Assembly: GCA_016937175.1 (NCBI GenBank)
Contig: JAFGWL010000005.1
Coordinates: 1 to 53,056, forward strand
Direction of reading: 5' to 3'
DNA length: 53,056 bases
From: Candidatus Mcinerneyibacteriota bacterium
GTDB taxonomy: Bacteria; Macinerneyibacteriota; Macinerneyibacteria; Macinerneyibacteriales; DSCS01
Shown here: piece by piece, positions 1-53,056 of the stretch
How positions within the stretch are numbered: position 1 is the stretch's first letter
How the letters are laid out: the number at the start of each line of letters is the position of its first letter
The notes under the pieces: generated by a model
Told to the model about the DNA's origin: nothing
Databases searched by the model: none
What the model saw: the letters and a program-made list of their open reading frames with translations, nothing else
Position numbers and translations under genes: made by a program

Positions 1-621
1 AAGGAGCCCCCAGGGAGAAAGCCGCCGGTCATGGATCAGCGAGAAGGAATCATAGATCTCCCTTTTGATAAAATGGCCTCTGTCATTGAAGGACTCATCG
101 ACAGGCCGCGTGAAGAGGGGTTTTCCCAGATAACTAAAACGGATCTCTTTTTCGGTGATCTCAATACAGATCTCCCCTTCTTTCCTCCCGTGGGTAAATG
201 TTTTCCCGGGGATGACAGAACGGAGAAGCTCAAAGGCTTTGGTCTCCTCAAAGCCAGAAACATCTGCTCTTTTGTAGGGAACCGGAAAGCGGGTGACAAA
301 AAGGAGAAGAAACGGGATAAGGTCAGCGACTCCGTCCCAAAAATCAGGGTCTCTGCCGGGAATATAGGCCTGGAAAAGTTCATCGACTGCAATGAAGAGA
401 AGGGCAAACAGGAAAAGCTTCCACCGTCTGCGAGGAACAAAGCGGAAGGCTATGTTTCCTGTTATGGCCAGAAGGGTATATTCAAAAAAATGAAAGAGCT
501 TGTCCTGGCCTTCGAAGAGAGTGATATGCAGGTCGACATCGGGAAGTTTAGAAATTGTTCCGATCGCGAGAAGGCAGAGGAAAAAGACCGGGACAAAAAA
601 CTTATGGTATCTCCACAACAT
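1..621 (-). CDS. VanZ-like family membrane protein, 3' end cut by window edge
   Basis: The frame is open from an ATG at 621 to the left edge (207 codons visible, no stop). A hydrophobic segment lies at residues 8-24. The motif DKLFHFFEY (residues 40-48) and a later D-E-L-F-Q-A-Y-I-P-G-R-D...W-D segment (about 80-98) match the VanZ-like family, small membrane proteins of mostly unknown function, one of which gives teicoplanin resistance. A soluble tail follows. The start overlaps the 3' end of the LpoA-like gene by 20 nt, so it is the last visible gene of that operon. An alternative ATG lies at 630; neither has a strong Shine-Dalgarno, consistent with translational coupling. The family call is good; a specific role cannot be given. 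Confidence 0.8.
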   Translation of the reverse strand, partial: MLWRYHKFFVPVFFLCLLAIGTISKLPDVDLHITLFEGQDKLFHFFEYTLLAITGNIAFRFVPRRRWKLFLFALLFIAVDELFQAYIPGRDPDFWDGVADLIPFLLLFVTRFPVPYKRADVSGFEETKAFELLRSVIPGKTFTHGRKEGEICIEITEKEIRFSYLGKPLFTRPVDESFNDRGHFIKREIYDSFSLIHDRRLSPWGLL

Positions 622-2362
622 GGGCCCCATCAAGCTCTGCTTTCACCGGTTCCGGTCTGTGATCGATGACCTTATAGAGAAAAATCTTCTTATAGAAATC
701 CCCGTTCTTCAGTACGCTTATCTTTCCGCATAATCCTCTGAACTCATCCAGGCTGTGCAGAGCTTCTGTGATACGCCCCTCTCCGGAGACCCCTCCGCTG
801 ATCTTGACGGCTTCATAGGCAGCGCTTAAAGCATCGACCCCCAGAATAGTATACTGATCAAGGGAATAGTTGTATCTCTTCTTAAACGAGTCGAAGATGT
901 CTTTTTCCATAATACCGAAATCCGCTGTATTGTAATAGGTAGCGATAATCGTTCCGTTTATGGTATCCCCCAGGACACGGAAAAGATAATCGTCGAAGAG
1001 AGTAGAGTCAGCCAACACAGAGACTTTTAACCCCACGTAGGGAATAGAGGGCATTAGCTGCTGGAGGTCTTTGGCATTTGTCCCGTAGACGAAGAGCCCG
1101 TCGACAAAAGAGTCCAGGGCTCGTTGAAGCTGCGGTGTATAGGTGGTATCTCCTTTATTATAGGTCTCAAAGACGGAAAGAACGGCATTATAGGAGGTCA
1201 CTTTCTTTTTAAAGACCTCCCCTGCGGCAAAACCCTTGGAATCGTCGGGGACAAGTACAGCCAGGTTTGTAAGCTTCAACTCTTTGAGTCCATACTCAGC
1301 CAAAGCGGCAGCCTCATCAGCTACACGGATGGAATTTCTGAAAAATTGAGGGCTTTTGTCAGGGATTTCAGGATCACTGGCCATGAGAAAGATGACCGGG
1401 ACCTTGTATTTATCCACATAGGGCTTCAGAAGTTCGGCAGCTTCTGACTGGACAGGGCCCAGCACCACAGAGGCTCCCTGACGGACCAGTTCCTCATAAA
1501 GCAAGGGAATCCTGTCGAGTTCACTTTGCGTGTCGGCTTTCAACAGGATAAGCTTCTGCCCTTCTTTTAAAAACCTGTTCTTGTAATCCTGGGCATGAGA
1601 CACCGCATGGAAAAGACGGGACCCGATCTGGGCATATTTCCCGGACAAAGGAAGGAGGCATCCGATCTTGGCCCCGGGGAACTCCCCTTTCAACCGAGCC
1701 AGCCTTACGAAACGCTCAGACTCCTCTGTAAACCCGGCTTCCCCCATTTTAGAAAAAATATGCTCAGCCCTCTTATACTCTTTTCTATCCAGGAGAGTCT
1801 GCCCCAGTTTGACATAGGCTTTTTTCAGGGCGGGATTCGGCGGAAGAGAGAGAAGGGCCTTTTCCAGCTCCCCGGTATTGAGCTCGTTTTCCAGGATAGC
1901 CGCCATCTGGTCCTGGGCGATCTTTTTGATGTTGTCCTCTACTGTCACTGAAAGAACGATATTATTATAATAATCAAGAGCCTGCGAAAAACGGCCATCT
2001 TCGTCATAAGTCCTGGCAATATAGAACTGGGCCCACATGTTCAGCCCGGAATCAGGGAAATTCTCGATGATCTCCGAATAGAAGGCCCGGGCTTTATCGT
2101 ACTTCAGCGCATATCGGTAGATATGTCCTGAACTCATGAAGACATCGGCCAGACGCGGGTCCGAAGGGTCAGCGGCTTTCATGTAATCGCGAAAACCCTG
2201 CAGGGCTTCGGAGAAATCCCCCTGTCGAAAGTCTGAAGCCGCTTTCATATAGATCTTGTCCAGCACTGTTTCCAGGTTTGACCCATAATCCTGCGCCGGC
2301 AGGAGAGAGACAAGACCTGTCCACAGAACAACAGCAAACAAAAATAATGCTTTTCGTTTCAT
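602..2362 (-). CDS. LpoA-like periplasmic protein: TPR repeats plus type 1 periplasmic-binding fold
   Basis: 586 aa. An N-terminal signal peptide (MKRKALFLF... to about residue 23) exports it. Residues about 30-215 look like TPR-type helical repeats. Residues about 230-570 begin with IGCLLPLSGKYAQIG and continue as a Leu/Ile/Val-binding-protein-like (Peripla_BP_6) domain. This TPR plus binding-protein order is that of LpoA-type activators of penicillin-binding proteins. I see no lipobox cysteine, so it may be soluble in the periplasm. The start overlaps the carbonic anhydrase stop by 4 nt, and the VanZ-like gene overlaps its end. Alternatively it could be a solute-binding protein, but no ABC transporter genes are adjacent. 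Role in cell-wall synthesis is inference. Confidence 0.75.
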   Translation of the reverse strand: MKRKALFLFAVVLWTGLVSLLPAQDYGSNLETVLDKIYMKAASDFRQGDFSEALQGFRDYMKAADPSDPRLADVFMSSGHIYRYALKYDKARAFYSEIIENFPDSGLNMWAQFYIARTYDEDGRFSQALDYYNNIVLSVTVEDNIKKIAQDQMAAILENELNTGELEKALLSLPPNPALKKAYVKLGQTLLDRKEYKRAEHIFSKMGEAGFTEESERFVRLARLKGEFPGAKIGCLLPLSGKYAQIGSRLFHAVSHAQDYKNRFLKEGQKLILLKADTQSELDRIPLLYEELVRQGASVVLGPVQSEAAELLKPYVDKYKVPVIFLMASDPEIPDKSPQFFRNSIRVADEAAALAEYGLKELKLTNLAVLVPDDSKGFAAGEVFKKKVTSYNAVLSVFETYNKGDTTYTPQLQRALDSFVDGLFVYGTNAKDLQQLMPSIPYVGLKVSVLADSTLFDDYLFRVLGDTINGTIIATYYNTADFGIMEKDIFDSFKKRYNYSLDQYTILGVDALSAAYEAVKISGGVSGEGRITEALHSLDEFRGLCGKISVLKNGDFYKKIFLYKVIDHRPEPVKAELDGAHVVEIP

Positions 2363-2874
2363 GCGTCTCCCAGCTCCTTATATTCCTGAGCCAATTCCCA
2401 GTAATGCTTTGCAGACTCGTTGAGAAAATCCCTCTCCTCCTCTTTCAAAGGGCGTTTCACTTTCGCCGGCATCCCCAGAACAAGGCTCCCGGGCGGGATA
2501 ACCATTCCCTTGGGGACCAGGGCGTTGGCTCCGATAATGCAATATTCGCCGATTTCGGCCCCGTCCAAAACCGTTGCTCCCATACCGATAAGGCAGCTGT
2601 CCCCGATGCGGCAGGCATGGAGAATAGCGCCATGTCCGACAGTCACGTTTTTCCCTATCAGTGCAGGGAACTCATGGGCCACGTGGACTACAGCGTTATC
2701 CTGAATATTGGTCCCTTCTCCTATCCTTATGTAGTTGACATCTCCCCGCAGAACAGCACCGGGCCAGATATTAACATACTTCCCCAATTCGACATCGCCG
2801 GTTAGGACGCTGCGGGGATGGATATAAGCAGGTGAATGGATCACAGGGAAAGATCTTTTATAGTATTGCAGCAT
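2359..2874 (-). CDS. Gamma-class carbonic anhydrase family protein
   Basis: 171 aa, the usual length for YrdA/PaaY-type proteins. The sequence is a left-handed beta-helix made of hexapeptide repeats (residues about 15-140) with a C-terminal helix. His64 in VVHVAH, and His81 and His86 in GHGAILH, match the three zinc-binding histidines of gamma carbonic anhydrases, with the family's 5-residue spacing between the last two. The catalytic Glu62/Glu84 of the archaeal Cam enzyme are not evident, as in most members, so enzymatic activity is not certain. AAGGAG precedes the ATG. The gene starts 3 nt after the TPR gene stop and overlaps the next gene by 4 nt, so it is mid-operon. Confidence 0.9.
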   Translation of the reverse strand: MLQYYKRSFPVIHSPAYIHPRSVLTGDVELGKYVNIWPGAVLRGDVNYIRIGEGTNIQDNAVVHVAHEFPALIGKNVTVGHGAILHACRIGDSCLIGMGATVLDGAEIGEYCIIGANALVPKGMVIPPGSLVLGMPAKVKRPLKEEERDFLNESAKHYWELAQEYKELGDA

Positions 2875-2877
2875 TGA

Positions 2878-3672
2878 TCATTCTCCTTTTCCCATTTTCT
2901 CCTGAGCTTCCCTGATACATACTTTGACTTTATCGGGATCCGCATTGAGATCCAGCGCTCTTTCCCATGAGCGGATAGCTTTTTCATACTCTTTCATATT
3001 ATAGTAGAGAGTCCCGAGGTTGATGTGGACGATATCCCACTCGGGCTTTTTCATCAGGATCTCCTGGTAGATGTTCAGAGCCAGGGGATAGAATCCCTCC
3101 TGAAGATAGGAGTTGGCCAGCAGAAGAGCCACGTCATGATAGTTGGGTTTGATCTTGAGGACTTCCTTGAACTTCTCCACAGCTTGGCGGTACATCCCCT
3201 CATCGTAATAGGATTTCCCGATATCGATCATGAACTCGATCTGATTGAACCCGCCGGCACTGGTCTCTTTGGTAGTGGCCAGCCGCAGGTTGAACAGGGC
3301 TTCCGAATTATTGGGGTCAAGGGTGAGAGCCCGTTTGAAGCTTGCGATAGCATTCTCCTCATCTCCCAGATCGGCGTAAACGGTCCCGATGTTGACGATG
3401 GCATCCAGATAGTTCGGATTAAGCCTGAGCGCTTCCTGAAAGGCTTCCAAAGCCTCTTTTTTGCGGCCCAGAAGATTCTGGATCATCCCTATCTTGTTAT
3501 AGACATCAGGATAGGCTCCTCCATATTTCAGAGCCGCCTGATAAGCTTCAAGGGATTTTGCATAGTTTTCGAGGACGAACTCTTCATCCCCCAGCTTCAG
3601 TTGATATTCCACCGAGTTCTCATGGGGTTCTCCGAACAGCCCGACGTCATCAGGAAAAATTATTTTTTTCAT
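2878..3672 (-). CDS. Tetratricopeptide repeat protein
   Basis: 264 aa of consecutive TPR units (for example YLDAIVNIGTVYADLGDEEN and DIVHINLGTLYYNMKEYEKA), roughly seven repeats from residue 20 to the end. No signal peptide or membrane segment is seen, so it is probably a cytoplasmic protein-interaction scaffold. It is the first gene of the operon TPR - carbonic anhydrase - LpoA-like - VanZ-like. GAGGATG lies upstream of the ATG and a good promoter sits at 3695-3722. No partner or reaction can be assigned from sequence. Confidence 0.85.
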   Translation of the reverse strand: MKKIIFPDDVGLFGEPHENSVEYQLKLGDEEFVLENYAKSLEAYQAALKYGGAYPDVYNKIGMIQNLLGRKKEALEAFQEALRLNPNYLDAIVNIGTVYADLGDEENAIASFKRALTLDPNNSEALFNLRLATTKETSAGGFNQIEFMIDIGKSYYDEGMYRQAVEKFKEVLKIKPNYHDVALLLANSYLQEGFYPLALNIYQEILMKKPEWDIVHINLGTLYYNMKEYEKAIRSWERALDLNADPDKVKVCIREAQEKMGKGE

Positions 3673-3694
3673 TTCATCCTCGCTTTACATTAAT

Positions 3695-3722
3695 AGTATA
3701 TGATGACATCGCCATTTATCAA
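3695..3722 (-). promoter_or_regulatory. Sigma-70-type promoter of the TPR operon
   Basis: On the minus strand TTGATA (3717-3722), a 16-nt spacer, then TATACT (3695-3700), 22 nt before the ATG of the TPR gene. Confidence 0.65.
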
Positions 3723-3741
3723 GTAAAAACCTCTTCCCCGC

Positions 3742-4326
3742 TCATTCCTCGGAGACCGGTAAGCGTGAAAAATACTCCGGGGCAAGAAGCCTGTAGACAC
3801 TCTCGTCTGTAAAGCCTTTACCGGGGATATAGACGTAATCCCTGAGTGTCCCTTCAAAGGTAAACCCTGCTTTCAGGGCAATACGGACAGAGGCTATATT
3901 ATCCGGCATACAGCGAATCTCCAGGCGATGGAGTCCCATCTCCTTAAACGCAGCCTCTTTGAGCCGTTCGACCAGGCGAGAGATGATCCCAGCCCCCCAA
4001 TAACAGGGAAAAAGATCCGCCCCCAGCTCGGCCCTTCTGTTAATGCTGTCCACATAATGGATAGCCACTGTCCCCATTAAATCCTTTTCTCCCCCCGCGT
4101 CCTTATAGATCCCCCACCGGATCCCTCTTCGGTGCCTGAAATCCTCCTGCCATTTTCTGATGAGCGCTTCAGCCTCTTTCTCCTGCCGCATAGGGTCTCT
4201 TTGCAAAAACATACAGACCTTGTTATCGGAATAAAGGTCAAAAAGAGCCCTTCTCTCCTGTTCAGAAAGCGGGCCCAGACGAAATCCTTCCACAAGGATG
4301 AGAGGAAAATCTTTAAACCAGCGCAT
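3742..4326 (-). CDS. GNAT acetyltransferase, RimJ/RimL type
   Basis: 194 aa from the ATG at 4326. An upstream in-frame TTG at 4344 is less likely because AAAAGAGGT sits 8 nt before the ATG. The sequence has the RimJ/RimL-type Acetyltransf_3 pattern: N-terminal substrate region, a central RAELGADLFPCYWGAGI strand-loop that forms the acetyl-CoA pyrophosphate site, and a C-terminal HRLEIRCMPDNIASVRIALK AGF region (conserved N-x-x-S-x-x-x-x-x-K-x-G-F). It acetylates an amino group of an unknown substrate. It lies 14 nt downstream of the nitroreductase and is probably co-transcribed with it. Confidence 0.85.
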   Translation of the reverse strand: MRWFKDFPLILVEGFRLGPLSEQERRALFDLYSDNKVCMFLQRDPMRQEKEAEALIRKWQEDFRHRRGIRWGIYKDAGGEKDLMGTVAIHYVDSINRRAELGADLFPCYWGAGIISRLVERLKEAAFKEMGLHRLEIRCMPDNIASVRIALKAGFTFEGTLRDYVYIPGKGFTDESVYRLLAPEYFSRLPVSEE

Positions 4327-4340
4327 CGTGCTACCTCTTT

Positions 4341-4979
4341 TCAAGGAATCACAGTGACCATCTCTCCTGCAGGTTTTCTCGCAGGCCGGAGAGTCTTCAC
4401 TTCAGGATCAGGCCGGCCAAGGGGAGAAAGGGCCATAAGGCGGAAACCCTCCATGTCCAGGCCGATCAAAGCCTCCAGTTCCCGCGCAGCAAACAGAGGA
4501 GCCGTCATCCAGCAAGTCCCGTACCCGAGCATAGCTGCGCATAAGAGGAAATTCTCCATAGCAGCAGCTGCTCCCTGGATCCCGGGAGCAGCCTGAAGAA
4601 GAGCTTTCGATTCGTCTTGGGCCCCTGTCTGTCTCAGCGCCTCGGCTCCCGTTACAGAGTATTCACCGTGAAAGAAAAATATAAGAGCGGGGGCATCCCG
4701 GAAAAAGACTGTAAACGGGGTGATTCTTTGCAGGGATTCTTTTTGTCTTTCATCTTTTAACTGCACAGTCAGTCTCTCACTCTTTTCCAGGATAAGAGCG
4801 GCAGCTTTTGTTATAAACTCTCTGTTCTCTGTATAGACGATATGCCAGTTCTGTCTGTTTTTCCCTGTGGGAGCCAGGCAGGCAGCTTTCACCATCTTCT
4901 CCAGGTCTTCACGAGAAGGGGCTGTCCGGGTATAGGAACGGATGCTTTTCCGTGCTTCAAATAATTCCAGAGGATCCAT
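4341..4979 (-). CDS. Nitroreductase family protein (FMN-dependent)
   Basis: 212 aa from the ATG at 4979, which has AGGAGA about 6 nt upstream; a longer frame to 5087 would run through the promoter and is rejected. The N-terminus ELFEARKSIRSYT is the typical R-x-S-x-R-x-Y/F motif that binds FMN phosphate. LAPTGKNRQNW and LGYGTCWMT are further conserved nitroreductase segments. Such flavoproteins reduce nitro groups, quinones or enones using NAD(P)H; the physiological substrate is unknown. First gene of a two-gene unit with the acetyltransferase. Confidence 0.9.
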   Translation of the reverse strand: MDPLELFEARKSIRSYTRTAPSREDLEKMVKAACLAPTGKNRQNWHIVYTENREFITKAAALILEKSERLTVQLKDERQKESLQRITPFTVFFRDAPALIFFFHGEYSVTGAEALRQTGAQDESKALLQAAPGIQGAAAAMENFLLCAAMLGYGTCWMTAPLFAARELEALIGLDMEGFRLMALSPLGRPDPEVKTLRPARKPAGEMVTVIP

Positions 4980-4998
4980 GCACTCTCCTTTCTCCTCT

Positions 4999-5027
4999 AT
5001 TGTGCCACGAAATAGGTTTTCGGTCAA
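4999..5027 (-). promoter_or_regulatory. Promoter of the nitroreductase gene
   Basis: Minus-strand TTGACC (5022-5027), 17-nt spacer, CACAAT (4999-5004), then a short leader with AGGAGAAAGGAGA before the ATG at 4979. Confidence 0.55.
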
Positions 5028-5132
5028 CGCCTCCCCTTTTTGCGTTAAATAGAGCCCGGCCCGAAGCCACAGGCCTGAAAGAATCAAGATGTCCTCATAG
5101 GAAGGAGAATCCTTCTTTTTAAAAATCCTGAG

Positions 5133-5759
5133 TCAAAGGGACTTACAGCTTTTAAGTCGTTTTATCTCTTCAGTGAAGTGAGAGGACTTATAATAATCGA
5201 CAAGTTGCTTATAACGGAAACATTCCCGTATATGGTCGTTCACGATTCCCACAGCTTGGAGATGGGAATAGACGATCACAGGCCCCATGAACCGAAATCC
5301 CCTCTTTTTCATATCTCTGCTGATGATTTGAGACAGGGAAGTCTGCGCAGGGATCTCATCCTGACTTTCCCAATGGCCCACTACCGGAGTATATTCCGTG
5401 AAATGCCAGAGATAAGAGGTAAAAGAACCCCACTCTTCGGCTACCTGCAGAAAAAGACGGGCATTATGAACTGAAGCTTCTATCTTAAGTTTGTTGCGTA
5501 TGATCCCTTTGTCGAGGAGAAGGACTTGTTTCTCCCTATCTTTGAATCCTGCTACCTGTTCAGGATGAAAACCCCGATAGGCTTTTCTGTAAGCTTCACG
5601 CTTTTTCAGGACTGTATTCCAGCTTAATCCCGCCTGGGCCGATTCCAATACCAGAAACTCAAACTGGGTCCTGTCATTGAAAACGGGAAATCCCCACTCT
5701 TCATCATGATACGATGTCATATGGAGGCCGCTCATCTCAGACCATGGGCATCTTTTCAT
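5133..5759 (-). CDS. tag: DNA-3-methyladenine glycosylase I
   Basis: 208 aa from the ATG at 5759 (AAGG upstream; a GTG at 5825 lies inside the preceding gene). The enzyme removes 3-methyladenine from alkylated DNA in base excision repair. Cys4 and His18, with the late H-I-R-E-C pair, match the four-ligand zinc snap of E. coli Tag; Glu39 in VLESAQAGLSW matches the catalytic-site Glu38. It starts 13 nt after the methyltransferase stop, so the two are probably co-transcribed. A 20-residue charged C-terminal tail exceeds the E. coli length. Confidence 0.95.
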   Translation of the reverse strand: MKRCPWSEMSGLHMTSYHDEEWGFPVFNDRTQFEFLVLESAQAGLSWNTVLKKREAYRKAYRGFHPEQVAGFKDREKQVLLLDKGIIRNKLKIEASVHNARLFLQVAEEWGSFTSYLWHFTEYTPVVGHWESQDEIPAQTSLSQIISRDMKKRGFRFMGPVIVYSHLQAVGIVNDHIRECFRYKQLVDYYKSSHFTEEIKRLKSCKSL

Positions 5760-5772
5760 CTTTCGCCTTACC

Positions 5773-6573
5773 TTACAGGGGCAGAAAAGCCGGGACCCAG
5801 GCTTCACTGATTCCCCCTCCTGCACTTCCCTTTCTGCAATAGAGGATACACCTGGGGGAAGTCAGTGTAAAGGGATCACCCCTGAAACTCCCTCTGACGT
5901 CATAGACGACAAGGGCGTATTGCTTTAGTCTCAGGGTGATCTCCTTAAGGGAAAAGAGCCTGAGAGTCATGGACATCTCCCTCCTGTCTTTACCGATCAA
6001 ACAGGTCCGCCTGCTTTCCAACCGGTCTTCCCTCGGATTGTAGGAATCTTCCGTGATCATCATATCTTCTCCGTTCCGCGCGACGAAGGTTCCGTGTCCG
6101 CCCCGTGAAAGAAGCCCGTCCCGGTTGACGATGTCAAGGACGAAGGCCCCTCCCGGGACAAGGGCCCGGCTGATCCCGTCAAGCACCTTCTCATTCTCCG
6201 CATCGGGGAAATAGCCGAAAGAAGTGAAGAGAGAGAGGGCCATATCAAATTCTTTTTCAAAAGGCAGCTCCCGCATATCCATTTCTATGTATTCCGGAGA
6301 AACATCCTCTTTCGAAGCCCTTTCCCGGGCCATCTTCAGAAACTCCGGATTTGTGTCGACTCCTGTCACGCGGAAGCCTTTCCCGGCCAGAAGATTACTG
6401 TGACGTCCAAATCCGCAGGCTACATCCAAAATACGCTTACCTGGCCTGCGTGTTGTACGGAGAAGGATCTCATCCACCTCTTTTTCGCTTGCCTCTTCAT
6501 CCAGAAGGTTTTGGTAAAATCTCAGATAGACATCTTTGTCGAAAACGGCAGAGAAATCAAAAGCGTAACCCAT
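5773..6573 (-). CDS. Class I SAM-dependent methyltransferase
   Basis: 266 aa from the ATG at 6573, preceded by GGGGGAG. Motif I is clear (RILDVACGFGRHSNLLA, about residues 49-65), followed by an acidic residue at the end of strand 2 (VTGVDTNPEFL) and the motif IV-like MDMRELPFEKEFDMALSL. The C-terminal third is a beta-rich Methyltransf_25-associated extension. Substrate is unknown; similar proteins are often small-molecule methyltransferases. It is upstream of tag in the same unit and divergent from the HD-domain gene. Confidence 0.85.
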   Translation of the reverse strand: MGYAFDFSAVFDKDVYLRFYQNLLDEEASEKEVDEILLRTTRRPGKRILDVACGFGRHSNLLAGKGFRVTGVDTNPEFLKMARERASKEDVSPEYIEMDMRELPFEKEFDMALSLFTSFGYFPDAENEKVLDGISRALVPGGAFVLDIVNRDGLLSRGGHGTFVARNGEDMMITEDSYNPREDRLESRRTCLIGKDRREMSMTLRLFSLKEITLRLKQYALVVYDVRGSFRGDPFTLTSPRCILYCRKGSAGGGISEAWVPAFLPL

Positions 6574-6684
6574 ACTCTCCCCCTTCTTCATGTAAGACAC
6601 ATAACCTCTTCATTTTGTGTCATTCACTAAAAATTAACTTTACCGTCTTATGCTCTTGCCGTAAGATTAACGAAAGGAGAAATA

Positions 6685-7485
6685 ATGAATAAATCAAGGA
6701 AAGAAGAACTTCTCGAAGAAGAGATCCTGAAAAACTTATCGGGCAAACCCCTTCAGATAACAGAATACCTGCTTAATGACAAAGAGACACGGGCTTTTCA
6801 AGAGTATGCCAATGTGGTCTCCATTAAACGCCTGGGATATAATGACCATGGACCTGTCCATATGAGAAAAGCCGCTCTCAACTCAATTTTGATGGTGACC
6901 TTGCTGACAAAGGCCGGGGTCCGTTTCGACCTGGAAAAAGAGATGGGATATTCACACACAGACTCTCTGGCCGCCATCATCATGGCAGCGCTCCTCCACG
7001 ATATCGGGATGGGAGTCTCCCGTAAAGATCATGAATTCCATAGTGCAGTTCTGGCCTCCCCCATCATCGCAAGGGCCCTCTCGCTCTTTTACGATGACCC
7101 TCTTGTCAAAGCTGCTCTTCACGCCCTGGCCCTGGAAGGGATCACCGGCCATATGGCCACACATCCCGTCACCTCCCTTGAGGCAGGGGTCGTTCTCATC
7201 GCCGACGGGTGCGATATGGAGCGTGGCCGGGCGAGGATAACCACGATGCTCTCCAAACAGCCGAAAGTAGGCGATATCCACCGTTATTCAGCAACAGCCA
7301 TCAATCATGTGGAAATCTGCCAAGGAGATGAAAAACCCATAAGGATCTCAGTGGAAATGGAGTCTACAACGGGCTTTTTCCAGGTCGAAGAGGTCCTCTA
7401 TCCTAAAATAAGCAACAGCCCCGTGAAAAAGTATATCGAACTCTTCGCCAATAAAAGAGGTGAATCCCCTCTTCGTTACCTATAA
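6685..7485 (+). CDS. HD-domain phosphohydrolase family protein
   Basis: 266 aa. AAGGAG precedes the ATG by 5-6 nt. A metal-binding HD pattern is present: an upstream His in NDHGPVHM, HD in ALLHDIGMGVS (about residues 104-105), further His in RKDHEFH, and a distal Asp in IADGCDM. No other domain is recognisable. Such proteins hydrolyse phosphoesters or nucleotides; the substrate is unknown. Its stop codon overlaps the 3' end of convergent cinA by 10 nt. A weak promoter (TTTACC, 17 nt, TAAGAT) lies just upstream. Confidence 0.8.
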   Translation: MNKSRKEELLEEEILKNLSGKPLQITEYLLNDKETRAFQEYANVVSIKRLGYNDHGPVHMRKAALNSILMVTLLTKAGVRFDLEKEMGYSHTDSLAAIIMAALLHDIGMGVSRKDHEFHSAVLASPIIARALSLFYDDPLVKAALHALALEGITGHMATHPVTSLEAGVVLIADGCDMERGRARITTMLSKQPKVGDIHRYSATAINHVEICQGDEKPIRISVEMESTTGFFQVEEVLYPKISNSPVKKYIELFANKRGESPLRYL

Positions 7486-8708
7486 GAGTAACCGATCCTC
7501 CTGAGCAATGCGGCATATCCATAACTGACGGCCTGTCTCCGGATCCTCTCTCTGGATCCGTGAAGCTGAAGGCATTCCACACTCACATCCCCCATGACAG
7601 CGATCCCGATACAGATCAGCCCCACAGGTTTTTCCCGGGTCCCACCTGACGGTCCCGCTATCCCCGTAAAAGAGAGGGCCGTATCGGATCCTGAGACCCG
7701 GGCGATCCCCTCTGCCATCTCCTGAGCGGTCTCCTTTGAGACAGCCCCATGGGCTTTCAGGGTCTCGAGCCGGACCCCCAGAAAAGTCTCTTTCATCGCA
7801 TTGTCATAGGCGACGACGCTTCCCAGGAATATACTGGAGGCGCCGGGAAGAGAGACAAGCCGGTCCCCGGCCAGGCCTCCGGTGAGTGATTCTGCAAACG
7901 CTATGGTCATCTCCCTTTTTCTCAACTCCCGAAACAGGGTCTCGTTGAGGGAAGAGCCTGAAAAGAGGAATAAGGAGGGATCCCGGTGCAGACGGCAGAC
8001 CAGACTCTGTCGGCATGCGAAGAACTCATCTTTTGTGAGATCTCTGTTATAGAGATGGATCTCCACCCATCCTTCACTGTTATAATAATAACCGGCCTCG
8101 ATTCCTTGGAGCCTGGACGGTTCTGCGATCTGAGCTACATAGCTCTCACCTCCCCCCACCACACCAATCACACTCTTCAACCGGGGTTCTTCTCCCCTGT
8201 CCCGAAGAAGGGGCATCACCTCGGTGAGAAACATGGGCCTGTTTTCTGAGGGCGGCCCCGGAAGAAGAATAATGACCTGGGTACCGTTGTCGTAGAATTG
8301 TCCTGGAGCTGTCCCGTTTTTGTTTTTCAGGGGAAGGGCTCCTTCTATGAGAAAGGCCTGTTTTTTGTTGGACAGAGGAATCTCTCCTCCCCTTTTTTTA
8401 AACCGCTTACGGATCTCCTGCCACAGTTCTTCCCTGAAAAAGAGTTTTTTGCCGAGATAAGCCGCCGCCCCCTCCCTCGTTACATCATCTTCTGTCGGCC
8501 CTAATCCTCCGGTAATAAGGATCAGGTCGGCATTTTTCAGCCTTGTCAACGCCTTATGAATGGAAGAGACATCATCCCTGACAGTTTGACCTTCTGTAAA
8601 TTCCCATCCAAACTGAGAAAGGGCACGGGCAAACCACCCGGCATTGGTGTCTGTTGTAAAGCCACGGAGAATCTCATCTCCCACGGAAAGAAATGCACAT
8701 CTTTTCAT
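7476..8708 (-). CDS. cinA: CinA family protein (MoCF-like domain plus C-terminal amidohydrolase)
   Basis: 410 aa, the standard two-domain length. The N-terminal domain (about 1-170) has SVGDEILRG and ITGGLGPTEDDVTREG, the COG1058/MoCF-like signature (ADP-ribose or related pyrophosphatase in characterised members). The C-terminal domain (about 255-410) has FAESLTGGLAGDRL, S-x-F-L-G-S-V-V-A-Y and FTGIAGPSGG, the nicotinamide-nucleotide amidase (PncC) fold. The combination recycles NMN. CAGGGGG lies upstream of the ATG; a promoter-like TTGAAA - 16 nt - TAGACT lies in the 5' gap. Confidence 0.92.
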   Translation of the reverse strand: MKRCAFLSVGDEILRGFTTDTNAGWFARALSQFGWEFTEGQTVRDDVSSIHKALTRLKNADLILITGGLGPTEDDVTREGAAAYLGKKLFFREELWQEIRKRFKKRGGEIPLSNKKQAFLIEGALPLKNKNGTAPGQFYDNGTQVIILLPGPPSENRPMFLTEVMPLLRDRGEEPRLKSVIGVVGGGESYVAQIAEPSRLQGIEAGYYYNSEGWVEIHLYNRDLTKDEFFACRQSLVCRLHRDPSLFLFSGSSLNETLFRELRKREMTIAFAESLTGGLAGDRLVSLPGASSIFLGSVVAYDNAMKETFLGVRLETLKAHGAVSKETAQEMAEGIARVSGSDTALSFTGIAGPSGGTREKPVGLICIGIAVMGDVSVECLQLHGSRERIRRQAVSYGYAALLRRIGYSYR

Positions 8709-8771
8709 ACAGGCCCCCTGCTTCTTTTCTCAAGTCTATGTCTTTCTGTATGATTTTCAAGTCCATAAAAG

Positions 8772-8795
8772 AGGGAGGAGGCAAGCCTCCTCCCT
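8772..8795 (-). terminator. Intrinsic terminator after the DUF5916 gene
   Basis: A perfect 11-bp inverted repeat with a 2-nt centre (arms 8772-8782 and 8785-8795) is followed on the minus strand by CTTTTATGG. It lies 12 nt after the DUF5916 stop and also separates that gene from cinA. Confidence 0.7.
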
Positions 8796-8807
8796 GAAGG
8801 TCCCGGG

Positions 8808-10955
8808 TCAGATCAGATCGAGAGTGTAAGAGAGTTTCATAAACCATCCCTTCGACCGGCTGTCTTCAAGAGGGAGGAGGGGAAGAGATGTCTCCCCATG
8901 CCCGTATCTGTAGCCGGTTGAAAGAGAGATGAGAGAATTGGGCTGGTAGACAAAAAGCGGATAGAGATAATACTCCACCCGGTCAGGCATGGACGGGTCT
9001 TCCATATCCACCTGCATCTTCTGATACTCAAGACGGATCCAGAAGGTGCGGTTAAACTGGACCTTCATCCCTAAGCCGAAAATATCCGCCTTAAATTTTT
9101 CTTCCATGCGGCTGATGATAAAACGGCCGAAGGCCTGTAGCATCCGATTGGGCCGGAGGGAAAAATCCCCTTCCATATGGGTGAAGGGGCACACTTCGGG
9201 AGCAGCGGCATCGTACCAGAGCTGCTTCCCCCGCCCCCAGAAAAGGCTTCCGCCGATCCATCGGAATGTATTGGACTGAACCCAGAATCCGTTAAAGCGC
9301 TGCCGATAGAATGAACCGTTGAAAAACTCGTTTTTATATTCTCCGGTGATACGGGCTCTCAGGTTCTTATCAAAACAAAAGGTAATATAAGGCTCAAAGA
9401 CAGTTTCCAGGCGCCGACTGTGTCCCCAATCGGTTTTTATATACCCTGACATGGAAATATCAGCGAATTTGAAAAAGATATCATCCCGTCCGGGACGGGC
9501 CACCATCCTGTTTATACTGTAATAACGGCGAAATCCTGTTTCAGGGATGAACCCCATATCCGCCCTGAAATCAGGACCTACCCCGAGGGTGTTCAACTCA
9601 AAATGCCAGACATCATCGTCAAAGGTCATTTCCGAATAATAGGCGGGAGATGAGATATCTCCCTCTTCTGTCTCTGTCCGGGACCAAACGGCCTGGTGAT
9701 GAGTATGGAATCCGTTTTCGAAACGGTAATTGGCCTCCACGCTGGCGACTCCGTTGATCCGCCCGTCAAAGGAGCGCAGGCTCATGGAGCCCCTCACATC
9801 ACCGTCTGCGCCGAAATTATACTTGTAGGAAGTAAATCCCCATAGAGCGTCCTCTTCCCCGTCAGCACCGAACCGTTCCCCGGGGACATCCTCATCCAAA
9901 GCAGCCAGGGCAAAAAAGGCGTTTGCCCCCCGGTTGTAGGAAATTTTGGCCCCCCACAGGGGATTTACGATAGCCCGGGTATGGTAAATATTGATGGGCC
10001 CGTTGAAGGGATTCGTCTCTTCCAGAAAGAAGGGCCTTTTCTCTTCAAAAAAGAGCGGATACCTGTTATTGACATCCACCTGGAAAAGATCCGACTCCAC
10101 AGTACTGTAATCCGGGTTATAGGTAGCTTTCAATGTCATCTGCGAGGTGGGCTCATAGATGAGATTCACTTCACCGCTGAGGTCATCCTCCTTGTATACT
10201 CCCCCGTCCAGAAGGTCCTCAGTGCTGGATGTGACTCCTGTCACCCCCGGGATCAGGACAAGGTTTCCGCGGGACGGGACAGAAGACAAGAACGCTTTAT
10301 TGAAATTCTTGTAATAGTTGACTTCGCCCCGGTCAAAAACCATTGAACTGACTTCTTCGCTCTTTTCGGGGATATAGCGTCGTATCAGGACTCCCCAGGC
10401 GACTTCGTCGCCGCTTGCATATTTTATGCTGTTAAAGGGGATCGCCACTTCCACCGTATAACCCCATTCATAGGTCTTTCCCTTGGAATGGAAAAAGATA
10501 TCATTTGAGAAATCCATCTGGTGATATCCTGTAATGATCCCGTCCCCCTGCTCTCCGTAGGGGTTGACTATAAAAAAGTAGGCTTTATCACGGGTATGGA
10601 ACGAGTCCAGATAGATATGGATCCGGTCCACATCCTCCATCTCGTCCCGGCTGCAGTGATGCAGTCGCATGGATTCGATATTCTGATAGTAACACCGTGC
10701 CGCGATGTAGATATTATCCTGATCGCTGGCCATAAAGACCTCTGTCTTTTCCGTGGGCTCGGTATTGTTCCCCGGAGATGTCTGGAGCATCTCTTGTGTC
10801 TGAAAAGCTCCTGCCCACTCTTCATATTCGATGATCCCGTCGATCTCAGGGGCCGAAGTGATATGGGGAATCCTCCACTCCCGGACATAAGCACTCCATG
10901 CAACGCACACCGAAAAGATCAATATCAGAAAAAGAATTATCCCTTTTTTCATCAT
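8808..10955 (-). CDS. Secreted CBM9-like/DUF5916 protein with C-terminal outer-membrane beta-barrel
   Basis: 715 aa. A signal peptide covers about residues 1-22. Residues about 30-220 have the CBM9/DOMON-like pattern seen at the N-terminus of DUF5916 proteins (APEIDGIIEYEEWAGA, NIYIAARCYY, VEVAIPFNSIKY). The rest is alternating polar/aromatic beta-strands ending in Y-T-L-D-L-I, consistent with an outer membrane barrel. FFEEKRPFFLEETNPF is a characteristic DUF5916 segment. Two adjacent ATGs (10955, 10952) follow GGAGG; the second has better spacing. It is the last gene after SDR and PspC. Function is unknown; an envelope or glycan-related role is inference. Confidence 0.8.
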   Translation of the reverse strand: MMKKGIILFLILIFSVCVAWSAYVREWRIPHITSAPEIDGIIEYEEWAGAFQTQEMLQTSPGNNTEPTEKTEVFMASDQDNIYIAARCYYQNIESMRLHHCSRDEMEDVDRIHIYLDSFHTRDKAYFFIVNPYGEQGDGIITGYHQMDFSNDIFFHSKGKTYEWGYTVEVAIPFNSIKYASGDEVAWGVLIRRYIPEKSEEVSSMVFDRGEVNYYKNFNKAFLSSVPSRGNLVLIPGVTGVTSSTEDLLDGGVYKEDDLSGEVNLIYEPTSQMTLKATYNPDYSTVESDLFQVDVNNRYPLFFEEKRPFFLEETNPFNGPINIYHTRAIVNPLWGAKISYNRGANAFFALAALDEDVPGERFGADGEEDALWGFTSYKYNFGADGDVRGSMSLRSFDGRINGVASVEANYRFENGFHTHHQAVWSRTETEEGDISSPAYYSEMTFDDDVWHFELNTLGVGPDFRADMGFIPETGFRRYYSINRMVARPGRDDIFFKFADISMSGYIKTDWGHSRRLETVFEPYITFCFDKNLRARITGEYKNEFFNGSFYRQRFNGFWVQSNTFRWIGGSLFWGRGKQLWYDAAAPEVCPFTHMEGDFSLRPNRMLQAFGRFIISRMEEKFKADIFGLGMKVQFNRTFWIRLEYQKMQVDMEDPSMPDRVEYYLYPLFVYQPNSLISLSTGYRYGHGETSLPLLPLEDSRSKGWFMKLSYTLDLI

Positions 10956-10966
10956 GTCCTCCTGAC

Positions 10967-11164
10967 TTACTCCTCCTTTTCCGGGGGGATGATGATCCAG
11001 GCGATGATGTAGGCAAGGATCCCGGCTCCTCCGAAAAAGACCGATACAACACAGAGAATCCGGATAATGTTGGGATCGACGCTGAAATACTCTCCCAGCC
11101 CTCCGCAGACTCCTCCGATCATTTTGTTTTTGTTCGACCTGAATATCTTTTTATACTCGCTCAT
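10967..11164 (-). CDS. Small PspC-domain membrane protein
   Basis: 65 aa from the ATG at 11164, which has AAGGAGGG directly upstream. The PspC signature is complete: a short basic N-terminus, GGVCGGLGEYF, DPNIIRI, and one hydrophobic segment ending IIAWIIIPPE. PspC proteins of E. coli belong to the phage-shock envelope-stress response; stand-alone copies like this are of unknown function. No pspA-like gene is adjacent. Confidence 0.9.
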   Translation of the reverse strand: MSEYKKIFRSNKNKMIGGVCGGLGEYFSVDPNIIRILCVVSVFFGGAGILAYIIAWIIIPPEKEE

Positions 11165-11175
11165 TCTTCCCTCCT

Positions 11176-11934
11176 TCATTTGGCTAAGATCCCGCCGTCC
11201 ACAGCAAGGAGATGCCCGGTGATATAAGATGAGGCGTCTGAAGCCAGCCAGAGGACCGCTTCGGCCACCTCCTCTGCTTCCCCGATGCGTCCCAGAGGTT
11301 CCACTTTGGAGACCCAGTCGTCATAATCTTCTTTCCTCTCACGGTCTTTATCTGTCATGGGGGTCCGGATCAGTCCCGGCGAGACCCCGTTGATACGGAT
11401 CCCGGCATGGGCATATTCCATGGCAGCCGCTTTTGTGAGCCCTGCCGCCCCGTGTTTACTGGCTATATAGGCCGGGGCTCCCGGATATCCCCGATGCCCT
11501 GACACAGATATATTATTGATGATACAGCCCCCCTTATTTTTCGTCATAAGGGCCAGTTCATATTTCATGGAATAGAAAAGTCCCGAAAGATTGATATCCA
11601 GGACTCTATTCCAGTTTTCCAGGGAGCATTCAAGGATTCGCCCCGGTTCTCCGTCGATCCCCGCATTATTGAAAGCGATATGGAGCGTTCTGTATTTCTT
11701 TTCTATGGACTTTGTCAAAGAGGAGACTTCATCAGGACAGGAGACATCCGATATTATAAATTCAGCCTCAAGGTTTTCGTTACTCAGCTCTTCTGCCAGC
11801 TTCTCCCCCGGCTCTCTCCTTCTTCCCGTAAAGACCACTCTTGCCCCTTCCCGAGCAAACATCATCACGGCGGCCCTGCCGATCCCGGTCGTTCCTCCTG
11901 TGACAAGGACGATCTTGTCCTGAAAACGGCCCAT
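11176..11934 (-). CDS. Short-chain dehydrogenase/reductase (SDR)
   Basis: 252 aa, typical of classical SDRs. GGGAGGA precedes the ATG at 11934; longer in-frame starts are not needed. NAD(P) is bound by TGGTTGIG (residues 12-19); NNAGIDG follows, the catalytic Ser is in NNISVSG, and the Y-x-x-x-K is YIASK. The Arg-rich FTGRRREP after strand 2 suggests NADP preference. C-terminal GHLLAVDGG is the usual family ending. Substrate is unknown. It is the first gene of SDR - PspC - DUF5916 and divergent from threonine synthase. Confidence 0.9.
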   Translation of the reverse strand: MGRFQDKIVLVTGGTTGIGRAAVMMFAREGARVVFTGRRREPGEKLAEELSNENLEAEFIISDVSCPDEVSSLTKSIEKKYRTLHIAFNNAGIDGEPGRILECSLENWNRVLDINLSGLFYSMKYELALMTKNKGGCIINNISVSGHRGYPGAPAYIASKHGAAGLTKAAAMEYAHAGIRINGVSPGLIRTPMTDKDRERKEDYDDWVSKVEPLGRIGEAEEVAEAVLWLASDASSYITGHLLAVDGGILAK

Positions 11935-11991
11935 TCTTCCTCCCTTTTTCCCCATAAGACACCTCTTTTTCCCTCTTTGTTTCATTCTTTC

Positions 11992-12020
11992 TGGTCATCT
12001 CCCGTTGTCTGGCGTATAAT
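11992..12020 (+). promoter_or_regulatory. Promoter of threonine synthase, predicted leaderless
   Basis: TGGTCA (11992-11997), 17-nt spacer, perfect TATAAT (12015-12020), then exactly 6 nt to the ATG at 12027. No Shine-Dalgarno lies between. Confidence 0.65.
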
Positions 12021-12026
12021 GAGCCC

Positions 12027-13238
12027 ATGGAAAAGAAGCCTTTCCTCCGCTCTATTGATGGCCTAGAAGAGTTTCCCCTGGAAAGCTTGGCCGAATACTC
12101 TTCACATGGGATTCCTCTTGAATGCATCATCCCCGGTATCGACGGGAAAAAGATCCGTCCAGGCAGGACCATCTGGGAGCGTTTCGCCTCATTTTTCCCT
12201 CTGGATCCCCTGGACATGTCTCTCTCTCTGGGAGAGGGGGACACCCCCTACCTGAAAGCATCTCCATCCATGCAGAGATTTACCGGCCTTTCCAGGCTCT
12301 TTTTTAAAAATGAAGCGGTGAATCCCACCTGGAGTTTTAAAGACAGAGGCTCTTTCTTCTGTGTCCAGTTATCTCTCCGGTTGGGTGAAAAACGATGTGC
12401 GACTATATCAACCGGTAATATGGGTCATTCCATGGCCGCTTACGGAAAAAGAGCAGGCCTTGAGACACTGATTTTTATACCCCGCGGGACCCCTTCTCAA
12501 AAGATACTGCCCATGCTTCTCCATCAGGGACGGGTCATCACCCTTAAGGGAAAGAGCTTTTCCGAACTGAAAACGAAAGTCCTCACACTCTCACGGGACT
12601 GCGGACTCAGGACGGTCACAGGGAACGGTCCCCATCGCATCGAAGGATATAAGTCTCTCTCTTTCGAACTGGCCGAGCAATCCGGAGGAGACCTTCCCGA
12701 CTATATCGCTCTTCCTGTCTCGGCCACAGGACATGCACGGGGAGTGTACAAGGGTTTCATAGAGCTCTATCAATCGGGTATCATCAGCCGGATCCCCCGG
12801 CTGATCCTTGTCCAGGCAGCCAGGAATGCGCCTCTGGCGCTTCCCCTGAAGAGAGGAGAAGCCAGGGTGCTCCCCTTTTCGGATTTTACAACGGCTGCAT
12901 CAGCCCTCATCACAGGGGATCCCCCGGGAGGGGACGCCTTTCTCCGTTTGGCGCTGGACAACCGTTGGCTGGGAGAGACTGTCACAGAGGAAGAGATCTT
13001 CAGAGGAGTCTCTCTTCTGGCATCAGAAGGGATCTATGCAGAAGCTTCCTCTGCAACGGTAGTCTGCGCTCTTAAAAAACTTGTGAGGAAGGGAGCCCTG
13101 GATGCCTCTTCCACTGTAGCCGCCATTATCACAGGGAGCGGGCTCAAAAACGATCCCGGTATTTTTGGCGGACTCCCGCTTCCCCCTGAGATGGATCCCG
13201 TCGAGCTGGAACTCTTTCTCAGGGGAGCCTCCTCTTAA
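12027..13238 (+). CDS. thrC: Threonine synthase
   Basis: 403 aa, PLP-dependent fold type II. It converts O-phosphohomoserine to threonine. The PLP lysine is Lys105 in NPTWSFKDRG; STGNMGHSMAAYG is the phosphate-proximal loop and ITGSGLKND the C-terminal PLP-phosphate motif. An N-terminal swap region of about 75 residues without the Cys-x-x-Cys of some archaeal forms precedes it. The ATG lacks a Shine-Dalgarno and lies 6 nt after a TATAAT. The stop overlaps the convergent copZ stop by 4 nt. A cysteate synthase or other paralogue is possible, but thrC is the best call. Confidence 0.85.
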   Translation: MEKKPFLRSIDGLEEFPLESLAEYSSHGIPLECIIPGIDGKKIRPGRTIWERFASFFPLDPLDMSLSLGEGDTPYLKASPSMQRFTGLSRLFFKNEAVNPTWSFKDRGSFFCVQLSLRLGEKRCATISTGNMGHSMAAYGKRAGLETLIFIPRGTPSQKILPMLLHQGRVITLKGKSFSELKTKVLTLSRDCGLRTVTGNGPHRIEGYKSLSFELAEQSGGDLPDYIALPVSATGHARGVYKGFIELYQSGIISRIPRLILVQAARNAPLALPLKRGEARVLPFSDFTTAASALITGDPPGGDAFLRLALDNRWLGETVTEEEIFRGVSLLASEGIYAEASSATVVCALKKLVRKGALDASSTVAAIITGSGLKNDPGIFGGLPLPPEMDPVELELFLRGASS

Positions 13239-13438
13239 GAGACGACACGATACCCCTCATCCTCTACAGACCTTCGGATACTCTCCCTATCCAGGGCCTC
13301 TTCCCCTGTGACCTCGACCCGTCCCGTCGCCAAGTCCACAAAGACTTCTTTCACACCCGGCAGTTGTTCAATGGCTCTGCGCACAGCCATGACACAATGA
13401 TGGCATGTCATTCCTTCCACAATGATTATCTCTTTCAT
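13235..13438 (-). CDS. copZ: Copper chaperone, heavy-metal-associated domain
   Basis: 67 aa, a single HMA domain with the metal-binding GMTCHHC (Cys12, Cys15) in loop 1 and a typical ferredoxin-like beta-alpha-beta pattern. It carries Cu(I) in the cytoplasm and delivers it to CopA or CsoR. AAGGAGG precedes the ATG, which overlaps the copA stop as ATGA. The last gene of the csoR cassette. Confidence 0.93.
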
Positions 13439-15834
13439 ATACTTTCCTCCTTCGGCCGTCGGGCACGTTTCAGGCTCAGAGAGTTACTGACAACAGATAC
13501 AGAACTGAAGGCCATGGCACCTCCAGCGATAATGGGCTGCAATAAACCCAAAGCAGCCAGAGGGATTCCCAGGGTATTATAGACAAAGGCCCAGAAAAGG
13601 TTCTGTCTGATCTTTCGCATGGTGAGTCTCGAAAGGTCCAGCGCATGCAGAAGGGTCTCCAGGCGTCCGTTCATCAATACCACATCCCCTGTCTCCATGG
13701 CAACATCTGTCCCGCTCCCCATGGCCAACCCTACATGGGCTGTAGCAAGAGCCGGAGCATCGTTGATCCCGTCTCCCACCATGGCAACGACACGACCCTT
13801 TTGACGCAGTTCCTCGATTTTTTTTGCTTTTTCCCCCGGCATGACCCGTGAAAAGATCCGATCTGACGGGATTCCCAGCTTTTCTCCCACAGCCCGGGCT
13901 GTCTTTTCGTTGTCCCCAGTGATCATATAGCTTTCTATCCCTCGCTCTTTCAGCCTCTTCAGAACACGCCCGGCCTCTTTTTTCAGCTGGTCTGAAAAGG
14001 AGATCAGTCCGACCACATCTCCATCCACAGAAGTAAAGACGACAGAATCGCCCCGGGCTGCTGCCTCTTCCCTGGCTTTGTCGATCTCTTCAGCCAGATA
14101 TGCGACCGGGACATATCCGGCCCGGCCTACACGGACCTCCTTCCCCTGGATCATCACACACACTCCCTGGCCGGGCTCGGCGCTGAACTTTTCTGCCCGG
14201 GGAAGTTCCACTCCTTTTTCTGAAGCGAAATCTACTACGGCCCGGGCAAAGGGATGTTCTGAAAAGGCTTCTGCCGAAGCGCTGTAGGCCAAAAACTTTT
14301 CTTCAGGATAATCTTTAATGCTCACAGCAGATGAGACACGGATAGATCCCGTCGTCAGTGTCCCGGTCTTGTCAAAGACCATGGCATCGATATCTTTAAG
14401 CCGCTCCAGACTCTCCCCGTTTCTCACCAGGACACCCCATTCGGCCCCCTTGCCCATTCCCACCATCAAGGCTGTCGGGGTCGCCAACCCTAAAGCACAG
14501 GGACAGGCGATGACCAGCACAGAGACTGAGGCGATGAGCCCGTGAGAGGTATTCCCCTGAAAAAGGAGCCACCCCAGGAAAGTAAAGAGAGCAATTCCCA
14601 GCACCGCCGGGACAAAATGGGCAGCCACCCGGTCTGCCAGTTTCTGGACAGGGGCTTTCGTTCCCTGTGCTTCTTCGACGATCCGTATGATATGCGCCAG
14701 GACCGTGTCTTTCCCCACACGGTCAGCTTCTACTTTTAAAGACCCGGTCCCGTTTACGGTCCCTCCGGTGACTCTGTCTCCCTGTGCCTTTTCCACCGGG
14801 AGACTTTCCCCGGTCAGCATACTCTCATCCACAGTCGAAGCCCCTTCAAGAATATGGCCGTCGGCAGGAACCCTTTCGCCCGGCCGGACGATGAGATGGT
14901 CTCCGGGTACGATCTCCTCTATCCTTCTTGTCTCCAGGCGTCCGTCTTCTGTTTCCACAAGAGCTGTCTTAGGCGCCATTCCAATAAGCTTTCTGATAGC
15001 CTGAGTCGTTTTACCTTTGGCTCTGTTCTCAAGGTATTTACCCAGAAGAACAAGAGTAATGATCATGGCTGAAGTCTCAAAATAGAGTTCATGGCCATTT
15101 CCATCAACAGAACGGAAAAAACCGTTATATATACTGTACAGGAAAGCCGTTGTCGTCCCCATGGCTATGAGAAGGTCCATCCCCGGGCTCAGGCTTCTCA
15201 CGCTGTGCCAGGCCTTCCTGTAAAACGGAAGACCACCGATGAACTGGACAGGTGCGGCGAAAATCAGCTGGAACCAGGGTATATGGAAAAGCGGAGCGTT
15301 AATCCCCGCGACCATAAAGACCATACCCGCCAGCAAGGGGAGAGTAAGGACCGAAGCCAATATAAGCCTTCCCGCCCCTTCCCCCTTTTTTTGTTTCAAC
15401 TCCTGAACAGGGTTTGACCTGCGCGCCTTATATCCCAGAGATTCGATCTTTTCGATCAGAGAGTCCACATCTCCGTCCTCTGTCTCAACAAAACACTTTT
15501 CTGTTGCAAGATTGACATGGGCCCGTTTTACCCGGGGAAAAGAAGAGAGCCCTTTTTCAATCCTCGCTACACAGGAGGCACAGGTCATCCCCTCGATATC
15601 GATCTCAACTGCCTTATCCTCTTCTGGTTTTTCTGCTGGCTCATACCCCAGAAAACGGATCTTGTCATAGATCTTCTCTGTATCCACTATTTCCGGGTCG
15701 TAGTCTACTATAGCTTTTTCTGTGGCCAGATTCACTCTGACCTCCCTGACCCCCTCCTCTTTTCCCAATGCCCGTTCAATACGGGCAACACAGGAGGCAC
15801 AGGTCATCCCTTTTATCTTAATGTCCTGTTTCAT
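13435..15834 (-). CDS. copA: Copper-exporting P1B-type ATPase
   Basis: 799 aa from the ATG at 15834 (GGGAGA upstream; frames open to 15939 are extensions inside the preceding gene). Two N-terminal HMA domains each carry GMTCASC (first Cys12/Cys15). Eight membrane segments follow the P1B plan, with the membrane metal site CPC at 444-446, phosphorylation Asp488 in DKTGT, TGES in the actuator domain and [10 protein letters not shown] in the hinge. CPC plus two CxxC domains indicates Cu(I)/Ag(I) export. It overlaps the RseC-like gene by 17 nt and copZ by 4 nt. Confidence 0.96.
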
Positions 15835-16231
15835 GATGTCTCCCTTCATCAAGAATCTCCACTTTGATCTTCTTTCTGATCCCTTCATTGAGAAGATGCA
15901 GCGGGAAAAAGGAGCCTGTAAAGAAGACCAGGGCGCCAAGAACCGTCCATCCCTCCCCTGGGAGAAGGAGGCTTGCCAACAGTGCTCCGGCTATGGCTGA
16001 TGCCAGGGGAGCCAGGAGGGCCAGAAAAGAGAGAGCCGGAGTAACAGGAAGGGTCAGCTTGATCCTGTCTCCTGTCTTTATCCGGAAAGCATCAGGAAGC
16101 GTGATCCATTTTCCCCGGGGTTCTGATGGGCACAACCCGCACCCGGAACAGTTTTTACCGTGAGCTTCTCCCTCAGAGACAAGGAAGATCCGTCCCTTTT
16201 CCTTTTCTTTTACCCATCCTTCAAATATCAT
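15818..16231 (-). CDS. RseC/MucC-like (SoxR-reducing system) membrane protein
   Basis: 137 aa. The N-terminal soluble part has the cysteine cluster NCSGCGLC (C-x2-C-x2-C), followed by a small beta barrel-like segment ([18 protein letters not shown]) and two membrane helices (about residues 70-117), which is the RseC/MucC layout. E. coli RseC is linked to sigma-E and SoxR reduction; in many anaerobes it sits with Rnf. Here it lies between a SHOCT protein and copA and overlaps copA by 17 nt. Its cysteines could bind metal or a cluster. A copper-linked redox role is inference. Confidence 0.75.
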
Positions 16232-16241
16232 ACACCCCTCC

Positions 16242-16475
16242 TCACCGTCCGTGCTGCCTGGCCTCGATCATCTCTTTGATCCTCTTATAATCATTTTCTG
16301 TGACCTCTCCCCTGGCCAGCCTCTTTTCCAGTATCTCTGAAGAAGAGATCCTCATGTCGGATTCTTCTTTCCCATGGCTGTGATAAAATAAGAGAGCTCC
16401 GGCCACCAATAACAGAAATAGAAGCAAAAGACCCAGGGAAACATATCCGGTCAGGGGACATGATCCTATAAACAT
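16242..16475 (-). CDS. Small membrane protein with SHOCT domain
   Basis: 77 aa from the ATG at 16475 (AAGGAGG 7 nt upstream; two GTGs precede it). Residues about 10-33 form one hydrophobic helix, then FYHSHGKEE, then a C-terminal SHOCT motif (EILEKRLARGEVTENDYKRI). SHOCT domains are short C-terminal modules of unknown, possibly oligomerising, function. An N-terminal Cys and the two His after the helix could contact metal. It lies 12 nt after csoR and 10 nt before the RseC-like gene, so it belongs to the copper operon. Confidence 0.85.
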   Translation of the reverse strand: MFIGSCPLTGYVSLGLLLLFLLLVAGALLFYHSHGKEESDMRISSSEILEKRLARGEVTENDYKRIKEMIEARQHGR

Positions 16476-16487
16476 CACCACACCTCC

Positions 16488-16790
16488 TTATTTCAGCATT
16501 TTCTTTATGGTCGCCAGAACTTCATCGATCACTTCATCCCTGCCGGCTCTGATCTGTTCGACTACACAGCTCTTAAGATGCGCTTCCAGAAGGATCTTTT
16601 TGACTCCGTTGAGAGCAGCCTCGACAGATGAAAACTGGTTAAGTATCTCATCACAATAGACGTCTTTCTCGATCATCCCCCGTATTCCCCTCACCTGTCC
16701 CTCGATCTTATTGAGCCGGCTGATCATTTTGATTTTCAATTCATTGGAGTGGTAAGCTTTCACCGGCGTACAATAATTCTTATTTGCCAT
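16488..16790 (-). CDS. csoR: CsoR family copper-sensing transcriptional repressor
   Basis: 100 aa, the four-helix DUF156/CsoR fold. The Cu(I) ligands Cys46, His71 and Cys75 have the exact C...H-x-x-x-C layout of CsoR, separating it from FrmR and RcnR paralogues. RLNKIEGQVRGI is the basic DNA-contact helix. When copper binds, the repressor leaves DNA and the cassette is expressed. It is the first gene of its own operon, so autoregulation is expected. The ATG is preceded by GGGGGTAAGGG, which serves both as ribosome-binding region and possible operator. Confidence 0.93.
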   Translation of the reverse strand: MANKNYCTPVKAYHSNELKIKMISRLNKIEGQVRGIRGMIEKDVYCDEILNQFSSVEAALNGVKKILLEAHLKSCVVEQIRAGRDEVIDEVLATIKKMLK

Positions 16791-16806
16791 ACCCTTACCC
16801 CCTATA
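16791..16806 (-). promoter_or_regulatory. Possible CsoR operator (G-tract element) in the csoR leader
   Basis: The minus strand reads ATAGGGGGTAAGGGTAT immediately before and into the start codon of csoR, a G-tract flanked by ATA/TAT. CsoR operators are G/C-tract elements flanked by AT. It overlaps the ribosome-binding region, so the assignment is tentative. Confidence 0.35.
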
Positions 16807-16823
16807 TCTATCTATCTGTTAGT

Positions 16824-16852
16824 ATTTTACTTACATTATTGTGCCCTGTCAA
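16824..16852 (-). promoter_or_regulatory. Promoter of the csoR-copA cassette
   Basis: Minus-strand TTGACA (16847-16852), 17-nt spacer, TAAAAT (16824-16829). It is followed by ACTAACAGATAG, an element shared with the nifS promoter at identical spacing. Confidence 0.8.
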
Positions 16853-16864
16853 GGGGATAAAACA

Positions 16865-16891
16865 AAAAACCCCGCTCAAGGCGGGGTTTTT
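16865..16891 (-). terminator. Intrinsic terminator after nifU
   Basis: A perfect 11-bp stem (16865-16875 with 16881-16891, loop TCAAG) of AAAAACCCCGC/GCGGGGTTTTT. On the minus strand the stem ends in TTTTTTGTTTT. It lies 19 nt after the nifU stop and insulates the downstream csoR promoter; the flanking A/T tracts could make it bidirectional. Confidence 0.9.
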
Positions 16892-16909
16892 AGGCGTATT
16901 GAGTTTTTG

Positions 16910-17875
16910 TCAGATCATCCGGGCTGTGACCCGAGGTCCTGCTGTTTCCTTGAGAACCTTGTCGATCATAGAGAGTGTCCCTGTCCCTGCAGCAGCACAG
17001 GTGGCACATCCTCCCAGATAACGGATGAAAATAATGGTCTCTTCTCCCTCTTTTTTGATATCCATGACCTCGACATCGCCCCCATCTCGGTGAAGAATAG
17101 GTTTGATCTTTTCAGCAAAGATCTCTTCAATGGCCTTATACTGGGCTATGGGGCTCATCTCTTCAAATGTCTCAAGGGATCCAATTGACTTGATCTTTTC
17201 ACGATCCATTTCAGCCCGTACTTCAGCCAAAATATCTTCAAGGTAATACTTTCTTTTTTCATGCCCCCCCGGGCGGATACAGGATCCGCAAAAGGCCCCG
17301 GCTTTTGTATAGCGTGTGATCTCTTCCACACTTTTCAAATCGTTGATTCGAATGACATCCTTGACCGTCTTCAGAGAGACACGGGCACACTCACATACGA
17401 TCTCTTCTTCTTCCGGATCTTCCATCTCCACCCCTTTATAGAGGGAAGCCGCTTTTTTGATGACATCATAGGCCATGACACTGCAGTGCATCTTCTGTGG
17501 GGGGATGGCCGCCTGGTCTTCCGTATCTCGCAGGGCTTTTTCCACGTCCAGATTGGTGATCTTCAAGGCTTCGTCGACGGTCTTTCCCATGCAGAGTTCC
17601 GCCATCACATCGCTTGATGCGATAGCAGTGCCACACCCGAAGGTCTTAAACCTTGCCTTCAGGATTGTATCACTTTTTGTATCCACAAGCCAAAAAAGGC
17701 GTACGGCATCTCCGCAGGATTCCGCTCCCCAGTCTGCAACAATAAGTCTTCTATTTTCTGCATCAGCTTCTTCGGGAGAGATCTCCCCGAAATAAGTGGG
17801 GTTATTCATCCTCTCGATGACATTATTTGAATAGGTCTCCCAAAGTTTACCGCCGATCAGGTCTTTCTTCGCCAT
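16910..17875 (-). CDS. nifU: NifU-type iron-sulfur cluster assembly scaffold, three-domain form
   Basis: 321 aa, the full NifU length. Domain 1 (about 1-130) is IscU-like with the three scaffold cysteines (AESCGDA, FGCGTA, KMHCSV). Domain 2 (about 155-215) is BFD/[2Fe-2S]-ferredoxin-like with VCECARV and FCGSCIRPGG. Domain 3 (about 240-321) is the NifU C-terminal scaffold with HRDGGDVEV and GGCATCAAA (CxxC). It assembles Fe-S clusters from sulfur delivered by NifS, encoded 11 nt upstream. No nitrogenase genes are in the window, so a general NIF-type assembly role is likely. Confidence 0.95.
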   Translation of the reverse strand: MAKKDLIGGKLWETYSNNVIERMNNPTYFGEISPEEADAENRRLIVADWGAESCGDAVRLFWLVDTKSDTILKARFKTFGCGTAIASSDVMAELCMGKTVDEALKITNLDVEKALRDTEDQAAIPPQKMHCSVMAYDVIKKAASLYKGVEMEDPEEEEIVCECARVSLKTVKDVIRINDLKSVEEITRYTKAGAFCGSCIRPGGHEKRKYYLEDILAEVRAEMDREKIKSIGSLETFEEMSPIAQYKAIEEIFAEKIKPILHRDGGDVEVMDIKKEGEETIIFIRYLGGCATCAAAGTGTLSMIDKVLKETAGPRVTARMI

Positions 17876-17886
17876 AAGGCCTCCTT

Positions 17887-19053
17887 TTAATAGTCTATGG
17901 ATATCTTCCTCAGCCTCTCAACGGCTTTTCCCAGGACTTCGATGACATAGCTGATCTCCTCGTCCCGCGTGAAGCGGGAAAGGCTAAAGCGCAGGGCCGT
18001 ATGAGAGAGAGAGGGGTCTATGTTCATGGCCACGAGAGTGTGGTCAGTCTCCAGGGATTCTGAAGCACATGCGCTCCCCGTTGATACGGCTACTCCGAAT
18101 TTATTCAGTTCCCATGCCAGAGCCTCCCCTTCCACCCCCTTGAAAGAAGCCAGTATCGTATTGGGTGTCCTTAATTCTCTTTTCCCCAGAATAGAGACAT
18201 CCGGCAGGCGTGCCATGGCATCTTCAAGCCGGTCTCTTAGAGCTCTGACCTGAGTCAGCTCCCTGTCCAGCTGTGAGACAGCAAGATCCATGGCCAGTCC
18301 CATTCCGATGAAACCGGGGACATTGACCGTCCCTGCCCGGAGATTTCCCATTTGCTCACCTCCATGCAGCAGCGGCCCGATGGGCATCCCCTTACGGACA
18401 TAAAGCCCCCCGATCCCTTTGGGACCATGAAATTTGTGAGCGCTGAAGGTCAGATAATCGACTGGCGATTCCTGAAGATCCACCGGGATCTTTCCGATAG
18501 CCTGGACAGCATCTGTATGAAAGGGGACACCGACACTCCGGCAATAACCAGCCATCTCTTTTACCGGGAAGATGAGCCCGGTCTCGTTATTAGCCCACAT
18601 CACAGAGACAAGAGCCGTCTCCTCCGGATTAAGATATTCTTTGAGGATATCCAGAGTCACGATCCCGTCGACATTTACAGGGAGAAAGATAACACGAGCT
18701 CCCATCTTTTCCAGGTATTTAGCTGTATTAAAGACACTGGGATGCTCGACAGACGACACGATGACGCTCTTCTTATCCCCCTTCTTCAGTATCTGGTCAA
18801 AGAGATAATATTTTAATACGGTGTTATTCCCTTCCGTCGCGCATCCGTTGATGATGATATTATCCTCATCGGAAGCCCCTAATCCCTTATAGAGCTGATC
18901 CAGGGCTTTTTCCATGGGCTGGCGCACCTCCATCCCGTAGGAGTGAAGGGAATTGGGGTTCCCGTACTTTTCTGTCTCATACTCCTTCATCAATGCTGAT
19001 ACCTGAGGGTCGACCATGGTGGTCGCATTGTTGTCAAGATAGACACGTTCCAT
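17887..19053 (-). CDS. nifS: NifS-type cysteine desulfurase
   Basis: 388 aa, PLP-dependent class V aminotransferase fold. It removes sulfur from cysteine and passes it to NifU. The N-terminus VYLDNNATTMVDP is typical. The PLP lysine is in SAHKFHGPKG, the catalytic cysteine in STGSACASE on a short loop, as in group I IscS/NifS enzymes. GAGGGAGG precedes the ATG. It is the first gene of nifS-nifU. Confidence 0.95.
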   Translation of the reverse strand: MERVYLDNNATTMVDPQVSALMKEYETEKYGNPNSLHSYGMEVRQPMEKALDQLYKGLGASDEDNIIINGCATEGNNTVLKYYLFDQILKKGDKKSVIVSSVEHPSVFNTAKYLEKMGARVIFLPVNVDGIVTLDILKEYLNPEETALVSVMWANNETGLIFPVKEMAGYCRSVGVPFHTDAVQAIGKIPVDLQESPVDYLTFSAHKFHGPKGIGGLYVRKGMPIGPLLHGGEQMGNLRAGTVNVPGFIGMGLAMDLAVSQLDRELTQVRALRDRLEDAMARLPDVSILGKRELRTPNTILASFKGVEGEALAWELNKFGVAVSTGSACASESLETDHTLVAMNIDPSLSHTALRFSLSRFTRDEEISYVIEVLGKAVERLRKISIDY

Positions 19054-19079
19054 ATGATTTCCTCCCTCTATTTGTTAGT

Positions 19080-19108
19080 ATGATGATATCTATTAAACTA
19101 ATTGTCAA
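19080..19108 (-). promoter_or_regulatory. Promoter of nifS-nifU
   Basis: Minus-strand TTGACA (19103-19108), 17-nt spacer, CATCAT (19080-19085). The following ACTAACAAATAG matches 11 of 12 positions of the csoR counterpart at the same distance from the -35 box. Confidence 0.65.
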
Positions 19109-19131
19109 GGTTTTTGTTCCGGTTACCTGTC

Positions 19132-19920
19132 TCAGACTTCCTTTTTTTTCCTTTTGCTGTTCAGATCAAGCCCGGCCACGATAAGAGCTACAGCTACAGC
19201 AAGAAGCCCCGTCAGAGCCGCCAGGGCCACTTCTCGTGCTTGTCCTTCCGCTGCCCGCTTATGTATTATCCCTATAAGGGCCCATACAGTCACAATAGGA
19301 AAGATAATATCATGCCGACGGACTACACGGTAAATAGTCAGGATAACAGCGATAAAGATCATCATCATAGCCCAGAACATATCCGAGACTCCCCATGTCC
19401 AACCCAGATGGACCTTGAGAGCTGTCAGATTGGCCAGAAGAGCGATATTGATCCAGGCGAAATAGAAGCCGAAGGGCAGCCCTATAAAAATCCTCTCCTG
19501 CCTGTTCAGTTTTTTATCCTTATCCCAAAGGATGATCTTGATACCGTTCAGAGTAAAGAAAAGAAAAACCATAACCGTTAATGAAAGGCCCGGAAGGAGA
19601 TAGTGCCAGGAAAATATCCATGCCATGTTAAAAAGACAGGTGATAACGAAAAAAACAGCCAGTTTCCTATAGAGTCCCTCTTCGTGAGTCCCGATCCTTC
19701 GTATAAAAAAGGCCGCATTGGCTCCCAGCAGGATATAGATGATACCCCAGATGGAAAAAGTAAACCCTGAAGGGACAAAGAGATTAGGATAAAGGCCGGA
19801 GACCTCCCCTGTCGTCAGCCCTCCCAGCGGCAACGTGTTCGCCAGATAATTAACAGCGATCATAGAGAGATAGGCCAAAGGGACAATAAGCCTCAGGGCC
19901 GTCGCTTTTCTTTTGCTCAT
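19132..19920 (-). CDS. TspO/MBR-related integral membrane protein
   Basis: 262 aa from the ATG at 19920 (GGGAGG upstream). About seven hydrophobic helices are visible, longer than the five of classical TspO. The segment NLFVPSGFTFSIWGIIY is the hallmark of the larger TspO-related family annotated as tryptophan-rich sensory proteins. A basic tail (NSKRKKKEV) follows the last helix. Ligand and function are unknown. A promoter (TTTCCA, 16 nt, TATAAT) lies just upstream. Confidence 0.75.
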   Translation of the reverse strand: MSKRKATALRLIVPLAYLSMIAVNYLANTLPLGGLTTGEVSGLYPNLFVPSGFTFSIWGIIYILLGANAAFFIRRIGTHEEGLYRKLAVFFVITCLFNMAWIFSWHYLLPGLSLTVMVFLFFTLNGIKIILWDKDKKLNRQERIFIGLPFGFYFAWINIALLANLTALKVHLGWTWGVSDMFWAMMMIFIAVILTIYRVVRRHDIIFPIVTVWALIGIIHKRAAEGQAREVALAALTGLLAVAVALIVAGLDLNSKRKKKEV

Positions 19921-20009
19921 AAAAAACCTCCCGTAGACATTATACACGATTTTTCACGACTGGAAAGACAGGAAGATAAAAAGGAGCGATCTTCCTCCCT
20001 TCTTTTCCT

Positions 20010-20038
20010 TTGACACTTCTCCGACGCTCCTGTACTCT
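20010..20038 (+). promoter_or_regulatory. Promoter of the DUF5685-dnaJ-membrane protein cluster
   Basis: TTGACA (20010-20015), 17-nt spacer, TACTCT (20033-20038), then a 21-nt leader containing AAAGGA before the ATG at 20060. Confidence 0.6.
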
Positions 20039-20059
20039 CTAACCGTTGAAAGGATAGTG

Positions 20060-21019
20060 ATGTTCGGTTATATACGATATCTTCCCTGTCGGGAGCGACA
20101 GGGAGAAGAAGAGGAGTACAAAGGATACTATTGCGGCCTCTGCAAATCCCTCCGCTCGTCCTACGGCCAGGCGGCGGGGCTTTTTCTTTCATACGACACG
20201 ACATTCCTGGCCATCCTTCTCGACGCACTCTCCCCGACTCCACGTAAAGTGACAAAAGAGACTTGTTTTCTGCACCCCTTTCGCAGACGCCCGGTGATCC
20301 GCTCCCGTGCCGTGGACTACGCTGCAGACATCACTCTTCTTCTTTCCTACCGCAAGATCGAAGACAACAAGCGGGACGCCTCTCTTCTCTGGGCACTTCC
20401 TCTGCTGGGCCTGGCCCCTATGAGAAAAAGGGCTCTCACCCGTTTATCTCCCCGGGGGGCTTCTGCAGAACACGCCTTTTCCACACTCTTCGCCCTGGAA
20501 GATTCTTCCGGCTTTTCCCCTGAACAGAGAGCTTCAGCCTTCGGTACGATACTTGGAGAGATCACGGCATCTTATCCCGGCCTTGAAGCCTGCCCTCCTT
20601 CCTCTTTATTCGAGGCTGGATTTCATCTGGGCCGATGGATCTACTACATTGATGCTCTTGATGATTTTGAAAAAGATCAGAAAAAAAACAATTACAATCC
20701 TATCCCCATCCTTTTCCCTGACACGACCCGTGAAAGGGTCAAAAGCTTTATGGCCGTCGCCCTGCAAAGTGAGCTCTTCGCTCTGGCCGGTTCCCTGAAA
20801 CAGCTTTCTTTGGACAGAAACAAGGCATTGATCGACAGCCTTGTCTACAAAGGACTGGATACCATGACATTAAGGATACTTGAAAAATTTCATCCTTCGG
20901 AGGTAGATAATGAAAAACCCTTACGCTGTACTGGGCATTTCTCCCGATGCGACCATGGACCAGGTCCGGAAAGCCTACCGGGACCTGGCCAGAAAATATC
21001 ACCCGGACAAACACGCTGA
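20060..21019 (+). CDS. DUF5685-type protein, possible isoprenoid-synthase-like fold
   Basis: 319 aa from the ATG at 20060 (AAAGGA upstream). The N-terminus MFGYIR, Y-Y-C-G-L-C (CGLC at 25-28) and L-S-Y-D-T-T-F-L are hallmarks of DUF5685, known from clostridia. Two acidic motifs stand out: D102-N-K-R-D106 and D198-A-L-D-D202-F-E-K-D206 followed by Y-N-P. Paired DxxxD motifs resemble squalene/phytoene synthases, but this is inference. Mostly helical, no signal peptide. The last 37 residues are encoded in the overlap with dnaJ (110 nt) and are Gly/Pro/Arg-rich, unlike the rest. Function is unknown. Confidence 0.75.
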
Positions 21020-21500
21020 CAACCCCCTTTCGGGGTTAGCAGAAGAAAAGTTTAAAGAGATCAATGAGGCTTATGAAGCTATCCTGAAAGAGCGTGAAGG
21101 GGGTAGCAGCCGGGCTTCGCACTCTTCAGAGTCCTCATACGGCCTTCTCTCCAGAGCCCGCTCTCTCATCAACAACGGGCACTTCATGGAAGCTGAACGA
21201 CTGCTGGATTCTCTCTCAGCCAGGCCGGCTGAATGGTACTTTCTGAAAGGAATGATCTTTTTGAGAAAGGGATGGCGTATGCAGGCTGTCCAATACTTCC
21301 AGGCTGCCATGGAAGCAGACCCGGCCAACCCTGAATACCGTCAAGCTTTTGAACAAGTCGCAGGTCAGTCACGGATGTATCGCGATATGTCAGCAAATTA
21401 CGGAAGAACAACTGTCTCACCCTGCGACTGCTGTGCAGGGCTTATCTGCGCTGATTGCTGCTGCGAATGCTGCGGCGGCGATTTTCTGGCCTGCTGTTGA
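20910..21500 (+). CDS. DnaJ-domain protein with TPR-like middle and cysteine-rich C-terminal tail
   Basis: 196 aa. Residues 1-65 are a J domain with the HPD motif (31-33), which stimulates DnaK ATPase. Residues about 80-160 form a TPR-like helical region ([36 protein letters not shown]). The last 25 residues hold 11 cysteines in [13 protein letters not shown] and ACC clusters, likely for metal binding or membrane lipid attachment. GGAGG precedes the ATG. It lacks the zinc-finger and client domains of true DnaJ, so it is a specialised co-chaperone. The cysteine tail recurs in clostridial relatives beside DUF5685. Confidence 0.85.
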
Positions 21501-21505
21501 GGACG

Positions 21506-22030
21506 ATGATGGACAAGAACCTTCATACGCGTTTGACGGCATTCACCGCCCTGGGGGCGGCTTTGGGGACACTTATCCTCTATATGGCGGCGGTCTTTCC
21601 TTCGGGACGCCTGGTTTTGATCTTTACAGCCTCTCTTCCCGCAGCTTTTCTGAGCCGTGAAACGACTCCAAAACGCGGGTGGGGACTCTTTTTTCTAACT
21701 TTTTCACTTTCTCTTATCCTTTTGCCTGCCAAACTGCCGGTGCTTCTGTTCGGTTGCTATTTCGGTTATTTCCCTCTTTTGAAAACTGCGCTTTCCGCGA
21801 AATGGAAAGGATTCTGGGGTGCTTTCCTTCTACGTCTCATTATCTTCAATGGAGCTATGGGGTTTCTTTTTTTCCTCACCAAAGAGTGGGCTTTAGGGGA
21901 TATCCCTTCAGGGAAAGCCCTTTATGCCCTGATCCCTGCCCTCCAAATCGTCTTCATCGCACTGGAAATCGCTCTTCCCATGGCCATGGCCCTTTATGAA
22001 GACCATATCCGAAAACATCTTCCCCTATAG
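21506..22030 (+). CDS. Integral membrane protein of the DUF5685/DnaJ cluster
   Basis: 174 aa from ATG 21506 (a second ATG follows at 21509); only 5 nt separate it from the dnaJ stop. Four to five hydrophobic helices span most of the length, with short polar ends (MMDKNLHTRL, YEDHIRKHLPL). No known family motif is recognisable. Its position as third gene of the DUF5685 module suggests it works with the J protein, perhaps as the membrane anchor. Its stop overlaps the convergent PAS gene by 6 nt. Confidence 0.7.
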   Translation: MMDKNLHTRLTAFTALGAALGTLILYMAAVFPSGRLVLIFTASLPAAFLSRETTPKRGWGLFFLTFSLSLILLPAKLPVLLFGCYFGYFPLLKTALSAKWKGFWGAFLLRLIIFNGAMGFLFFLTKEWALGDIPSGKALYALIPALQIVFIALEIALPMAMALYEDHIRKHLPL

Positions 22031-22570
22031 GTTCTTGAGGAGACTCTCACGGCATTCTTCACATATCCCGTGTGTCACATAGGGTAGTTTCCCCTTCTCA
22101 AAGTACCGTATCCGCTGCAGTGCCTCCTCCAGGGTCAGCCATTCATCCTGTTCATGATGATAGATCTTTTTACACCAGCTGCACATACGGATGACAGGCC
22201 CTTCATCAAGACGGGCACAAATATGGGGAGCAACGGCTTCCCTTTTCTGCTCTCTCTTCAATATACTGGTAAAGGTGATCCCTCCTGATTCGCCCTTTTT
22301 GACCACCATCTCCATATCTCTCACCCTGTTCGGAGAATCGCATCGAAAAGGGATTTTGTACTCCGTTTTGTCTCCGCTTCTTAATTTGGCCACTATCGCC
22401 TGATAGAGATGCCGTGTTGTTTCGTCCCGGATAAAATCCCAAAGGCTGACCCCGATGACGGAGGAAACCTGGAAATCAGGATCCCAGTTTTCACGGGCGA
22501 AGTCGATCCATTGTTCATCCACGTGGATAAGTCTGTCTTGAGAATCGATCCGATAGGAATAACTGATCAT
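22025..22570 (-). CDS. PAS-like sensor protein with C-terminal cysteine-pair module
   Basis: 181 aa. The N-terminal 110 residues look like a PAS fold (SQDRLIHVDEQWIDFA, VIGVSLWDFI, two-strand hairpin KTEYKIPFRCDS). The C-terminal part has MCSWCKKI and GICEEC, a CxxC...CxxC pair with a tryptophan between them (EWLTLEEAL), as found at the end of some PAS sensor proteins and likely to bind zinc. There is no kinase or effector domain. AGGAGG precedes the ATG, and TATAAT lies in the 5' gap. Signal and partner are unknown. Confidence 0.7.
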   Translation of the reverse strand: MISYSYRIDSQDRLIHVDEQWIDFARENWDPDFQVSSVIGVSLWDFIRDETTRHLYQAIVAKLRSGDKTEYKIPFRCDSPNRVRDMEMVVKKGESGGITFTSILKREQKREAVAPHICARLDEGPVIRMCSWCKKIYHHEQDEWLTLEEALQRIRYFEKGKLPYVTHGICEECRESLLKNL

Positions 22571-22631
22571 TTATCCTCCTTTTTCTAATTATATACCATC
22601 TTCCGCCCGAGATAAAAGATTAATTTTTCCT

Positions 22632-22660
22632 TTGACAAAAAACTACTTTTCCTGTAACTT
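22632..22660 (+). promoter_or_regulatory. Promoter of the RRM gene
   Basis: TTGACA (22632-22637), 17-nt spacer, TAACTT (22655-22660). The -10 box forms the left arm of a perfect 14-bp palindrome at 22654-22667. Confidence 0.75.
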
Positions 22661-22667
22661 AAGTTAC
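22654..22667. promoter_or_regulatory. Perfect palindrome overlapping the RRM promoter
   Basis: GTAACTTAAGTTAC is identical to its reverse complement. It covers the -10 box and the predicted transcription start, where a repressor would block the polymerase. No regulator is known. Confidence 0.55.
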
Positions 22668-22688
22668 TTAAACTTTATGGAGGTTTTC

Positions 22689-22955
22689 ATGGATTACACG
22701 CTGTTTGTGGGGAATATTCCCTACTCGACTACTGAGGAAGAGTTAAAGGCTTTTTTTGAGCAAGCCGGCACCGTTTCAGAAGCCAAGATCATCAGGGACA
22801 GAGACACAGGTCGTTCGAAAGGCTTCGGTTTTGTCACCTATGCAGATGAAGAGGCCTTGAACGAAGCGATGAAAAGTCTTAACAATGCTGATTTCAACGG
22901 ACGCAAACTGCACGTGGACCGCGCCCGTGCCCGTAATAAAGATCTTTCTCAATAA
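22689..22955 (+). CDS. RNA-binding protein, single RRM domain
   Basis: 88 aa from the ATG at 22689 with GGAGG 6 nt upstream. The RRM has RNP2 (LFVGNI) and RNP1 (KGFGFVTY) with the aromatic residues that stack on RNA bases. A short basic tail (RARARNKDLSQ) follows. Bacterial single-RRM proteins of this type occur in cyanobacteria, spirochaetes and others; some respond to cold. It has its own promoter and terminator, so it is a single-gene unit, probably well expressed. Confidence 0.95.
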   Translation: MDYTLFVGNIPYSTTEEELKAFFEQAGTVSEAKIIRDRDTGRSKGFGFVTYADEEALNEAMKSLNNADFNGRKLHVDRARARNKDLSQ

Positions 22956-22956
22956 T

Positions 22957-22985
22957 AAGGGGGGGCCTCTCCCCCTTTTCCCCTT
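22957..22985 (+). terminator. Terminator of the RRM gene
   Basis: AAGGGGG (22957-22963) pairs with CCCCCTT (22971-22977) around a 7-nt loop, followed by a T-rich run. It starts 2 nt after the RRM stop. Confidence 0.8.
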
Positions 22986-23002
22986 TTTCTTTTAAGATTT
23001 GC

Positions 23003-23031
23003 TTGACATGATCCTGAACTGCTTCTATTCT
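23003..23031 (+). promoter_or_regulatory. Promoter of the XRE regulator gene
   Basis: TTGACA (23003-23008), 17-nt spacer, TATTCT (23026-23031). Confidence 0.75.
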
Positions 23032-23035
23032 ATTT

Positions 23036-23046
23036 GTAAAGTTTAC
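23036..23046. promoter_or_regulatory. Dyad at the XRE transcription start, possible autoregulatory operator
   Basis: GTAAA-G-TTTAC forms an 11-nt inverted repeat 4 nt after the -10 box, followed by a further TTTAC at 23048-23052 region. Small XRE regulators commonly bind such sites to repress themselves. Confidence 0.45.
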
Positions 23047-23067
23047 TTTACTAGTTCTGGAGGTGCT

Positions 23068-23271
23068 ATGGACAATGCTGTCAGAGAGCTTCGGCGCGAA
23101 AAAAACTGGACACAGGAGGAGCTTGCCCGAAAAGTGCTTGTCTCCCGACAGACCATCATCTCTCTGGAACAGGGACGTTATGACCCTTCCATCCAACTGG
23201 CCTTCCGCCTCTCCCGTATTTTCGGAAAAACCATCGAAGAGATCTTTTTCTACAGAGAGGAAGAAGACTAA
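23068..23271 (+). CDS. Small XRE-family helix-turn-helix regulator
   Basis: 67 aa from the ATG at 23068 (GGAGG 5 nt upstream); the longer frame would start inside the promoter. It is little more than the DNA-binding domain: TQEELARKVLVSRQTIISLEQGRYDPSIQLA is the helix-turn-helix, ending in IFGKTIEEIFFY. This is the YozG/short-Cro type common in Firmicutes, usually beside a membrane protein gene, but no such partner is adjacent here. Confidence 0.92.
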   Translation: MDNAVRELRREKNWTQEELARKVLVSRQTIISLEQGRYDPSIQLAFRLSRIFGKTIEEIFFYREEED

Positions 23272-23403
23272 TAAAAATGCTTGTTGGAACTCTTTCTCAT
23301 CCCGGCCACCCTCTCTTCTCAACTCAAGGGAGTGGGCTATCGGTGTGAGCTTCATTCCGGGTTGATGCTCTTTTCTCTTCCTGTTCCAAGCTGAAATCTT
23401 TTA

Positions 23404-23667
23404 TTAATCACAATAGATCATTGATTTGAGGATATCCTCCATCTCTTCAGAATGGGTCTGGTAGACTTCACACTCTCTGCACATATCGACCATGGCGTGA
23501 AGCCAATGTTTTTTATCTTCCCCCTCAGACATAGCTTTGTAGAAAGAGACCCAGTCAAACAGCCAACACGCTGTCTGCTCTGCGTAGACAGGACAATCTG
23601 AACCATGAGGGTCTTTGCCGTTAAAGGGACAGTCGATCAACTGATAACATTTTTCGCATATTTTCAT
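23404..23667 (-). CDS. Cysteine-rich small protein resembling two-CW proteins
   Basis: 87 aa with 8 cysteines (4, 7, 13, 25, 34, 63, 66, 86). CEKC, D-C-P, A-C-W-L-F-D-W and CRECEVY resemble the spacing of two-CW domain proteins, which are thought to bind metal or a cluster. No signal peptide or membrane segment. GGGAGG lies 9 nt before the ATG. It stands alone between the XRE gene and peroxiredoxin gene. Function is unknown and the family link is tentative. Confidence 0.65.
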   Translation of the reverse strand: MKICEKCYQLIDCPFNGKDPHGSDCPVYAEQTACWLFDWVSFYKAMSEGEDKKHWLHAMVDMCRECEVYQTHSEEMEDILKSMIYCD

Positions 23668-23733
23668 CAGACATCACCCTCCCATAAAAAAAGAGCTACT
23701 CCGATGATACGTCGTTTTGAGAGATATGCAAGT

Positions 23734-23763
23734 AAAAAGAGGCGCCTGACGGCGCCTCTTTTT
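23734..23763 (-). terminator. Intrinsic terminator after the peroxiredoxin gene
   Basis: A perfect 13-bp stem AAAAAGAGGCGCC/GGCGCCTCTTTTT (23734-23746 with 23751-23763, loop TGAC). It lies 5 nt after the peroxiredoxin stop; symmetric A/T tracts could make it act in both directions. Confidence 0.92.
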
Positions 23764-23768
23764 ATCGG

Positions 23769-24407
23769 TCAGACTTTTTTATAACAGAACCACCAGTCGA
23801 AATTATCGTATTCCTCTTTTCTTTTCCTGGCTGTTTCCACATCCGTCGCCGGAGAGATGATGACCTGGTCGCCGATAAGTTCGTTATGCGGCCAGTTTGC
23901 CGGCATGGCTACTTTATGCTTGTCTGAGACCTGGAAGGCTTTCATCATCCTCACAAATTCATCAAAGTTCCGCCCCAGTTCCTGCGGGTAATAGAGGATG
24001 GCCCGAATGGTGCTTTCCGGATCGACAAAGAAGACGGCACGGACGGTATTGGTCCCTTTCCCCGGATGGATAAGCCCCAGCCGGTTGGCGACTTTCCCTG
24101 TGTCAGCGATGATGGGAAACTCTATCTCCACATCAAGATTATCTTTGATCCACTCTTCCCATTTTATATGGGCGAAAACCTGATCCACGCTCATTCCGAT
24201 GAGTTCAGTGTTCATTTTCCTGAACTCATCATAACGTTTTTGAAAAGCAACGAACTCTGTTGTACAGACAGGCGTAAAATCTGCCGGATGGCTGAAGAGA
24301 ATAAACCATTTCCCCTTCAGATCGCCCGGCAGGTTTATCTTTCCCCGTGTGGTCTGAACAGTCATCTCCGGAAATTGATCACCGATTAAAGGCATTTTTT
24401 CTTCCAT
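23769..24407 (-). CDS. Peroxiredoxin, Prx6/archaeal AhpC type
   Basis: 212 aa from the ATG at 24407 (AAGGAGGAG upstream). It reduces hydrogen peroxide and organic peroxides. The peroxidatic cysteine is Cys48 in [12 protein letters not shown]; the late Arg and C-terminal extension ([16 protein letters not shown]) are typical of Prx6-type decamers. A single additional Cys near the end (WWFCYKK) could resolve the sulfenic acid. It lies 11 nt after the PhzF gene and is probably transcribed with it. Confidence 0.95.
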
Positions 24408-24418
24408 CTCTCCTCCTT

Positions 24419-25276
24419 TTAAATTAAGATCTCGCACTTTTCTGAAAAAACAGCTCTTCCTCCCACGCAGACCCCTGTGATCCTCTTTTTTTCTTCTTTG
24501 ATCTCAACACGGATCAGAGAGGGCTCTCTCATCGACTCTCCCTGCATAAACGAATAACTTTTTTTATGGTCTGGGCCGTACCGGTATAAATAAGCTGCCA
24601 GGGCCCCTGATGCAGTTCCCGTGGCGGCCTCTTCTTTTATTCCCACAGCCGGAGCAAAATTACGGCATCTTGCCTGGAACTCCCCTTCTTCCGGGGCAAA
24701 GACATGATAACCCACAACCCCGGCCTCACGGGATACATCTTCGATCTTATTCAGATCAGGCCGGATCTCATTGAGAAAAGAAGCCGATGCAAGAGGGACC
24801 AGGATATCCGGAAGCCCGGTGGAGACCACTTGGACCGGATAGGCCGGATGAAAAGCATCCCGGGAAAGACCAAGCGACAGAGCCACTATCTTCGCATCCA
24901 CAGCCGCTCCGAAATTGGGGAGAGGTTGCTCCATATAAATTTCACCTTCTTCTGTGATCTTTATAGCAAGAACCCCGTTCTTTGTCTCCTGTGAAAAAAC
25001 TCCGGGTTGAAGGTTCTTTTCATGGCTAAGCCAAGTCCAGGCTGCTATAGTCGCATGTCCGCAAAGAGGCACTTCCTGCCGGGGCGTGAAAAACCTGAGA
25101 TGAAAGCGATCATCTTCCAGAGGCGTAATAAAGACTGTTTCTGAGAGCCCCGCTTCCCGGGCAACGGACTGCATCACTTTTTCAGGATAGGGAGACTCCG
25201 AAAAGACGATTCCTGCCGGATTTCCCCCTCCCCTCTTCCAGGTAAAAGCCTTGAAAAGAACAACGGATATTTTCAT
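24419..25276 (-). CDS. PhzF family isomerase/epimerase-like protein
   Basis: 285 aa with the diaminopimelate-epimerase-like double fold. G-N-P-A-G-I-V, catalytic Glu46 in [24 protein letters not shown] and [12 protein letters not shown] are the PhzF signature. PhzF itself isomerises a dihydroanthranilate in phenazine synthesis; no phenazine genes are present, so the substrate here is unknown. The ATG lacks a Shine-Dalgarno and lies 6 nt after CATAAT, predicting a leaderless mRNA. Confidence 0.9.
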
Positions 25277-25282
25277 AAAATG

Positions 25283-25311
25283 ATTATGAGATACTTAATA
25301 AACTTTGTCAA
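25283..25311 (-). promoter_or_regulatory. Promoter of PhzF-peroxiredoxin unit, predicted leaderless
   Basis: Minus-strand TTGACA (25306-25311), 17-nt spacer, CATAAT (25283-25288), then exactly 6 nt to the ATG at 25276. Confidence 0.75.
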
Positions 25312-25326
25312 GTCTATCTTTTGTAA

Positions 25327-25773
25327 TTATTCCAATTTTCTGTTTAAGCTGTTTTTCATGAAAAAGACCTTTTTCTCCCCGAAATCGTCGGCGATTACCC
25401 ACTTCTCGATTTGATAGATCCGGATCTCTTTATCTTTGGATATCTCTTTTTCCGTAATGAACCATCTGGGAATAGGAATAGAGGAAATTCTCTTCATTTG
25501 AATCTGAAAGGCGTTACGTGTCATTATTTTTAACTCGACGCCTTCTTCGAGTGGATTCTCCTTATAATGATAGACTCCGATCATCTCTTGAGTCCTTGTG
25601 CTGTGGATCTCCTTGATATGTTCAGCTTCGTCCGGCAGAAAAGCCGGTTTCCATGAGATGTTCGCCCTATCCTTTTCCCATTCATCTGCTCTTCTGTAGG
25701 CGTTCTCCACCCGGTCAGAATGTCCGCAGGCGATAAAGATGAGTAAAAATATTGCTGTCAGAAGTTTCTTCAT
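25327..25773 (-). CDS. Putative lipoprotein of unknown function
   Basis: 148 aa. The N-terminus is a basic-hydrophobic signal ending in IFIAC-G, a lipobox-like cleavage site with Cys16 as lipid anchor. The mature part is charged with no recognised domain. AAGGAGG precedes the ATG, and a TATAAT (25800-25805) lies upstream. It stands alone between the PhzF promoter and NUDIX gene. I cannot assign a family. Confidence 0.75.
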   Translation of the reverse strand: MKKLLTAIFLLIFIACGHSDRVENAYRRADEWEKDRANISWKPAFLPDEAEHIKEIHSTRTQEMIGVYHYKENPLEEGVELKIMTRNAFQIQMKRISSIPIPRWFITEKEISKDKEIRIYQIEKWVIADDFGEKKVFFMKNSLNRKLE

Positions 25774-25866
25774 TCAGGCCTCCTTTCTTTCTTACTCTCA
25801 TTATATCATCATCTTGCATAATTTAAAAGGCTGCTCCGGATTTTCAACTTTAACTTTCCGGCAGTA

Positions 25867-26316
25867 CTAAACAGAAATATCAGTTTTTTTTCCACGGCTT
25901 TTTTGACAGATCTGATAGAGGTCAGGCTGAACAGCAGGATAGGTTAGCTGCTCAGGCAGGCCTTCTCTTAAGGAGATCTCCTGGATCTCAAAAAGTCCCA
26001 GAGGGCCTAACTCTTTGACTTCAGCCCTGTACAATCGGCCGAATCTTGTCTCTTTTTTGATGGTCACACGATAAGTCCCAAGAAAGGTCAGGGAGAAAGA
26101 GCAGGCTCCGGTCTCCTCCTTCAACTCACGCACAGCAGCATCGAAGGAACTCTCGTGGCTTTCCCGATGGCCTCCGGGGAGCTCCCAGGTCTCCCGTTCT
26201 TTGTGCCTTACAAAAATTGATCTTCCTTTGTAAAAAGCGCCGATCACGACAAAAGTAATCAGCCGTTCGGGGATATGTTTACGCGGGAAAAAATCAAACT
26301 TCACATGCTCATTCAT
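25867..26316 (-). CDS. NUDIX hydrolase
   Basis: 149 aa from the ATG at 26316 (AAAGGA upstream). The Nudix box GGHRESHESSFDAAVRELKEETG fits G-x5-E-x7-R-E-x2-E-E-x-G, preceded by WELP. Such enzymes hydrolyse nucleoside diphosphate-linked compounds; the substrate is unknown. A GTG at 26406 in the same frame could extend the protein by 30 residues through a perfect 28-bp palindrome; the ATG is preferred because the conserved fold starts soon after it. Confidence 0.88.
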   Translation of the reverse strand: MNEHVKFDFFPRKHIPERLITFVVIGAFYKGRSIFVRHKERETWELPGGHRESHESSFDAAVRELKEETGACSFSLTFLGTYRVTIKKETRFGRLYRAEVKELGPLGLFEIQEISLREGLPEQLTYPAVQPDLYQICQKSRGKKTDISV

Positions 26317-26333
26317 GAAGAATCCTTTCTTTT

Positions 26334-26361
26334 CTCCCTTCTCTCTGCAGAGAGAAGGGAG
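26334..26361. repeat. Perfect 28-bp palindrome in the NUDIX leader
   Basis: Positions 26334-26347 are the exact reverse complement of 26348-26361, with TGCA at the centre. In the NUDIX transcript this would fold into a strong purine/pyrimidine hairpin ending about 17 nt before the ATG. There is no T-run, so it is not a terminator. Confidence 0.8.
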
Positions 26362-26422
26362 TATCTTTCGGTTGTCCTCTTCTTTGAGCCGCAGCCTTCC
26401 CAACACCCTTATGACAATTTCT

Positions 26423-26438
26423 GAAACATAATTGTTTC
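26423..26438. promoter_or_regulatory. Inverted repeat between divergent NUDIX and acetyltransferase genes
   Basis: GAAACA-TAAT-TGTTTC has perfect 6-bp arms. It sits in the short divergent gap, where a regulator could control both genes. Confidence 0.45.
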
Positions 26439-26476
26439 TTACAGTGTATAAGTGCTAAAAGAGAAAGGGGAAATAA

Positions 26477-26965
26477 ATGAAAAAAGCGAAGGAATCAGAT
26501 ATCAGGTTTGCTGAGATCTCTCGAAGGAATGTCTACGATATTATGCGGCTTTCCAGGTCACTTCCTCCCGAGCAACAGAATCTTGTGGCCCCCAATGCCG
26601 TTTCTATTGTAGAAGGCATCTATACACCCAACTCCTGGTTTCGGGGGATCTATGAGAGAGATATCCCGGCAGGTTTTATTATGCTCTCCTTCGGCAGTGA
26701 ACTCGACAGCGGGATACCTAATAAAAATGATGTCTTCTTATGGCGTTATATGATCGCCGCTTCCCATCAGGGACGAAACATCGGTCTTCTGGCTCTGAAA
26801 AAAGTGATCCGACAGCTTAAAGAGAGCGGATACCTCCATTTTTACACCAGCTGCTCCATGGACGAGGGAAGCCCTTATCCCTTTTATCTCAAATGCGGAT
26901 TTATAGATACAGGGAAAACATTAGAGGATGAGCAGCTCCTGAAACTCGACCTGTGTCATTTATAA
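26477..26965 (+). CDS. GNAT family N-acetyltransferase, spermidine-acetyltransferase-like
   Basis: 162 aa. AAGGGGA precedes the ATG. The core strand FLWRYMIAASHQGRNIGLLAL carries the acetyl-CoA pyrophosphate loop (Q-G-R-N-I-G), and PYPFYLKCGF is the usual motif B ending. The layout V-F-L-W-R-x-M-I resembles BltD/PaiA-type polyamine acetyltransferases, but the substrate is not certain. Its stop overlaps the convergent histidine kinase by 10 nt. Confidence 0.85.
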   Translation: MKKAKESDIRFAEISRRNVYDIMRLSRSLPPEQQNLVAPNAVSIVEGIYTPNSWFRGIYERDIPAGFIMLSFGSELDSGIPNKNDVFLWRYMIAASHQGRNIGLLALKKVIRQLKESGYLHFYTSCSMDEGSPYPFYLKCGFIDTGKTLEDEQLLKLDLCHL

Positions 26966-29430
26966 ACTTGATCCAGAACTTTCCTGACAATACTCAGTAA
27001 TTCATTTCTCGTAAAGGGCTTGTGGATCACATCAGTAATATGGGGATCGTTTTTGGCCTGCTCAAGAATTTCTCCTCCGTGGCCTGTGATGATCAGGAGA
27101 GGAACCATTATTCCGCATCTGCCCAGCTCCTTGGCCAAGGCTGTTCCGCTTATTTTCGGCATCGTCAGGTTTGATATCACCATATCGATGGACTCCCTGT
27201 TGACTTGCAGATAATCCAGAGCTTCCAGCCCGTCTCTCATGGCCGTTACATAATAGCCGGCTTCTTCCAGGTTATGTTTGACCAATTCGATGATCGCTTC
27301 ATTATCCTCCACAAGAAGGATTGCTTCCCTCCCCCTGAACATCTCCCCTTCCTCAGTTCCTTCATCTGCACCCCGGGTTTCGTAAAGGGGGAAATAGACA
27401 CTGAATTCTGTCCCCTCTGCAGTTCTGCTCCGGGCCTCGATCCCTCCCTGAAGCTTCTTTACGATGCTCTGAACCACGGAAAGCCCCATTCCCGTACCTT
27501 TCCCGGGAGCTTTAGTCGTGAAAAAAGGGTCGAAGATCTTTTCAATATTCTCAGGAGGGATCCCTGTTCCTGTATCAGACACCTTCAAATGGATATAGGG
27601 GCCTGGACTCAATGTCTCGTTAAGGGAGAGAGACTTCTCTTCTTCAAAAAGTACATCTTCAAGAAGAACGGCAACCCTCCCTTTTTCTCCTGTGAGGGCC
27701 TGGACTCCGTTCAAACAAAGATTCATAATGATCTGGTGTATCTGTGTCGGCTCTGCCAGGACAAAAGCAGAGCTTTTCATCTCTGCCCGGATGACGACAC
27801 TGCGCGGCAGAGAGGCTTTCAGAAGCTTTAACGCCTCCTGCACAACCTTTTTGACCTGGACAGGCTGGACTTCCCCCCGGGTCTCCCGGCTGAAGGTAAG
27901 AATCTGTTTAACCAGGTTTCTGGCGTGCATCCCCGCTTTATAGACCTCCTCGAGTTTGTCGTAGATGATCGGATTTGCCCTGGTCTTTTCCATGACAACT
28001 TCTGTGTATCCGATGATAGCCGTGAGAATATTATTGAAATCATGGGCAATACCTCCGGCCAGGACCCCCAAAGCTTCCATTTTCTGTGTCCGTATAAGCT
28101 GTTCTTCCAGGACTTTTCTGTCTGAGATATCATTCACCATGGCGCGCACTTCATATAAAGAACCGTCTTCATCGTAAATGCCGGCCACCGAAAGGATTAC
28201 CCAGATGTTTTCTCCGTCAGAACGTGACATCTTCACTTCGCCGCTGACGACTTTTCTCTCTCTGGTGAAACGGTCAAAAAGGAGCCGGGCTGCCTTGGCG
28301 CCATGAGCCTCATCGGGAAAAAGAGAGTTAAAGCTTTTCTCTCTGAGCTCCTCTTCTGAGTATCCCAGAAGCTCTCTGGCAGCCAGATTCACTTTTCGGA
28401 TCAGGCCTTTACCCGGCATGATGATAAAATAAGCCAGGGGAGAATTTTCAAAAAGTTCACGGAACCGATGTTCACTTTCACGCCGTATGGCGATCTCCTT
28501 TTTAAGCGACTCGTTTATCTTCAGAATATGGCGCGTACGTCTTTTCACCTGCAGGCGCAGGAAACTTACCATGACGATCATAAGAAGGGCTCCTGCTGAA
28601 AGGATCAGAAGCACAGGAAGCATCCAGGAGGGAGCTCGGGACAGTTTCTCCTCGCCAAACCACTTTCCAAGACTCTGGTAATAGGCTGAAGAATGATCTG
28701 TGGTCATGCGCCGGAGAGAGTCATCGACAGCCTCCAGGATCCCTTCTTCCAGGGAAGGCGAGGCGGCAAAGTGCAGGCGTGTGGGATGAAAAATGATTCC
28801 GGTCTCATCGATATCATATCGGGCAAGATAACGGACTCCGTAATAGCGGTTGACGATCACTGCGTCCACGTTCCCTTTCTGAAGCATCTGTAAAGACTCA
28901 GGGTACGATTCAAAGGGGATGATATCACATGAGAAGCCGAAGTCTCTCATATATTTTGAAAATGTATCTTGCTGCACAGAGCCTGACAGGACGGCGATTC
29001 TCTTCTCCTCAAGGTCGGCCACTGATTTTATATCCGCATCTTTTCGGACATAGACCTGAAACCAGTCCGATAGGACAGGGACTTCATGGTACTGCCATCT
29101 TCGGGCTCTCTCGACAGAATAGGCCACATCTGTCATCAGGTCGATCTCTCCTCTGGTCAGGCGGTCAAGCCCTTCAGACCAGGTCCCCGGGACAAACTCC
29201 AGATCCCATCCGTGCTCCCGGGCGATCTCATTGATGAGGTCAACAAAAAAGCCCTCCGGGTCTCCCTTTTCGTTGATAAAGACTTTCGGCGGATTCTGAT
29301 AGACTCCTATTCTTAATCTGAAAGATTCTGCCTTAAGAAGAAAAAAAGGAGAGATGATAAAGACTATTTGAAGAAGCATGAATAATCTTCGAAGAAGTTT
29401 TACTCTCTCTCTTTTTTGTATAGTCTCCAT
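26956..29430 (-). CDS. Hybrid sensor histidine kinase with solute-binding sensor and degenerate receiver
   Basis: 824 aa from the ATG at 29430. An N-terminal signal/anchor helix is followed by a periplasmic SBP_bac_3-type sensor (about 35-262), a membrane helix (about 272-293), a PAS domain (about 320-440), HisKA with phospho-His463 in GGIAHDFNN, HATPase with [22 protein letters not shown] and G-x-G-M-G-L, and a C-terminal receiver. In the receiver the acidic pair (VEDN), Thr and Lys (HKPF) are kept, but the phospho-acceptor position is Asn754 (VISNLTMP). The ligand is unknown. No response regulator gene is adjacent. A leaderless start is predicted. Confidence 0.92.
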
Positions 29431-29436
29431 AATCCA

Positions 29437-29464
29437 AGTATACACCCACTTGAGAAAGTGTCAA
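29437..29464 (-). promoter_or_regulatory. Promoter of the hybrid kinase gene, predicted leaderless
   Basis: Minus-strand TTGACA (29459-29464), 16-nt spacer, TATACT (29437-29442), then exactly 6 nt to the ATG at 29430; no Shine-Dalgarno. Confidence 0.75.
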
Positions 29465-29502
29465 TAATCCGGAAAACTTCTTTTCCCGGCGGGAAGAAGG
29501 GA

Positions 29503-30183
29503 TCAGATTTTAATTTTTTTCGTTCTGAAAGGCGAAAGAGAAAGGAGAAGCCTGACACTCCGGTTAAACCGCATCCACAAAAGTGTCATGAGAGCGATGA
29601 ATAAGAGTCCTCCAAGGATATTGAAAAGGGCGATGACATTGAACAGGGCATGAGCTGCCATGGCCATGAGGAGAAAAGCCCAGTGAAGAAGCCGCCGCCC
29701 CCTTCCCTTACGGAACTTGTATCCAGCCAGTCCGTAGGCCCAGATCGTCGAAAAGAGGAAATGACCGGGAACGCTGAGAAGAGCCCTCAGCAAAGCCACC
29801 TGGGCCAGTTTTCCTGCCAATAGGGCATTAAAGAGATAGCCGCAGTTTTCCAGTGTGGCAAAACCCAGGGCTACGGCAGCCCCATAGACAAGAAGATCCA
29901 CAGGCTCATCGATTTCGCGTTTTTTCAGAAAAAAGAAAAAGACCACGGAAAACTTGACAGCTTCTTCCACTACCGGAGCAACGATGACCATGGAAAAAAG
30001 CGGATGCACCTGAAACAGGACCTCAAGGATGATGGCGGGAATGGTAGCAAGGACACCGTAGAAGAAAGCCCGGATAACCAGGGAGGCCGGCTCTGGTTCA
30101 AAACGGTCGCGTCTGTAGACAAACCACATCCAGAATAATCCGGGGGCTGTTCCGGCTGCCAGGATAATCAGGAGAGTCATCAT
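29503..30183 (-). CDS. PrsW-family intramembrane metalloprotease-like protein
   Basis: 226 aa with about six to seven membrane helices. The family's conserved sites are present: E-E in VAPVVEEAVKF, A-L-G-F-A-T-L-E-N, and H in AHALFN, which form the proposed metal site. PrsW cleaves an anti-sigma factor in Bacillus subtilis; the target here is unknown. Two ATGs are adjacent at the start, preceded by AAAGAG. It is 21 nt downstream of the DUF2259 gene and may be co-transcribed. Confidence 0.85.
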   Translation of the reverse strand: MMTLLIILAAGTAPGLFWMWFVYRRDRFEPEPASLVIRAFFYGVLATIPAIILEVLFQVHPLFSMVIVAPVVEEAVKFSVVFFFFLKKREIDEPVDLLVYGAAVALGFATLENCGYLFNALLAGKLAQVALLRALLSVPGHFLFSTIWAYGLAGYKFRKGRGRRLLHWAFLLMAMAAHALFNVIALFNILGGLLFIALMTLLWMRFNRSVRLLLSLSPFRTKKIKI

Positions 30184-30204
30184 CGCTTTTCTCTTTTCTC
30201 CACT

Positions 30205-30918
30205 CTATTCCATGACCTCTTCTCCCGACAGAGAGATGGGAAATAGATCCCCCAGGATGACGGGAACCGTGTCGGGCCCTTCGAATCCGGGGATCTGATG
30301 GGTAAAGAGAAGAAGTAGTGTCTTATCGAAAGCTATGACTTTCTGAAGCTCATAATTAAACTTAAAATCACCGACCTCCTCAGCAGGGGTATGGGCATAG
30401 ACAAGCCTCTCTTTTCCGTTGAAGGCGGTATAGAGCCTGAAGCCGGAAGGGGTGAACATATCATAGAACGAGATCTCCCCGGGATACTCTTCAAAGCGCA
30501 GTGAGACCCTTTTCTCCCCGACCTTGAACTCAAGCCCAGTGACCGGGTAATCCTCTTCCTTTTTCTGATAAAGGAGTTTCCCTCTGTTCAGCCGGTAGAT
30601 ACTGTATTTCCGGAGTATTTCCTCTATCTCCTGAGAATAGAGGTCTCTCATATGAGAATAGGCCTCTTCTCCCGGGACCAGGTCTGTATTCTGATCCATT
30701 TTGAAATAGAGGGGCTCGGCAAAGACATTGTTCTGGCAGTCAAAGACCATGAGGGCGATATAGGGAAAACCGGAGCCGTCAGCGATCCCCCAATATTCAA
30801 GAGCGGCATAGCGTCCGTCGGGGGAAAACCCTGTAAACTGGTATTGGGAAGCCATCCCGGCCCGCATGCCCTGGCTGAAAGCGGCCATCAGCAGAAAAAC
30901 AACAAAAAGACGTTTCAT
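30205..30918 (-). CDS. Secreted DUF2259-type protein
   Basis: 237 aa. An N-terminal signal peptide is followed by FSPDGRYAALEYWGIADGSG, matching DUF2259, a secreted family common in spirochaetes. The rest is beta-rich and has no catalytic motif. Two ATGs follow GGAGGA; the second (30918) has better spacing. A promoter (TTGTCG, 17 nt, TATAAT) lies directly upstream. Function is unknown. Confidence 0.75.
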   Translation of the reverse strand: MKRLFVVFLLMAAFSQGMRAGMASQYQFTGFSPDGRYAALEYWGIADGSGFPYIALMVFDCQNNVFAEPLYFKMDQNTDLVPGEEAYSHMRDLYSQEIEEILRKYSIYRLNRGKLLYQKKEEDYPVTGLEFKVGEKRVSLRFEEYPGEISFYDMFTPSGFRLYTAFNGKERLVYAHTPAEEVGDFKFNYELQKVIAFDKTLLLLFTHQIPGFEGPDTVPVILGDLFPISLSGEEVME

Positions 30919-31033
30919 CATTTCCTCCGTTTTCACCATTATAGCGTGGAAAGAATAAAGCGACAAGCCGGGTTTGTGAAAGATTATTTCTTCTTGAGGA
31001 ATAAACCCGAACCCTGCGGAGCCTCTCTATATT

Positions 31034-31969
31034 TCAGAGACCTGACCGGTTTTTGATCCTTCGCATCCTCTCATCAGCCAGGATCCCTGAATAAGCCAGA
31101 AAAGTCTGTATCTTCAGAGGATCCATCCGGCAAGCTTTCTTCAGATAAAGCCGCGAGGCTCTTCTGTCATTCTGCCGAAGATATCGTTTGCACAGATCCA
31201 TAAAATGTTCATAGGAGACTCTTTTAGCCACTTGTCCTCCAACAAGGTAAAAATATTTTTTTTTGATCTGGAAAAGGGCCTTCTCTCCGCGGATCTTCTT
31301 GCGGCTTGTGGAGATCCGGCCTGAAGTGTGGTAGTGCATGTTGACCAGGGCCTCTTTGTTATACTCGGCCTGATAGCCCCTGCCCAAGATCCGCAGGATC
31401 AGCTCATACTCATGCCCCGTGAGCAAGTCGGCAAAACCACCCACCTCATCCAGAACCTGTTTGGGGATCATGAGTCCTGAAGTAGGAGCCAGGTTGCGGA
31501 TCATATGCTTTTTCATGGCGTCTTTGTTCCCGCGGGCATGCACGGGGGCTCTCATCTTGCGGAACTTACCTCGGCTGTCCATAAAATTGATCTGGCAGTA
31601 GACCAAGCCGAGATTTCCCATGTGACTATTCGTGAACCTGTCCACCTGTTTTTCCACCTTTTCAGGCAAATATTCATCATCATCGTCTAAAAAGGTGATA
31701 AAGACCCCTTCTGCCTCGATAATCCCCCTGTTCCGGGCCATAGCGCCGCCGCGGTTTTCATCCATCTGCACATATCTCAGGGGAAGAGAAGAGGGGTACT
31801 GCCGGATAAAGTCCTCCGTCTTTCTGCGGTATTCATCTCCGGGGCTGTTATCGTCTACGACAATAATCTCGATATTTCTGTAGGATTGGGCCTTGATACT
31901 GTCCAGTGCCCTTTCCAGCCTGTCGGGACGCCTGTATGTGGGAACGATGACACTTACGAGTCCGCCCAT
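31034..31969 (-). CDS. Glycosyltransferase family 2
   Basis: 311 aa. GT-A fold: VSVIVPTYRRPDRLERAL at the start, IIVVDDNS, ENRGGAMARNRGI, and the metal-binding DDDDEY (DxD). These enzymes transfer a sugar from a nucleotide donor to glycans. The C-terminal 90 residues are basic and helical (KKYFYLVGG, KRYLRQNDRRASRLYL). GAGGA precedes the ATG. No polysaccharide cluster surrounds it, so the product cannot be named. Confidence 0.93.
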   Translation of the reverse strand: MGGLVSVIVPTYRRPDRLERALDSIKAQSYRNIEIIVVDDNSPGDEYRRKTEDFIRQYPSSLPLRYVQMDENRGGAMARNRGIIEAEGVFITFLDDDDEYLPEKVEKQVDRFTNSHMGNLGLVYCQINFMDSRGKFRKMRAPVHARGNKDAMKKHMIRNLAPTSGLMIPKQVLDEVGGFADLLTGHEYELILRILGRGYQAEYNKEALVNMHYHTSGRISTSRKKIRGEKALFQIKKKYFYLVGGQVAKRVSYEHFMDLCKRYLRQNDRRASRLYLKKACRMDPLKIQTFLAYSGILADERMRRIKNRSGL

Positions 31970-32032
31970 TTAAACTCCTCTTCAGTTTTGTCTGAATATA
32001 CGAACCTTATAAGGAGAGATTACAGGATATTT

Positions 32033-32680
32033 TCAGGATGAGGAAGAAAAAAGGGACGCTTTGGCATAAACCGGGGCTCCGTCGGCCTCTTTATAGAGAA
32101 GAGGAAAGGCGCTGAAGGAGAAGTTTAGCCCTTTAACCCTCTCAAGCCCTGTGAGGTTTTCCACTAGAAGAAGCCCTTTTCCCAGCAGAATATGGTGAAT
32201 GCGCTGAGAACCCTCTACAGGGTCGAAGGAAGGGGCATCTATACCGATCCCCTTGAGGGGCAGAGAAACAAGCCACAGGGCCGTTTCCGGGGCTAATACG
32301 GGGTAATTTTCAAAGTAACCGGGCCTTCCCCACAATCTGTCCCATCCGGTATACAGGAGAAGATAAGCGCTTTTCCGGATATCTCCCTTGTTATGCCGAA
32401 AAATATCAAGGGGAATCTCTTCTCCTCCGAAGGCGGTGACATCGATGAGGGCCCCCGGCCCTGTAAAAGAGCCGGGGTCATATTGATCCAGTGTCTTTCC
32501 ACCTCTGATCATATGGGCCGGAGCGTCCATATGCGTCCCGGTGTGAGAAGAAAAGGAGAGCCGGGTCTCAGCAAAATGATCCTTTTCCACCGAGAAGATC
32601 CTCTCTACAGAGGGGGGCTCTGTCCCCGGGAAGAGGGGCATTCCCTCCCCTATGAGATGAGAGAGACAAAGGGTCTCCAC
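32033..32680 (-). CDS. Cyclase family protein (kynurenine-formamidase-like)
   Basis: 215 aa from a GTG start at 32680 with AAGGA 5 nt upstream. The metal motif SHTGTHMDAPAH (H-x-G-T-H-x-D-x-P-x-H) is complete and defines the Cyclase/KynB family of metal hydrolases acting on amides or esters. A late FDPVEGSQRIHH with a distal Glu (VENL) completes the site. It follows the outer membrane protein gene by 15 nt and is probably co-transcribed. Substrate is unknown. Confidence 0.85.
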   Translation of the reverse strand: METLCLSHLIGEGMPLFPGTEPPSVERIFSVEKDHFAETRLSFSSHTGTHMDAPAHMIRGGKTLDQYDPGSFTGPGALIDVTAFGGEEIPLDIFRHNKGDIRKSAYLLLYTGWDRLWGRPGYFENYPVLAPETALWLVSLPLKGIGIDAPSFDPVEGSQRIHHILLGKGLLLVENLTGLERVKGLNFSFSAFPLLYKEADGAPVYAKASLFSSSS

Positions 32681-32695
32681 GCGGTTCCTTCTCTC

Positions 32696-34006
32696 CTAAA
32701 AGACTTTATAGACCAGTTGAAGGCTCATCCATGTTCCCACAGAAGAGACATCCTCGCCGGTCATCTCGTCATGGGTCTTGAGATTTCTCAGCGAGGCCCC
32801 TCCGGTCAAACCCAGGTGCGGGGAAAAATAATAGTCGATGTTACATCCGAGATTCAAGACAAAGAGATGCACATCCAAGATCCTTGTTCCGTTTATATTC
32901 TCTCTTTCGGCCTGATAAGCAGCTTCTCCGCTGAATCTCACCCGGGTCCGTGTATCGGGAAACCATTGTAGATCAGAAGCCACCATCACGTTGCTCATCT
33001 TACGCTCCCTGTCTGGGTCACCGGTCCGCATGCGCTCGCTCTTATAGCCCTGCCATCCTGCAAAGGCGCTCCATTGCCAATAGCGGCTGAGTATCTTCTC
33101 GACTTCGGTTTTGGCCATATAGATCATGCCCGACTCTTCCGTGTTGGTTACTCCACTCAGATAGAGCCCGTCAACACGGTCAAACGATTTTGTGTCAACG
33201 GATCTAACGAGGAAATGGACCTCTGCTCCGCTGGAACGTGACCCGATAGAGGCATAAGTAAGCATATCATTGAGAATGGTAAAATAGGCCATATTCTCTT
33301 CTTTCAACAGCCCCTTCCCGTTCAGAAAGGCGTCGATCCTGTTATAGTCTTCGATACGTTTCAATCTGGAATCCAGGACACGTCCCATCTGGAGTTCATA
33401 CAGCAGGTCCCCGAAAGCGGCCAGGTCGGCCTGGTTGGGATACCGTGTGAGGAGTCCCGCTGAGTAGAGCTCATCAATGACGGACTGGGCCCGGCGCATG
33501 GTCGTCAGGTTATAAATACGTCCGTATCCCGCTCCGGCGCCTGCGCTGTAAAGTGCCCGATGACTTTTACGGATGCTATCATCAATATTTTCTTTTGAGT
33601 CTTCATATCGGAAACTTCCGCTTCCGGAGGCAAAAAGTAATCCGGCGATATAATAACGCCCGTCACAATTCAGCCCCCCTCCATAATCCTTATAATGATA
33701 GGAACCGTCTTCGCTCTTAGCGTAATCATAACCAAACCCTCCCATGATTTCATAATCGAACTCCCATTTCTGGCGGTAAACTTCACTGAAATAGGATCCA
33801 TCCAGAGACAATTCAAGAGTGGTCTCATAATCCTGAACAGGATTCCCGTCATAACTGGCAGCGCTGAAACCAAACCCCGGAAGCTGGAACTCCAGCCCCT
33901 TGACGCTGTAATCTGGAAGCGTGTAGGATGAATAGTCGAATTCCGGCAAAGCGCAAAGGCCGGAGGCTAACAGTGTCAAAACAACCACAACCAAAGTCTT
34001 TCGCAT
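32696..34006 (-). CDS. Putative outer membrane beta-barrel protein
   Basis: 436 aa. A signal peptide (to about A19) is followed by alternating amphipathic strands rich in Tyr, Gly and Asp (YSEVYRQKWEFDYEIMGGFGYDY type), a helical middle (about 165-245), and more strands ending VGTWMSLQLVYKVF, with a terminal Phe as in barrel proteins. AAGGAGG precedes the ATG. It is first in a unit with the cyclase gene. I do not recognise a named family. Confidence 0.65.
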   Translation of the reverse strand: MRKTLVVVVLTLLASGLCALPEFDYSSYTLPDYSVKGLEFQLPGFGFSAASYDGNPVQDYETTLELSLDGSYFSEVYRQKWEFDYEIMGGFGYDYAKSEDGSYHYKDYGGGLNCDGRYYIAGLLFASGSGSFRYEDSKENIDDSIRKSHRALYSAGAGAGYGRIYNLTTMRRAQSVIDELYSAGLLTRYPNQADLAAFGDLLYELQMGRVLDSRLKRIEDYNRIDAFLNGKGLLKEENMAYFTILNDMLTYASIGSRSSGAEVHFLVRSVDTKSFDRVDGLYLSGVTNTEESGMIYMAKTEVEKILSRYWQWSAFAGWQGYKSERMRTGDPDRERKMSNVMVASDLQWFPDTRTRVRFSGEAAYQAERENINGTRILDVHLFVLNLGCNIDYYFSPHLGLTGGASLRNLKTHDEMTGEDVSSVGTWMSLQLVYKVF

Positions 34007-34018
34007 AGTTCCTCCTTA

Positions 34019-34036
34019 ATACTGATGATTCAGTAT
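34019..34036. promoter_or_regulatory. Perfect inverted repeat over the outer membrane protein promoter
   Basis: ATACTGA-TGAT-TCAGTAT has perfect 7-bp arms and overlaps the -10 box at 34032-34037. A repressor-type operator is likely. Confidence 0.55.
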
Positions 34037-34059
34037 AACAACTACAAATCTTTGGTCAA
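34032..34059 (-). promoter_or_regulatory. Promoter of the outer membrane protein gene
   Basis: Minus-strand TTGACC (34054-34059), 16-nt spacer, TATACT (34032-34037). Confidence 0.75.
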
Positions 34060-34150
34060 CAATTTAACAAAATATCTCATGAAACATTCTCCAAAGCTCA
34101 GGTGTCAAAAGTGGAAACTCTGTTTATCAACCTTTTTAAGGAGGTTCCGC

Positions 34151-34909
34151 ATGAAACGCATATTTTTTTTACTTGCTTTTTTTCTCCTTCTGCATGCAGC
34201 GCTCTGGGGCTTATCCAAAGAAGATGTCACTTTTTCCACAACTGACGGCCGCTCCATCCAGGGAACCGTCTACAAACCGGAAGTCACAAATAGCAAATCT
34301 CCGGTAGTGATCATCGCTCCCGGCAGCGGTTATCACCGCGGGCTTCCTTTAGTGGCGGGATTTGGGCAACGCTGTGCGGAAGAAGGGCTGATCGCCGTTA
34401 CCTTTGATTGGCACTACTTTTCAGAAAAGGGAAAGATCTCTGAAGGTTGGTTACGGGAAAAAGAGGATATCGCATCAGCAGTGGCTTATGCCCGGAGTCT
34501 GAAAGAGGCTGACAAAGAGGCACTCGTCCTCGTGGGCAAATCCTTCGGTTCCGTCATCGCCTGGCACCATTTCCGTGAAGACAACACTTTAAAAGCGCTC
34601 ATCCTCCTGACTCCCGTGATCCCTGATGACGACTATGAATCCAAACTCTACCCTGGCCTCGGCAGAGAAAAGCGCCCCGTGGTCATCGGCCTGGGAGCTT
34701 CAGACAAAGACAACGGGCCGCTGGAACAGATCTATAGAACTCTCGACAGATGTGAACAGAAGATCCCTGTATTTATCCCTCCCGGCGACCACGGCATGAA
34801 TGTAGGTGCCTGGGATGACTCACGGTATAAGGGGATCAATGAATACAACAACCAGCTCACTGTGGATATCGCCCTCCACTGGATCAAAGTCCTGCTGGGG
34901 TTGTATTGA
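34151..34909 (+). CDS. Secreted alpha/beta hydrolase, dienelactone-hydrolase-like
   Basis: 252 aa from the ATG at 34151, which has AAGGAGG upstream. A signal peptide covers about residues 1-22 (LLAFFLLLHAALWG). The hydrolase core has the oxyanion strand VVIIAPGSG, the nucleophile elbow G-K-S-F-G-S and the late His in GDHGMN. The substrate is an unknown ester or amide in the periplasm. A terminator-like hairpin follows the stop. Divergent from the outer membrane protein gene. Confidence 0.85.
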   Translation: MKRIFFLLAFFLLLHAALWGLSKEDVTFSTTDGRSIQGTVYKPEVTNSKSPVVIIAPGSGYHRGLPLVAGFGQRCAEEGLIAVTFDWHYFSEKGKISEGWLREKEDIASAVAYARSLKEADKEALVLVGKSFGSVIAWHHFREDNTLKALILLTPVIPDDDYESKLYPGLGREKRPVVIGLGASDKDNGPLEQIYRTLDRCEQKIPVFIPPGDHGMNVGAWDDSRYKGINEYNNQLTVDIALHWIKVLLGLY

Positions 34910-34916
34910 TTACTGA

Positions 34917-34950
34917 GGCCCGCAAATCAGCGGGCCCCGACTCAATTTTT
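34917..34950. terminator. Terminator-like hairpin between hydrolase and NlpC/P60-like gene
   Basis: GGCCCGC (34917-34923) and GCGGGCC (34930-34936) form a 7-bp stem with a 6-nt loop; a short T-run follows at 34946-34950. It serves the hydrolase gene most plausibly; the tract is not immediately adjacent, so strength is uncertain. Confidence 0.5.
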
Positions 34951-35373
34951 ACTGACTGCCCCTGCCAGGTAGCGTCCCGGAGGAGTCCATCCTAAATATT
35001 CCGGTTTTGTCCACCCCGGTGTAGTCAGTACTTCGATCTCCCTGTAATCGTCGATGCGGACTTCTCCCCAGGAGTGGATGACTTTCCCATCTCCGAGGGA
35101 AAGCCCCACATGGCCCCAATTCTTTTCAACGCCGTTCAGAGGCCCGGAAGCTTTATAGAAGACGAAGGCTCCCTGAGGAGGAAGCCCTTCTGTGACCCAT
35201 CCGTAGAGAAGAGCAGACTCCATGGCTGTAGATCCTCCGAATATTTCTATGCCGTTGCCCTTCTCTACAGCATCTTCCACAAAGGCCAGGCATCTGCCGG
35301 GATAATCGCAACTGCCTTTTTTTTCAGCCGCCCATCTCACGGCCTTTTCAATCATCTCGCGATAGTCGCGCAC
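34942..35373 (-). CDS. NlpC/P60-like cysteine peptidase or amidase
   Basis: 143 aa with a GTG start at 35373 (AAGGAG 5 nt upstream); an ATG two bases upstream is in another frame. Catalytic-type Cys in GRCLAFVEDA and His in WGHVGLSLGDGKVIHSWG are arranged as in NlpC/P60 or CHAP hydrolases. There is no signal peptide, so it may act in the cytoplasm or on imported material. It is transcribed toward the hydrolase terminator, convergent with it. Confidence 0.75.
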   Translation of the reverse strand: MRDYREMIEKAVRWAAEKKGSCDYPGRCLAFVEDAVEKGNGIEIFGGSTAMESALLYGWVTEGLPPQGAFVFYKASGPLNGVEKNWGHVGLSLGDGKVIHSWGEVRIDDYREIEVLTTPGWTKPEYLGWTPPGRYLAGAVSKN

Positions 35374-35423
35374 ATGCTCTCCTTTGCGAATTTATCGTCC
35401 CTGCCCTATGTCAATGCTGCAAT

Positions 35424-36788
35424 TCAGCAGGAGCAGAGCCCCATCTTCTTTTTCGCAGCATCTTCTGCAGCTTTGAGAAGCGGATAAGCGGCAGGAGAAG
35501 CCGTCAGCAAAGGATGTGTCCCGATCTGCGAGACCAGGATGGCATTGATATCCATCCTGTTTTGAATAATAAAACCAAGGGCATTGGTCAGTTCTCCCAC
35601 AGAAAGCCCGCCTGTGATCTCCCCGCCCAAAATAATTCCTGCTTCTTTTCCCACTATGAGTTTGACCTTTTGTTTTTTGGTGCCTGGTAATTTCCCCGGA
35701 TGTTTGTCCGGGCCTTCGAATTCGCCTGTGATGATGTCAAACCCTTCTTCCAGCGCTCGGGATTCAGTAAGCCCGGCTACACCGAAAGCTTCATCTCCCA
35801 GGGCCGTGGCAAAAATAGAGATGGTCCCGCTGAAGGTCTTGACCAGAGACAGCTTGTAAAGGTTCATCCCGGCAATACGTGCTTCTGCGCAAGCCGTAGA
35901 CGCCAACATGACTCCGCTTGTCTTACGTGTCACAAAGTCTTTCTTTTCTGCGCAGTCTCCCACGGCGAATATATGCTCATCATCTGTACGCATATATTCA
36001 TCTACTTTGATCGCTCCGAGCTCATTGATCATAAGTCCTGCTTCTTTGGCAAGATCGGAATTAGGCCTGTATCCCATAGCCAGGATGACTGCATCAGCCG
36101 GGATCTTTTCTCCGTTCTCAAGAAGGACAGCTTCCACTTTTCCTTTACCGATGATCTCTTTCACGCCGGTTCCTGTGATGACTTCGACTCCGGCTTCTTT
36201 TAAGAGGTTTTCAGCGCGGGAAGCGGTCTCTGCGTCAAAAGCTTTTCCCAGAATGTGAGTCATCTTCTCGACAAGGGTCACTTTTTTCCCGGCTTTGTTC
36301 AACTCGTCAGAAAGCTCCACCCCGATAAAACCGGCCCCGATCGTCACGACTGACCGGCACCCTTTTAAAGCTTTTTGCATTGCATCCAGATATTCCTTGT
36401 TCTTGGGGACACTAAAGACATTTTCCAGGTCTTTCCCCTTCAGCCAGGATGGGATGACAGGAACCGATCCGGTCGCCAGCACTAATTTTTCATAACGGAC
36501 TGTCTCGCCGGATTCCAATGCACAAGTTTTTTCAATACGGTCGATAGACTCCACACGGTCCTCCAGAAGAGTGATCCCCATCTTTTCGTAACCGCTCTCC
36601 ACCGGAATGATGTTGTTCTCAGTCGTCTCTATTGTGGAAAAAACATAAGGGATCCCGCACGGCACCAGGGTCCTTCCCTTGAGACGTACTACAGTGACAC
36701 TTTTTTCAGGGTAAGTGGTCTTGGCAGTGTTGGCTGCCACCAGGCCCGCAGCGCTGCTTCCGATAACAAGGACATCACATTTCTTCAT
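35424..36788 (-). CDS. FAD-dependent pyridine nucleotide-disulfide oxidoreductase (CoA-disulfide reductase/NADH oxidase type)
   Basis: 454 aa. FAD is bound by VIGSSAAGLVAA at the N-terminus; NAD(P)H by TIGAGFIGVELSDEL; DEHIFAVGDCAE is the second FAD motif. Cys44 in VPCGIPY is the single redox cysteine of CoA-disulfide reductases and NADH oxidases. The C-terminus HPLLTASPAAYP matches the dimerisation domain, and the protein ends in C-S-C, which is unusual. AAGGAG precedes the ATG. Substrate (CoA disulfide, polysulfide, O2) cannot be decided. Confidence 0.9.
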   Translation of the reverse strand: MKKCDVLVIGSSAAGLVAANTAKTTYPEKSVTVVRLKGRTLVPCGIPYVFSTIETTENNIIPVESGYEKMGITLLEDRVESIDRIEKTCALESGETVRYEKLVLATGSVPVIPSWLKGKDLENVFSVPKNKEYLDAMQKALKGCRSVVTIGAGFIGVELSDELNKAGKKVTLVEKMTHILGKAFDAETASRAENLLKEAGVEVITGTGVKEIIGKGKVEAVLLENGEKIPADAVILAMGYRPNSDLAKEAGLMINELGAIKVDEYMRTDDEHIFAVGDCAEKKDFVTRKTSGVMLASTACAEARIAGMNLYKLSLVKTFSGTISIFATALGDEAFGVAGLTESRALEEGFDIITGEFEGPDKHPGKLPGTKKQKVKLIVGKEAGIILGGEITGGLSVGELTNALGFIIQNRMDINAILVSQIGTHPLLTASPAAYPLLKAAEDAAKKKMGLCSC

Positions 36789-36830
36789 ATCACATTCTCC
36801 TTTGTTAGTTAAGGCTATCTTTTCATGGAC

Positions 36831-36858
36831 ATTATACCCGCATCTTCTTTTGAAACAA
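36831..36858 (-). promoter_or_regulatory. Promoter of the FAD oxidoreductase gene
   Basis: Minus-strand TTGTTT (36853-36858), 16-nt spacer, TATAAT (36831-36836). The leader carries TTAACTAAC before AAGGAG. Confidence 0.6.
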
Positions 36859-36865
36859 TATATTT

Positions 36866-37414
36866 TTACCGGTTTTTCTCTTTTTTTAAAGAATTTTCCC
36901 CATCTTCGATCCGGTAATGTCTCTTTTTCAGATATCGTCCCAGCAGGATCGAAGAGAACAGGATCAAAGGGAGAGAGACAAGAAAACGGATTGCGGTAAA
37001 CTTCAGGCCCATGAAAGAGGCTTCAAAGACGGCCATGGGGACACGGAAAACAGCAGAGGCACTGATATAGGTAAAGATCACACTGAGCTTAGCCCCTTTT
37101 CTGTAAAGAGAATATGAAACAGGGAAAGCCACATAAAGCCCACCCACAGTGGTCCCAGCTAAAATAAACGCCCACACATACCCCATAAAAAGAGAGCCTT
37201 CGCCAAGGTGCTTCTCAACCGTCTCTTTTTTGACCCAGACTTCAAAAAGCCCGATGAGGATGAATGCGCAGGGAAGGATCTTAAGCATATCGAGGGTAAA
37301 GAGGCTAAAGTTCCTCCCTGTCTCCAGGCCTGGTTGAAACCCTGCAATAAAGGAGACTCCCAAAAAAAGAAGAAACAGAGCAGCTGCGGCCAGCTTCATC
37401 TTTCCCCTTCTCAT
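36866..37414 (-). CDS. Permease half-protein B (COG0701-like)
   Basis: 182 aa. About five hydrophobic helices. AGTTVGGLYVAFPVSYSLYRKG, followed by a Pro-containing helix and I-R-F-L-V, parallels one half of COG0701/ArsP-type permeases, and also parallels the partner protein encoded upstream. It overlaps that partner by 4 nt (ATGA), so the two are translationally coupled and likely form a heterodimer. The transported substrate is unknown; relatives export arsenicals or metals. A second ATG at 37399 is possible. Confidence 0.75.
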   Translation of the reverse strand: MRRGKMKLAAAALFLLFLGVSFIAGFQPGLETGRNFSLFTLDMLKILPCAFILIGLFEVWVKKETVEKHLGEGSLFMGYVWAFILAGTTVGGLYVAFPVSYSLYRKGAKLSVIFTYISASAVFRVPMAVFEASFMGLKFTAIRFLVSLPLILFSSILLGRYLKKRHYRIEDGENSLKKEKNR

Positions 37415-37893
37415 CCCAGCTCCCCGAAGAATAAACCGGTCGCTACAGCCACGAGAAGAGCTGTCACCAGGCTTAAAGCATTTCTGAGCAAAGTGGCCCT
37501 TGTCCCGAAATAGGCCCTCTCCACAGGAAATGTCAAAACCCCTACCATCATCAATGTCGTTGTAAAGGCCGAAAGAACCATGTAGGAGACCCCTTGTTTA
37601 AGAAGAATACCGCACAGGGGAAAAGCGACAAATCCCGGCATTAGGGTAACAGAACCTATAAGAGCCGCAGCAATCACAGAGGCCCATTTTGTTCCGTTGC
37701 CCAATATAGCTGCGATCACCTGATTGGGAAGAAACGCCAGGATAAGAGACATGAGGATAAGAACCAGGATAAAATCAGGAGCGATACGGACAAATCTTTT
37801 CCAGGCGATTATGAGGGCCTGCTTACTTTTTCTTCTGTCTTTTATAAAAGAAAAAAGAAGAAGCAGAGCTGTTCCTGCATAAAAAAAAAGCAT
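37411..37893 (-). CDS. Permease half-protein A (COG0701-like)
   Basis: 160 aa from the second of two ATGs (37893, AAGGAG 5 nt upstream; the first at 37896 is also possible). About five membrane helices. GSVTLMPGFVAFPLCGILLKQG and F-T-T-T-L-M-M-V-G-V-L-T-F-P match a half of the COG0701 permease fold, which in other bacteria is one polypeptide of about 300 residues. Start of a two-gene unit with half B. Confidence 0.75.
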   Translation of the reverse strand: MLFFYAGTALLLLFSFIKDRRKSKQALIIAWKRFVRIAPDFILVLILMSLILAFLPNQVIAAILGNGTKWASVIAAALIGSVTLMPGFVAFPLCGILLKQGVSYMVLSAFTTTLMMVGVLTFPVERAYFGTRATLLRNALSLVTALLVAVATGLFFGELG

Positions 37894-37931
37894 CATGTCT
37901 CCTTGAGTTAGTATTCGTTAACTTCTTTCTG

Positions 37932-37959
37932 AAGATAACTGTTGCCGTGTTTTTGTCAA
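37932..37959 (-). promoter_or_regulatory. Promoter of the split permease genes
   Basis: Minus-strand TTGACA (37954-37959), 16-nt spacer, TATCTT (37932-37937); the leader carries TACTAAC before AAGGAG. Confidence 0.65.
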
Positions 37960-37970
37960 GAAAAGAGTGG

Positions 37971-37990
37971 GGGGAGGCGAACGCCTCCCC
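37971..37990. terminator. Terminator between the RND operon and permease promoter
   Basis: GGGGAGGC (37971-37978) and GCCTCCCC (37983-37990), loop GAAC, form an 8-bp perfect stem 2 nt after the stop of the last RND gene. T-rich sequence follows on both sides, moderately on the minus strand. Confidence 0.7.
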
Positions 37991-37992
37991 TT

Positions 37993-40900
37993 TTATAGTT
38001 TATGCTTTTCCAACCTTGTGACCATGGCTGTGTAGATCACTGGGATGATAATCAGTGTAAGTATGGTCGACGTGGTCAACCCGCCGATGATGGTCACAGC
38101 CAGGGGTCGGGTCAGTTCACTTCCTTCTCCGATCCCTATGGCCAAAGGAATCAGTCCCAGGATAGTCGTCATGGAAGTCATAAGGATAGGGCGAAAACGG
38201 AGTTTCCCCCCTGTCTTAACGGCATTCAGAAGGTCATACCCCTCCTCTTTCCTGAGACGGTTGATGATATCGATCTTGACAATACTGTCATTGACAACGA
38301 TACCTACAAGGACCACCATCCCCATAAGGCTCATGATGTTCAGCGAGGTATTTGTGATGAGCATGAGGACAAAGACACCGATGAAGGCCAGGGGAACAGC
38401 CAGGATGATGACAAAGGGTTGGAAGAAAGATTCAAACTGAACACCCAGGATCATGTAGACAAGGATCAGGGATAAGATAAAGGCGAACCCGAGTCCGGAA
38501 AAAGAATCCCTCATATTTTCGATTTTCCCGGCGAACTTGACCTTGACTTTTCCGGTATCCGGGAGCCCATCGAAAGCCAGTCGGACCTTGTCGATGGCCT
38601 TCTCCAGGGAGAGTCCTTTAATATTGCACATGAGAGAGAGTTTACGCCGCTGGTCCTCACGTTTCAGCTCATTGGGGACTTTTACGATCTGCATATCCAC
38701 AATATCACGGATCTTGTAATCGAATCCGTCGACATTGATGATCTTTTCCATAAACTCATCATAATTCGGGGGACGCTCTTCATTTTTGACCCATATATCG
38801 ATTTCCTTGTCTTGGTCATAGATGGTTGTGGCCAGGTCGCCTACCGTGTACTTTTTCAGCTGTTCGATCACGGTGTAGAGAGGGGTATCGATGGTATCGA
38901 TGAAGTAGTCTTTAAAACGCATCTCGATGATCTCCCGCTCAAGCTCCATATCCTTGACGACAAGGCGGAACCCGTCGATTTTTTCTATCTCTGGTTTCAG
39001 CCGATCAGCCACAGCGTTCAGCTCTTCGATCTCCTCCCCTTCCAGGATGACTTCGATATCATATTCTCCGAAGTCAAAGAATTGATTATAGATGCTCCCT
39101 GCCGAGTAAAAGGTGATATTGCCTTCGAGAGCACCTAGTTTGCTCATAAGATACTGTTTGAACGGTTCTACAAGCTTTTTACTCTTCATGGCAAACATAA
39201 AGTATCCCGTATTCAATCCTGAAATACTGTTGCCATAGGTCTTTCCCAGGTTGACGACAAAGTAGTCGATCTTTGACTCCTGATCTCTGATCGCAGATTC
39301 CACAAATTTCACATATTTTTCATTGGCACTCATGGTGGCTCCTGTGGAGAGCTTGTATTCCATGAAGAACTTATTCTCCTTGACATCGGGGACAAACTCC
39401 CGCCTTAAGAAAAGAGAGAGTCCCGCTGTCAGGAGTAGAACCGCCAGCGTAAGCAGGAGCGCCTTTTTCTTATTGGCCAGGGCCTTGTCCAGAATAGATT
39501 CATAGATCCCCATCCCCTTCTCCAGGATCTCGTCAAACCAGTCGAAGAGAGCTTTTCCCCTCCGGACCACAAATCGGTTCATCCGTTCAATAAACCTCGA
39601 ATCTCTGGAAAAGACCATTGGGACCAGGGTAAGAGCGACGATAAGAGAGGCCAGAAGAGAGACTGAAATGACAAAAGCCTGCTGTTTGAAGAGAACGGCG
39701 ATGACCCCTTTCAGATATAGGACAGGGAGAAAGACAGCTATGGTCGTCAGAGTCCCTGCCATGATGGCCATGGCCACTTCTGAAGCCCCTTTAACCGAAG
39801 CTTCGCGGGGATCCCGTCCGTAACCCAGATAACGGTCCATATTTTCCAGAACGACAATGGAGTTATCCACAAGCAGCCCGATCCCGATAGCCAGGCCTCC
39901 CAGAGAGAGGATATTGATACTGATCTTGGCCAGATAGAGCGTGATGAAAGTGGCGATGATGGAAAGGGGCATAGAGAGGCCTATGATAAAGGGTGATTTA
40001 AAGTCATGTAAAAAGACGAAGAGGACAAAAAAGGCCAGGACTCCTCCGATGAGGATAGAGAGGATGACATTGTTAATCGCATTTTTAATCGTCTCGGAGT
40101 CATCATAGAGGACCTGGAGATTCAGTTTCGGGTCTTCCTGTTCCAGGGAAGCGATGAGCTCCCTGATATCCGAAGCTACTTTGACGGTATTTGCAGATGA
40201 GGATTTTACAATCAGGAGGCCGATCCCGCGTTTACCGTTGAACCGTGAATACTCATCGAGCTCTGCAGCCCGGCGCCTGATATCCGCCAGGTCCTTCAGA
40301 CGGATATCCCCCCTGACTTTCATATTCCCGATCTCTTCTACTGTATAGCGGTTCTTTTCCAAAGAAAGCGAATAGGAGAAGTTTTCATCACCGATCTCTC
40401 CGGCAGCACTCACAAAATTATTACGGCTGAGGACCGTCTGGATCTCGTTGAAAGTGATTCCGTAGGAGACCATGTTCCTGTTGGAGACGATGACCTGGAT
40501 CTCCTCCTCGTCTGCTCCCACGACGTCACATAGGGCGACCCCCTCCAACCGCTCAAAGCGTCGTTTCAGGCTGTCGGAAGCATAATTGCTCAGGGTCATA
40601 AAGTCGTAATCACCATCCACCATGATCTGCATGATGGGAGCCTGGGCAGGATCGAAGTAGAGGATGTTGGGTTTTTCAGCATCCCCCAGGTCGTCGGAGA
40701 TATTATCCAGTTTTTCGCGGGCTTTGAGCATGGTATATTCCATATCCACGCCCCAGTAAAACTCAACGGTGATGAGCGATTTTGATTCCGTCGATATCGA
40801 GGTAATCTTTTTTACGTTGGGAAGAGTCCCCAGCTGCCGCTCTATCTTCTGAGTCACATTGGTATCCACCTCTTCAGGAGGCATATTGGGGGCTTTTGTC

Positions 40901-41043
40901 TCCACGGTGATCTTGGGAATATCAATGGACGGAAGAAGCTCGATATTCAGCATCTTAAAAGAGATAAATCCCAACAGCAACACGGCCATGAAGATCATGG
41001 TCGTCGTTACGGGACGGCGGACAGAAAAATTCGGAAGGCTCAT
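37993..41043 (-). CDS. RND efflux pump inner membrane subunit 1 (AcrB/HAE1 family)
   Basis: 1016 aa, the full RND length with 12 membrane helices and two large periplasmic loops. N-terminus SLPNFSVRRPVTTTMIFMAVLL is typical. In helix 4 the AcrB Asp-Asp pair is Asp393-Asn394 (LLVDNSIVVLEN), and in helix 10 the AcrB Lys940 position is Asn918 (GIVVNDSIV); RFRPILMTS keeps the helix 11 Arg. Exports drugs, lipids or signals using the proton gradient. It is the last gene of the operon and overlaps the adaptor gene by 4 nt. Confidence 0.95.
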   Translation of the reverse strand: MSLPNFSVRRPVTTTMIFMAVLLLGFISFKMLNIELLPSIDIPKITVETKAPNMPPEEVDTNVTQKIERQLGTLPNVKKITSISTESKSLITVEFYWGVDMEYTMLKAREKLDNISDDLGDAEKPNILYFDPAQAPIMQIMVDGDYDFMTLSNYASDSLKRRFERLEGVALCDVVGADEEEIQVIVSNRNMVSYGITFNEIQTVLSRNNFVSAAGEIGDENFSYSLSLEKNRYTVEEIGNMKVRGDIRLKDLADIRRRAAELDEYSRFNGKRGIGLLIVKSSSANTVKVASDIRELIASLEQEDPKLNLQVLYDDSETIKNAINNVILSILIGGVLAFFVLFVFLHDFKSPFIIGLSMPLSIIATFITLYLAKISINILSLGGLAIGIGLLVDNSIVVLENMDRYLGYGRDPREASVKGASEVAMAIMAGTLTTIAVFLPVLYLKGVIAVLFKQQAFVISVSLLASLIVALTLVPMVFSRDSRFIERMNRFVVRRGKALFDWFDEILEKGMGIYESILDKALANKKKALLLTLAVLLLTAGLSLFLRREFVPDVKENKFFMEYKLSTGATMSANEKYVKFVESAIRDQESKIDYFVVNLGKTYGNSISGLNTGYFMFAMKSKKLVEPFKQYLMSKLGALEGNITFYSAGSIYNQFFDFGEYDIEVILEGEEIEELNAVADRLKPEIEKIDGFRLVVKDMELEREIIEMRFKDYFIDTIDTPLYTVIEQLKKYTVGDLATTIYDQDKEIDIWVKNEERPPNYDEFMEKIINVDGFDYKIRDIVDMQIVKVPNELKREDQRRKLSLMCNIKGLSLEKAIDKVRLAFDGLPDTGKVKVKFAGKIENMRDSFSGLGFAFILSLILVYMILGVQFESFFQPFVIILAVPLAFIGVFVLMLITNTSLNIMSLMGMVVLVGIVVNDSIVKIDIINRLRKEEGYDLLNAVKTGGKLRFRPILMTSMTTILGLIPLAIGIGEGSELTRPLAVTIIGGLTTSTILTLIIIPVIYTAMVTRLEKHKL

Positions 41044-42203
41044 TCTTCCTCCACAGCAGCATCCTCATTATTGACCACAGTGACCGCTGCCTTATGGTTC
41101 AGGACATAATGTCCCTCGACGATGATCTCTTCACCGGCATCAAGTTTATCTTCGATGACGATATACTGGTAATTCTCCGGGCCCACATCCACATAGGTCC
41201 AGTAGCCCAGGCCGTTCTTAACGACGAAGACAAGCTTTTTCCCGTCTCTTTCCAGGACTGCTTCTTTAGGGACAAGGACCTTGTCTTTGATAAGATCCAC
41301 CTGCAGAAGGACGTCGCAGAAGACCCCCGGATAGAGATCGCCTTTTCTGTTGTCCAGCTCCACTACAGCATAGGTGGAGTTGTCATCATAGATAAGGGGA
41401 TTAACGGAGTAGACCCTTCCGGAATACTTTTCTTCGGAAACCACAGGGAATATCACAGCTGTGGCCCCTTCTTTGATCTGGTTGATATCTTTGACCAGGA
41501 TTTTTGCTTTGATGCGGAGACGTGTGATATCAGCGATACTGAGAACCGCACTGCCCGCCTGGAGATACTCCCCCTGTTTGGCTGCGATCTTCCCGACGAC
41601 TCCTGAAAAGGGAGCACGTATGGAACACTTTTTGTAATTTTCAAGAGCCTGTTTCAAGGCAAGTTCCTGTTCTCCCAGGCGGTATTTTATCCGTTCCCGG
41701 GTGATGGTCCCCTTTTGGAGCCCCTCCACTACATCCTGCTGGATTTTGGCGACCTCGCTGTCGTCTGAATAGAGGTCTTTCTGCTCCACAGCAAACCCTT
41801 CGACGCTTCCCACATCTTCAGAGATAGCCAGATACTGGATATAGGCTTTTTTATATTCCAGAAGGGCCTTTTCATAATTGATCTGGTAGGTGGGATTATC
41901 GATGGTAAAGAGCAGGGTTCCTTTCTGAACGAACTGACCCTCTTTTACTTTGATATTGACGTTTCCTGTGACTTCAGCGATATAGTCGTTCACACGTATG
42001 GCTTCCAGTTTCCCTGACGAGGAGATATAAAGCGGGAGGTCGCCCTTCCACGACCGGACAGTCTTCACCGGAACGGGAGCGGCCAGAGGTTTACTCTTAT
42101 CCTCCGCTTCTTTACTCTTTTTATTAAAGAAAAGGAACCAGGCTCCTGCTGCAAGGGCAGCGATAATAATCACGAGAACAATAACAAGGATCTTCTTTTT
42201 CAT
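41040..42203 (-). CDS. RND membrane fusion protein (HlyD/AcrA type adaptor)
   Basis: 387 aa. An N-terminal anchor helix (VLVIIIAALAAGAWFLFF) is followed by a split lipoyl domain (YIAEVTGNVNIKVKEGQFV and CSIRAPFSGVVGKIAAKQGEYL), a helical hairpin between them, a beta-barrel domain, and a membrane-proximal domain. It joins the pumps to the TolC-like channel. The tail is acidic (NNEDAAVEEE). ATGA overlaps on both sides show coupled translation. Confidence 0.95.
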   Translation of the reverse strand: MKKKILVIVLVIIIAALAAGAWFLFFNKKSKEAEDKSKPLAAPVPVKTVRSWKGDLPLYISSSGKLEAIRVNDYIAEVTGNVNIKVKEGQFVQKGTLLFTIDNPTYQINYEKALLEYKKAYIQYLAISEDVGSVEGFAVEQKDLYSDDSEVAKIQQDVVEGLQKGTITRERIKYRLGEQELALKQALENYKKCSIRAPFSGVVGKIAAKQGEYLQAGSAVLSIADITRLRIKAKILVKDINQIKEGATAVIFPVVSEEKYSGRVYSVNPLIYDDNSTYAVVELDNRKGDLYPGVFCDVLLQVDLIKDKVLVPKEAVLERDGKKLVFVVKNGLGYWTYVDVGPENYQYIVIEDKLDAGEEIIVEGHYVLNHKAAVTVVNNEDAAVEEE

Positions 42204-43597
42204 AGTAACTCCTCCACTATCGCTTGGGCATTCCCGACATATGAGCTGATCTCGAGAGCCGTCAGATTGTAATTTTTCAGCAAAGCGAGATATTCAAGCT
42301 CGGCGCTGATATATTCATCCTCAATATCCATGAGTTCCTGCAGAGTAATCGCCCCGATGTTGAACCGGGAGAGGCTGGAACGGTAATTCTCTTTCAGCGT
42401 GGGCAGAATATTCTTGAAAAGACCGATCTTTTCCCGGGTGATCTCCAGCTCTGTCATGAGCTTTTCAAAGGAGATCTGAATGGTCTCCATCTCATCCTGA
42501 AACCTGTTTTTTTCCATGAGATAGTCGATCTTAGTCATTTTCAGCCCGGACACCTTGGACAGATTGGCAAAAGGGATCGAAAGGACAAGAGACAGAGAAT
42601 AGTTGTCCCGTTCCAGGTTTCCCATAGATGAAACCCCTCCTCCGGTATAGGTGGCTTCCAGCTCTCCGAAGAGGGCCGGTTCATACTGCTTTTTATTCAT
42701 TTTGTATATACGGTAGGCATTATCCATCCTGATCTTCTGAAGAACCTGGCGCGTGTCGGGGCGAGTATCCTGAAAAAGAGAAAAATCGATATTGAGGATA
42801 TTTTTCTCAGGATCTTCAAAGGGGCCGTTCAGGTATAGCCTCATCTTTTTATCTGCCTCTTTGAGCTGCATCTCCGACTCCTTCAGGGCCATCTCCAGAA
42901 ATACATAACGTTTTTTTATCCTGTTATAGGTGATAAGGTCTGTGAGCCCCATCTTATAACTGTTCTCGGTAGCCCTGAAGATATCCCTGTAGCGCTCTGT
43001 CTGCCCTTTGTTCAATTCATAGCCCCTGAGGATAGTAAGATAGTCAATATAATGACTGTAGGCTGTTTTGAAAAAATCGAGGATATTCTGATCACAGTTG
43101 ATCTGCTTCTCTTTCCGGCTGTTCAGCCATAGCTTCATCCTGTGATACCCTGTATTGCTCCCCCAGAAATACTGACGGGCCGAGAAGAGAAGCTGGCCGG
43201 TTTTATACCCCCCCTCCACCTCCTCGCCGTAATACTTATAGGTCTGATAATCCACATAGGAAAAAGTAGCTTGGAGTTCTGTATTTGTGGGAAGAAGCTG
43301 ATTCACCACAGCTGCCCCCCCGTAGGAGAGGTACTCGTTTTCAAATACCTCACCCAACCCCTCATACTCGTCTGTGCTGCTCCGGTAAGTAGGAAGATAA
43401 AATTCAAAATCTATACGGGGCAGCAGCAAAGCGAGGTCCGACCGGGATGACCAGGCCTCATAGCTGTTTTTAAGTTCAAGGTCGCGGCGCCCGTCTCCTT
43501 TTTCCCAGGCTCTTTCCAGATACTCACTGAACGACATAGCCGAAAGAGCGAGAGAAAGCAGAAGAGTGAATAGAATCAAAGTTACTGATCGCTTCAT
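42200..43597 (-). CDS. TolC-family outer membrane efflux protein
   Basis: 465 aa. A signal peptide (to about A19) is followed by the two OEP repeats, each with long coiled-coil helices: first half about 30-240 (with YSHYIDYLTILRGYELNKGQ), second half 280-465 (IGAITLQELMDIEDEYISAELEYLALLKNYN, the conserved last helix). The protein forms the outer channel of the RND system. It overlaps both neighbours by 4 nt. Confidence 0.9.
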   Translation of the reverse strand: MKRSVTLILFTLLLSLALSAMSFSEYLERAWEKGDGRRDLELKNSYEAWSSRSDLALLLPRIDFEFYLPTYRSSTDEYEGLGEVFENEYLSYGGAAVVNQLLPTNTELQATFSYVDYQTYKYYGEEVEGGYKTGQLLFSARQYFWGSNTGYHRMKLWLNSRKEKQINCDQNILDFFKTAYSHYIDYLTILRGYELNKGQTERYRDIFRATENSYKMGLTDLITYNRIKKRYVFLEMALKESEMQLKEADKKMRLYLNGPFEDPEKNILNIDFSLFQDTRPDTRQVLQKIRMDNAYRIYKMNKKQYEPALFGELEATYTGGGVSSMGNLERDNYSLSLVLSIPFANLSKVSGLKMTKIDYLMEKNRFQDEMETIQISFEKLMTELEITREKIGLFKNILPTLKENYRSSLSRFNIGAITLQELMDIEDEYISAELEYLALLKNYNLTALEISSYVGNAQAIVEELL

Positions 43598-46500
43598 GAA
43601 GACCTCCGTGATTTTTTCTTAGGCTTTATTTTTTTCAGCAAGTTCCCGGCTGCGGAAAAAAGCATTTTTCCGTAAAGAGGCAGCCTTCTGATATGCAGCG
43701 GTGTTCTTTTTATCTCTCTCCAGCCCAGTCCGGGGAGAGAGCTCCAAGAAACACGACGTGCCCAGGTCAAAAAACCTGTCCCGGGGTATGATACCTCTTT
43801 CTCTCCCTTCTTACTGAAGAAAAAGTAGAGAATAGGCATAAAGGTCAATGTAAAAAAGGTGGATGTGGTCAGTCCGCCCACTGTGGCGTAGCTGAGATGC
43901 TTCCAGATGTCAGCTGTAGAAGAGTCGTCTGTCTTGTCTTTCAACAGGATAATGGGAAGCAAACCCATGATCGTGGTCAGGGAAGTGATGAGGATGGGCC
44001 GGACCCGGTCTGATGCGCCCAGGATGATGCCGAAGACACGCTTGACCTTTTTTTCACGTCTCAAATAGTTGATATGGTTGACCATGATAATGGTATTGTT
44101 GACGACGATCCCCGCCAGAAGCATGGACCCCATGATCGCATGGATACCGAAATTCAGCTTGAAGATCTTATAGAGCCAGATGACCCCGACAAAGGCCAGG
44201 GGTAAGGTCAGAAGGATGATAAAAGGCTCTGTATAACTCTCATAGAGTGCAGCAATGATCATATAGATGAGAAGAATGGCAAAACCCAGGAGGATAAGGA
44301 TCTTATTGTAATCGGTCTCATCATCCCACCATCTCTGGTTGTCATCTTCTATCTTTAGGGAAAAGCCCGGAGGATAGAGGATATGGTCACGCAACCCCTC
44401 TTTAAACTCCTCATCCGTCTGAGTGGAACTGGAAAAATCATAGGAGATGGGGTAAGAGTAGGTCTGGTCTTCCCGTTCGATTCGCCTGGTACTCCCCTCG
44501 AGTTCGATGGCGGCCACATCGCTCAATTTCACTCCGTGGGCCAGATAGAGGTTTTTTAGTTCATAGAGTCCGATCTTATCTTTCGGCGAAAACGTAAAAT
44601 TGATATAGTCGTTCCCCAGTTTGACCGTATTCCTCATGGTAAACTCCGAGACCAGGCTCCGGACCTTCGATGTGACGTCATTGAGAGAGAGCCCGTAAAT
44701 ATCCAGTTTATCCGAATCGATGTCGACTACGGCTTTTTTGACTGAGGAAGTCGTCTCTTCACCCAGCTTGACCTCGGAGACCTCTCTGAAAGAAAGGAGG
44801 ACATCCCGGAACTTCTTAGCCTCCTCCTTGAGTTTGGTATAGTTATACCCCTGAAGCCAGACAGTCGACTGGTAGCGGGTTCCTCCCATATACCCGCCTC
44901 CTCCGAAGTCGGGGCCTATCCCCCAGATACGCACATTGACCTGAGACATTCGGTTCCCGTAGACTTTGAGCTTTTCACGGAGAGCGTAGGCCTCGGCGCT
45001 CCCTTCGAACTCTTCTTTAAAATAGATGATGATATAACCCCGGGTCTCGGAGATAGAGGTCCGGTAATAATCTACGATCTCGTTTCCCGCAATCAATCCT
45101 TCGAACTGATTTACCGCATCTTTAAGCCTGAAATCGGGGACATTTGTCTCGGGATAGAATATACAGTTGAGCTCGGGGGGGTAGTCAAAACCACCCCAGG
45201 AAAAACTGCTCTTGTCCACGTCTTCCACGAAAACATACAGACTGTAGCCGATGATAAAGAGCATGGCGGCCAGAGCGATCCAGCGTATCCTCAGTAGGAA
45301 CCCCACATACTTCTGATAGAATGAGATCCCTTTACTTTTGGCATGCCTGACCTTGGATTCAATATGGAAATAACTGAAGGCGATGGGGATCAGAGAAAAG
45401 GAGATGAAGATGGAGGCGATAAGCGCCACAACGATGGTCTTGGCAAAAGGGATATAGTAGATCTTCAGCTCTTCCTGAAGGAAGACAAAGGGAAGGAGGA
45501 CACAGACTGTGGTCGTCGTCGAAGCAATGATGGGAATGAACATCTCCTTGAAGGAGAGAAGAATGGCCTCTTTGATTTTTTTCCCGGTGTAATAGTGTTT
45601 ATGAATATTCTCATAGACCACCACAGCATTGTCCACAAGAAGCCCGAAAGCTAGGGCGATGCCGCTCAGCGTGAACTTGTTCAGGCTCTCTCCCGAGAAA
45701 AAGAGGTAGTTGATGGCAAAGGAGACCGAGAGGAAGATGGAGGACATGGTGATAAGTGAGGGTTTGACATGGCGCATAAAGGAAAAGAGGACGAGGAAGA
45801 TGGCGATGACAGAGACGATGATCTTCAGCAAAATCGAGCTGTACCCTTCCAATACTTTCTTTCCTTCATTATCAGCGACTTTATAAAAGATATTGGGATA
45901 TTCTTTCTCGACCGCTTTCAGTTTTTTGATGACGGCCTGGGAAACGAGGATGGCATTGGCGTCAGAAGCTTTAGTCAGCTGGACATAGACGGCAGGTTTC
46001 CCGTTCATCTTATGGATCGTCTGGGGATCTTCATCTTTGAAGGTGACTTTTGCCACCTGGGAAAGCTTGATTCCGTTTTCAACATCCCAGTTTTCAATGT
46101 TTTCAATGTCCATATCATTGCGGAAGGTCACATAGATGCGCTTATCCTGCATCCTGATATTCCCTATGGAGATCTTTTTGTTCATGCTCATGACTTTGTC
46201 CACGATGGAGTAGAAAGAGATATTATATTGTTCGATGGCAGGCTGGTCATATTCGATAGATAGTTCCCGCTCTACCCCTCCCTGGATATCGATCCCGGAG
46301 ACTCCGGGGATCTCGGCCAGTTCGCGCTGGAGTTCATCCTCAGCAAACTTGGTCAGGCTGTATCCGTCTAAGATATCACTGGAGAGATAAAGGCTGAAAA
46401 AAGTGTCCTCCCCTATCTCACGGGGAATATACTGCTCGACAGTAGGCCCGTTGATGTCATTAGGGAGCTTCTCTTTCAGGGAAGAGATCTTTTCATTCAC

Positions 46501-46821
46501 AAGGAACATGACAAAGTCCGGATCAGCGTCCCTCTCCAGTTCCACGGTGATATAACAGCGCCCCTCCATGGTAGTGGAAGAAACATCCTGCACTCCCCTG
46601 ATGGTATAGATCTCCTCTTCAATGACCGAGGTGACATATTTGATGACATTCTCCGGAGACTGGTTGGGAAGCCCGGCATAGATGGTGAGTCTGGGGTATT
46701 CCACCTCAGGCAGGTCTTCTTTAGGGATCTGGTAGAAAGCGTATAACCCTGTGATCAGGATCACAATGAAAACGAGAATAAAACCTTTTGGTCTTTTGGT
46801 GACAAGGTCTGAATAAGCCAT
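43594..46821 (-). CDS. RND efflux pump inner membrane subunit 2 (AcrB/HAE1 family)
   Basis: 1075 aa, 12 membrane helices and two periplasmic loops. N-terminus SDLVTKRPKGFILVFIVIL and the PN1 segment Y-P-R-L-T-I-Y-A-G-L-P-N-Q-S-P match the family. Helix 4 reads LLVDNAVVVYEN and helix 10 AGIVVNNTIIM, again with single Asp and Asn for Lys. A basic C-terminal tail of about 70 residues (ending KKIKPKKKSRRSS) extends past the last helix. It is the first gene of the operon, with an ATG lacking a Shine-Dalgarno 6 nt after the -10 box. Confidence 0.95.
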   Translation of the reverse strand: MAYSDLVTKRPKGFILVFIVILITGLYAFYQIPKEDLPEVEYPRLTIYAGLPNQSPENVIKYVTSVIEEEIYTIRGVQDVSSTTMEGRCYITVELERDADPDFVMFLVNEKISSLKEKLPNDINGPTVEQYIPREIGEDTFFSLYLSSDILDGYSLTKFAEDELQRELAEIPGVSGIDIQGGVERELSIEYDQPAIEQYNISFYSIVDKVMSMNKKISIGNIRMQDKRIYVTFRNDMDIENIENWDVENGIKLSQVAKVTFKDEDPQTIHKMNGKPAVYVQLTKASDANAILVSQAVIKKLKAVEKEYPNIFYKVADNEGKKVLEGYSSILLKIIVSVIAIFLVLFSFMRHVKPSLITMSSIFLSVSFAINYLFFSGESLNKFTLSGIALAFGLLVDNAVVVYENIHKHYYTGKKIKEAILLSFKEMFIPIIASTTTTVCVLLPFVFLQEELKIYYIPFAKTIVVALIASIFISFSLIPIAFSYFHIESKVRHAKSKGISFYQKYVGFLLRIRWIALAAMLFIIGYSLYVFVEDVDKSSFSWGGFDYPPELNCIFYPETNVPDFRLKDAVNQFEGLIAGNEIVDYYRTSISETRGYIIIYFKEEFEGSAEAYALREKLKVYGNRMSQVNVRIWGIGPDFGGGGYMGGTRYQSTVWLQGYNYTKLKEEAKKFRDVLLSFREVSEVKLGEETTSSVKKAVVDIDSDKLDIYGLSLNDVTSKVRSLVSEFTMRNTVKLGNDYINFTFSPKDKIGLYELKNLYLAHGVKLSDVAAIELEGSTRRIEREDQTYSYPISYDFSSSTQTDEEFKEGLRDHILYPPGFSLKIEDDNQRWWDDETDYNKILILLGFAILLIYMIIAALYESYTEPFIILLTLPLAFVGVIWLYKIFKLNFGIHAIMGSMLLAGIVVNNTIIMVNHINYLRREKKVKRVFGIILGASDRVRPILITSLTTIMGLLPIILLKDKTDDSSTADIWKHLSYATVGGLTTSTFFTLTFMPILYFFFSKKGEKEVSYPGTGFLTWARRVSWSSLPGLGWREIKRTPLHIRRLPLYGKMLFSAAGNLLKKIKPKKKSRRSS

Positions 46822-46827
46822 ATGAGC

Positions 46828-46855
46828 AGTTTACCCCCATTTTTAAATTCGTCAA
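46828..46855 (-). promoter_or_regulatory. Promoter of the RND efflux operon, predicted leaderless
   Basis: Minus-strand TTGACG (46850-46855), 16-nt spacer, TAAACT (46828-46833), then exactly 6 nt to the ATG at 46821. GGGGG upstream lies too far (12 nt) to act as Shine-Dalgarno and is part of the spacer. Confidence 0.6.
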
Positions 46856-46962
46856 TACTTCACAATAGACAGGCTTCCTTTAAAAATTGTTTCATTTGAT
46901 TATACGAAGAAACGAAGGGATATGTCCCCCGGACCCCTCGAAAATCCAGGGGAGACTATATT

Positions 46963-49890
46963 TTACTCATAGAACCCTCTGATCTTTTTGAAGAGAGAGG
47001 TGTTTTTTTCTATTTCGGATTCGCTTCCCACGACACAGAGAGCATTTTTAGCCAGGACATCTCTCAACAGGCCCGAAAAACGTACGATCTCATCAGCTGT
47101 GGTCTGCAGGATCTCGTCACGCTCCTTCTGGAAGTCGTCATGTTCCAATTTACTAAGATAACGGGAAAGGATGATCTCCCCTCTCATGGAGGGGGTCACG
47201 GGTTTGTCGACTTCGCTGATGGTCCCGATGATATATTTCAGTGTCTCTTCATCACTCAGTTCCAGGGAAGAGATATAATCCGGGATCTGGTCATAGACAC
47301 CCAAGGTCTTTTTCAGCTGAGGATCCCGGTAAGAGCAGAAGAGCATCAGCCCGCTTCGGGAGATCCGCGGGAAGACGCCGTAGGCTCCGCCCTGTACCCT
47401 CACCCGGTTCCAGAGATAATCGTATTTGAGGATCGTCCCCAATACCCGGAGGCTTCCCTTGTATCGGTAGCCGAGACGATGATAGTCATACCCCTTGGCA
47501 ACATACTGTACCTGCCCGGGGATCTTGATCCCTTCGTTTTCTGCACCGGGTTCTACAGCGGGAAAGTCTGATGCGGGAAGGCAACGCTCTTCACCTGTGA
47601 GAAGGAGCCGTGCCCGTGCCTTGATATCATCGGCCTCTTCTGAGGCATCTGAAGTCACCGAAAAGAGAGGCACACTTGAAGAAAAAACAACCGAGCGTAC
47701 TTTTTCCAGCCGCGCAGAGAGGGGACCGAAGGCTTTTTCAAAATTATCATCTGTCTCTTTTATGAAGCGGTAATACTCCCAACCTGATGTGGCCTCGTCA
47801 AAACGCCCTTGGTAACATAAATAGGAAGAGAGCCGTTTCATGGCCAGAATGTGCCCGGCATCCATGGCTTCAGCTTCCAGATAAGCCCTGACATTGCGGA
47901 TGATCTCGTGAAGACGCTCTTTGTTATCAAACTTTGTCTTTTGGAGGATCTCACGGAGAAGTTGGGCAGCATCATTTCCTTTGTCCCTGAGATAACGGGC
48001 CTGGACAAGAAAGCCGAAACGGGCCTTGTCGGGATTGTCACGCTCGGGGAAAAGAGCAAGGTCCGTATTCATCTGGCCGAAAATCCTGTCCTGGAGTGTG
48101 GAGAGTTCTCTGTACTCATGATTTTCCGTATCGATCCCTCCGAGAACCTCTCCCAGAAGGGCGGCTACAGGCCACTCCTTTTCCTCCACAAGTGTCATCT
48201 CATAGAAGATATGGTCATAGACGATCCCGTTCGTCTCAGCTCTTGAAAGGAGCAGCCCGGCTCCGTCTACCTCATACTCTTCCCTGGGGAAATGTTCGGC
48301 CCCGGGATCAATATCGGCAAGTTCAAGTTTCGGCAGAGAGGCGATCTCCCCGGGAGAATCAGGGGTCTCCTGCCAGCGGCGTAGTCCTTCAAACTCTTTG
48401 AGGAGAGATTCTATCTCCTCCTCTCCCATGGACTCTTTTTTCCGCTGAAGGTCTTCAGCCAACTTCTTTTCCATCTCATCCACCATATCAGGACGGGGCT
48501 CCATGATTAAGAGGGAAGCGTGGGTATTACCGATGAGAAACCTTCTGATAAGCCCTTCGAAATAACCATTTGACATTTGCTCTTTTATGCGATGAAGCGG
48601 TTTCTCAAACGCCAGATGAAGTGACGGCTCACTGTCGTAAAGCCACCCGTTCAAAGCGGCAATATTGTAGACAAGCCCCCGGGGAAATCCCTGGAAATCC
48701 CCTTCTCTCAGGGCAAACTCTTTTTTGTTCACAGCTCCTTCTACAAGCTCAGGATCCAGCCCATTTTCTGCACAGGCCCGGAGTGTCTCATCGATGATCC
48801 GAAAGAATTCGTCTCTCTTCTCCGGGTCACTCCCCTTGACGATGAAGGAGATGAGAGGCTGCCGGATTCCCGAAAGATAATAACCCGATACGGATTTGCC
48901 GATCTTTTTTTCAAGAAGTGCCCTCCTCAAAGGCGAAGCGGGTGTATCCAGAAGGATATATTTGAGAATATCAAGCCCCAGGACGGTTTCCGGATCCAGG
49001 GCATCTCCCACAGCTGCATTGAAAGCCAGATAGGATCTCCCGAGGGTGTCTTCTCCCTTTGAAACAGGGTAGAAAAACCGGGACTCGCGAAGAGCATCGA
49101 AGGGTTCCTGCAACGGAATCGACGAAGGACACCCTTCGGCAGAGTAAGAGCCAAGATAATTCTTTTGGAGGAATTCCAGGACAGCCCCGGTCTCAATATC
49201 ACCGTAGAGGTAGATGTAGCTGTTGGAGGGGTGATAATAGAGGCGATGAAACCGTAAGAAATCCTCATAGGTCAGGTCCGGGATATAGGCCGGATCCCCT
49301 CCTGAGACAAACCCATAGGGAGTATCGGGATACAGGCTGGACAGGATCTTTCGGAAAAGAAGGCTGTCAGGAGACGAGAAGGCTCCCTTCATCTCACTGT
49401 AGACGACTCCGTTGCAGCGCAGGGGAGCGTCCTTATCCTTCATCTCGTAATGCCATCCTTCCTGAAGAAAAATATTCTTATTTTTTGTGATCAACGGATG
49501 GAAGACGGCATCACAATAGACATCCATCAGATTGAAGAAATCCTTGCGGTTCCTGCTGGCCACAGGATAGACCGTCTTATCCGGATAGGTCATGGCATTC
49601 AGAAAGGTCTTCAGGGAGCTTTTGTTCAATTCTATAAAGGGGTCTTTTGTTGGGAATTTCTCTGACCCGCATAAGACAGAGTGTTCCATGATGTGTGCAA
49701 CCCCCGTATGGTCTGAGGGAGGTGTCCGGAATCCGACTGAAAAGACTTTATTGTCATCACTGTTTTTGACATGGATAAAGCGAGCTCCTGTGGACTGATG
49801 CCGGTAGTGGAGAAGCTCTGCTGAGATCTCTTTGATCTCCTCTTTTTTGATGAGAATAAACCCGTGCTGCCCTTTCATTCCTTTCTCCAT
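46963..49890 (-). CDS. M16C metallopeptidase, presequence protease (PreP/Cym1) type
   Basis: 975 aa from the ATG at 49890 (AAAGGGGA upstream; a TTG at 49920 overlaps the next gene). The inverted zinc motif H66-I-M-E69-H70 with the distal glutamate (about residue 145, in YSEMKGAF) defines M16; the FPTKDPFIELNKSSLKTFLNAMTYPDKT segment is typical of M16C. Four homologous domains fold into a clamshell that degrades peptides. No signal peptide is seen, so it is probably cytoplasmic. It is downstream of the carboxyltransferase, 20 nt after its stop. Confidence 0.93.
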   Translation of the reverse strand: MEKGMKGQHGFILIKKEEIKEISAELLHYRHQSTGARFIHVKNSDDNKVFSVGFRTPPSDHTGVAHIMEHSVLCGSEKFPTKDPFIELNKSSLKTFLNAMTYPDKTVYPVASRNRKDFFNLMDVYCDAVFHPLITKNKNIFLQEGWHYEMKDKDAPLRCNGVVYSEMKGAFSSPDSLLFRKILSSLYPDTPYGFVSGGDPAYIPDLTYEDFLRFHRLYYHPSNSYIYLYGDIETGAVLEFLQKNYLGSYSAEGCPSSIPLQEPFDALRESRFFYPVSKGEDTLGRSYLAFNAAVGDALDPETVLGLDILKYILLDTPASPLRRALLEKKIGKSVSGYYLSGIRQPLISFIVKGSDPEKRDEFFRIIDETLRACAENGLDPELVEGAVNKKEFALREGDFQGFPRGLVYNIAALNGWLYDSEPSLHLAFEKPLHRIKEQMSNGYFEGLIRRFLIGNTHASLLIMEPRPDMVDEMEKKLAEDLQRKKESMGEEEIESLLKEFEGLRRWQETPDSPGEIASLPKLELADIDPGAEHFPREEYEVDGAGLLLSRAETNGIVYDHIFYEMTLVEEKEWPVAALLGEVLGGIDTENHEYRELSTLQDRIFGQMNTDLALFPERDNPDKARFGFLVQARYLRDKGNDAAQLLREILQKTKFDNKERLHEIIRNVRAYLEAEAMDAGHILAMKRLSSYLCYQGRFDEATSGWEYYRFIKETDDNFEKAFGPLSARLEKVRSVVFSSSVPLFSVTSDASEEADDIKARARLLLTGEERCLPASDFPAVEPGAENEGIKIPGQVQYVAKGYDYHRLGYRYKGSLRVLGTILKYDYLWNRVRVQGGAYGVFPRISRSGLMLFCSYRDPQLKKTLGVYDQIPDYISSLELSDEETLKYIIGTISEVDKPVTPSMRGEIILSRYLSKLEHDDFQKERDEILQTTADEIVRFSGLLRDVLAKNALCVVGSESEIEKNTSLFKKIRGFYE

Positions 49891-49910
49891 GTCTCCCCTT
49901 TCTTTGCTTT

Positions 49911-51452
49911 TTAAAACCAACCGCCTTCAGCGACCTGCTCGGAAAATTCCTGTATCTCTTCATACTCCTTTTCACGCTCATCAGAGTAATCCTTGAGCCT
50001 TTTGCTTTTCAAAAATCCTTCTGCTGTCTGAGGAAAGAGGAGATATAGAAGACGGTCTTTCGGCGTGCTGCAAAGAGGCCGTCCATATTCGTCACAGTAA
50101 GGGTCATCGAAGGAGACCTCTTCCTTGATATAATAGGAGGGCTCATCTCTCCCTGTGATCAGCTTCCTGAAATCAGGCGAGATCTCCGCAGGTGTCTTCC
50201 CGTAGGCGCCCTGGACAAGGGCTTTGAAAGGGGCTGTCACCATCTTATATTTACCTTTAATGACATTCATCACAGCCTGAACCCCTACGATCTGGGATGT
50301 GGGAGTCACAAGGGGGGGATATCCGGCATCCCTTCTGACCTCCACGATCTCCTTCATAACCTCCTGGATTCTGTCTGTGGCATTAAAGGCCTCCAGCTGA
50401 GAAAGAAGGTTGGTATACATCCCCCCCGGGATCTGGGCTTCAAGGACCAGGTAATCAGGAGGCGAAAAGTTGAACATCTTTTCCAGGTCATGCATCTCTT
50501 TCAAAGCTTTTGAGAAGTCTTTTTTGTCTACGGCATTGATGATCCTTCCGATCTTCTCTTCTATCTGCCTGGGAAGGACGACGGGAAATGGCATGGGAGT
50601 GTTGAGTTTGTCAAAAGGTTCCAGCTCTTTTCTGACCTCCCTCAGCCTGTTGTCGATCTCGGCGAACAATTTCGGGTCATACCCGACGCTTCTCCCCATT
50701 TCCCGGGCGAAGACACTGAGAATTTCGATGGACGGAAGAGACGACCCCCCGCTCATGGACATGAAAGCTGTATCCACGGCATCGATCCCCAAAGCCATGG
50801 CGATGACGCCGTTCAGATGCCCATACCCCGGAGTAGTATGCGTATGAAGATGAAGGGGCAGAGAAACCTCTTCTTTGAGACGGGTAATCAGCTGGTAAGT
50901 CATCTCCGGTGAGAGAAGCCCGGCCATGTCTTTTATGGTGATGATATCCGCACCCAGATCGCGGAGTTTAAGAGCATAATCCACAAAATAATCAACATCA
51001 AAGACCGGGCCAGTGGTATAAGCGATGGCCCCGTCAAAGATCCCGTTCTCCTCCTTGACGGCTTTTACAGCCACTTTCAGGTTTTCCGGGTCGTTCAATG
51101 CATCGAAGATCCGCATGACCCCCACCCCGCTTCGTATGGCTGTCCGGTTGAACTCGTCCACGATCTCGTCGGGATAGGGATTGTAGCCGAATAAGTTCTG
51201 CCCCCGACACAAGGCCCTGATAGGGACTGCAGGCCCCAGAGAAGAATAGATCTTATCCAGACGCTCCCACGGGTCTTCATTCAGAAAGCGCATGGTGGCA
51301 TCCAGGGTCGCACCTCCCCAGGCTTCTATACTATTCAAATCGGCTTTTTTTAATACCTCCAGGACATAGAGGATCTGTTCAGTGGTCATCCTTGTTGCCA
51401 GCAAGCTTTGATGACCGTCCCTCAAAGAGACATCATTGAATCTGATACGCAT
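49911..51452 (-). CDS. Carboxyltransferase subunit (pyruvate carboxylase B / oxaloacetate decarboxylase alpha type) without biotinyl domain
   Basis: 513 aa. The TIM-barrel carboxyltransferase is complete: DVSLRDGHQSLLATRM at the N-terminus, metal/substrate motif IITIKDMAGLLSP with the carbamylated Lys, and LHLHTHTTPGYG metal His. Residues about 290-460 are the PYC_OADA helical domain. The protein ends in V-A-E-G-G-W-F without the biotin-binding M-K-M, so a separate carrier protein is needed. GGGGGG lies upstream of the ATG. No decarboxylase membrane subunit is adjacent, so direction of the reaction is open. Confidence 0.88.
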   Translation of the reverse strand: MRIRFNDVSLRDGHQSLLATRMTTEQILYVLEVLKKADLNSIEAWGGATLDATMRFLNEDPWERLDKIYSSLGPAVPIRALCRGQNLFGYNPYPDEIVDEFNRTAIRSGVGVMRIFDALNDPENLKVAVKAVKEENGIFDGAIAYTTGPVFDVDYFVDYALKLRDLGADIITIKDMAGLLSPEMTYQLITRLKEEVSLPLHLHTHTTPGYGHLNGVIAMALGIDAVDTAFMSMSGGSSLPSIEILSVFAREMGRSVGYDPKLFAEIDNRLREVRKELEPFDKLNTPMPFPVVLPRQIEEKIGRIINAVDKKDFSKALKEMHDLEKMFNFSPPDYLVLEAQIPGGMYTNLLSQLEAFNATDRIQEVMKEIVEVRRDAGYPPLVTPTSQIVGVQAVMNVIKGKYKMVTAPFKALVQGAYGKTPAEISPDFRKLITGRDEPSYYIKEEVSFDDPYCDEYGRPLCSTPKDRLLYLLFPQTAEGFLKSKRLKDYSDEREKEYEEIQEFSEQVAEGGWF

Positions 51453-51478
51453 CGGGAACCCCCCCTTTCAACGAGTTG

Positions 51479-51506
51479 ACTATACCAGAATGAAGCTATC
51501 TTTCAA
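51479..51506 (-). promoter_or_regulatory. Promoter of the carboxyltransferase gene
   Basis: Minus-strand TTGAAA (51501-51506), 16-nt spacer, TATAGT (51479-51484). Confidence 0.65.
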
Positions 51507-51540
51507 TATAAAAAGGGATTGTCCCCCCGATATAAAGATA

Positions 51541-51568
51541 TTGACAACCGGGCTTTAATGCTTATCAT
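51541..51568 (+). promoter_or_regulatory. Promoter of the EIIA gene
   Basis: TTGACA (51541-51546), 16-nt spacer, TATCAT (51563-51568), then a leader with AAGGAGG before the ATG at 51592. Confidence 0.75.
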
Positions 51569-51591
51569 TATGGCAAGCTAAGGAGGCACAC

Positions 51592-52038
51592 ATGCTGCTT
51601 AAGGATTATCTGGCTCCTGAATTAGTCTTTTTTGATGACTCCTCTCCTGACAAAGAGGCAGCCATCCGTTTTCTCTGCGACGAGATTGCCAGAGTCCATC
51701 ATCTGGATGCTTCTCTTCTTTTTCGTGAAGTCATGGACCGTGAACAGAAGATGACCACTGGAATGGGAAGCCATATCGCTGTCCCCCATGCCAGGATCGA
51801 AACCCTCGACCGCTTTCATCTGGCGTGTCTGATCACGAAAAATGGAATTGATTTTCATTCCCTTGATGATAAAGATGTCAACATCATCGTTCTGCTTCTC
51901 TCCCCCGGGAGAATGGTCAAGGAACACATCAGCCTGCTTTCAAAGATCTCTTATTTCCTCACCGATGAAGGCAACTTCCAGAAACTCCTCGACGCCCGCT
52001 CTTTTGAAGATATCGAAGAGACCGTCCGCGCTTACTAA
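51592..52038 (+). CDS. PTS EIIA-like protein, fructose/nitrogen (PtsN) type
   Basis: 148 aa, a single EIIA-2 domain. The phosphorylated His66 lies in GSHIAVPHARIE, as in PtsN and fructose IIA. No EIIB or EIIC gene is next to it, so a regulatory (PtsN-like) role is more likely than sugar transport. It has its own promoter. Its stop overlaps the convergent radC gene by 4 nt. Confidence 0.88.
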   Translation: MLLKDYLAPELVFFDDSSPDKEAAIRFLCDEIARVHHLDASLLFREVMDREQKMTTGMGSHIAVPHARIETLDRFHLACLITKNGIDFHSLDDKDVNIIVLLLSPGRMVKEHISLLSKISYFLTDEGNFQKLLDARSFEDIEETVRAY

Positions 52039-52715
52039 AAGAGCCCTTTGCTTTTCAGGCTGACAAAACTCTCTGAACAGATAATGAGATGATCCAGTAG
52101 ATTTATATCAAGTTCACGGCATAAGCGGCCTAGTTTCTCTGTAAAGGCAATATCAGCTCGGGAAGGCTCACTGATCCCCGAAGGATGGTTATGGACGAGG
52201 ATGATCCCCGTGGCGCCGGTGTTGAAAATATCCCTGACGATGTTCCGCGGGTAGAGATAGGAGTAATTCACACTCCCTTCCTGATATTGGAAAATATCCA
52301 GGATCCTGTTCCGGCCGTTCAGACAGAGGACACAGAAGATCTCATTCTTCCGGCCTCCGTACCAGGCTCTGAAAAAGTCAGCTACAGCCTGGGGTGAATC
52401 GACCCGGACGCTCTCCCTCATCACATTTTGATGAAGATATGTTACAATAAGCTCCTTGACCATGAGAATAAGGTCAGCCGTCCGCTCCCCGACTCCGGGG
52501 CACTTCAGCAGTTCTTCCCGGCGGCTGTCCAGAACGCTTTTCAAAGATCCGTAATCCTTTAAAAGCCTCTTTGAAAGCTCTTTTGTATCTTTCCGTACGT
52601 TGACGGCTCCCAAGAGCATCTCCAGGACCTCATGCTCGGCGAAGCCGTCAAAGCCCGATCGTCGAAAGCGTTCGCGAAGTCTTTTCTTATGTCCCTCGTG
52701 TCCTAAACCAGCCAT
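52035..52715 (-). CDS. radC: RadC family JAB-domain protein
   Basis: 226 aa. An N-terminal UPF0758/helix-hairpin-helix region (LLKCPGVGERTADLIL, about 65-82) is followed by the MPN/JAB domain with the metal motif VHNHPSGISEPSRADI and the conserved E in the preceding strand. RadC is a conserved protein whose original repair role is disputed. AAGGGG precedes the ATG. It follows the CDF gene by 5 nt. Confidence 0.95.
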   Translation of the reverse strand: MAGLGHEGHKKRLRERFRRSGFDGFAEHEVLEMLLGAVNVRKDTKELSKRLLKDYGSLKSVLDSRREELLKCPGVGERTADLILMVKELIVTYLHQNVMRESVRVDSPQAVADFFRAWYGGRKNEIFCVLCLNGRNRILDIFQYQEGSVNYSYLYPRNIVRDIFNTGATGIILVHNHPSGISEPSRADIAFTEKLGRLCRELDINLLDHLIICSESFVSLKSKGLF

Positions 52716-52720
52716 ACCCC

Positions 52721-53056
52721 TTAATATGAAAATAACGGTTCTACTTTTATGATCACATTTTTTATTGAAGGAAACAGATCGTTCAGCTTCTCCAGAAGGA
52801 AGGTGCGTATCATCTCCTCTTCTCGCCTTGAGATCGCTCTTTTTGTTGAGAGGTCCAATATGATGTTGACTCTTTTTACTCCGATCTTTCTCAGGTCGTG
52901 AAAGGAATCCACATAATCAAACTGTTCAAGAAGCTCAGCGAGGCTCTTATTGACTTCTTTGAGGAAAGGGTCCTGTTTGTCCACGGGATCGATATGGACT
53001 ACTGATTTGACGTTAAAGGTCTCGTCCAGTTTTTCTTCGATCATCTCGCTGTAATA
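52721..53056 (-). CDS. Cation diffusion facilitator (CDF) C-terminal domain, 5' end cut by window edge
   Basis: The frame is open to the right edge (codons upstream of the ATG at 53044 remain open), so only the C-terminal about 111 residues are visible. VVHIDPVDKQDP and VDSFHDLRKIG..RVNIILDLS match the cytoplasmic dimerisation domain of CDF transporters, which export Zn, Fe or Mn. The membrane helices lie outside the window. It is immediately upstream of radC. The ion cannot be assigned. Confidence 0.75.
   Translation of the reverse strand, partial: YYSEMIEEKLDETFNVKSVVHIDPVDKQDPFLKEVNKSLAELLEQFDYVDSFHDLRKIGVKRVNIILDLSTKRAISRREEEMIRTFLLEKLNDLFPSIKNVIIKVEPLFSY

Follow-up and report, generated by a model that had tools for sequence, protein, structure and literature searches.

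Sequence analysis shows a copper-export operon in a bacterium of the little-studied phylum Candidatus Mcinerneyibacteriota that carries a gene for an RseC/MucC-family membrane protein between its repressor and its pump, and to recurrence of RseC genes beside Cu(I)/Ag(I)- and As(III)-type efflux pumps in six phyla. Our leading, still tentative, reading is that this RseC most likely assists the pump as a thiol or Fe-S protein anchored in the membrane, keeping the export of thiophilic ions reduced.

On the minus strand of the window (the whole 53,056-nucleotide stretch analyzed), five genes run in the order csoR, SHOCT-like, RseC-like, copA and copZ (Table 1). Coordinates, Pfam and TIGR01511 confirm the arrangement described in an earlier note on this DNA, a csoR/copA/copZ set with two small membrane proteins between csoR and copA, and the coordinates also bear out its 10-12 nt gaps and 17-nt overlap: 12 nt separate csoR from the ATG of the SHOCT-like gene and 10 nt separate the latter from rseC, which overlaps copA by 17 nt, while copA overlaps copZ by 4 nt. 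A purine-rich ribosome site is present at every junction, one per gene. The single sigma-70-like promoter, top of three candidates in a scan in which such sites were no commoner than in shuffled sequence, and a CsoR-operator-like site would together serve the whole operon. Part of that site, GATATAGGGGGTA, occurs exactly at 16796-16808 (expected count in the window 0.07), and also upstream of csoR in an order-level relative, G002 (L220 2520-2532). The terminator between nifU and csoR marks the Fe-S genes as a separate transcription unit.

Table 1. Genes and candidate control elements of the copper operon in the window.
Feature	Position	Strand	Description
copZ	13235..13438	-	copper chaperone; PF00403 64.8 bits
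copA	13435..15834 (ATG start)	-	Cu(I) P1B-type ATPase, two HMA domains; TIGR01511 601.6 bits
RseC-like gene	15818..16231	-	RseC/MucC family, Cys28/31/34, two predicted membrane helices; PF04246 45.5 bits
SHOCT-like gene	16242..16475 (ATG start; 16481 with GTG)	-	one-helix membrane protein, weak SHOCT-like C-terminus
csoR	16488..16790	-	copper-type CsoR/RcnR repressor; PF02583 97 bits; 58% identity to G002 CsoR
CsoR-operator-like site GATATAGGGGGTAAGGGTATG	16788..16808	-	overlaps csoR start
sigma-70-like promoter TTGACA-17-TAAAAT	16824..16852	-	upstream of csoR; 11/12 matches
intrinsic terminator	16865..16891	-	between nifU and csoR; 11-pair stem and T-run

The regulator, pump and chaperone are those of a csoR-copZA operon. 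CsoR matches its family model and its translation contains C46, H71 and C75, which, including HLKxC, we take to be the CsoR ligand motif, with copper binding putative. CopA has E1-E2 ATPase and hydrolase domains in Pfam besides its HMA domains and scores above the TIGR01511 copper-ATPase cut-off of 397; its CPC, YN..P and M..SS are presumably the motifs of a Cu(I) P1B-1 ATPase. CopZ is a single HMA domain with MxCxxC, scoring below the NCBIfam CopZ cut-offs. The operon thus resembles known csoR-copZA operons in its CsoR-type repressor, Cu(I) P1B ATPase, CopZ, organization as one unit and CsoR-operator-like site, and differs in having SHOCT-like and RseC membrane proteins between regulator and pump.

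The RseC-like protein exceeds the curated PF04246 cut-off (24.4 bits) and falls below that of the SoxR-reducing RseC equivalog (NF008115; 10.9 bits against 184). It shares its family and three N-terminal cysteines, and putatively two membrane helices, with E. coli RseC, P. aeruginosa MucC and R. capsulatus RseC, but lies outside their sigma-E, Rsx/Rnf or ApbE setting. The C-x2-C-x2-C motif pointed out in the earlier note is present, as C28, C31 and C34, and invariant among 13 aligned RseC sequences; it is a family trait, however, rather than special to the window. Across 145 RseC sequences, a total that counts redundant loci, CxxC-x2-C occurs in 47 and CxxC-x5-C in 73, and we rejected the cluster as a copper-specific trait since it is found family-wide, including in RseC far from metal genes. 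An AlphaFold2 single-sequence model (pLDDT 69) has helices at 65-89 and 95-118, a putative match to the family topology of two membrane helices with both termini cytosolic. A PDB sequence search returned no relative (the best hit, a receptor at E 0.074, is a chance match), Foldseek run on the model returned nothing at E <= 0.001, its top rows being OB-fold-like ribosomal and nucleic-acid proteins, and the best VIA-align Z of 6.2 was within noise. From these fold searches we take no more than a possible small beta-barrel.

According to the available text of PMC11729352, E. coli RseC has three cysteines, the equivalent residues carry an oxygen-sensitive Fe-S cluster, changing two of the three abolishes function, and RseC/MucC genes are located in sigma-E regulatory operons. 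The cluster favors a redox function over simple copper binding, and by analogy with the E. coli protein the cysteines of the window RseC would face the cytosol. The lability of the cluster, the sigma-E setting and the sharing of an operon with csoR would also suit a membrane sensor that signals copper damage through CsoR or the pump. We consider this very improbable: CsoR is itself a direct copper sensor, and in the stretch read a labeled CsoR or ArsR is missing beside several of the metal-linked RseC genes.

We surveyed 135 RseC loci from 386 genomes, leaving out five weak or partial rows of 140 (G128, G378, G061, G340 C22 and G083 C26); 30 of the 135 were viewed first at +/-1.5 kb and then at a wider span. 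Loci were called metal-linked if RseC lay within 2.5 kb, on the same strand, of CsoR, P1B ATPase, ArsP, ACR3 or RND genes, with neighbors labeled by phmmer using query sequences gathered in this analysis, which distant families may escape; a YHS pattern returned 0 and was excluded from the labels. Thirteen loci were metal-linked to Cu/As-type efflux. A P1B ATPase lay within 1 kb of RseC at seven (the window and six others) against 0.23 expected, assuming five P1B ATPase copies per 2.9-Mb genome; L206 (G037), with its P1B ATPase 3.4 kb away, is outside this count. The neighborhood survey of RseC beside copA that the earlier note proposed therefore finds the link in other phyla far above chance, and of the two refuting outcomes named there, the one on genomes, no recurrence, did not occur: we found recurrence instead. 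Our literature search found no paper connecting RseC with copper.

The arrangements are varied. Gene order is csoR-RseC-copA in G026 and RseC-copA in G311, P1B-cupredoxin-RseC-DsbD in G003, and SHOCT-RseC-SHOCT within the csoR/copA cluster of Marinitoga, where RseC is intact in four of seven species, split in two and not found in one. A YHS/disulfide-reductase protein adjoins RseC and the P1B ATPase in G258, and in G516, G519 and G525 an RND pump gene directly precedes RseC; these pumps we take to be CusA-type, by recognition and without a model. Thiol-redox neighbors, namely DsbD, the YHS-reductase and thioredoxin (the last in the G002 ars operon), are consistent with a redox role. That a common small gene simply landed in the operon, with no copper role, could account for the lack of RseC at this locus in G002 and in a congener, G001, and for the many other neighbors of rseC elsewhere; we judge such hitchhiking quite improbable, as the adjacency is repeated in separate families far above expectation, and RseC is retained beside copA in G026 and G311, which belong to different genera and share 52% RseC identity.

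Alternatively, RseC may dock and hand over Cu(I), its three cytosolic cysteines passing the metal to the membrane entry of CopA or to its HMA domains, much as a further metal-binding domain anchored at the membrane would. In G200 a single reading frame encodes RseC-YHS-HMA-HMA-P1B ATPase, with RseC in the position of a metal-binding domain, but the join has an A8 run at which one base off would give two overlapping genes, so the fusion is not certain. RseC also adjoins YHS, cupredoxin or Met-rich proteins in G003, G217, G519 and G516, and 18 of 19 metal-linked sequences with an intact N-terminus retain all three cysteines (in G519 one is lost); these cysteines are, however, equally conserved in RseC remote from metal genes, they hold Fe-S in E. 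coli RseC, and CopZ and two HMA domains are present in the operon already. We regard docking as rather improbable.

Relatives within the phylum bear on the origin of the arrangement. G002 has csoR-SHOCT-copA-copZ without RseC and G001 has only copA at the corresponding locus, which suggests that the SHOCT-like gene is an old member of the operon and that rseC was inserted, or was lost twice. The SHOCT-like homolog of G002 looks alike (30% identity over 67 aa). As the earlier note said, a Cys and two His lie beside the helix of the window protein, but the name SHOCT falls below the Pfam cut-off (PF09851, 16.7 bits against 27) and a single shared site does not stand: the Cys and the two His flank opposite ends of the helix, so no joint site is possible in a monomer. 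Its treatment of the two small proteins as a pair holds in that they are neighbors again beside Marinitoga csoR/copA, and fails in G002, whose SHOCT-like gene stands alone between csoR and copA and thereby rules out an obligate pair. In the available text of PMC5498576, archaeal copper islands likewise place SHOCT beside copper-transport genes, adjacent to DUF302 genes, but in archaea and with RseC not mentioned.

In each of the three genomes from the phylum, the Fe-S genes nifS-nifU lie next to the copper genes, and in G002 rnfD and rnfG lie beside csoR. With E. coli RseC acting with Rsx, and Rnf, ApbE or RnfB linkage at 26 of 135 RseC loci, RseC might be controlled by CsoR since copper wrecks Fe-S, and maintain Rnf-type membrane redox or Fe-S systems during copper stress. 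The consulted part of PMC9124969 reports that C. ljungdahlii requires rseC for autotrophy and that acetogens have second rseC copies apart from Rnf, left unexplained and with their neighbors unnamed in that part; the family is the same, but that text draws no copper link and lacks the word copper. We think an indirect role unlikely, as it does not account for the close packing of RseC between repressor and pump across several phyla, for the G200 frame or for its occurrence with ArsP, ACR3 and RND pumps.

In a 145-row RseC tree, built without short duplicate loci or the two split copies from Marinitoga (L183 and L184), the 19 metal rows require 13 metal/non-metal changes, at least five of them forced by starred branches, against a shuffled mean of 18.1 (0/500 shuffles as low). 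They form no one clade, and descent of metal-linked RseC from one ancestor was rejected. The window RseC has a long branch, and the five rows closest to it (G522, G516, G217, G003 and G076) all read as near metal genes, two of them labeled "other" where the locus is short or cut, and as no starred set holds the window RseC we claim no kinship with them. Searched with tblastn against plasmids, the window RseC had no match and two other metal-linked RseC matched seven records, all called non-mobilizable and of at least 0.5 Mb; two scans of viral contigs found no relative. These searches gave no sign of a plasmid or phage origin or of a mobile resistance cassette.

We suggest that rseC was inserted between an older SHOCT-like gene and copA in a CsoR-controlled copper-export operon. 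RseC would be an inner-membrane protein whose cysteine cluster faces the cytosol, beside the HMA domains of CopA, and would pass electrons to, or keep reduced, the CxxC thiols of CopA and CopZ or Cu(I) itself; we propose this because P1B-1 pumps transport only Cu(I). We presume that it carries an Fe-S or dithiol cofactor and touches CopA, and the direction in which electrons move is likewise presumed. The gene is dispensable, being absent from the G001 and G002 locus and not intact throughout Marinitoga. This counts against a redox accessory, as do the 96 of 135 loci with neither metal nor Rnf/ApbE neighbors by the labels used, the lack of a single metal-linked clade, the G519 cysteine loss, and the operon of the window encoding no electron donor. 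A broader and doubtful proposal makes RseC a general membrane partner of thiophilic-ion pumps (CopA, RND, ArsP/ACR3), whose Fe-S or dithiol center acts on the ion or the pump thiols by reducing or loading them, its Rsx/Rnf/SoxR role being a special use of the same electron-handling module.

RseC/MucC proteins are widespread, and their role is poorly understood even after studies in E. coli and acetogens. Their repeated association, across six phyla, with the efflux of copper, silver and arsenic hints at an unrecognized job and provides a testable handle on it. If RseC does assist metal-thiol chemistry at the membrane, a redox component would be added to soft-metal efflux, and the effects of RseC on SoxR and Rnf could be recast.

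The copper operon of the window has the makeup claimed in the earlier note: gene calls and Pfam agree on csoR, copA and copZ with two small membrane proteins between csoR and copA, separated by gaps of 12 and 10 nt and overlaps of 17 and 4 nt, with a ribosome-binding site at every start. CsoR, CopA and CopZ all exceeded Pfam cut-offs, CopA also that of the copper-ATPase model. The RseC-like identity held (PF04246, 45.5 bits, above cut-off); the SHOCT match of the 77-aa protein scored under the profile cut-off. RseC scored 10.9 bits against the NCBI SoxR-reducing equivalog (cut-off 184). In its single-sequence AlphaFold2 model (pLDDT 69), an N-terminal strand domain is followed by two helices (65-89, 95-118), and the C-terminus forms a strand; this predicted topology agrees with the experimental topology of E. 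coli RseC (PMC11729352).

Features of the copper operon and its upstream flank in the window
Feature	Position	Strand	Basis
copZ	13235-13438	-	gene call + Pfam
copA	13435-15834	-	gene call + Pfam
RseC-family protein	15818-16231	-	gene call + Pfam
One-helix protein, 77 aa (SHOCT-like)	16242-16475	-	gene call
csoR	16488-16790	-	gene call + Pfam
GATATAGGGGGTA	16796-16808		
Promoter TTGACA-17-TAAAAT	16852-16824	-	sequence scan
Terminator between copper operon and upstream nifU	16891-16865	-	sequence scan
nifU-like and nifS-like Fe-S assembly genes	16910-19053	-	

Promoter- and terminator-type sites such as those tabulated are at least as common in shuffled sequence. GATATAGGGGGTA is a likely CsoR operator, because an exact copy lies before csoR of G002, a genome of the same order, where it forms one half of a palindrome. 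Elsewhere in the window, two AcrB-type RND transporters (1016 and 1075 aa) lie near each other at 37993-46821 (-), and ORFs at 8808-10955 (-, 715 aa) and 32696-34006 (-, 436 aa) had no Pfam match at E 1e-5.

We compared three genomes of the phylum: the window's, its congener G001 and G002. G001 has nifS-nifU-copA in the same setting as the window (identity 62% for copA, 84% for nifU), and csoR, SHOCT, RseC and copZ are all absent from its copA locus; G002 has csoR-SHOCT-copA-copZ-nifU-nifS, without RseC. Judged from these gene orders, the SHOCT gene is an old operon member, and RseC was gained on the branch leading to the window, unless two losses took place. The Fe-S/copper gene neighbourhood is stable across the phylum. 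RseC also lies immediately before topA in all three genomes (L012 7687-8100, L013 7856-8281, L014 5199-5681). This setting is conserved and resembles that of a housekeeping gene, and none of the genes labelled in these stretches is an Rnf gene. A further G002 RseC adjoins ACR3-ArsC-thioredoxin-ArsR genes.

The survey of RseC neighbourhoods proposed in the earlier note found recurrence, contrary to the outcome (no recurrence in other genomes) that the note named as refuting. PF04246 gave 140 rows from 131 of the 386 genomes; the 135 contexts read, classed by fixed labels, were metal-linked (13, over 11 family codes), Rnf (15), ApbE/RnfB (11) or other (96). A P1B ATPase, present in 293 of the 386 genomes, lay no more than 1 kb from RseC and in the same orientation in 7 of the 135 loci (the window, G026, G311, G200, G003, G258, G217), where 0.23 are expected assuming 5 copies per 2.9-Mb genome; dropping the window and merging G026 with G311 leaves five families (P about 5e-6), both figures being density estimates rather than matched-control comparisons. 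The window, G026, G200, G003 and G217 fall in five distinct phylum genome lists, with Marinitoga (G052) in none, and therefore at least six phyla have the RseC-metal link.

Individual loci vary. In G026, csoR is followed 19 nt further by RseC and then by a CopA with three HMA domains, and G311, of another genus in that family, keeps the RseC-CopA order. G003 has YHS-HMA P1B ATPase, cupredoxin, RseC and DsbD within a bigger metal cluster including SHOCT and DUF302-like genes; G258 has a YHS-disulphide-reductase protein, RseC and YHS-P1B ATPase; G217 has RseC, YHS and CopA. At L075 5049-6116 (-), YHS fused to pyridine-nucleotide disulphide reductase adjoins RseC. In the G217 phylum, 9 of 40 genomes match its RseC; an RND pump gene precedes RseC in G516, G519 and G525, YHS and DUF302 lie downstream in G519, and a P-II gene lies directly before RseC in G516 (PF00543), G217 and G076 (the last two recognised by eye). 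P-II-like genes directly before RseC, in one phylum, are at L229 944-1312, L100 and L105, with RND pump genes adjoining in L229. An ArsP-type permease adjoins RseC in families f96 and f186 and in G069. A second Marinitoga RseC, intact in 4 species and split in 2, lies between SHOCT genes in 6 of 7 species, ~1.3-1.6 kb downstream of csoR and copA; one split copy is from the long-read M. lauensis assembly, so sequencing error is possible. In G200, a single 1031-aa frame holds RseC (8-138), YHS (150-194), two HMA domains and a P1B ATPase; the adjacency is certain, and the fusion is possible rather than certain, since the join has a run of eight A, where +1 or -1 base gives two overlapping genes.

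Pumps beside RseC carry ions in reduced, thiol-loving form: Cu(I), Ag(I), As(III). Thiol-redox genes recur near metal-linked RseC, and E. coli RseC loses function on changing two of its three cysteines; its N-domain, which faces the cytosol, can carry an Fe-S cluster that is sensitive to O2 (PMC11729352). For these reasons we tentatively favour RseC as a membrane-anchored redox accessory of CopA, which would hold Cu(I) or CxxC thiols reduced at the pump; the earlier note had suggested that the two small membrane proteins together may form a redox or copper-handover step. Direct metal docking by RseC is a real alternative. So is general Fe-S protection under copper control, consistent with nifS-nifU adjoining the copper genes in all three phylum genomes (next to copA in G001, after copZ in G002, directly upstream of csoR in the window) and with rnfG- and rnfD-type genes adjoining the G002 csoR operon, divergent from it (L220 278-1817, -).

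Among the matches in literature outside subscription papers and preprints, none linked RseC to copper, P-type ATPases, arsenic or heavy metals, judged by titles, abstract starts and selected passages; most of these matches were unrelated word uses or E. coli gene lists. A SHOCT gene beside copper genes is published for archaea (PMC5498576), a Haloferax SHOCT gene is up under silver (PMC10694973), and second rseC copies distant from Rnf are recorded, with no role assigned to them (PMC9124969). The operon is of csoR-copZA type in a new form, and its point of interest is the recurring RseC-metal link, which is testable.

Follow-up and report, generated by a model that had tools for sequence, protein, structure and literature searches.

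The question raised by this locus is what a DUF5685 protein might do beside a cysteine-tailed J-domain protein and a membrane protein. The three genes lie on the plus strand of a 53,056-nt stretch of DNA from a Candidatus Mcinerneyibacteriota bacterium (contig JAFGWL010000005.1), which was analysed at full length and is hereafter called the window. The first gene (20060..21019) encodes a 319-aa protein that matched the Pfam family DUF5685 (PF18937) over residues 1-268, with an E-value of 9e-62 and a score of 209 bits against a gathering cut-off of 26.7, and that was further characterized with AlphaFold2 and Foldseek. The second (20910..21500) encodes a 196-aa J-domain/TPR/Cys-tail protein, identified by its Pfam DnaJ match and by family alignment, and the third (21506..22030) a 174-aa polytopic membrane protein with 12 strong homologues, all in genomes that carry DUF5685. 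An earlier interpretation made from the letters alone (the sequence-only reading) had described a DUF5685 protein, a J protein with 11 cysteines in its last 25 residues and an integral membrane protein, encoded by genes with tight or overlapping junctions, and all of this was confirmed. Its proposal of a single promoter fared less well, as a simple sigma-70 promoter scan of the window gave no plus-strand site 5' of the DUF5685 gene.

The open reading frames of the first two genes share a 110-bp, out-of-frame overlap (20910..21019, plus strand), and a 5-bp gap separates the second gene from the third. The overlap encodes DUF5685 residues 287-319, which AlphaFold2 predicts to be disordered (pLDDT < 50). 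The second genome of the genus (G001, locus L003) has the identical three genes in identical order with an overlap of 116 bp (L003 1348-1463), and the DUF5685 frames of both genus members stop at nearly one place. Since the extension is predicted to be disordered and overlaps in related loci outside the genus are usually only a few bases, the 3' extension of DUF5685 across the J gene probably arose incidentally, through the loss of a stop codon. Upstream of the three genes, on the minus strand (15821-19053), are RseC-like, NifU-like (BFD domain) and NifS-like genes and a heavy-metal ATPase gene; RseC and class V aminotransferase genes also occur in the vicinity of DUF5685 in Pusillibacter. On the other side, a minus-strand gene (22025-22570) converging on the module encodes a 181-aa protein, PAS-like by eye and with C-terminal Cys pairs, for which no Pfam match was found.

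DUF5685 is present in Clostridia (including gut Lachnospiraceae), Actinobacteria, Thermotoga, and the small phylum of the window. In that phylum it was found in two of the three genomes examined, both from one genus, and Thermotoga maritima was its sole carrier among 14 control genomes. We surveyed the gene neighborhoods of 111 related loci, which are mostly from Lachnospiraceae and not independent (one scan seeded there gave 80 of the loci fetched). A J protein with the HPD motif was encoded directly 3' of DUF5685 in 100 loci, a downstream product with at least five cysteines in its last 45 residues in 94, and both features adjacent to DUF5685 in 90. By comparison, a Cys-rich end occurs in 5.8% of the remaining ORFs of 120 aa or longer from these loci, and most of those listed are a recurring upstream zinc-ribbon membrane protein. 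A fairer test was provided by 250 genomes drawn evenly from the phylum to which genome G003 belongs, 26 of which carry DUF5685. All 16 matches to a TPR + Cys-tail profile below 1e-32 fell within those 26 genomes (the next best match, at 1.6e-7, ends short of the tail), as did all 12 matches to a membrane-protein profile below 1e-9, three of them unlinked to DUF5685. Hypergeometric probabilities of this co-occurrence were 8e-19 for the J/Cys-tail family and 1e-13 for the membrane family, values that are optimistic given the relatedness of the genomes; counting only about seven independent clades, the latter becomes 6e-8, which relatedness still makes optimistic. Among strong matches in the 250 genomes, separation of both families from DUF5685-free genomes was complete. 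The three families thus co-occur almost exclusively, and DUF5685, the J-TPR-Cys-tail protein and the membrane protein form a real conserved bacterial module, as the sequence-only reading had supposed.

Within this module, DUF5685 itself resisted assignment by sequence comparison. It was the sole Pfam match of the window protein at E-values up to 1, with neither PF00348 (trans-isoprenyl diphosphate synthases) nor PF00494 (squalene/phytoene synthases) matched, and a sequence search of the PDB with two DUF5685 profiles returned only chance matches, i.e., a tape measure protein (0.013), a TetR regulator (0.1) and a cyclodipeptide synthase (0.15). A viral fold library gave no match to DUF5685 below an E-value of 0.01, and scans of viral contigs with the window and Pusillibacter proteins as queries found no relative. 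Structure prediction was more informative. An AlphaFold2 model of the window protein (pLDDT 83, pTM 0.81) had a folded core of residues 1-286, and the homologue from Kineothrix alysoides was modelled with a pLDDT of 94.6 and a pTM of 0.91. When both models were compared to the PDB with Foldseek, the best 50 matches of each were all members of the isoprenoid-synthase superfamily (50/50 for each; best E-values of 3.3e-3 and 1.6e-4, respectively), although the two queries share one alignment, so that the fold is replicated and the alignment is not independently replicated. The matches comprised geranyl-, farnesyl-, heptaprenyl-, octaprenyl- and solanesyl-diphosphate synthases, MoeN5, CrtE, terpene synthases and one UbiA, with Foldseek probabilities of 0.9-1.00, TM-scores of only about 0.55 and sequence identities of 9-15%. 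The UbiA structure, at rank 18, suggested a membrane prenyltransferase, a candidate that we rejected since no hydrophobic membrane helices were seen by eye in DUF5685. These results bear out the isoprenoid-synthase fold that the sequence-only reading had suggested from paired DxxxD sites. As modelled, DUF5685 has the predicted alpha-bundle fold of class I isoprenoid synthases and is an undescribed branch of that superfamily.

Unconstrained profile alignment with hhalign pointed in the same direction. The alignment to PF00348 scored 33.9 (P = 1.4e-3), against 11-20 for eight column shuffles and 14.4 for the reversed profile, and it extended over helices D to J and kept the two motifs in register: the first motif of DUF5685 fell on DDxxD, and G191..Y195..D198..D202 on G..FQ..DD..D. 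Alignment to the SQS_PSY profile of PF00494, the higher-scoring of the two families tested, gave 38.3 (P = 2.6e-4; shuffles 11-20), placing D202, D206, Y212 and P214 on R-D-x-x-E-D.....Y-x-P. As a yardstick, PF00348 aligned to SQS_PSY in an identical set-up scored 53.4. The signals against both families are therefore best described as weak but specific. That the likeness is a generic match between helical bundles, with the DxxxD sites serving some other function such as another Mg2+-dependent reaction, would be in keeping with the modest TM-scores and identities above and with hhalign probabilities of 18% and 42% for the two alignments. However, all 100 of the listed PDB matches came from one superfamily, unconstrained alignment to two separate families of this superfamily recovered the motif register, and independent genomic links to polyprenyl synthases exist (see below), and so we consider this explanation highly improbable.

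Residue conservation was examined in an alignment of 64 DUF5685 sequences from Clostridia, Erysipelotrichaceae, Actinobacteria, and the window's phylum. Nine positions are invariant (64/64: C25, C28, C69, D102, G191, D198, D202, D206 and N213), and D106, E147 and Y45 (63/64 each) and K/R192 (60/64) are nearly so. The first Asp motif, D102-x3-D106 (20363..20377, plus strand), is located at the end of the helix formed by residues 83-107, in the FARM position, as judged from conservation and hhalign. The second, at the end of helix 180-201 in the SARM/NSE position, is a triad, D198-x3-D202-x3-D206 (20651..20677, plus strand), of which D206 is a residue beyond those named in the earlier reading; it is followed by Y212-N213-P214 (20693..20701, plus strand), which aligns with the Y-x-P of phytoene synthases. 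The remaining invariant residues include a cysteine pair, C25-G-L-C28, in the first long helix (20132..20143, plus strand), and C69 (20264..20266, plus strand), which is situated in a beta-hairpin predicted by AlphaFold2 between helices C and D (strands 63-69 and 72-81); three positions past C69, H72 is the commonest residue (48/64). All motifs of the sequence-only reading were present at the residue numbers it gave, and its four aspartates proved to be conserved. In the models, the Asp motifs correspond in position to the sites at which Mg2+ and prenyl diphosphate are held by class I enzymes, and they are predicted to bind metal. Because these residues are so strictly conserved, we argue that the site is used, and the suggestion that DUF5685 might be the relic of an isoprenoid synthase is disfavored; the protein is probably enzymatically active.

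What kind of isoprenoid-synthase relative DUF5685 represents is less clear-cut. Like PF00348 enzymes, it has the predicted fold, the helix order, a DDxxD first motif and a G-x3-[Q/Y]-x2-D-x3-D second motif; unlike them, it possesses the beta-hairpin, three invariant cysteines, Y-N-P past the second motif and a near-constant chaperone neighbor, in addition to its lack of a Pfam match and its low identity to the structural matches. With PF00494 enzymes it shares two DxxxD-type motifs and a triad of 4+4 spacing that is followed by Y-x-P, but the triad begins with Asp rather than Asn. DUF5685 could accordingly be read as a small-molecule isoprenoid synthase (head-to-head and squalene/phytoene-like, a chain elongase or a cyclase), in which case the J/Cys-tail protein would only fold or target it and the membrane protein would handle a lipid product. 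Several observations fit this reading. The series G191..Y195..D198..D202..D206..Y212..P214 agrees better with the SQS_PSY pattern G..Q..N...RD..ED....Y.P than with PF00348; an extended alignment puts motif 1, K-x-x-D-D-x-x-D-E, on the C-R-x-x-D-D-x-x-D-E of phytoene synthases; and a search for SQS_PSY genes in 25 genomes (module-bearing or related) yielded none, so that a different enzyme could take that role. On the other hand, no SQS/PSY structure was among the best 50 fold matches of either model, no carotenoid or hopanoid genes were recognized near DUF5685, and a strict coupling to a Cys-string J protein, with tails at times fused to the enzyme, would be unexpected for a soluble terpene synthase. 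We therefore regard a small-molecule product as a minority prospect. The narrower proposal of a head-to-head synthase, made in the sequence-only reading, has a hint from sequence in its favor: the SQS/PSY profile is matched slightly better than PF00348 and the second motif, D-x3-D-x3-D...Y-N-P, does align with that of SQS_PSY, while its first residue is D, not N, and the structural matches are to trans-prenyltransferases. Such an activity is possible.

A second line of evidence came from polyprenyl-synthase genes in the same genomes. Of 25 genomes searched, 24 have canonical polyprenyl synthases. In four genomes that carry a divergent DUF5685 (G060, G157, G164, and G232), the distance from this gene to a PF00348 paralog (paralogs, by locus: L152 11117-12064, L153 7498-8643, L154 5611-6642, and L155 3782-4813) is 0.8 to about 6 kb, and the occurrence of a PF00348 gene within 7 kb in four genomes compares with 0.21 expected under uniform placement (P = 5e-5). 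A profile of the paralogs exceeded 400 bits in exactly these 4 of 250 genomes, the next score being 160; since three of the four paralogs built the profile, what counts as a test is their absence from every DUF5685-free genome. HDDxxD is retained in the cluster paralogs, whose second motif is ND[L/I]NN, as compared to DDxxD in 28/28 canonical enzymes read. In their N-terminal region, GGM or SGR stands in place of GGK, and the L154 copy is broken by a stop. ComQ, which prenylates a Trp of a peptide encoded adjacent to it, needs NDxxx at its second motif (PMC5331326), and the ND[L/I]NN paralogs are, from their motifs, candidate ComQ-like transferases. Their neighborhoods contain Hsp70 genes (L153, L155), short proteins with Cys-containing tails (L153, L154, L155), and DUF2232-like membrane proteins. 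They also include proteins with a degenerate, HPD-less J domain at the C terminus (profile match P = 1.2e-5), encoded between Hsp70 and the paralog (L153 5241-5948; L155 2757-3647); the counterpart in L154 (4971-5549) is without that end. In these clusters, the same types of parts recur in quite a different arrangement. In Pusillibacter, ispD and ispF are located 4-5 kb upstream of DUF5685.

DUF5685 resembles the trans-IDS-like protein prenyltransferases ComQ and PalQ in its superfamily fold, in its conserved first Asp motif and in having a candidate protein substrate encoded next door. It differs in that the second motif is kept as D-D-D (D198-A-x-x-D202), with no ComQ-type N-D (or G-D) pseudo-SARM, in that its neighbors are chaperone and membrane proteins rather than a pheromone receptor, and in that the candidate substrate has Cys instead of Trp. 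The target Trp of ComQ-type enzymes is absent from the Cys tail of the window's J protein, and WC is present in some Lachnospiraceae tails.

The J protein carries its J domain at residues 3-59 (Pfam DnaJ, E = 3.6e-20), followed by sub-threshold TPR matches and by a C-terminal string of 25 residues with 11 cysteines (21423..21497, plus strand). Having both HPD and a Cys string, it shows the organization of DNAJC5-like cysteine-string proteins. The eukaryotic cysteine-string protein DNAJC5 and the farnesylated J proteins Ydj1/DNAJA have, in addition to a J domain, either a Cys string or a site for a lipid anchor at the C terminus, and the bacterial protein joins a J domain to a Cys string. It differs from them in being bacterial, in its TPR-like middle and in having the string at the extreme C terminus, with no CaaX box seen. 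Our search of the open literature, with the terms used, found no report of a bacterial Cys-string J protein. The tails of the Lachnospiraceae J proteins (WCLSMLFLNMLCNCCCCRPF and the like) are hydrophobic and variable in Cys spacing, and they resemble lipidation strings that seek the membrane rather than metal knuckles; the window's tail is more compact. In Nocardia, Nonomuraea and G157, a Cys-rich tail is fused onto DUF5685 itself. It is plausible that the J protein is a dedicated chaperone and the membrane protein an anchor, as the sequence-only reading had it, and the Cys tail may be a substrate instead.

The cysteines also lend themselves to a different explanation, in which DUF5685 is a non-catalytic sensor of prenyl diphosphates or a scaffold, its three cysteines and the Cys tail bind a metal or cluster, and the module has its function at the membrane, in the homeostasis of metals, redox state or Fe-S. 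The invariance of the three cysteines and the tails fused to DUF5685 in some taxa would suit such a role, as would the nearby NifS, NifU, RseC and heavy-metal ATPase genes of the window and the RseC and class V aminotransferase genes of Pusillibacter. However, the NifS/NifU/RseC genes of the window are on the opposite strand, the hydrophobic Lachnospiraceae tails with their variable spacing do not resemble metal knuckles, and the aspartates of both motifs, each present in 63 or all of the 64 sequences, would be needless in a binding-dead relic. We judge this explanation improbable.

For the third protein of the window, Pfam gave no match. Its family is weakly DUF2232-like, in that two members reach DUF2232 (PF09991), with a best E-value of 6.7e-4, and membrane genes of distant DUF5685 clusters also match DUF2232, weakly or above cut-off; the window protein differs in having no match of its own and in being shorter. 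A role as an ECF S-component was considered and rejected, Pfam giving no support. The membrane genes of L112 and L114 do not match the window family, and therefore, in some taxa, unrelated proteins take the third place of the module. In three closely related genomes (G159, G186, and G211), the membrane-family gene is unlinked to DUF5685 and overlaps a TagO/WecA-like PF00953 gene (L179 1501-2986, L180 482-1968, and L181 1501-2986), each copy beside a cheR-like gene. The TagO/WecA-like PF00953 glycosyltransferase family acts on polyprenyl phosphate. In Lachnospiraceae and relatives, the module also has a small membrane protein with a zinc-ribbon end (CPxCKQxIRVPKGKGKICITCPKCxTEF), encoded 5' of DUF5685 (e.g., L046 4578-4979, L022 4465-4881, and L008 7577-7987) or, in L093 and L120, downstream of the J gene; a Pfam search with this protein returned nothing above cut-off.

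Taken together, we consider it reasonably likely that DUF5685 is an isoprenoid-diphosphate enzyme working within a chaperone module. Judging from the enzymology of the superfamily, it would bind an allylic prenyl diphosphate via Mg2+ and ionize it to the allylic cation, the J protein and Hsp70 would hold or deliver an acceptor, and the membrane protein would site the reaction at the bilayer. The likeliest acceptor, put forward tentatively, would be the Cys string, S-prenylation of which would yield a lipid-anchored J protein, because thiols adjoin, or are fused to, a protein that would act on prenyl diphosphates; the ComQ-like ND motif of the linked paralog points to protein prenylation likewise. 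DUF5685 modules could constitute a bacterial cysteine-prenylation system that S-prenylates the Cys string of a J protein or Hsp70 partner dedicated to it and so anchors the chaperone to the membrane, a reading that we offer as a possibility with considerable doubt; equally doubtful is its extension that DUF5685 is sometimes joined in this by the N-D-type polyprenyl-synthase paralog. Against an isoprenoid-diphosphate enzyme of this kind are the low TM-scores, the want of a PF00348, PF00494 or meaningful PDB sequence match and the three invariant cysteines, which are unusual among isoprenoid synthases. Motif 2 of DUF5685, moreover, is D-D-D, and the ND change occurs only in the paralog, which is missing from most module genomes. 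As to the acceptor, the characterized trans-IDS-like protein prenyltransferases all modify Trp and none Cys (PMC13290415), and the tails fused to DUF5685 might just as well serve as metal sites or anchors.

In the open literature (most subscription journals and preprints were outside the search), DUF5685 has one passing mention, and we found no report of its fold assignment or of the module. Because the window proteins gave no Pfam match to PF00348 or PF00494 and showed neither the ComQ-type pseudo-SARM nor its target Trp, we do not place DUF5685 in any of these groups; we regard it as a branch newly added to a known superfamily and belonging to a module not described before. DUF5685, until now a Pfam family without a known function, can thereby be assigned to a superfamily, with a candidate active site and several partners, and becomes directly testable as a new isoprenoid enzyme. 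The module suggests an unrecognized enzyme system whose task at the membrane may be the attachment or synthesis of isoprenoid lipids. If the Cys string is the acceptor, enzymatic cysteine prenylation would be native to bacteria, and the module would represent a convergent bacterial counterpart of the lipid-anchored cysteine-string and farnesylated J proteins.
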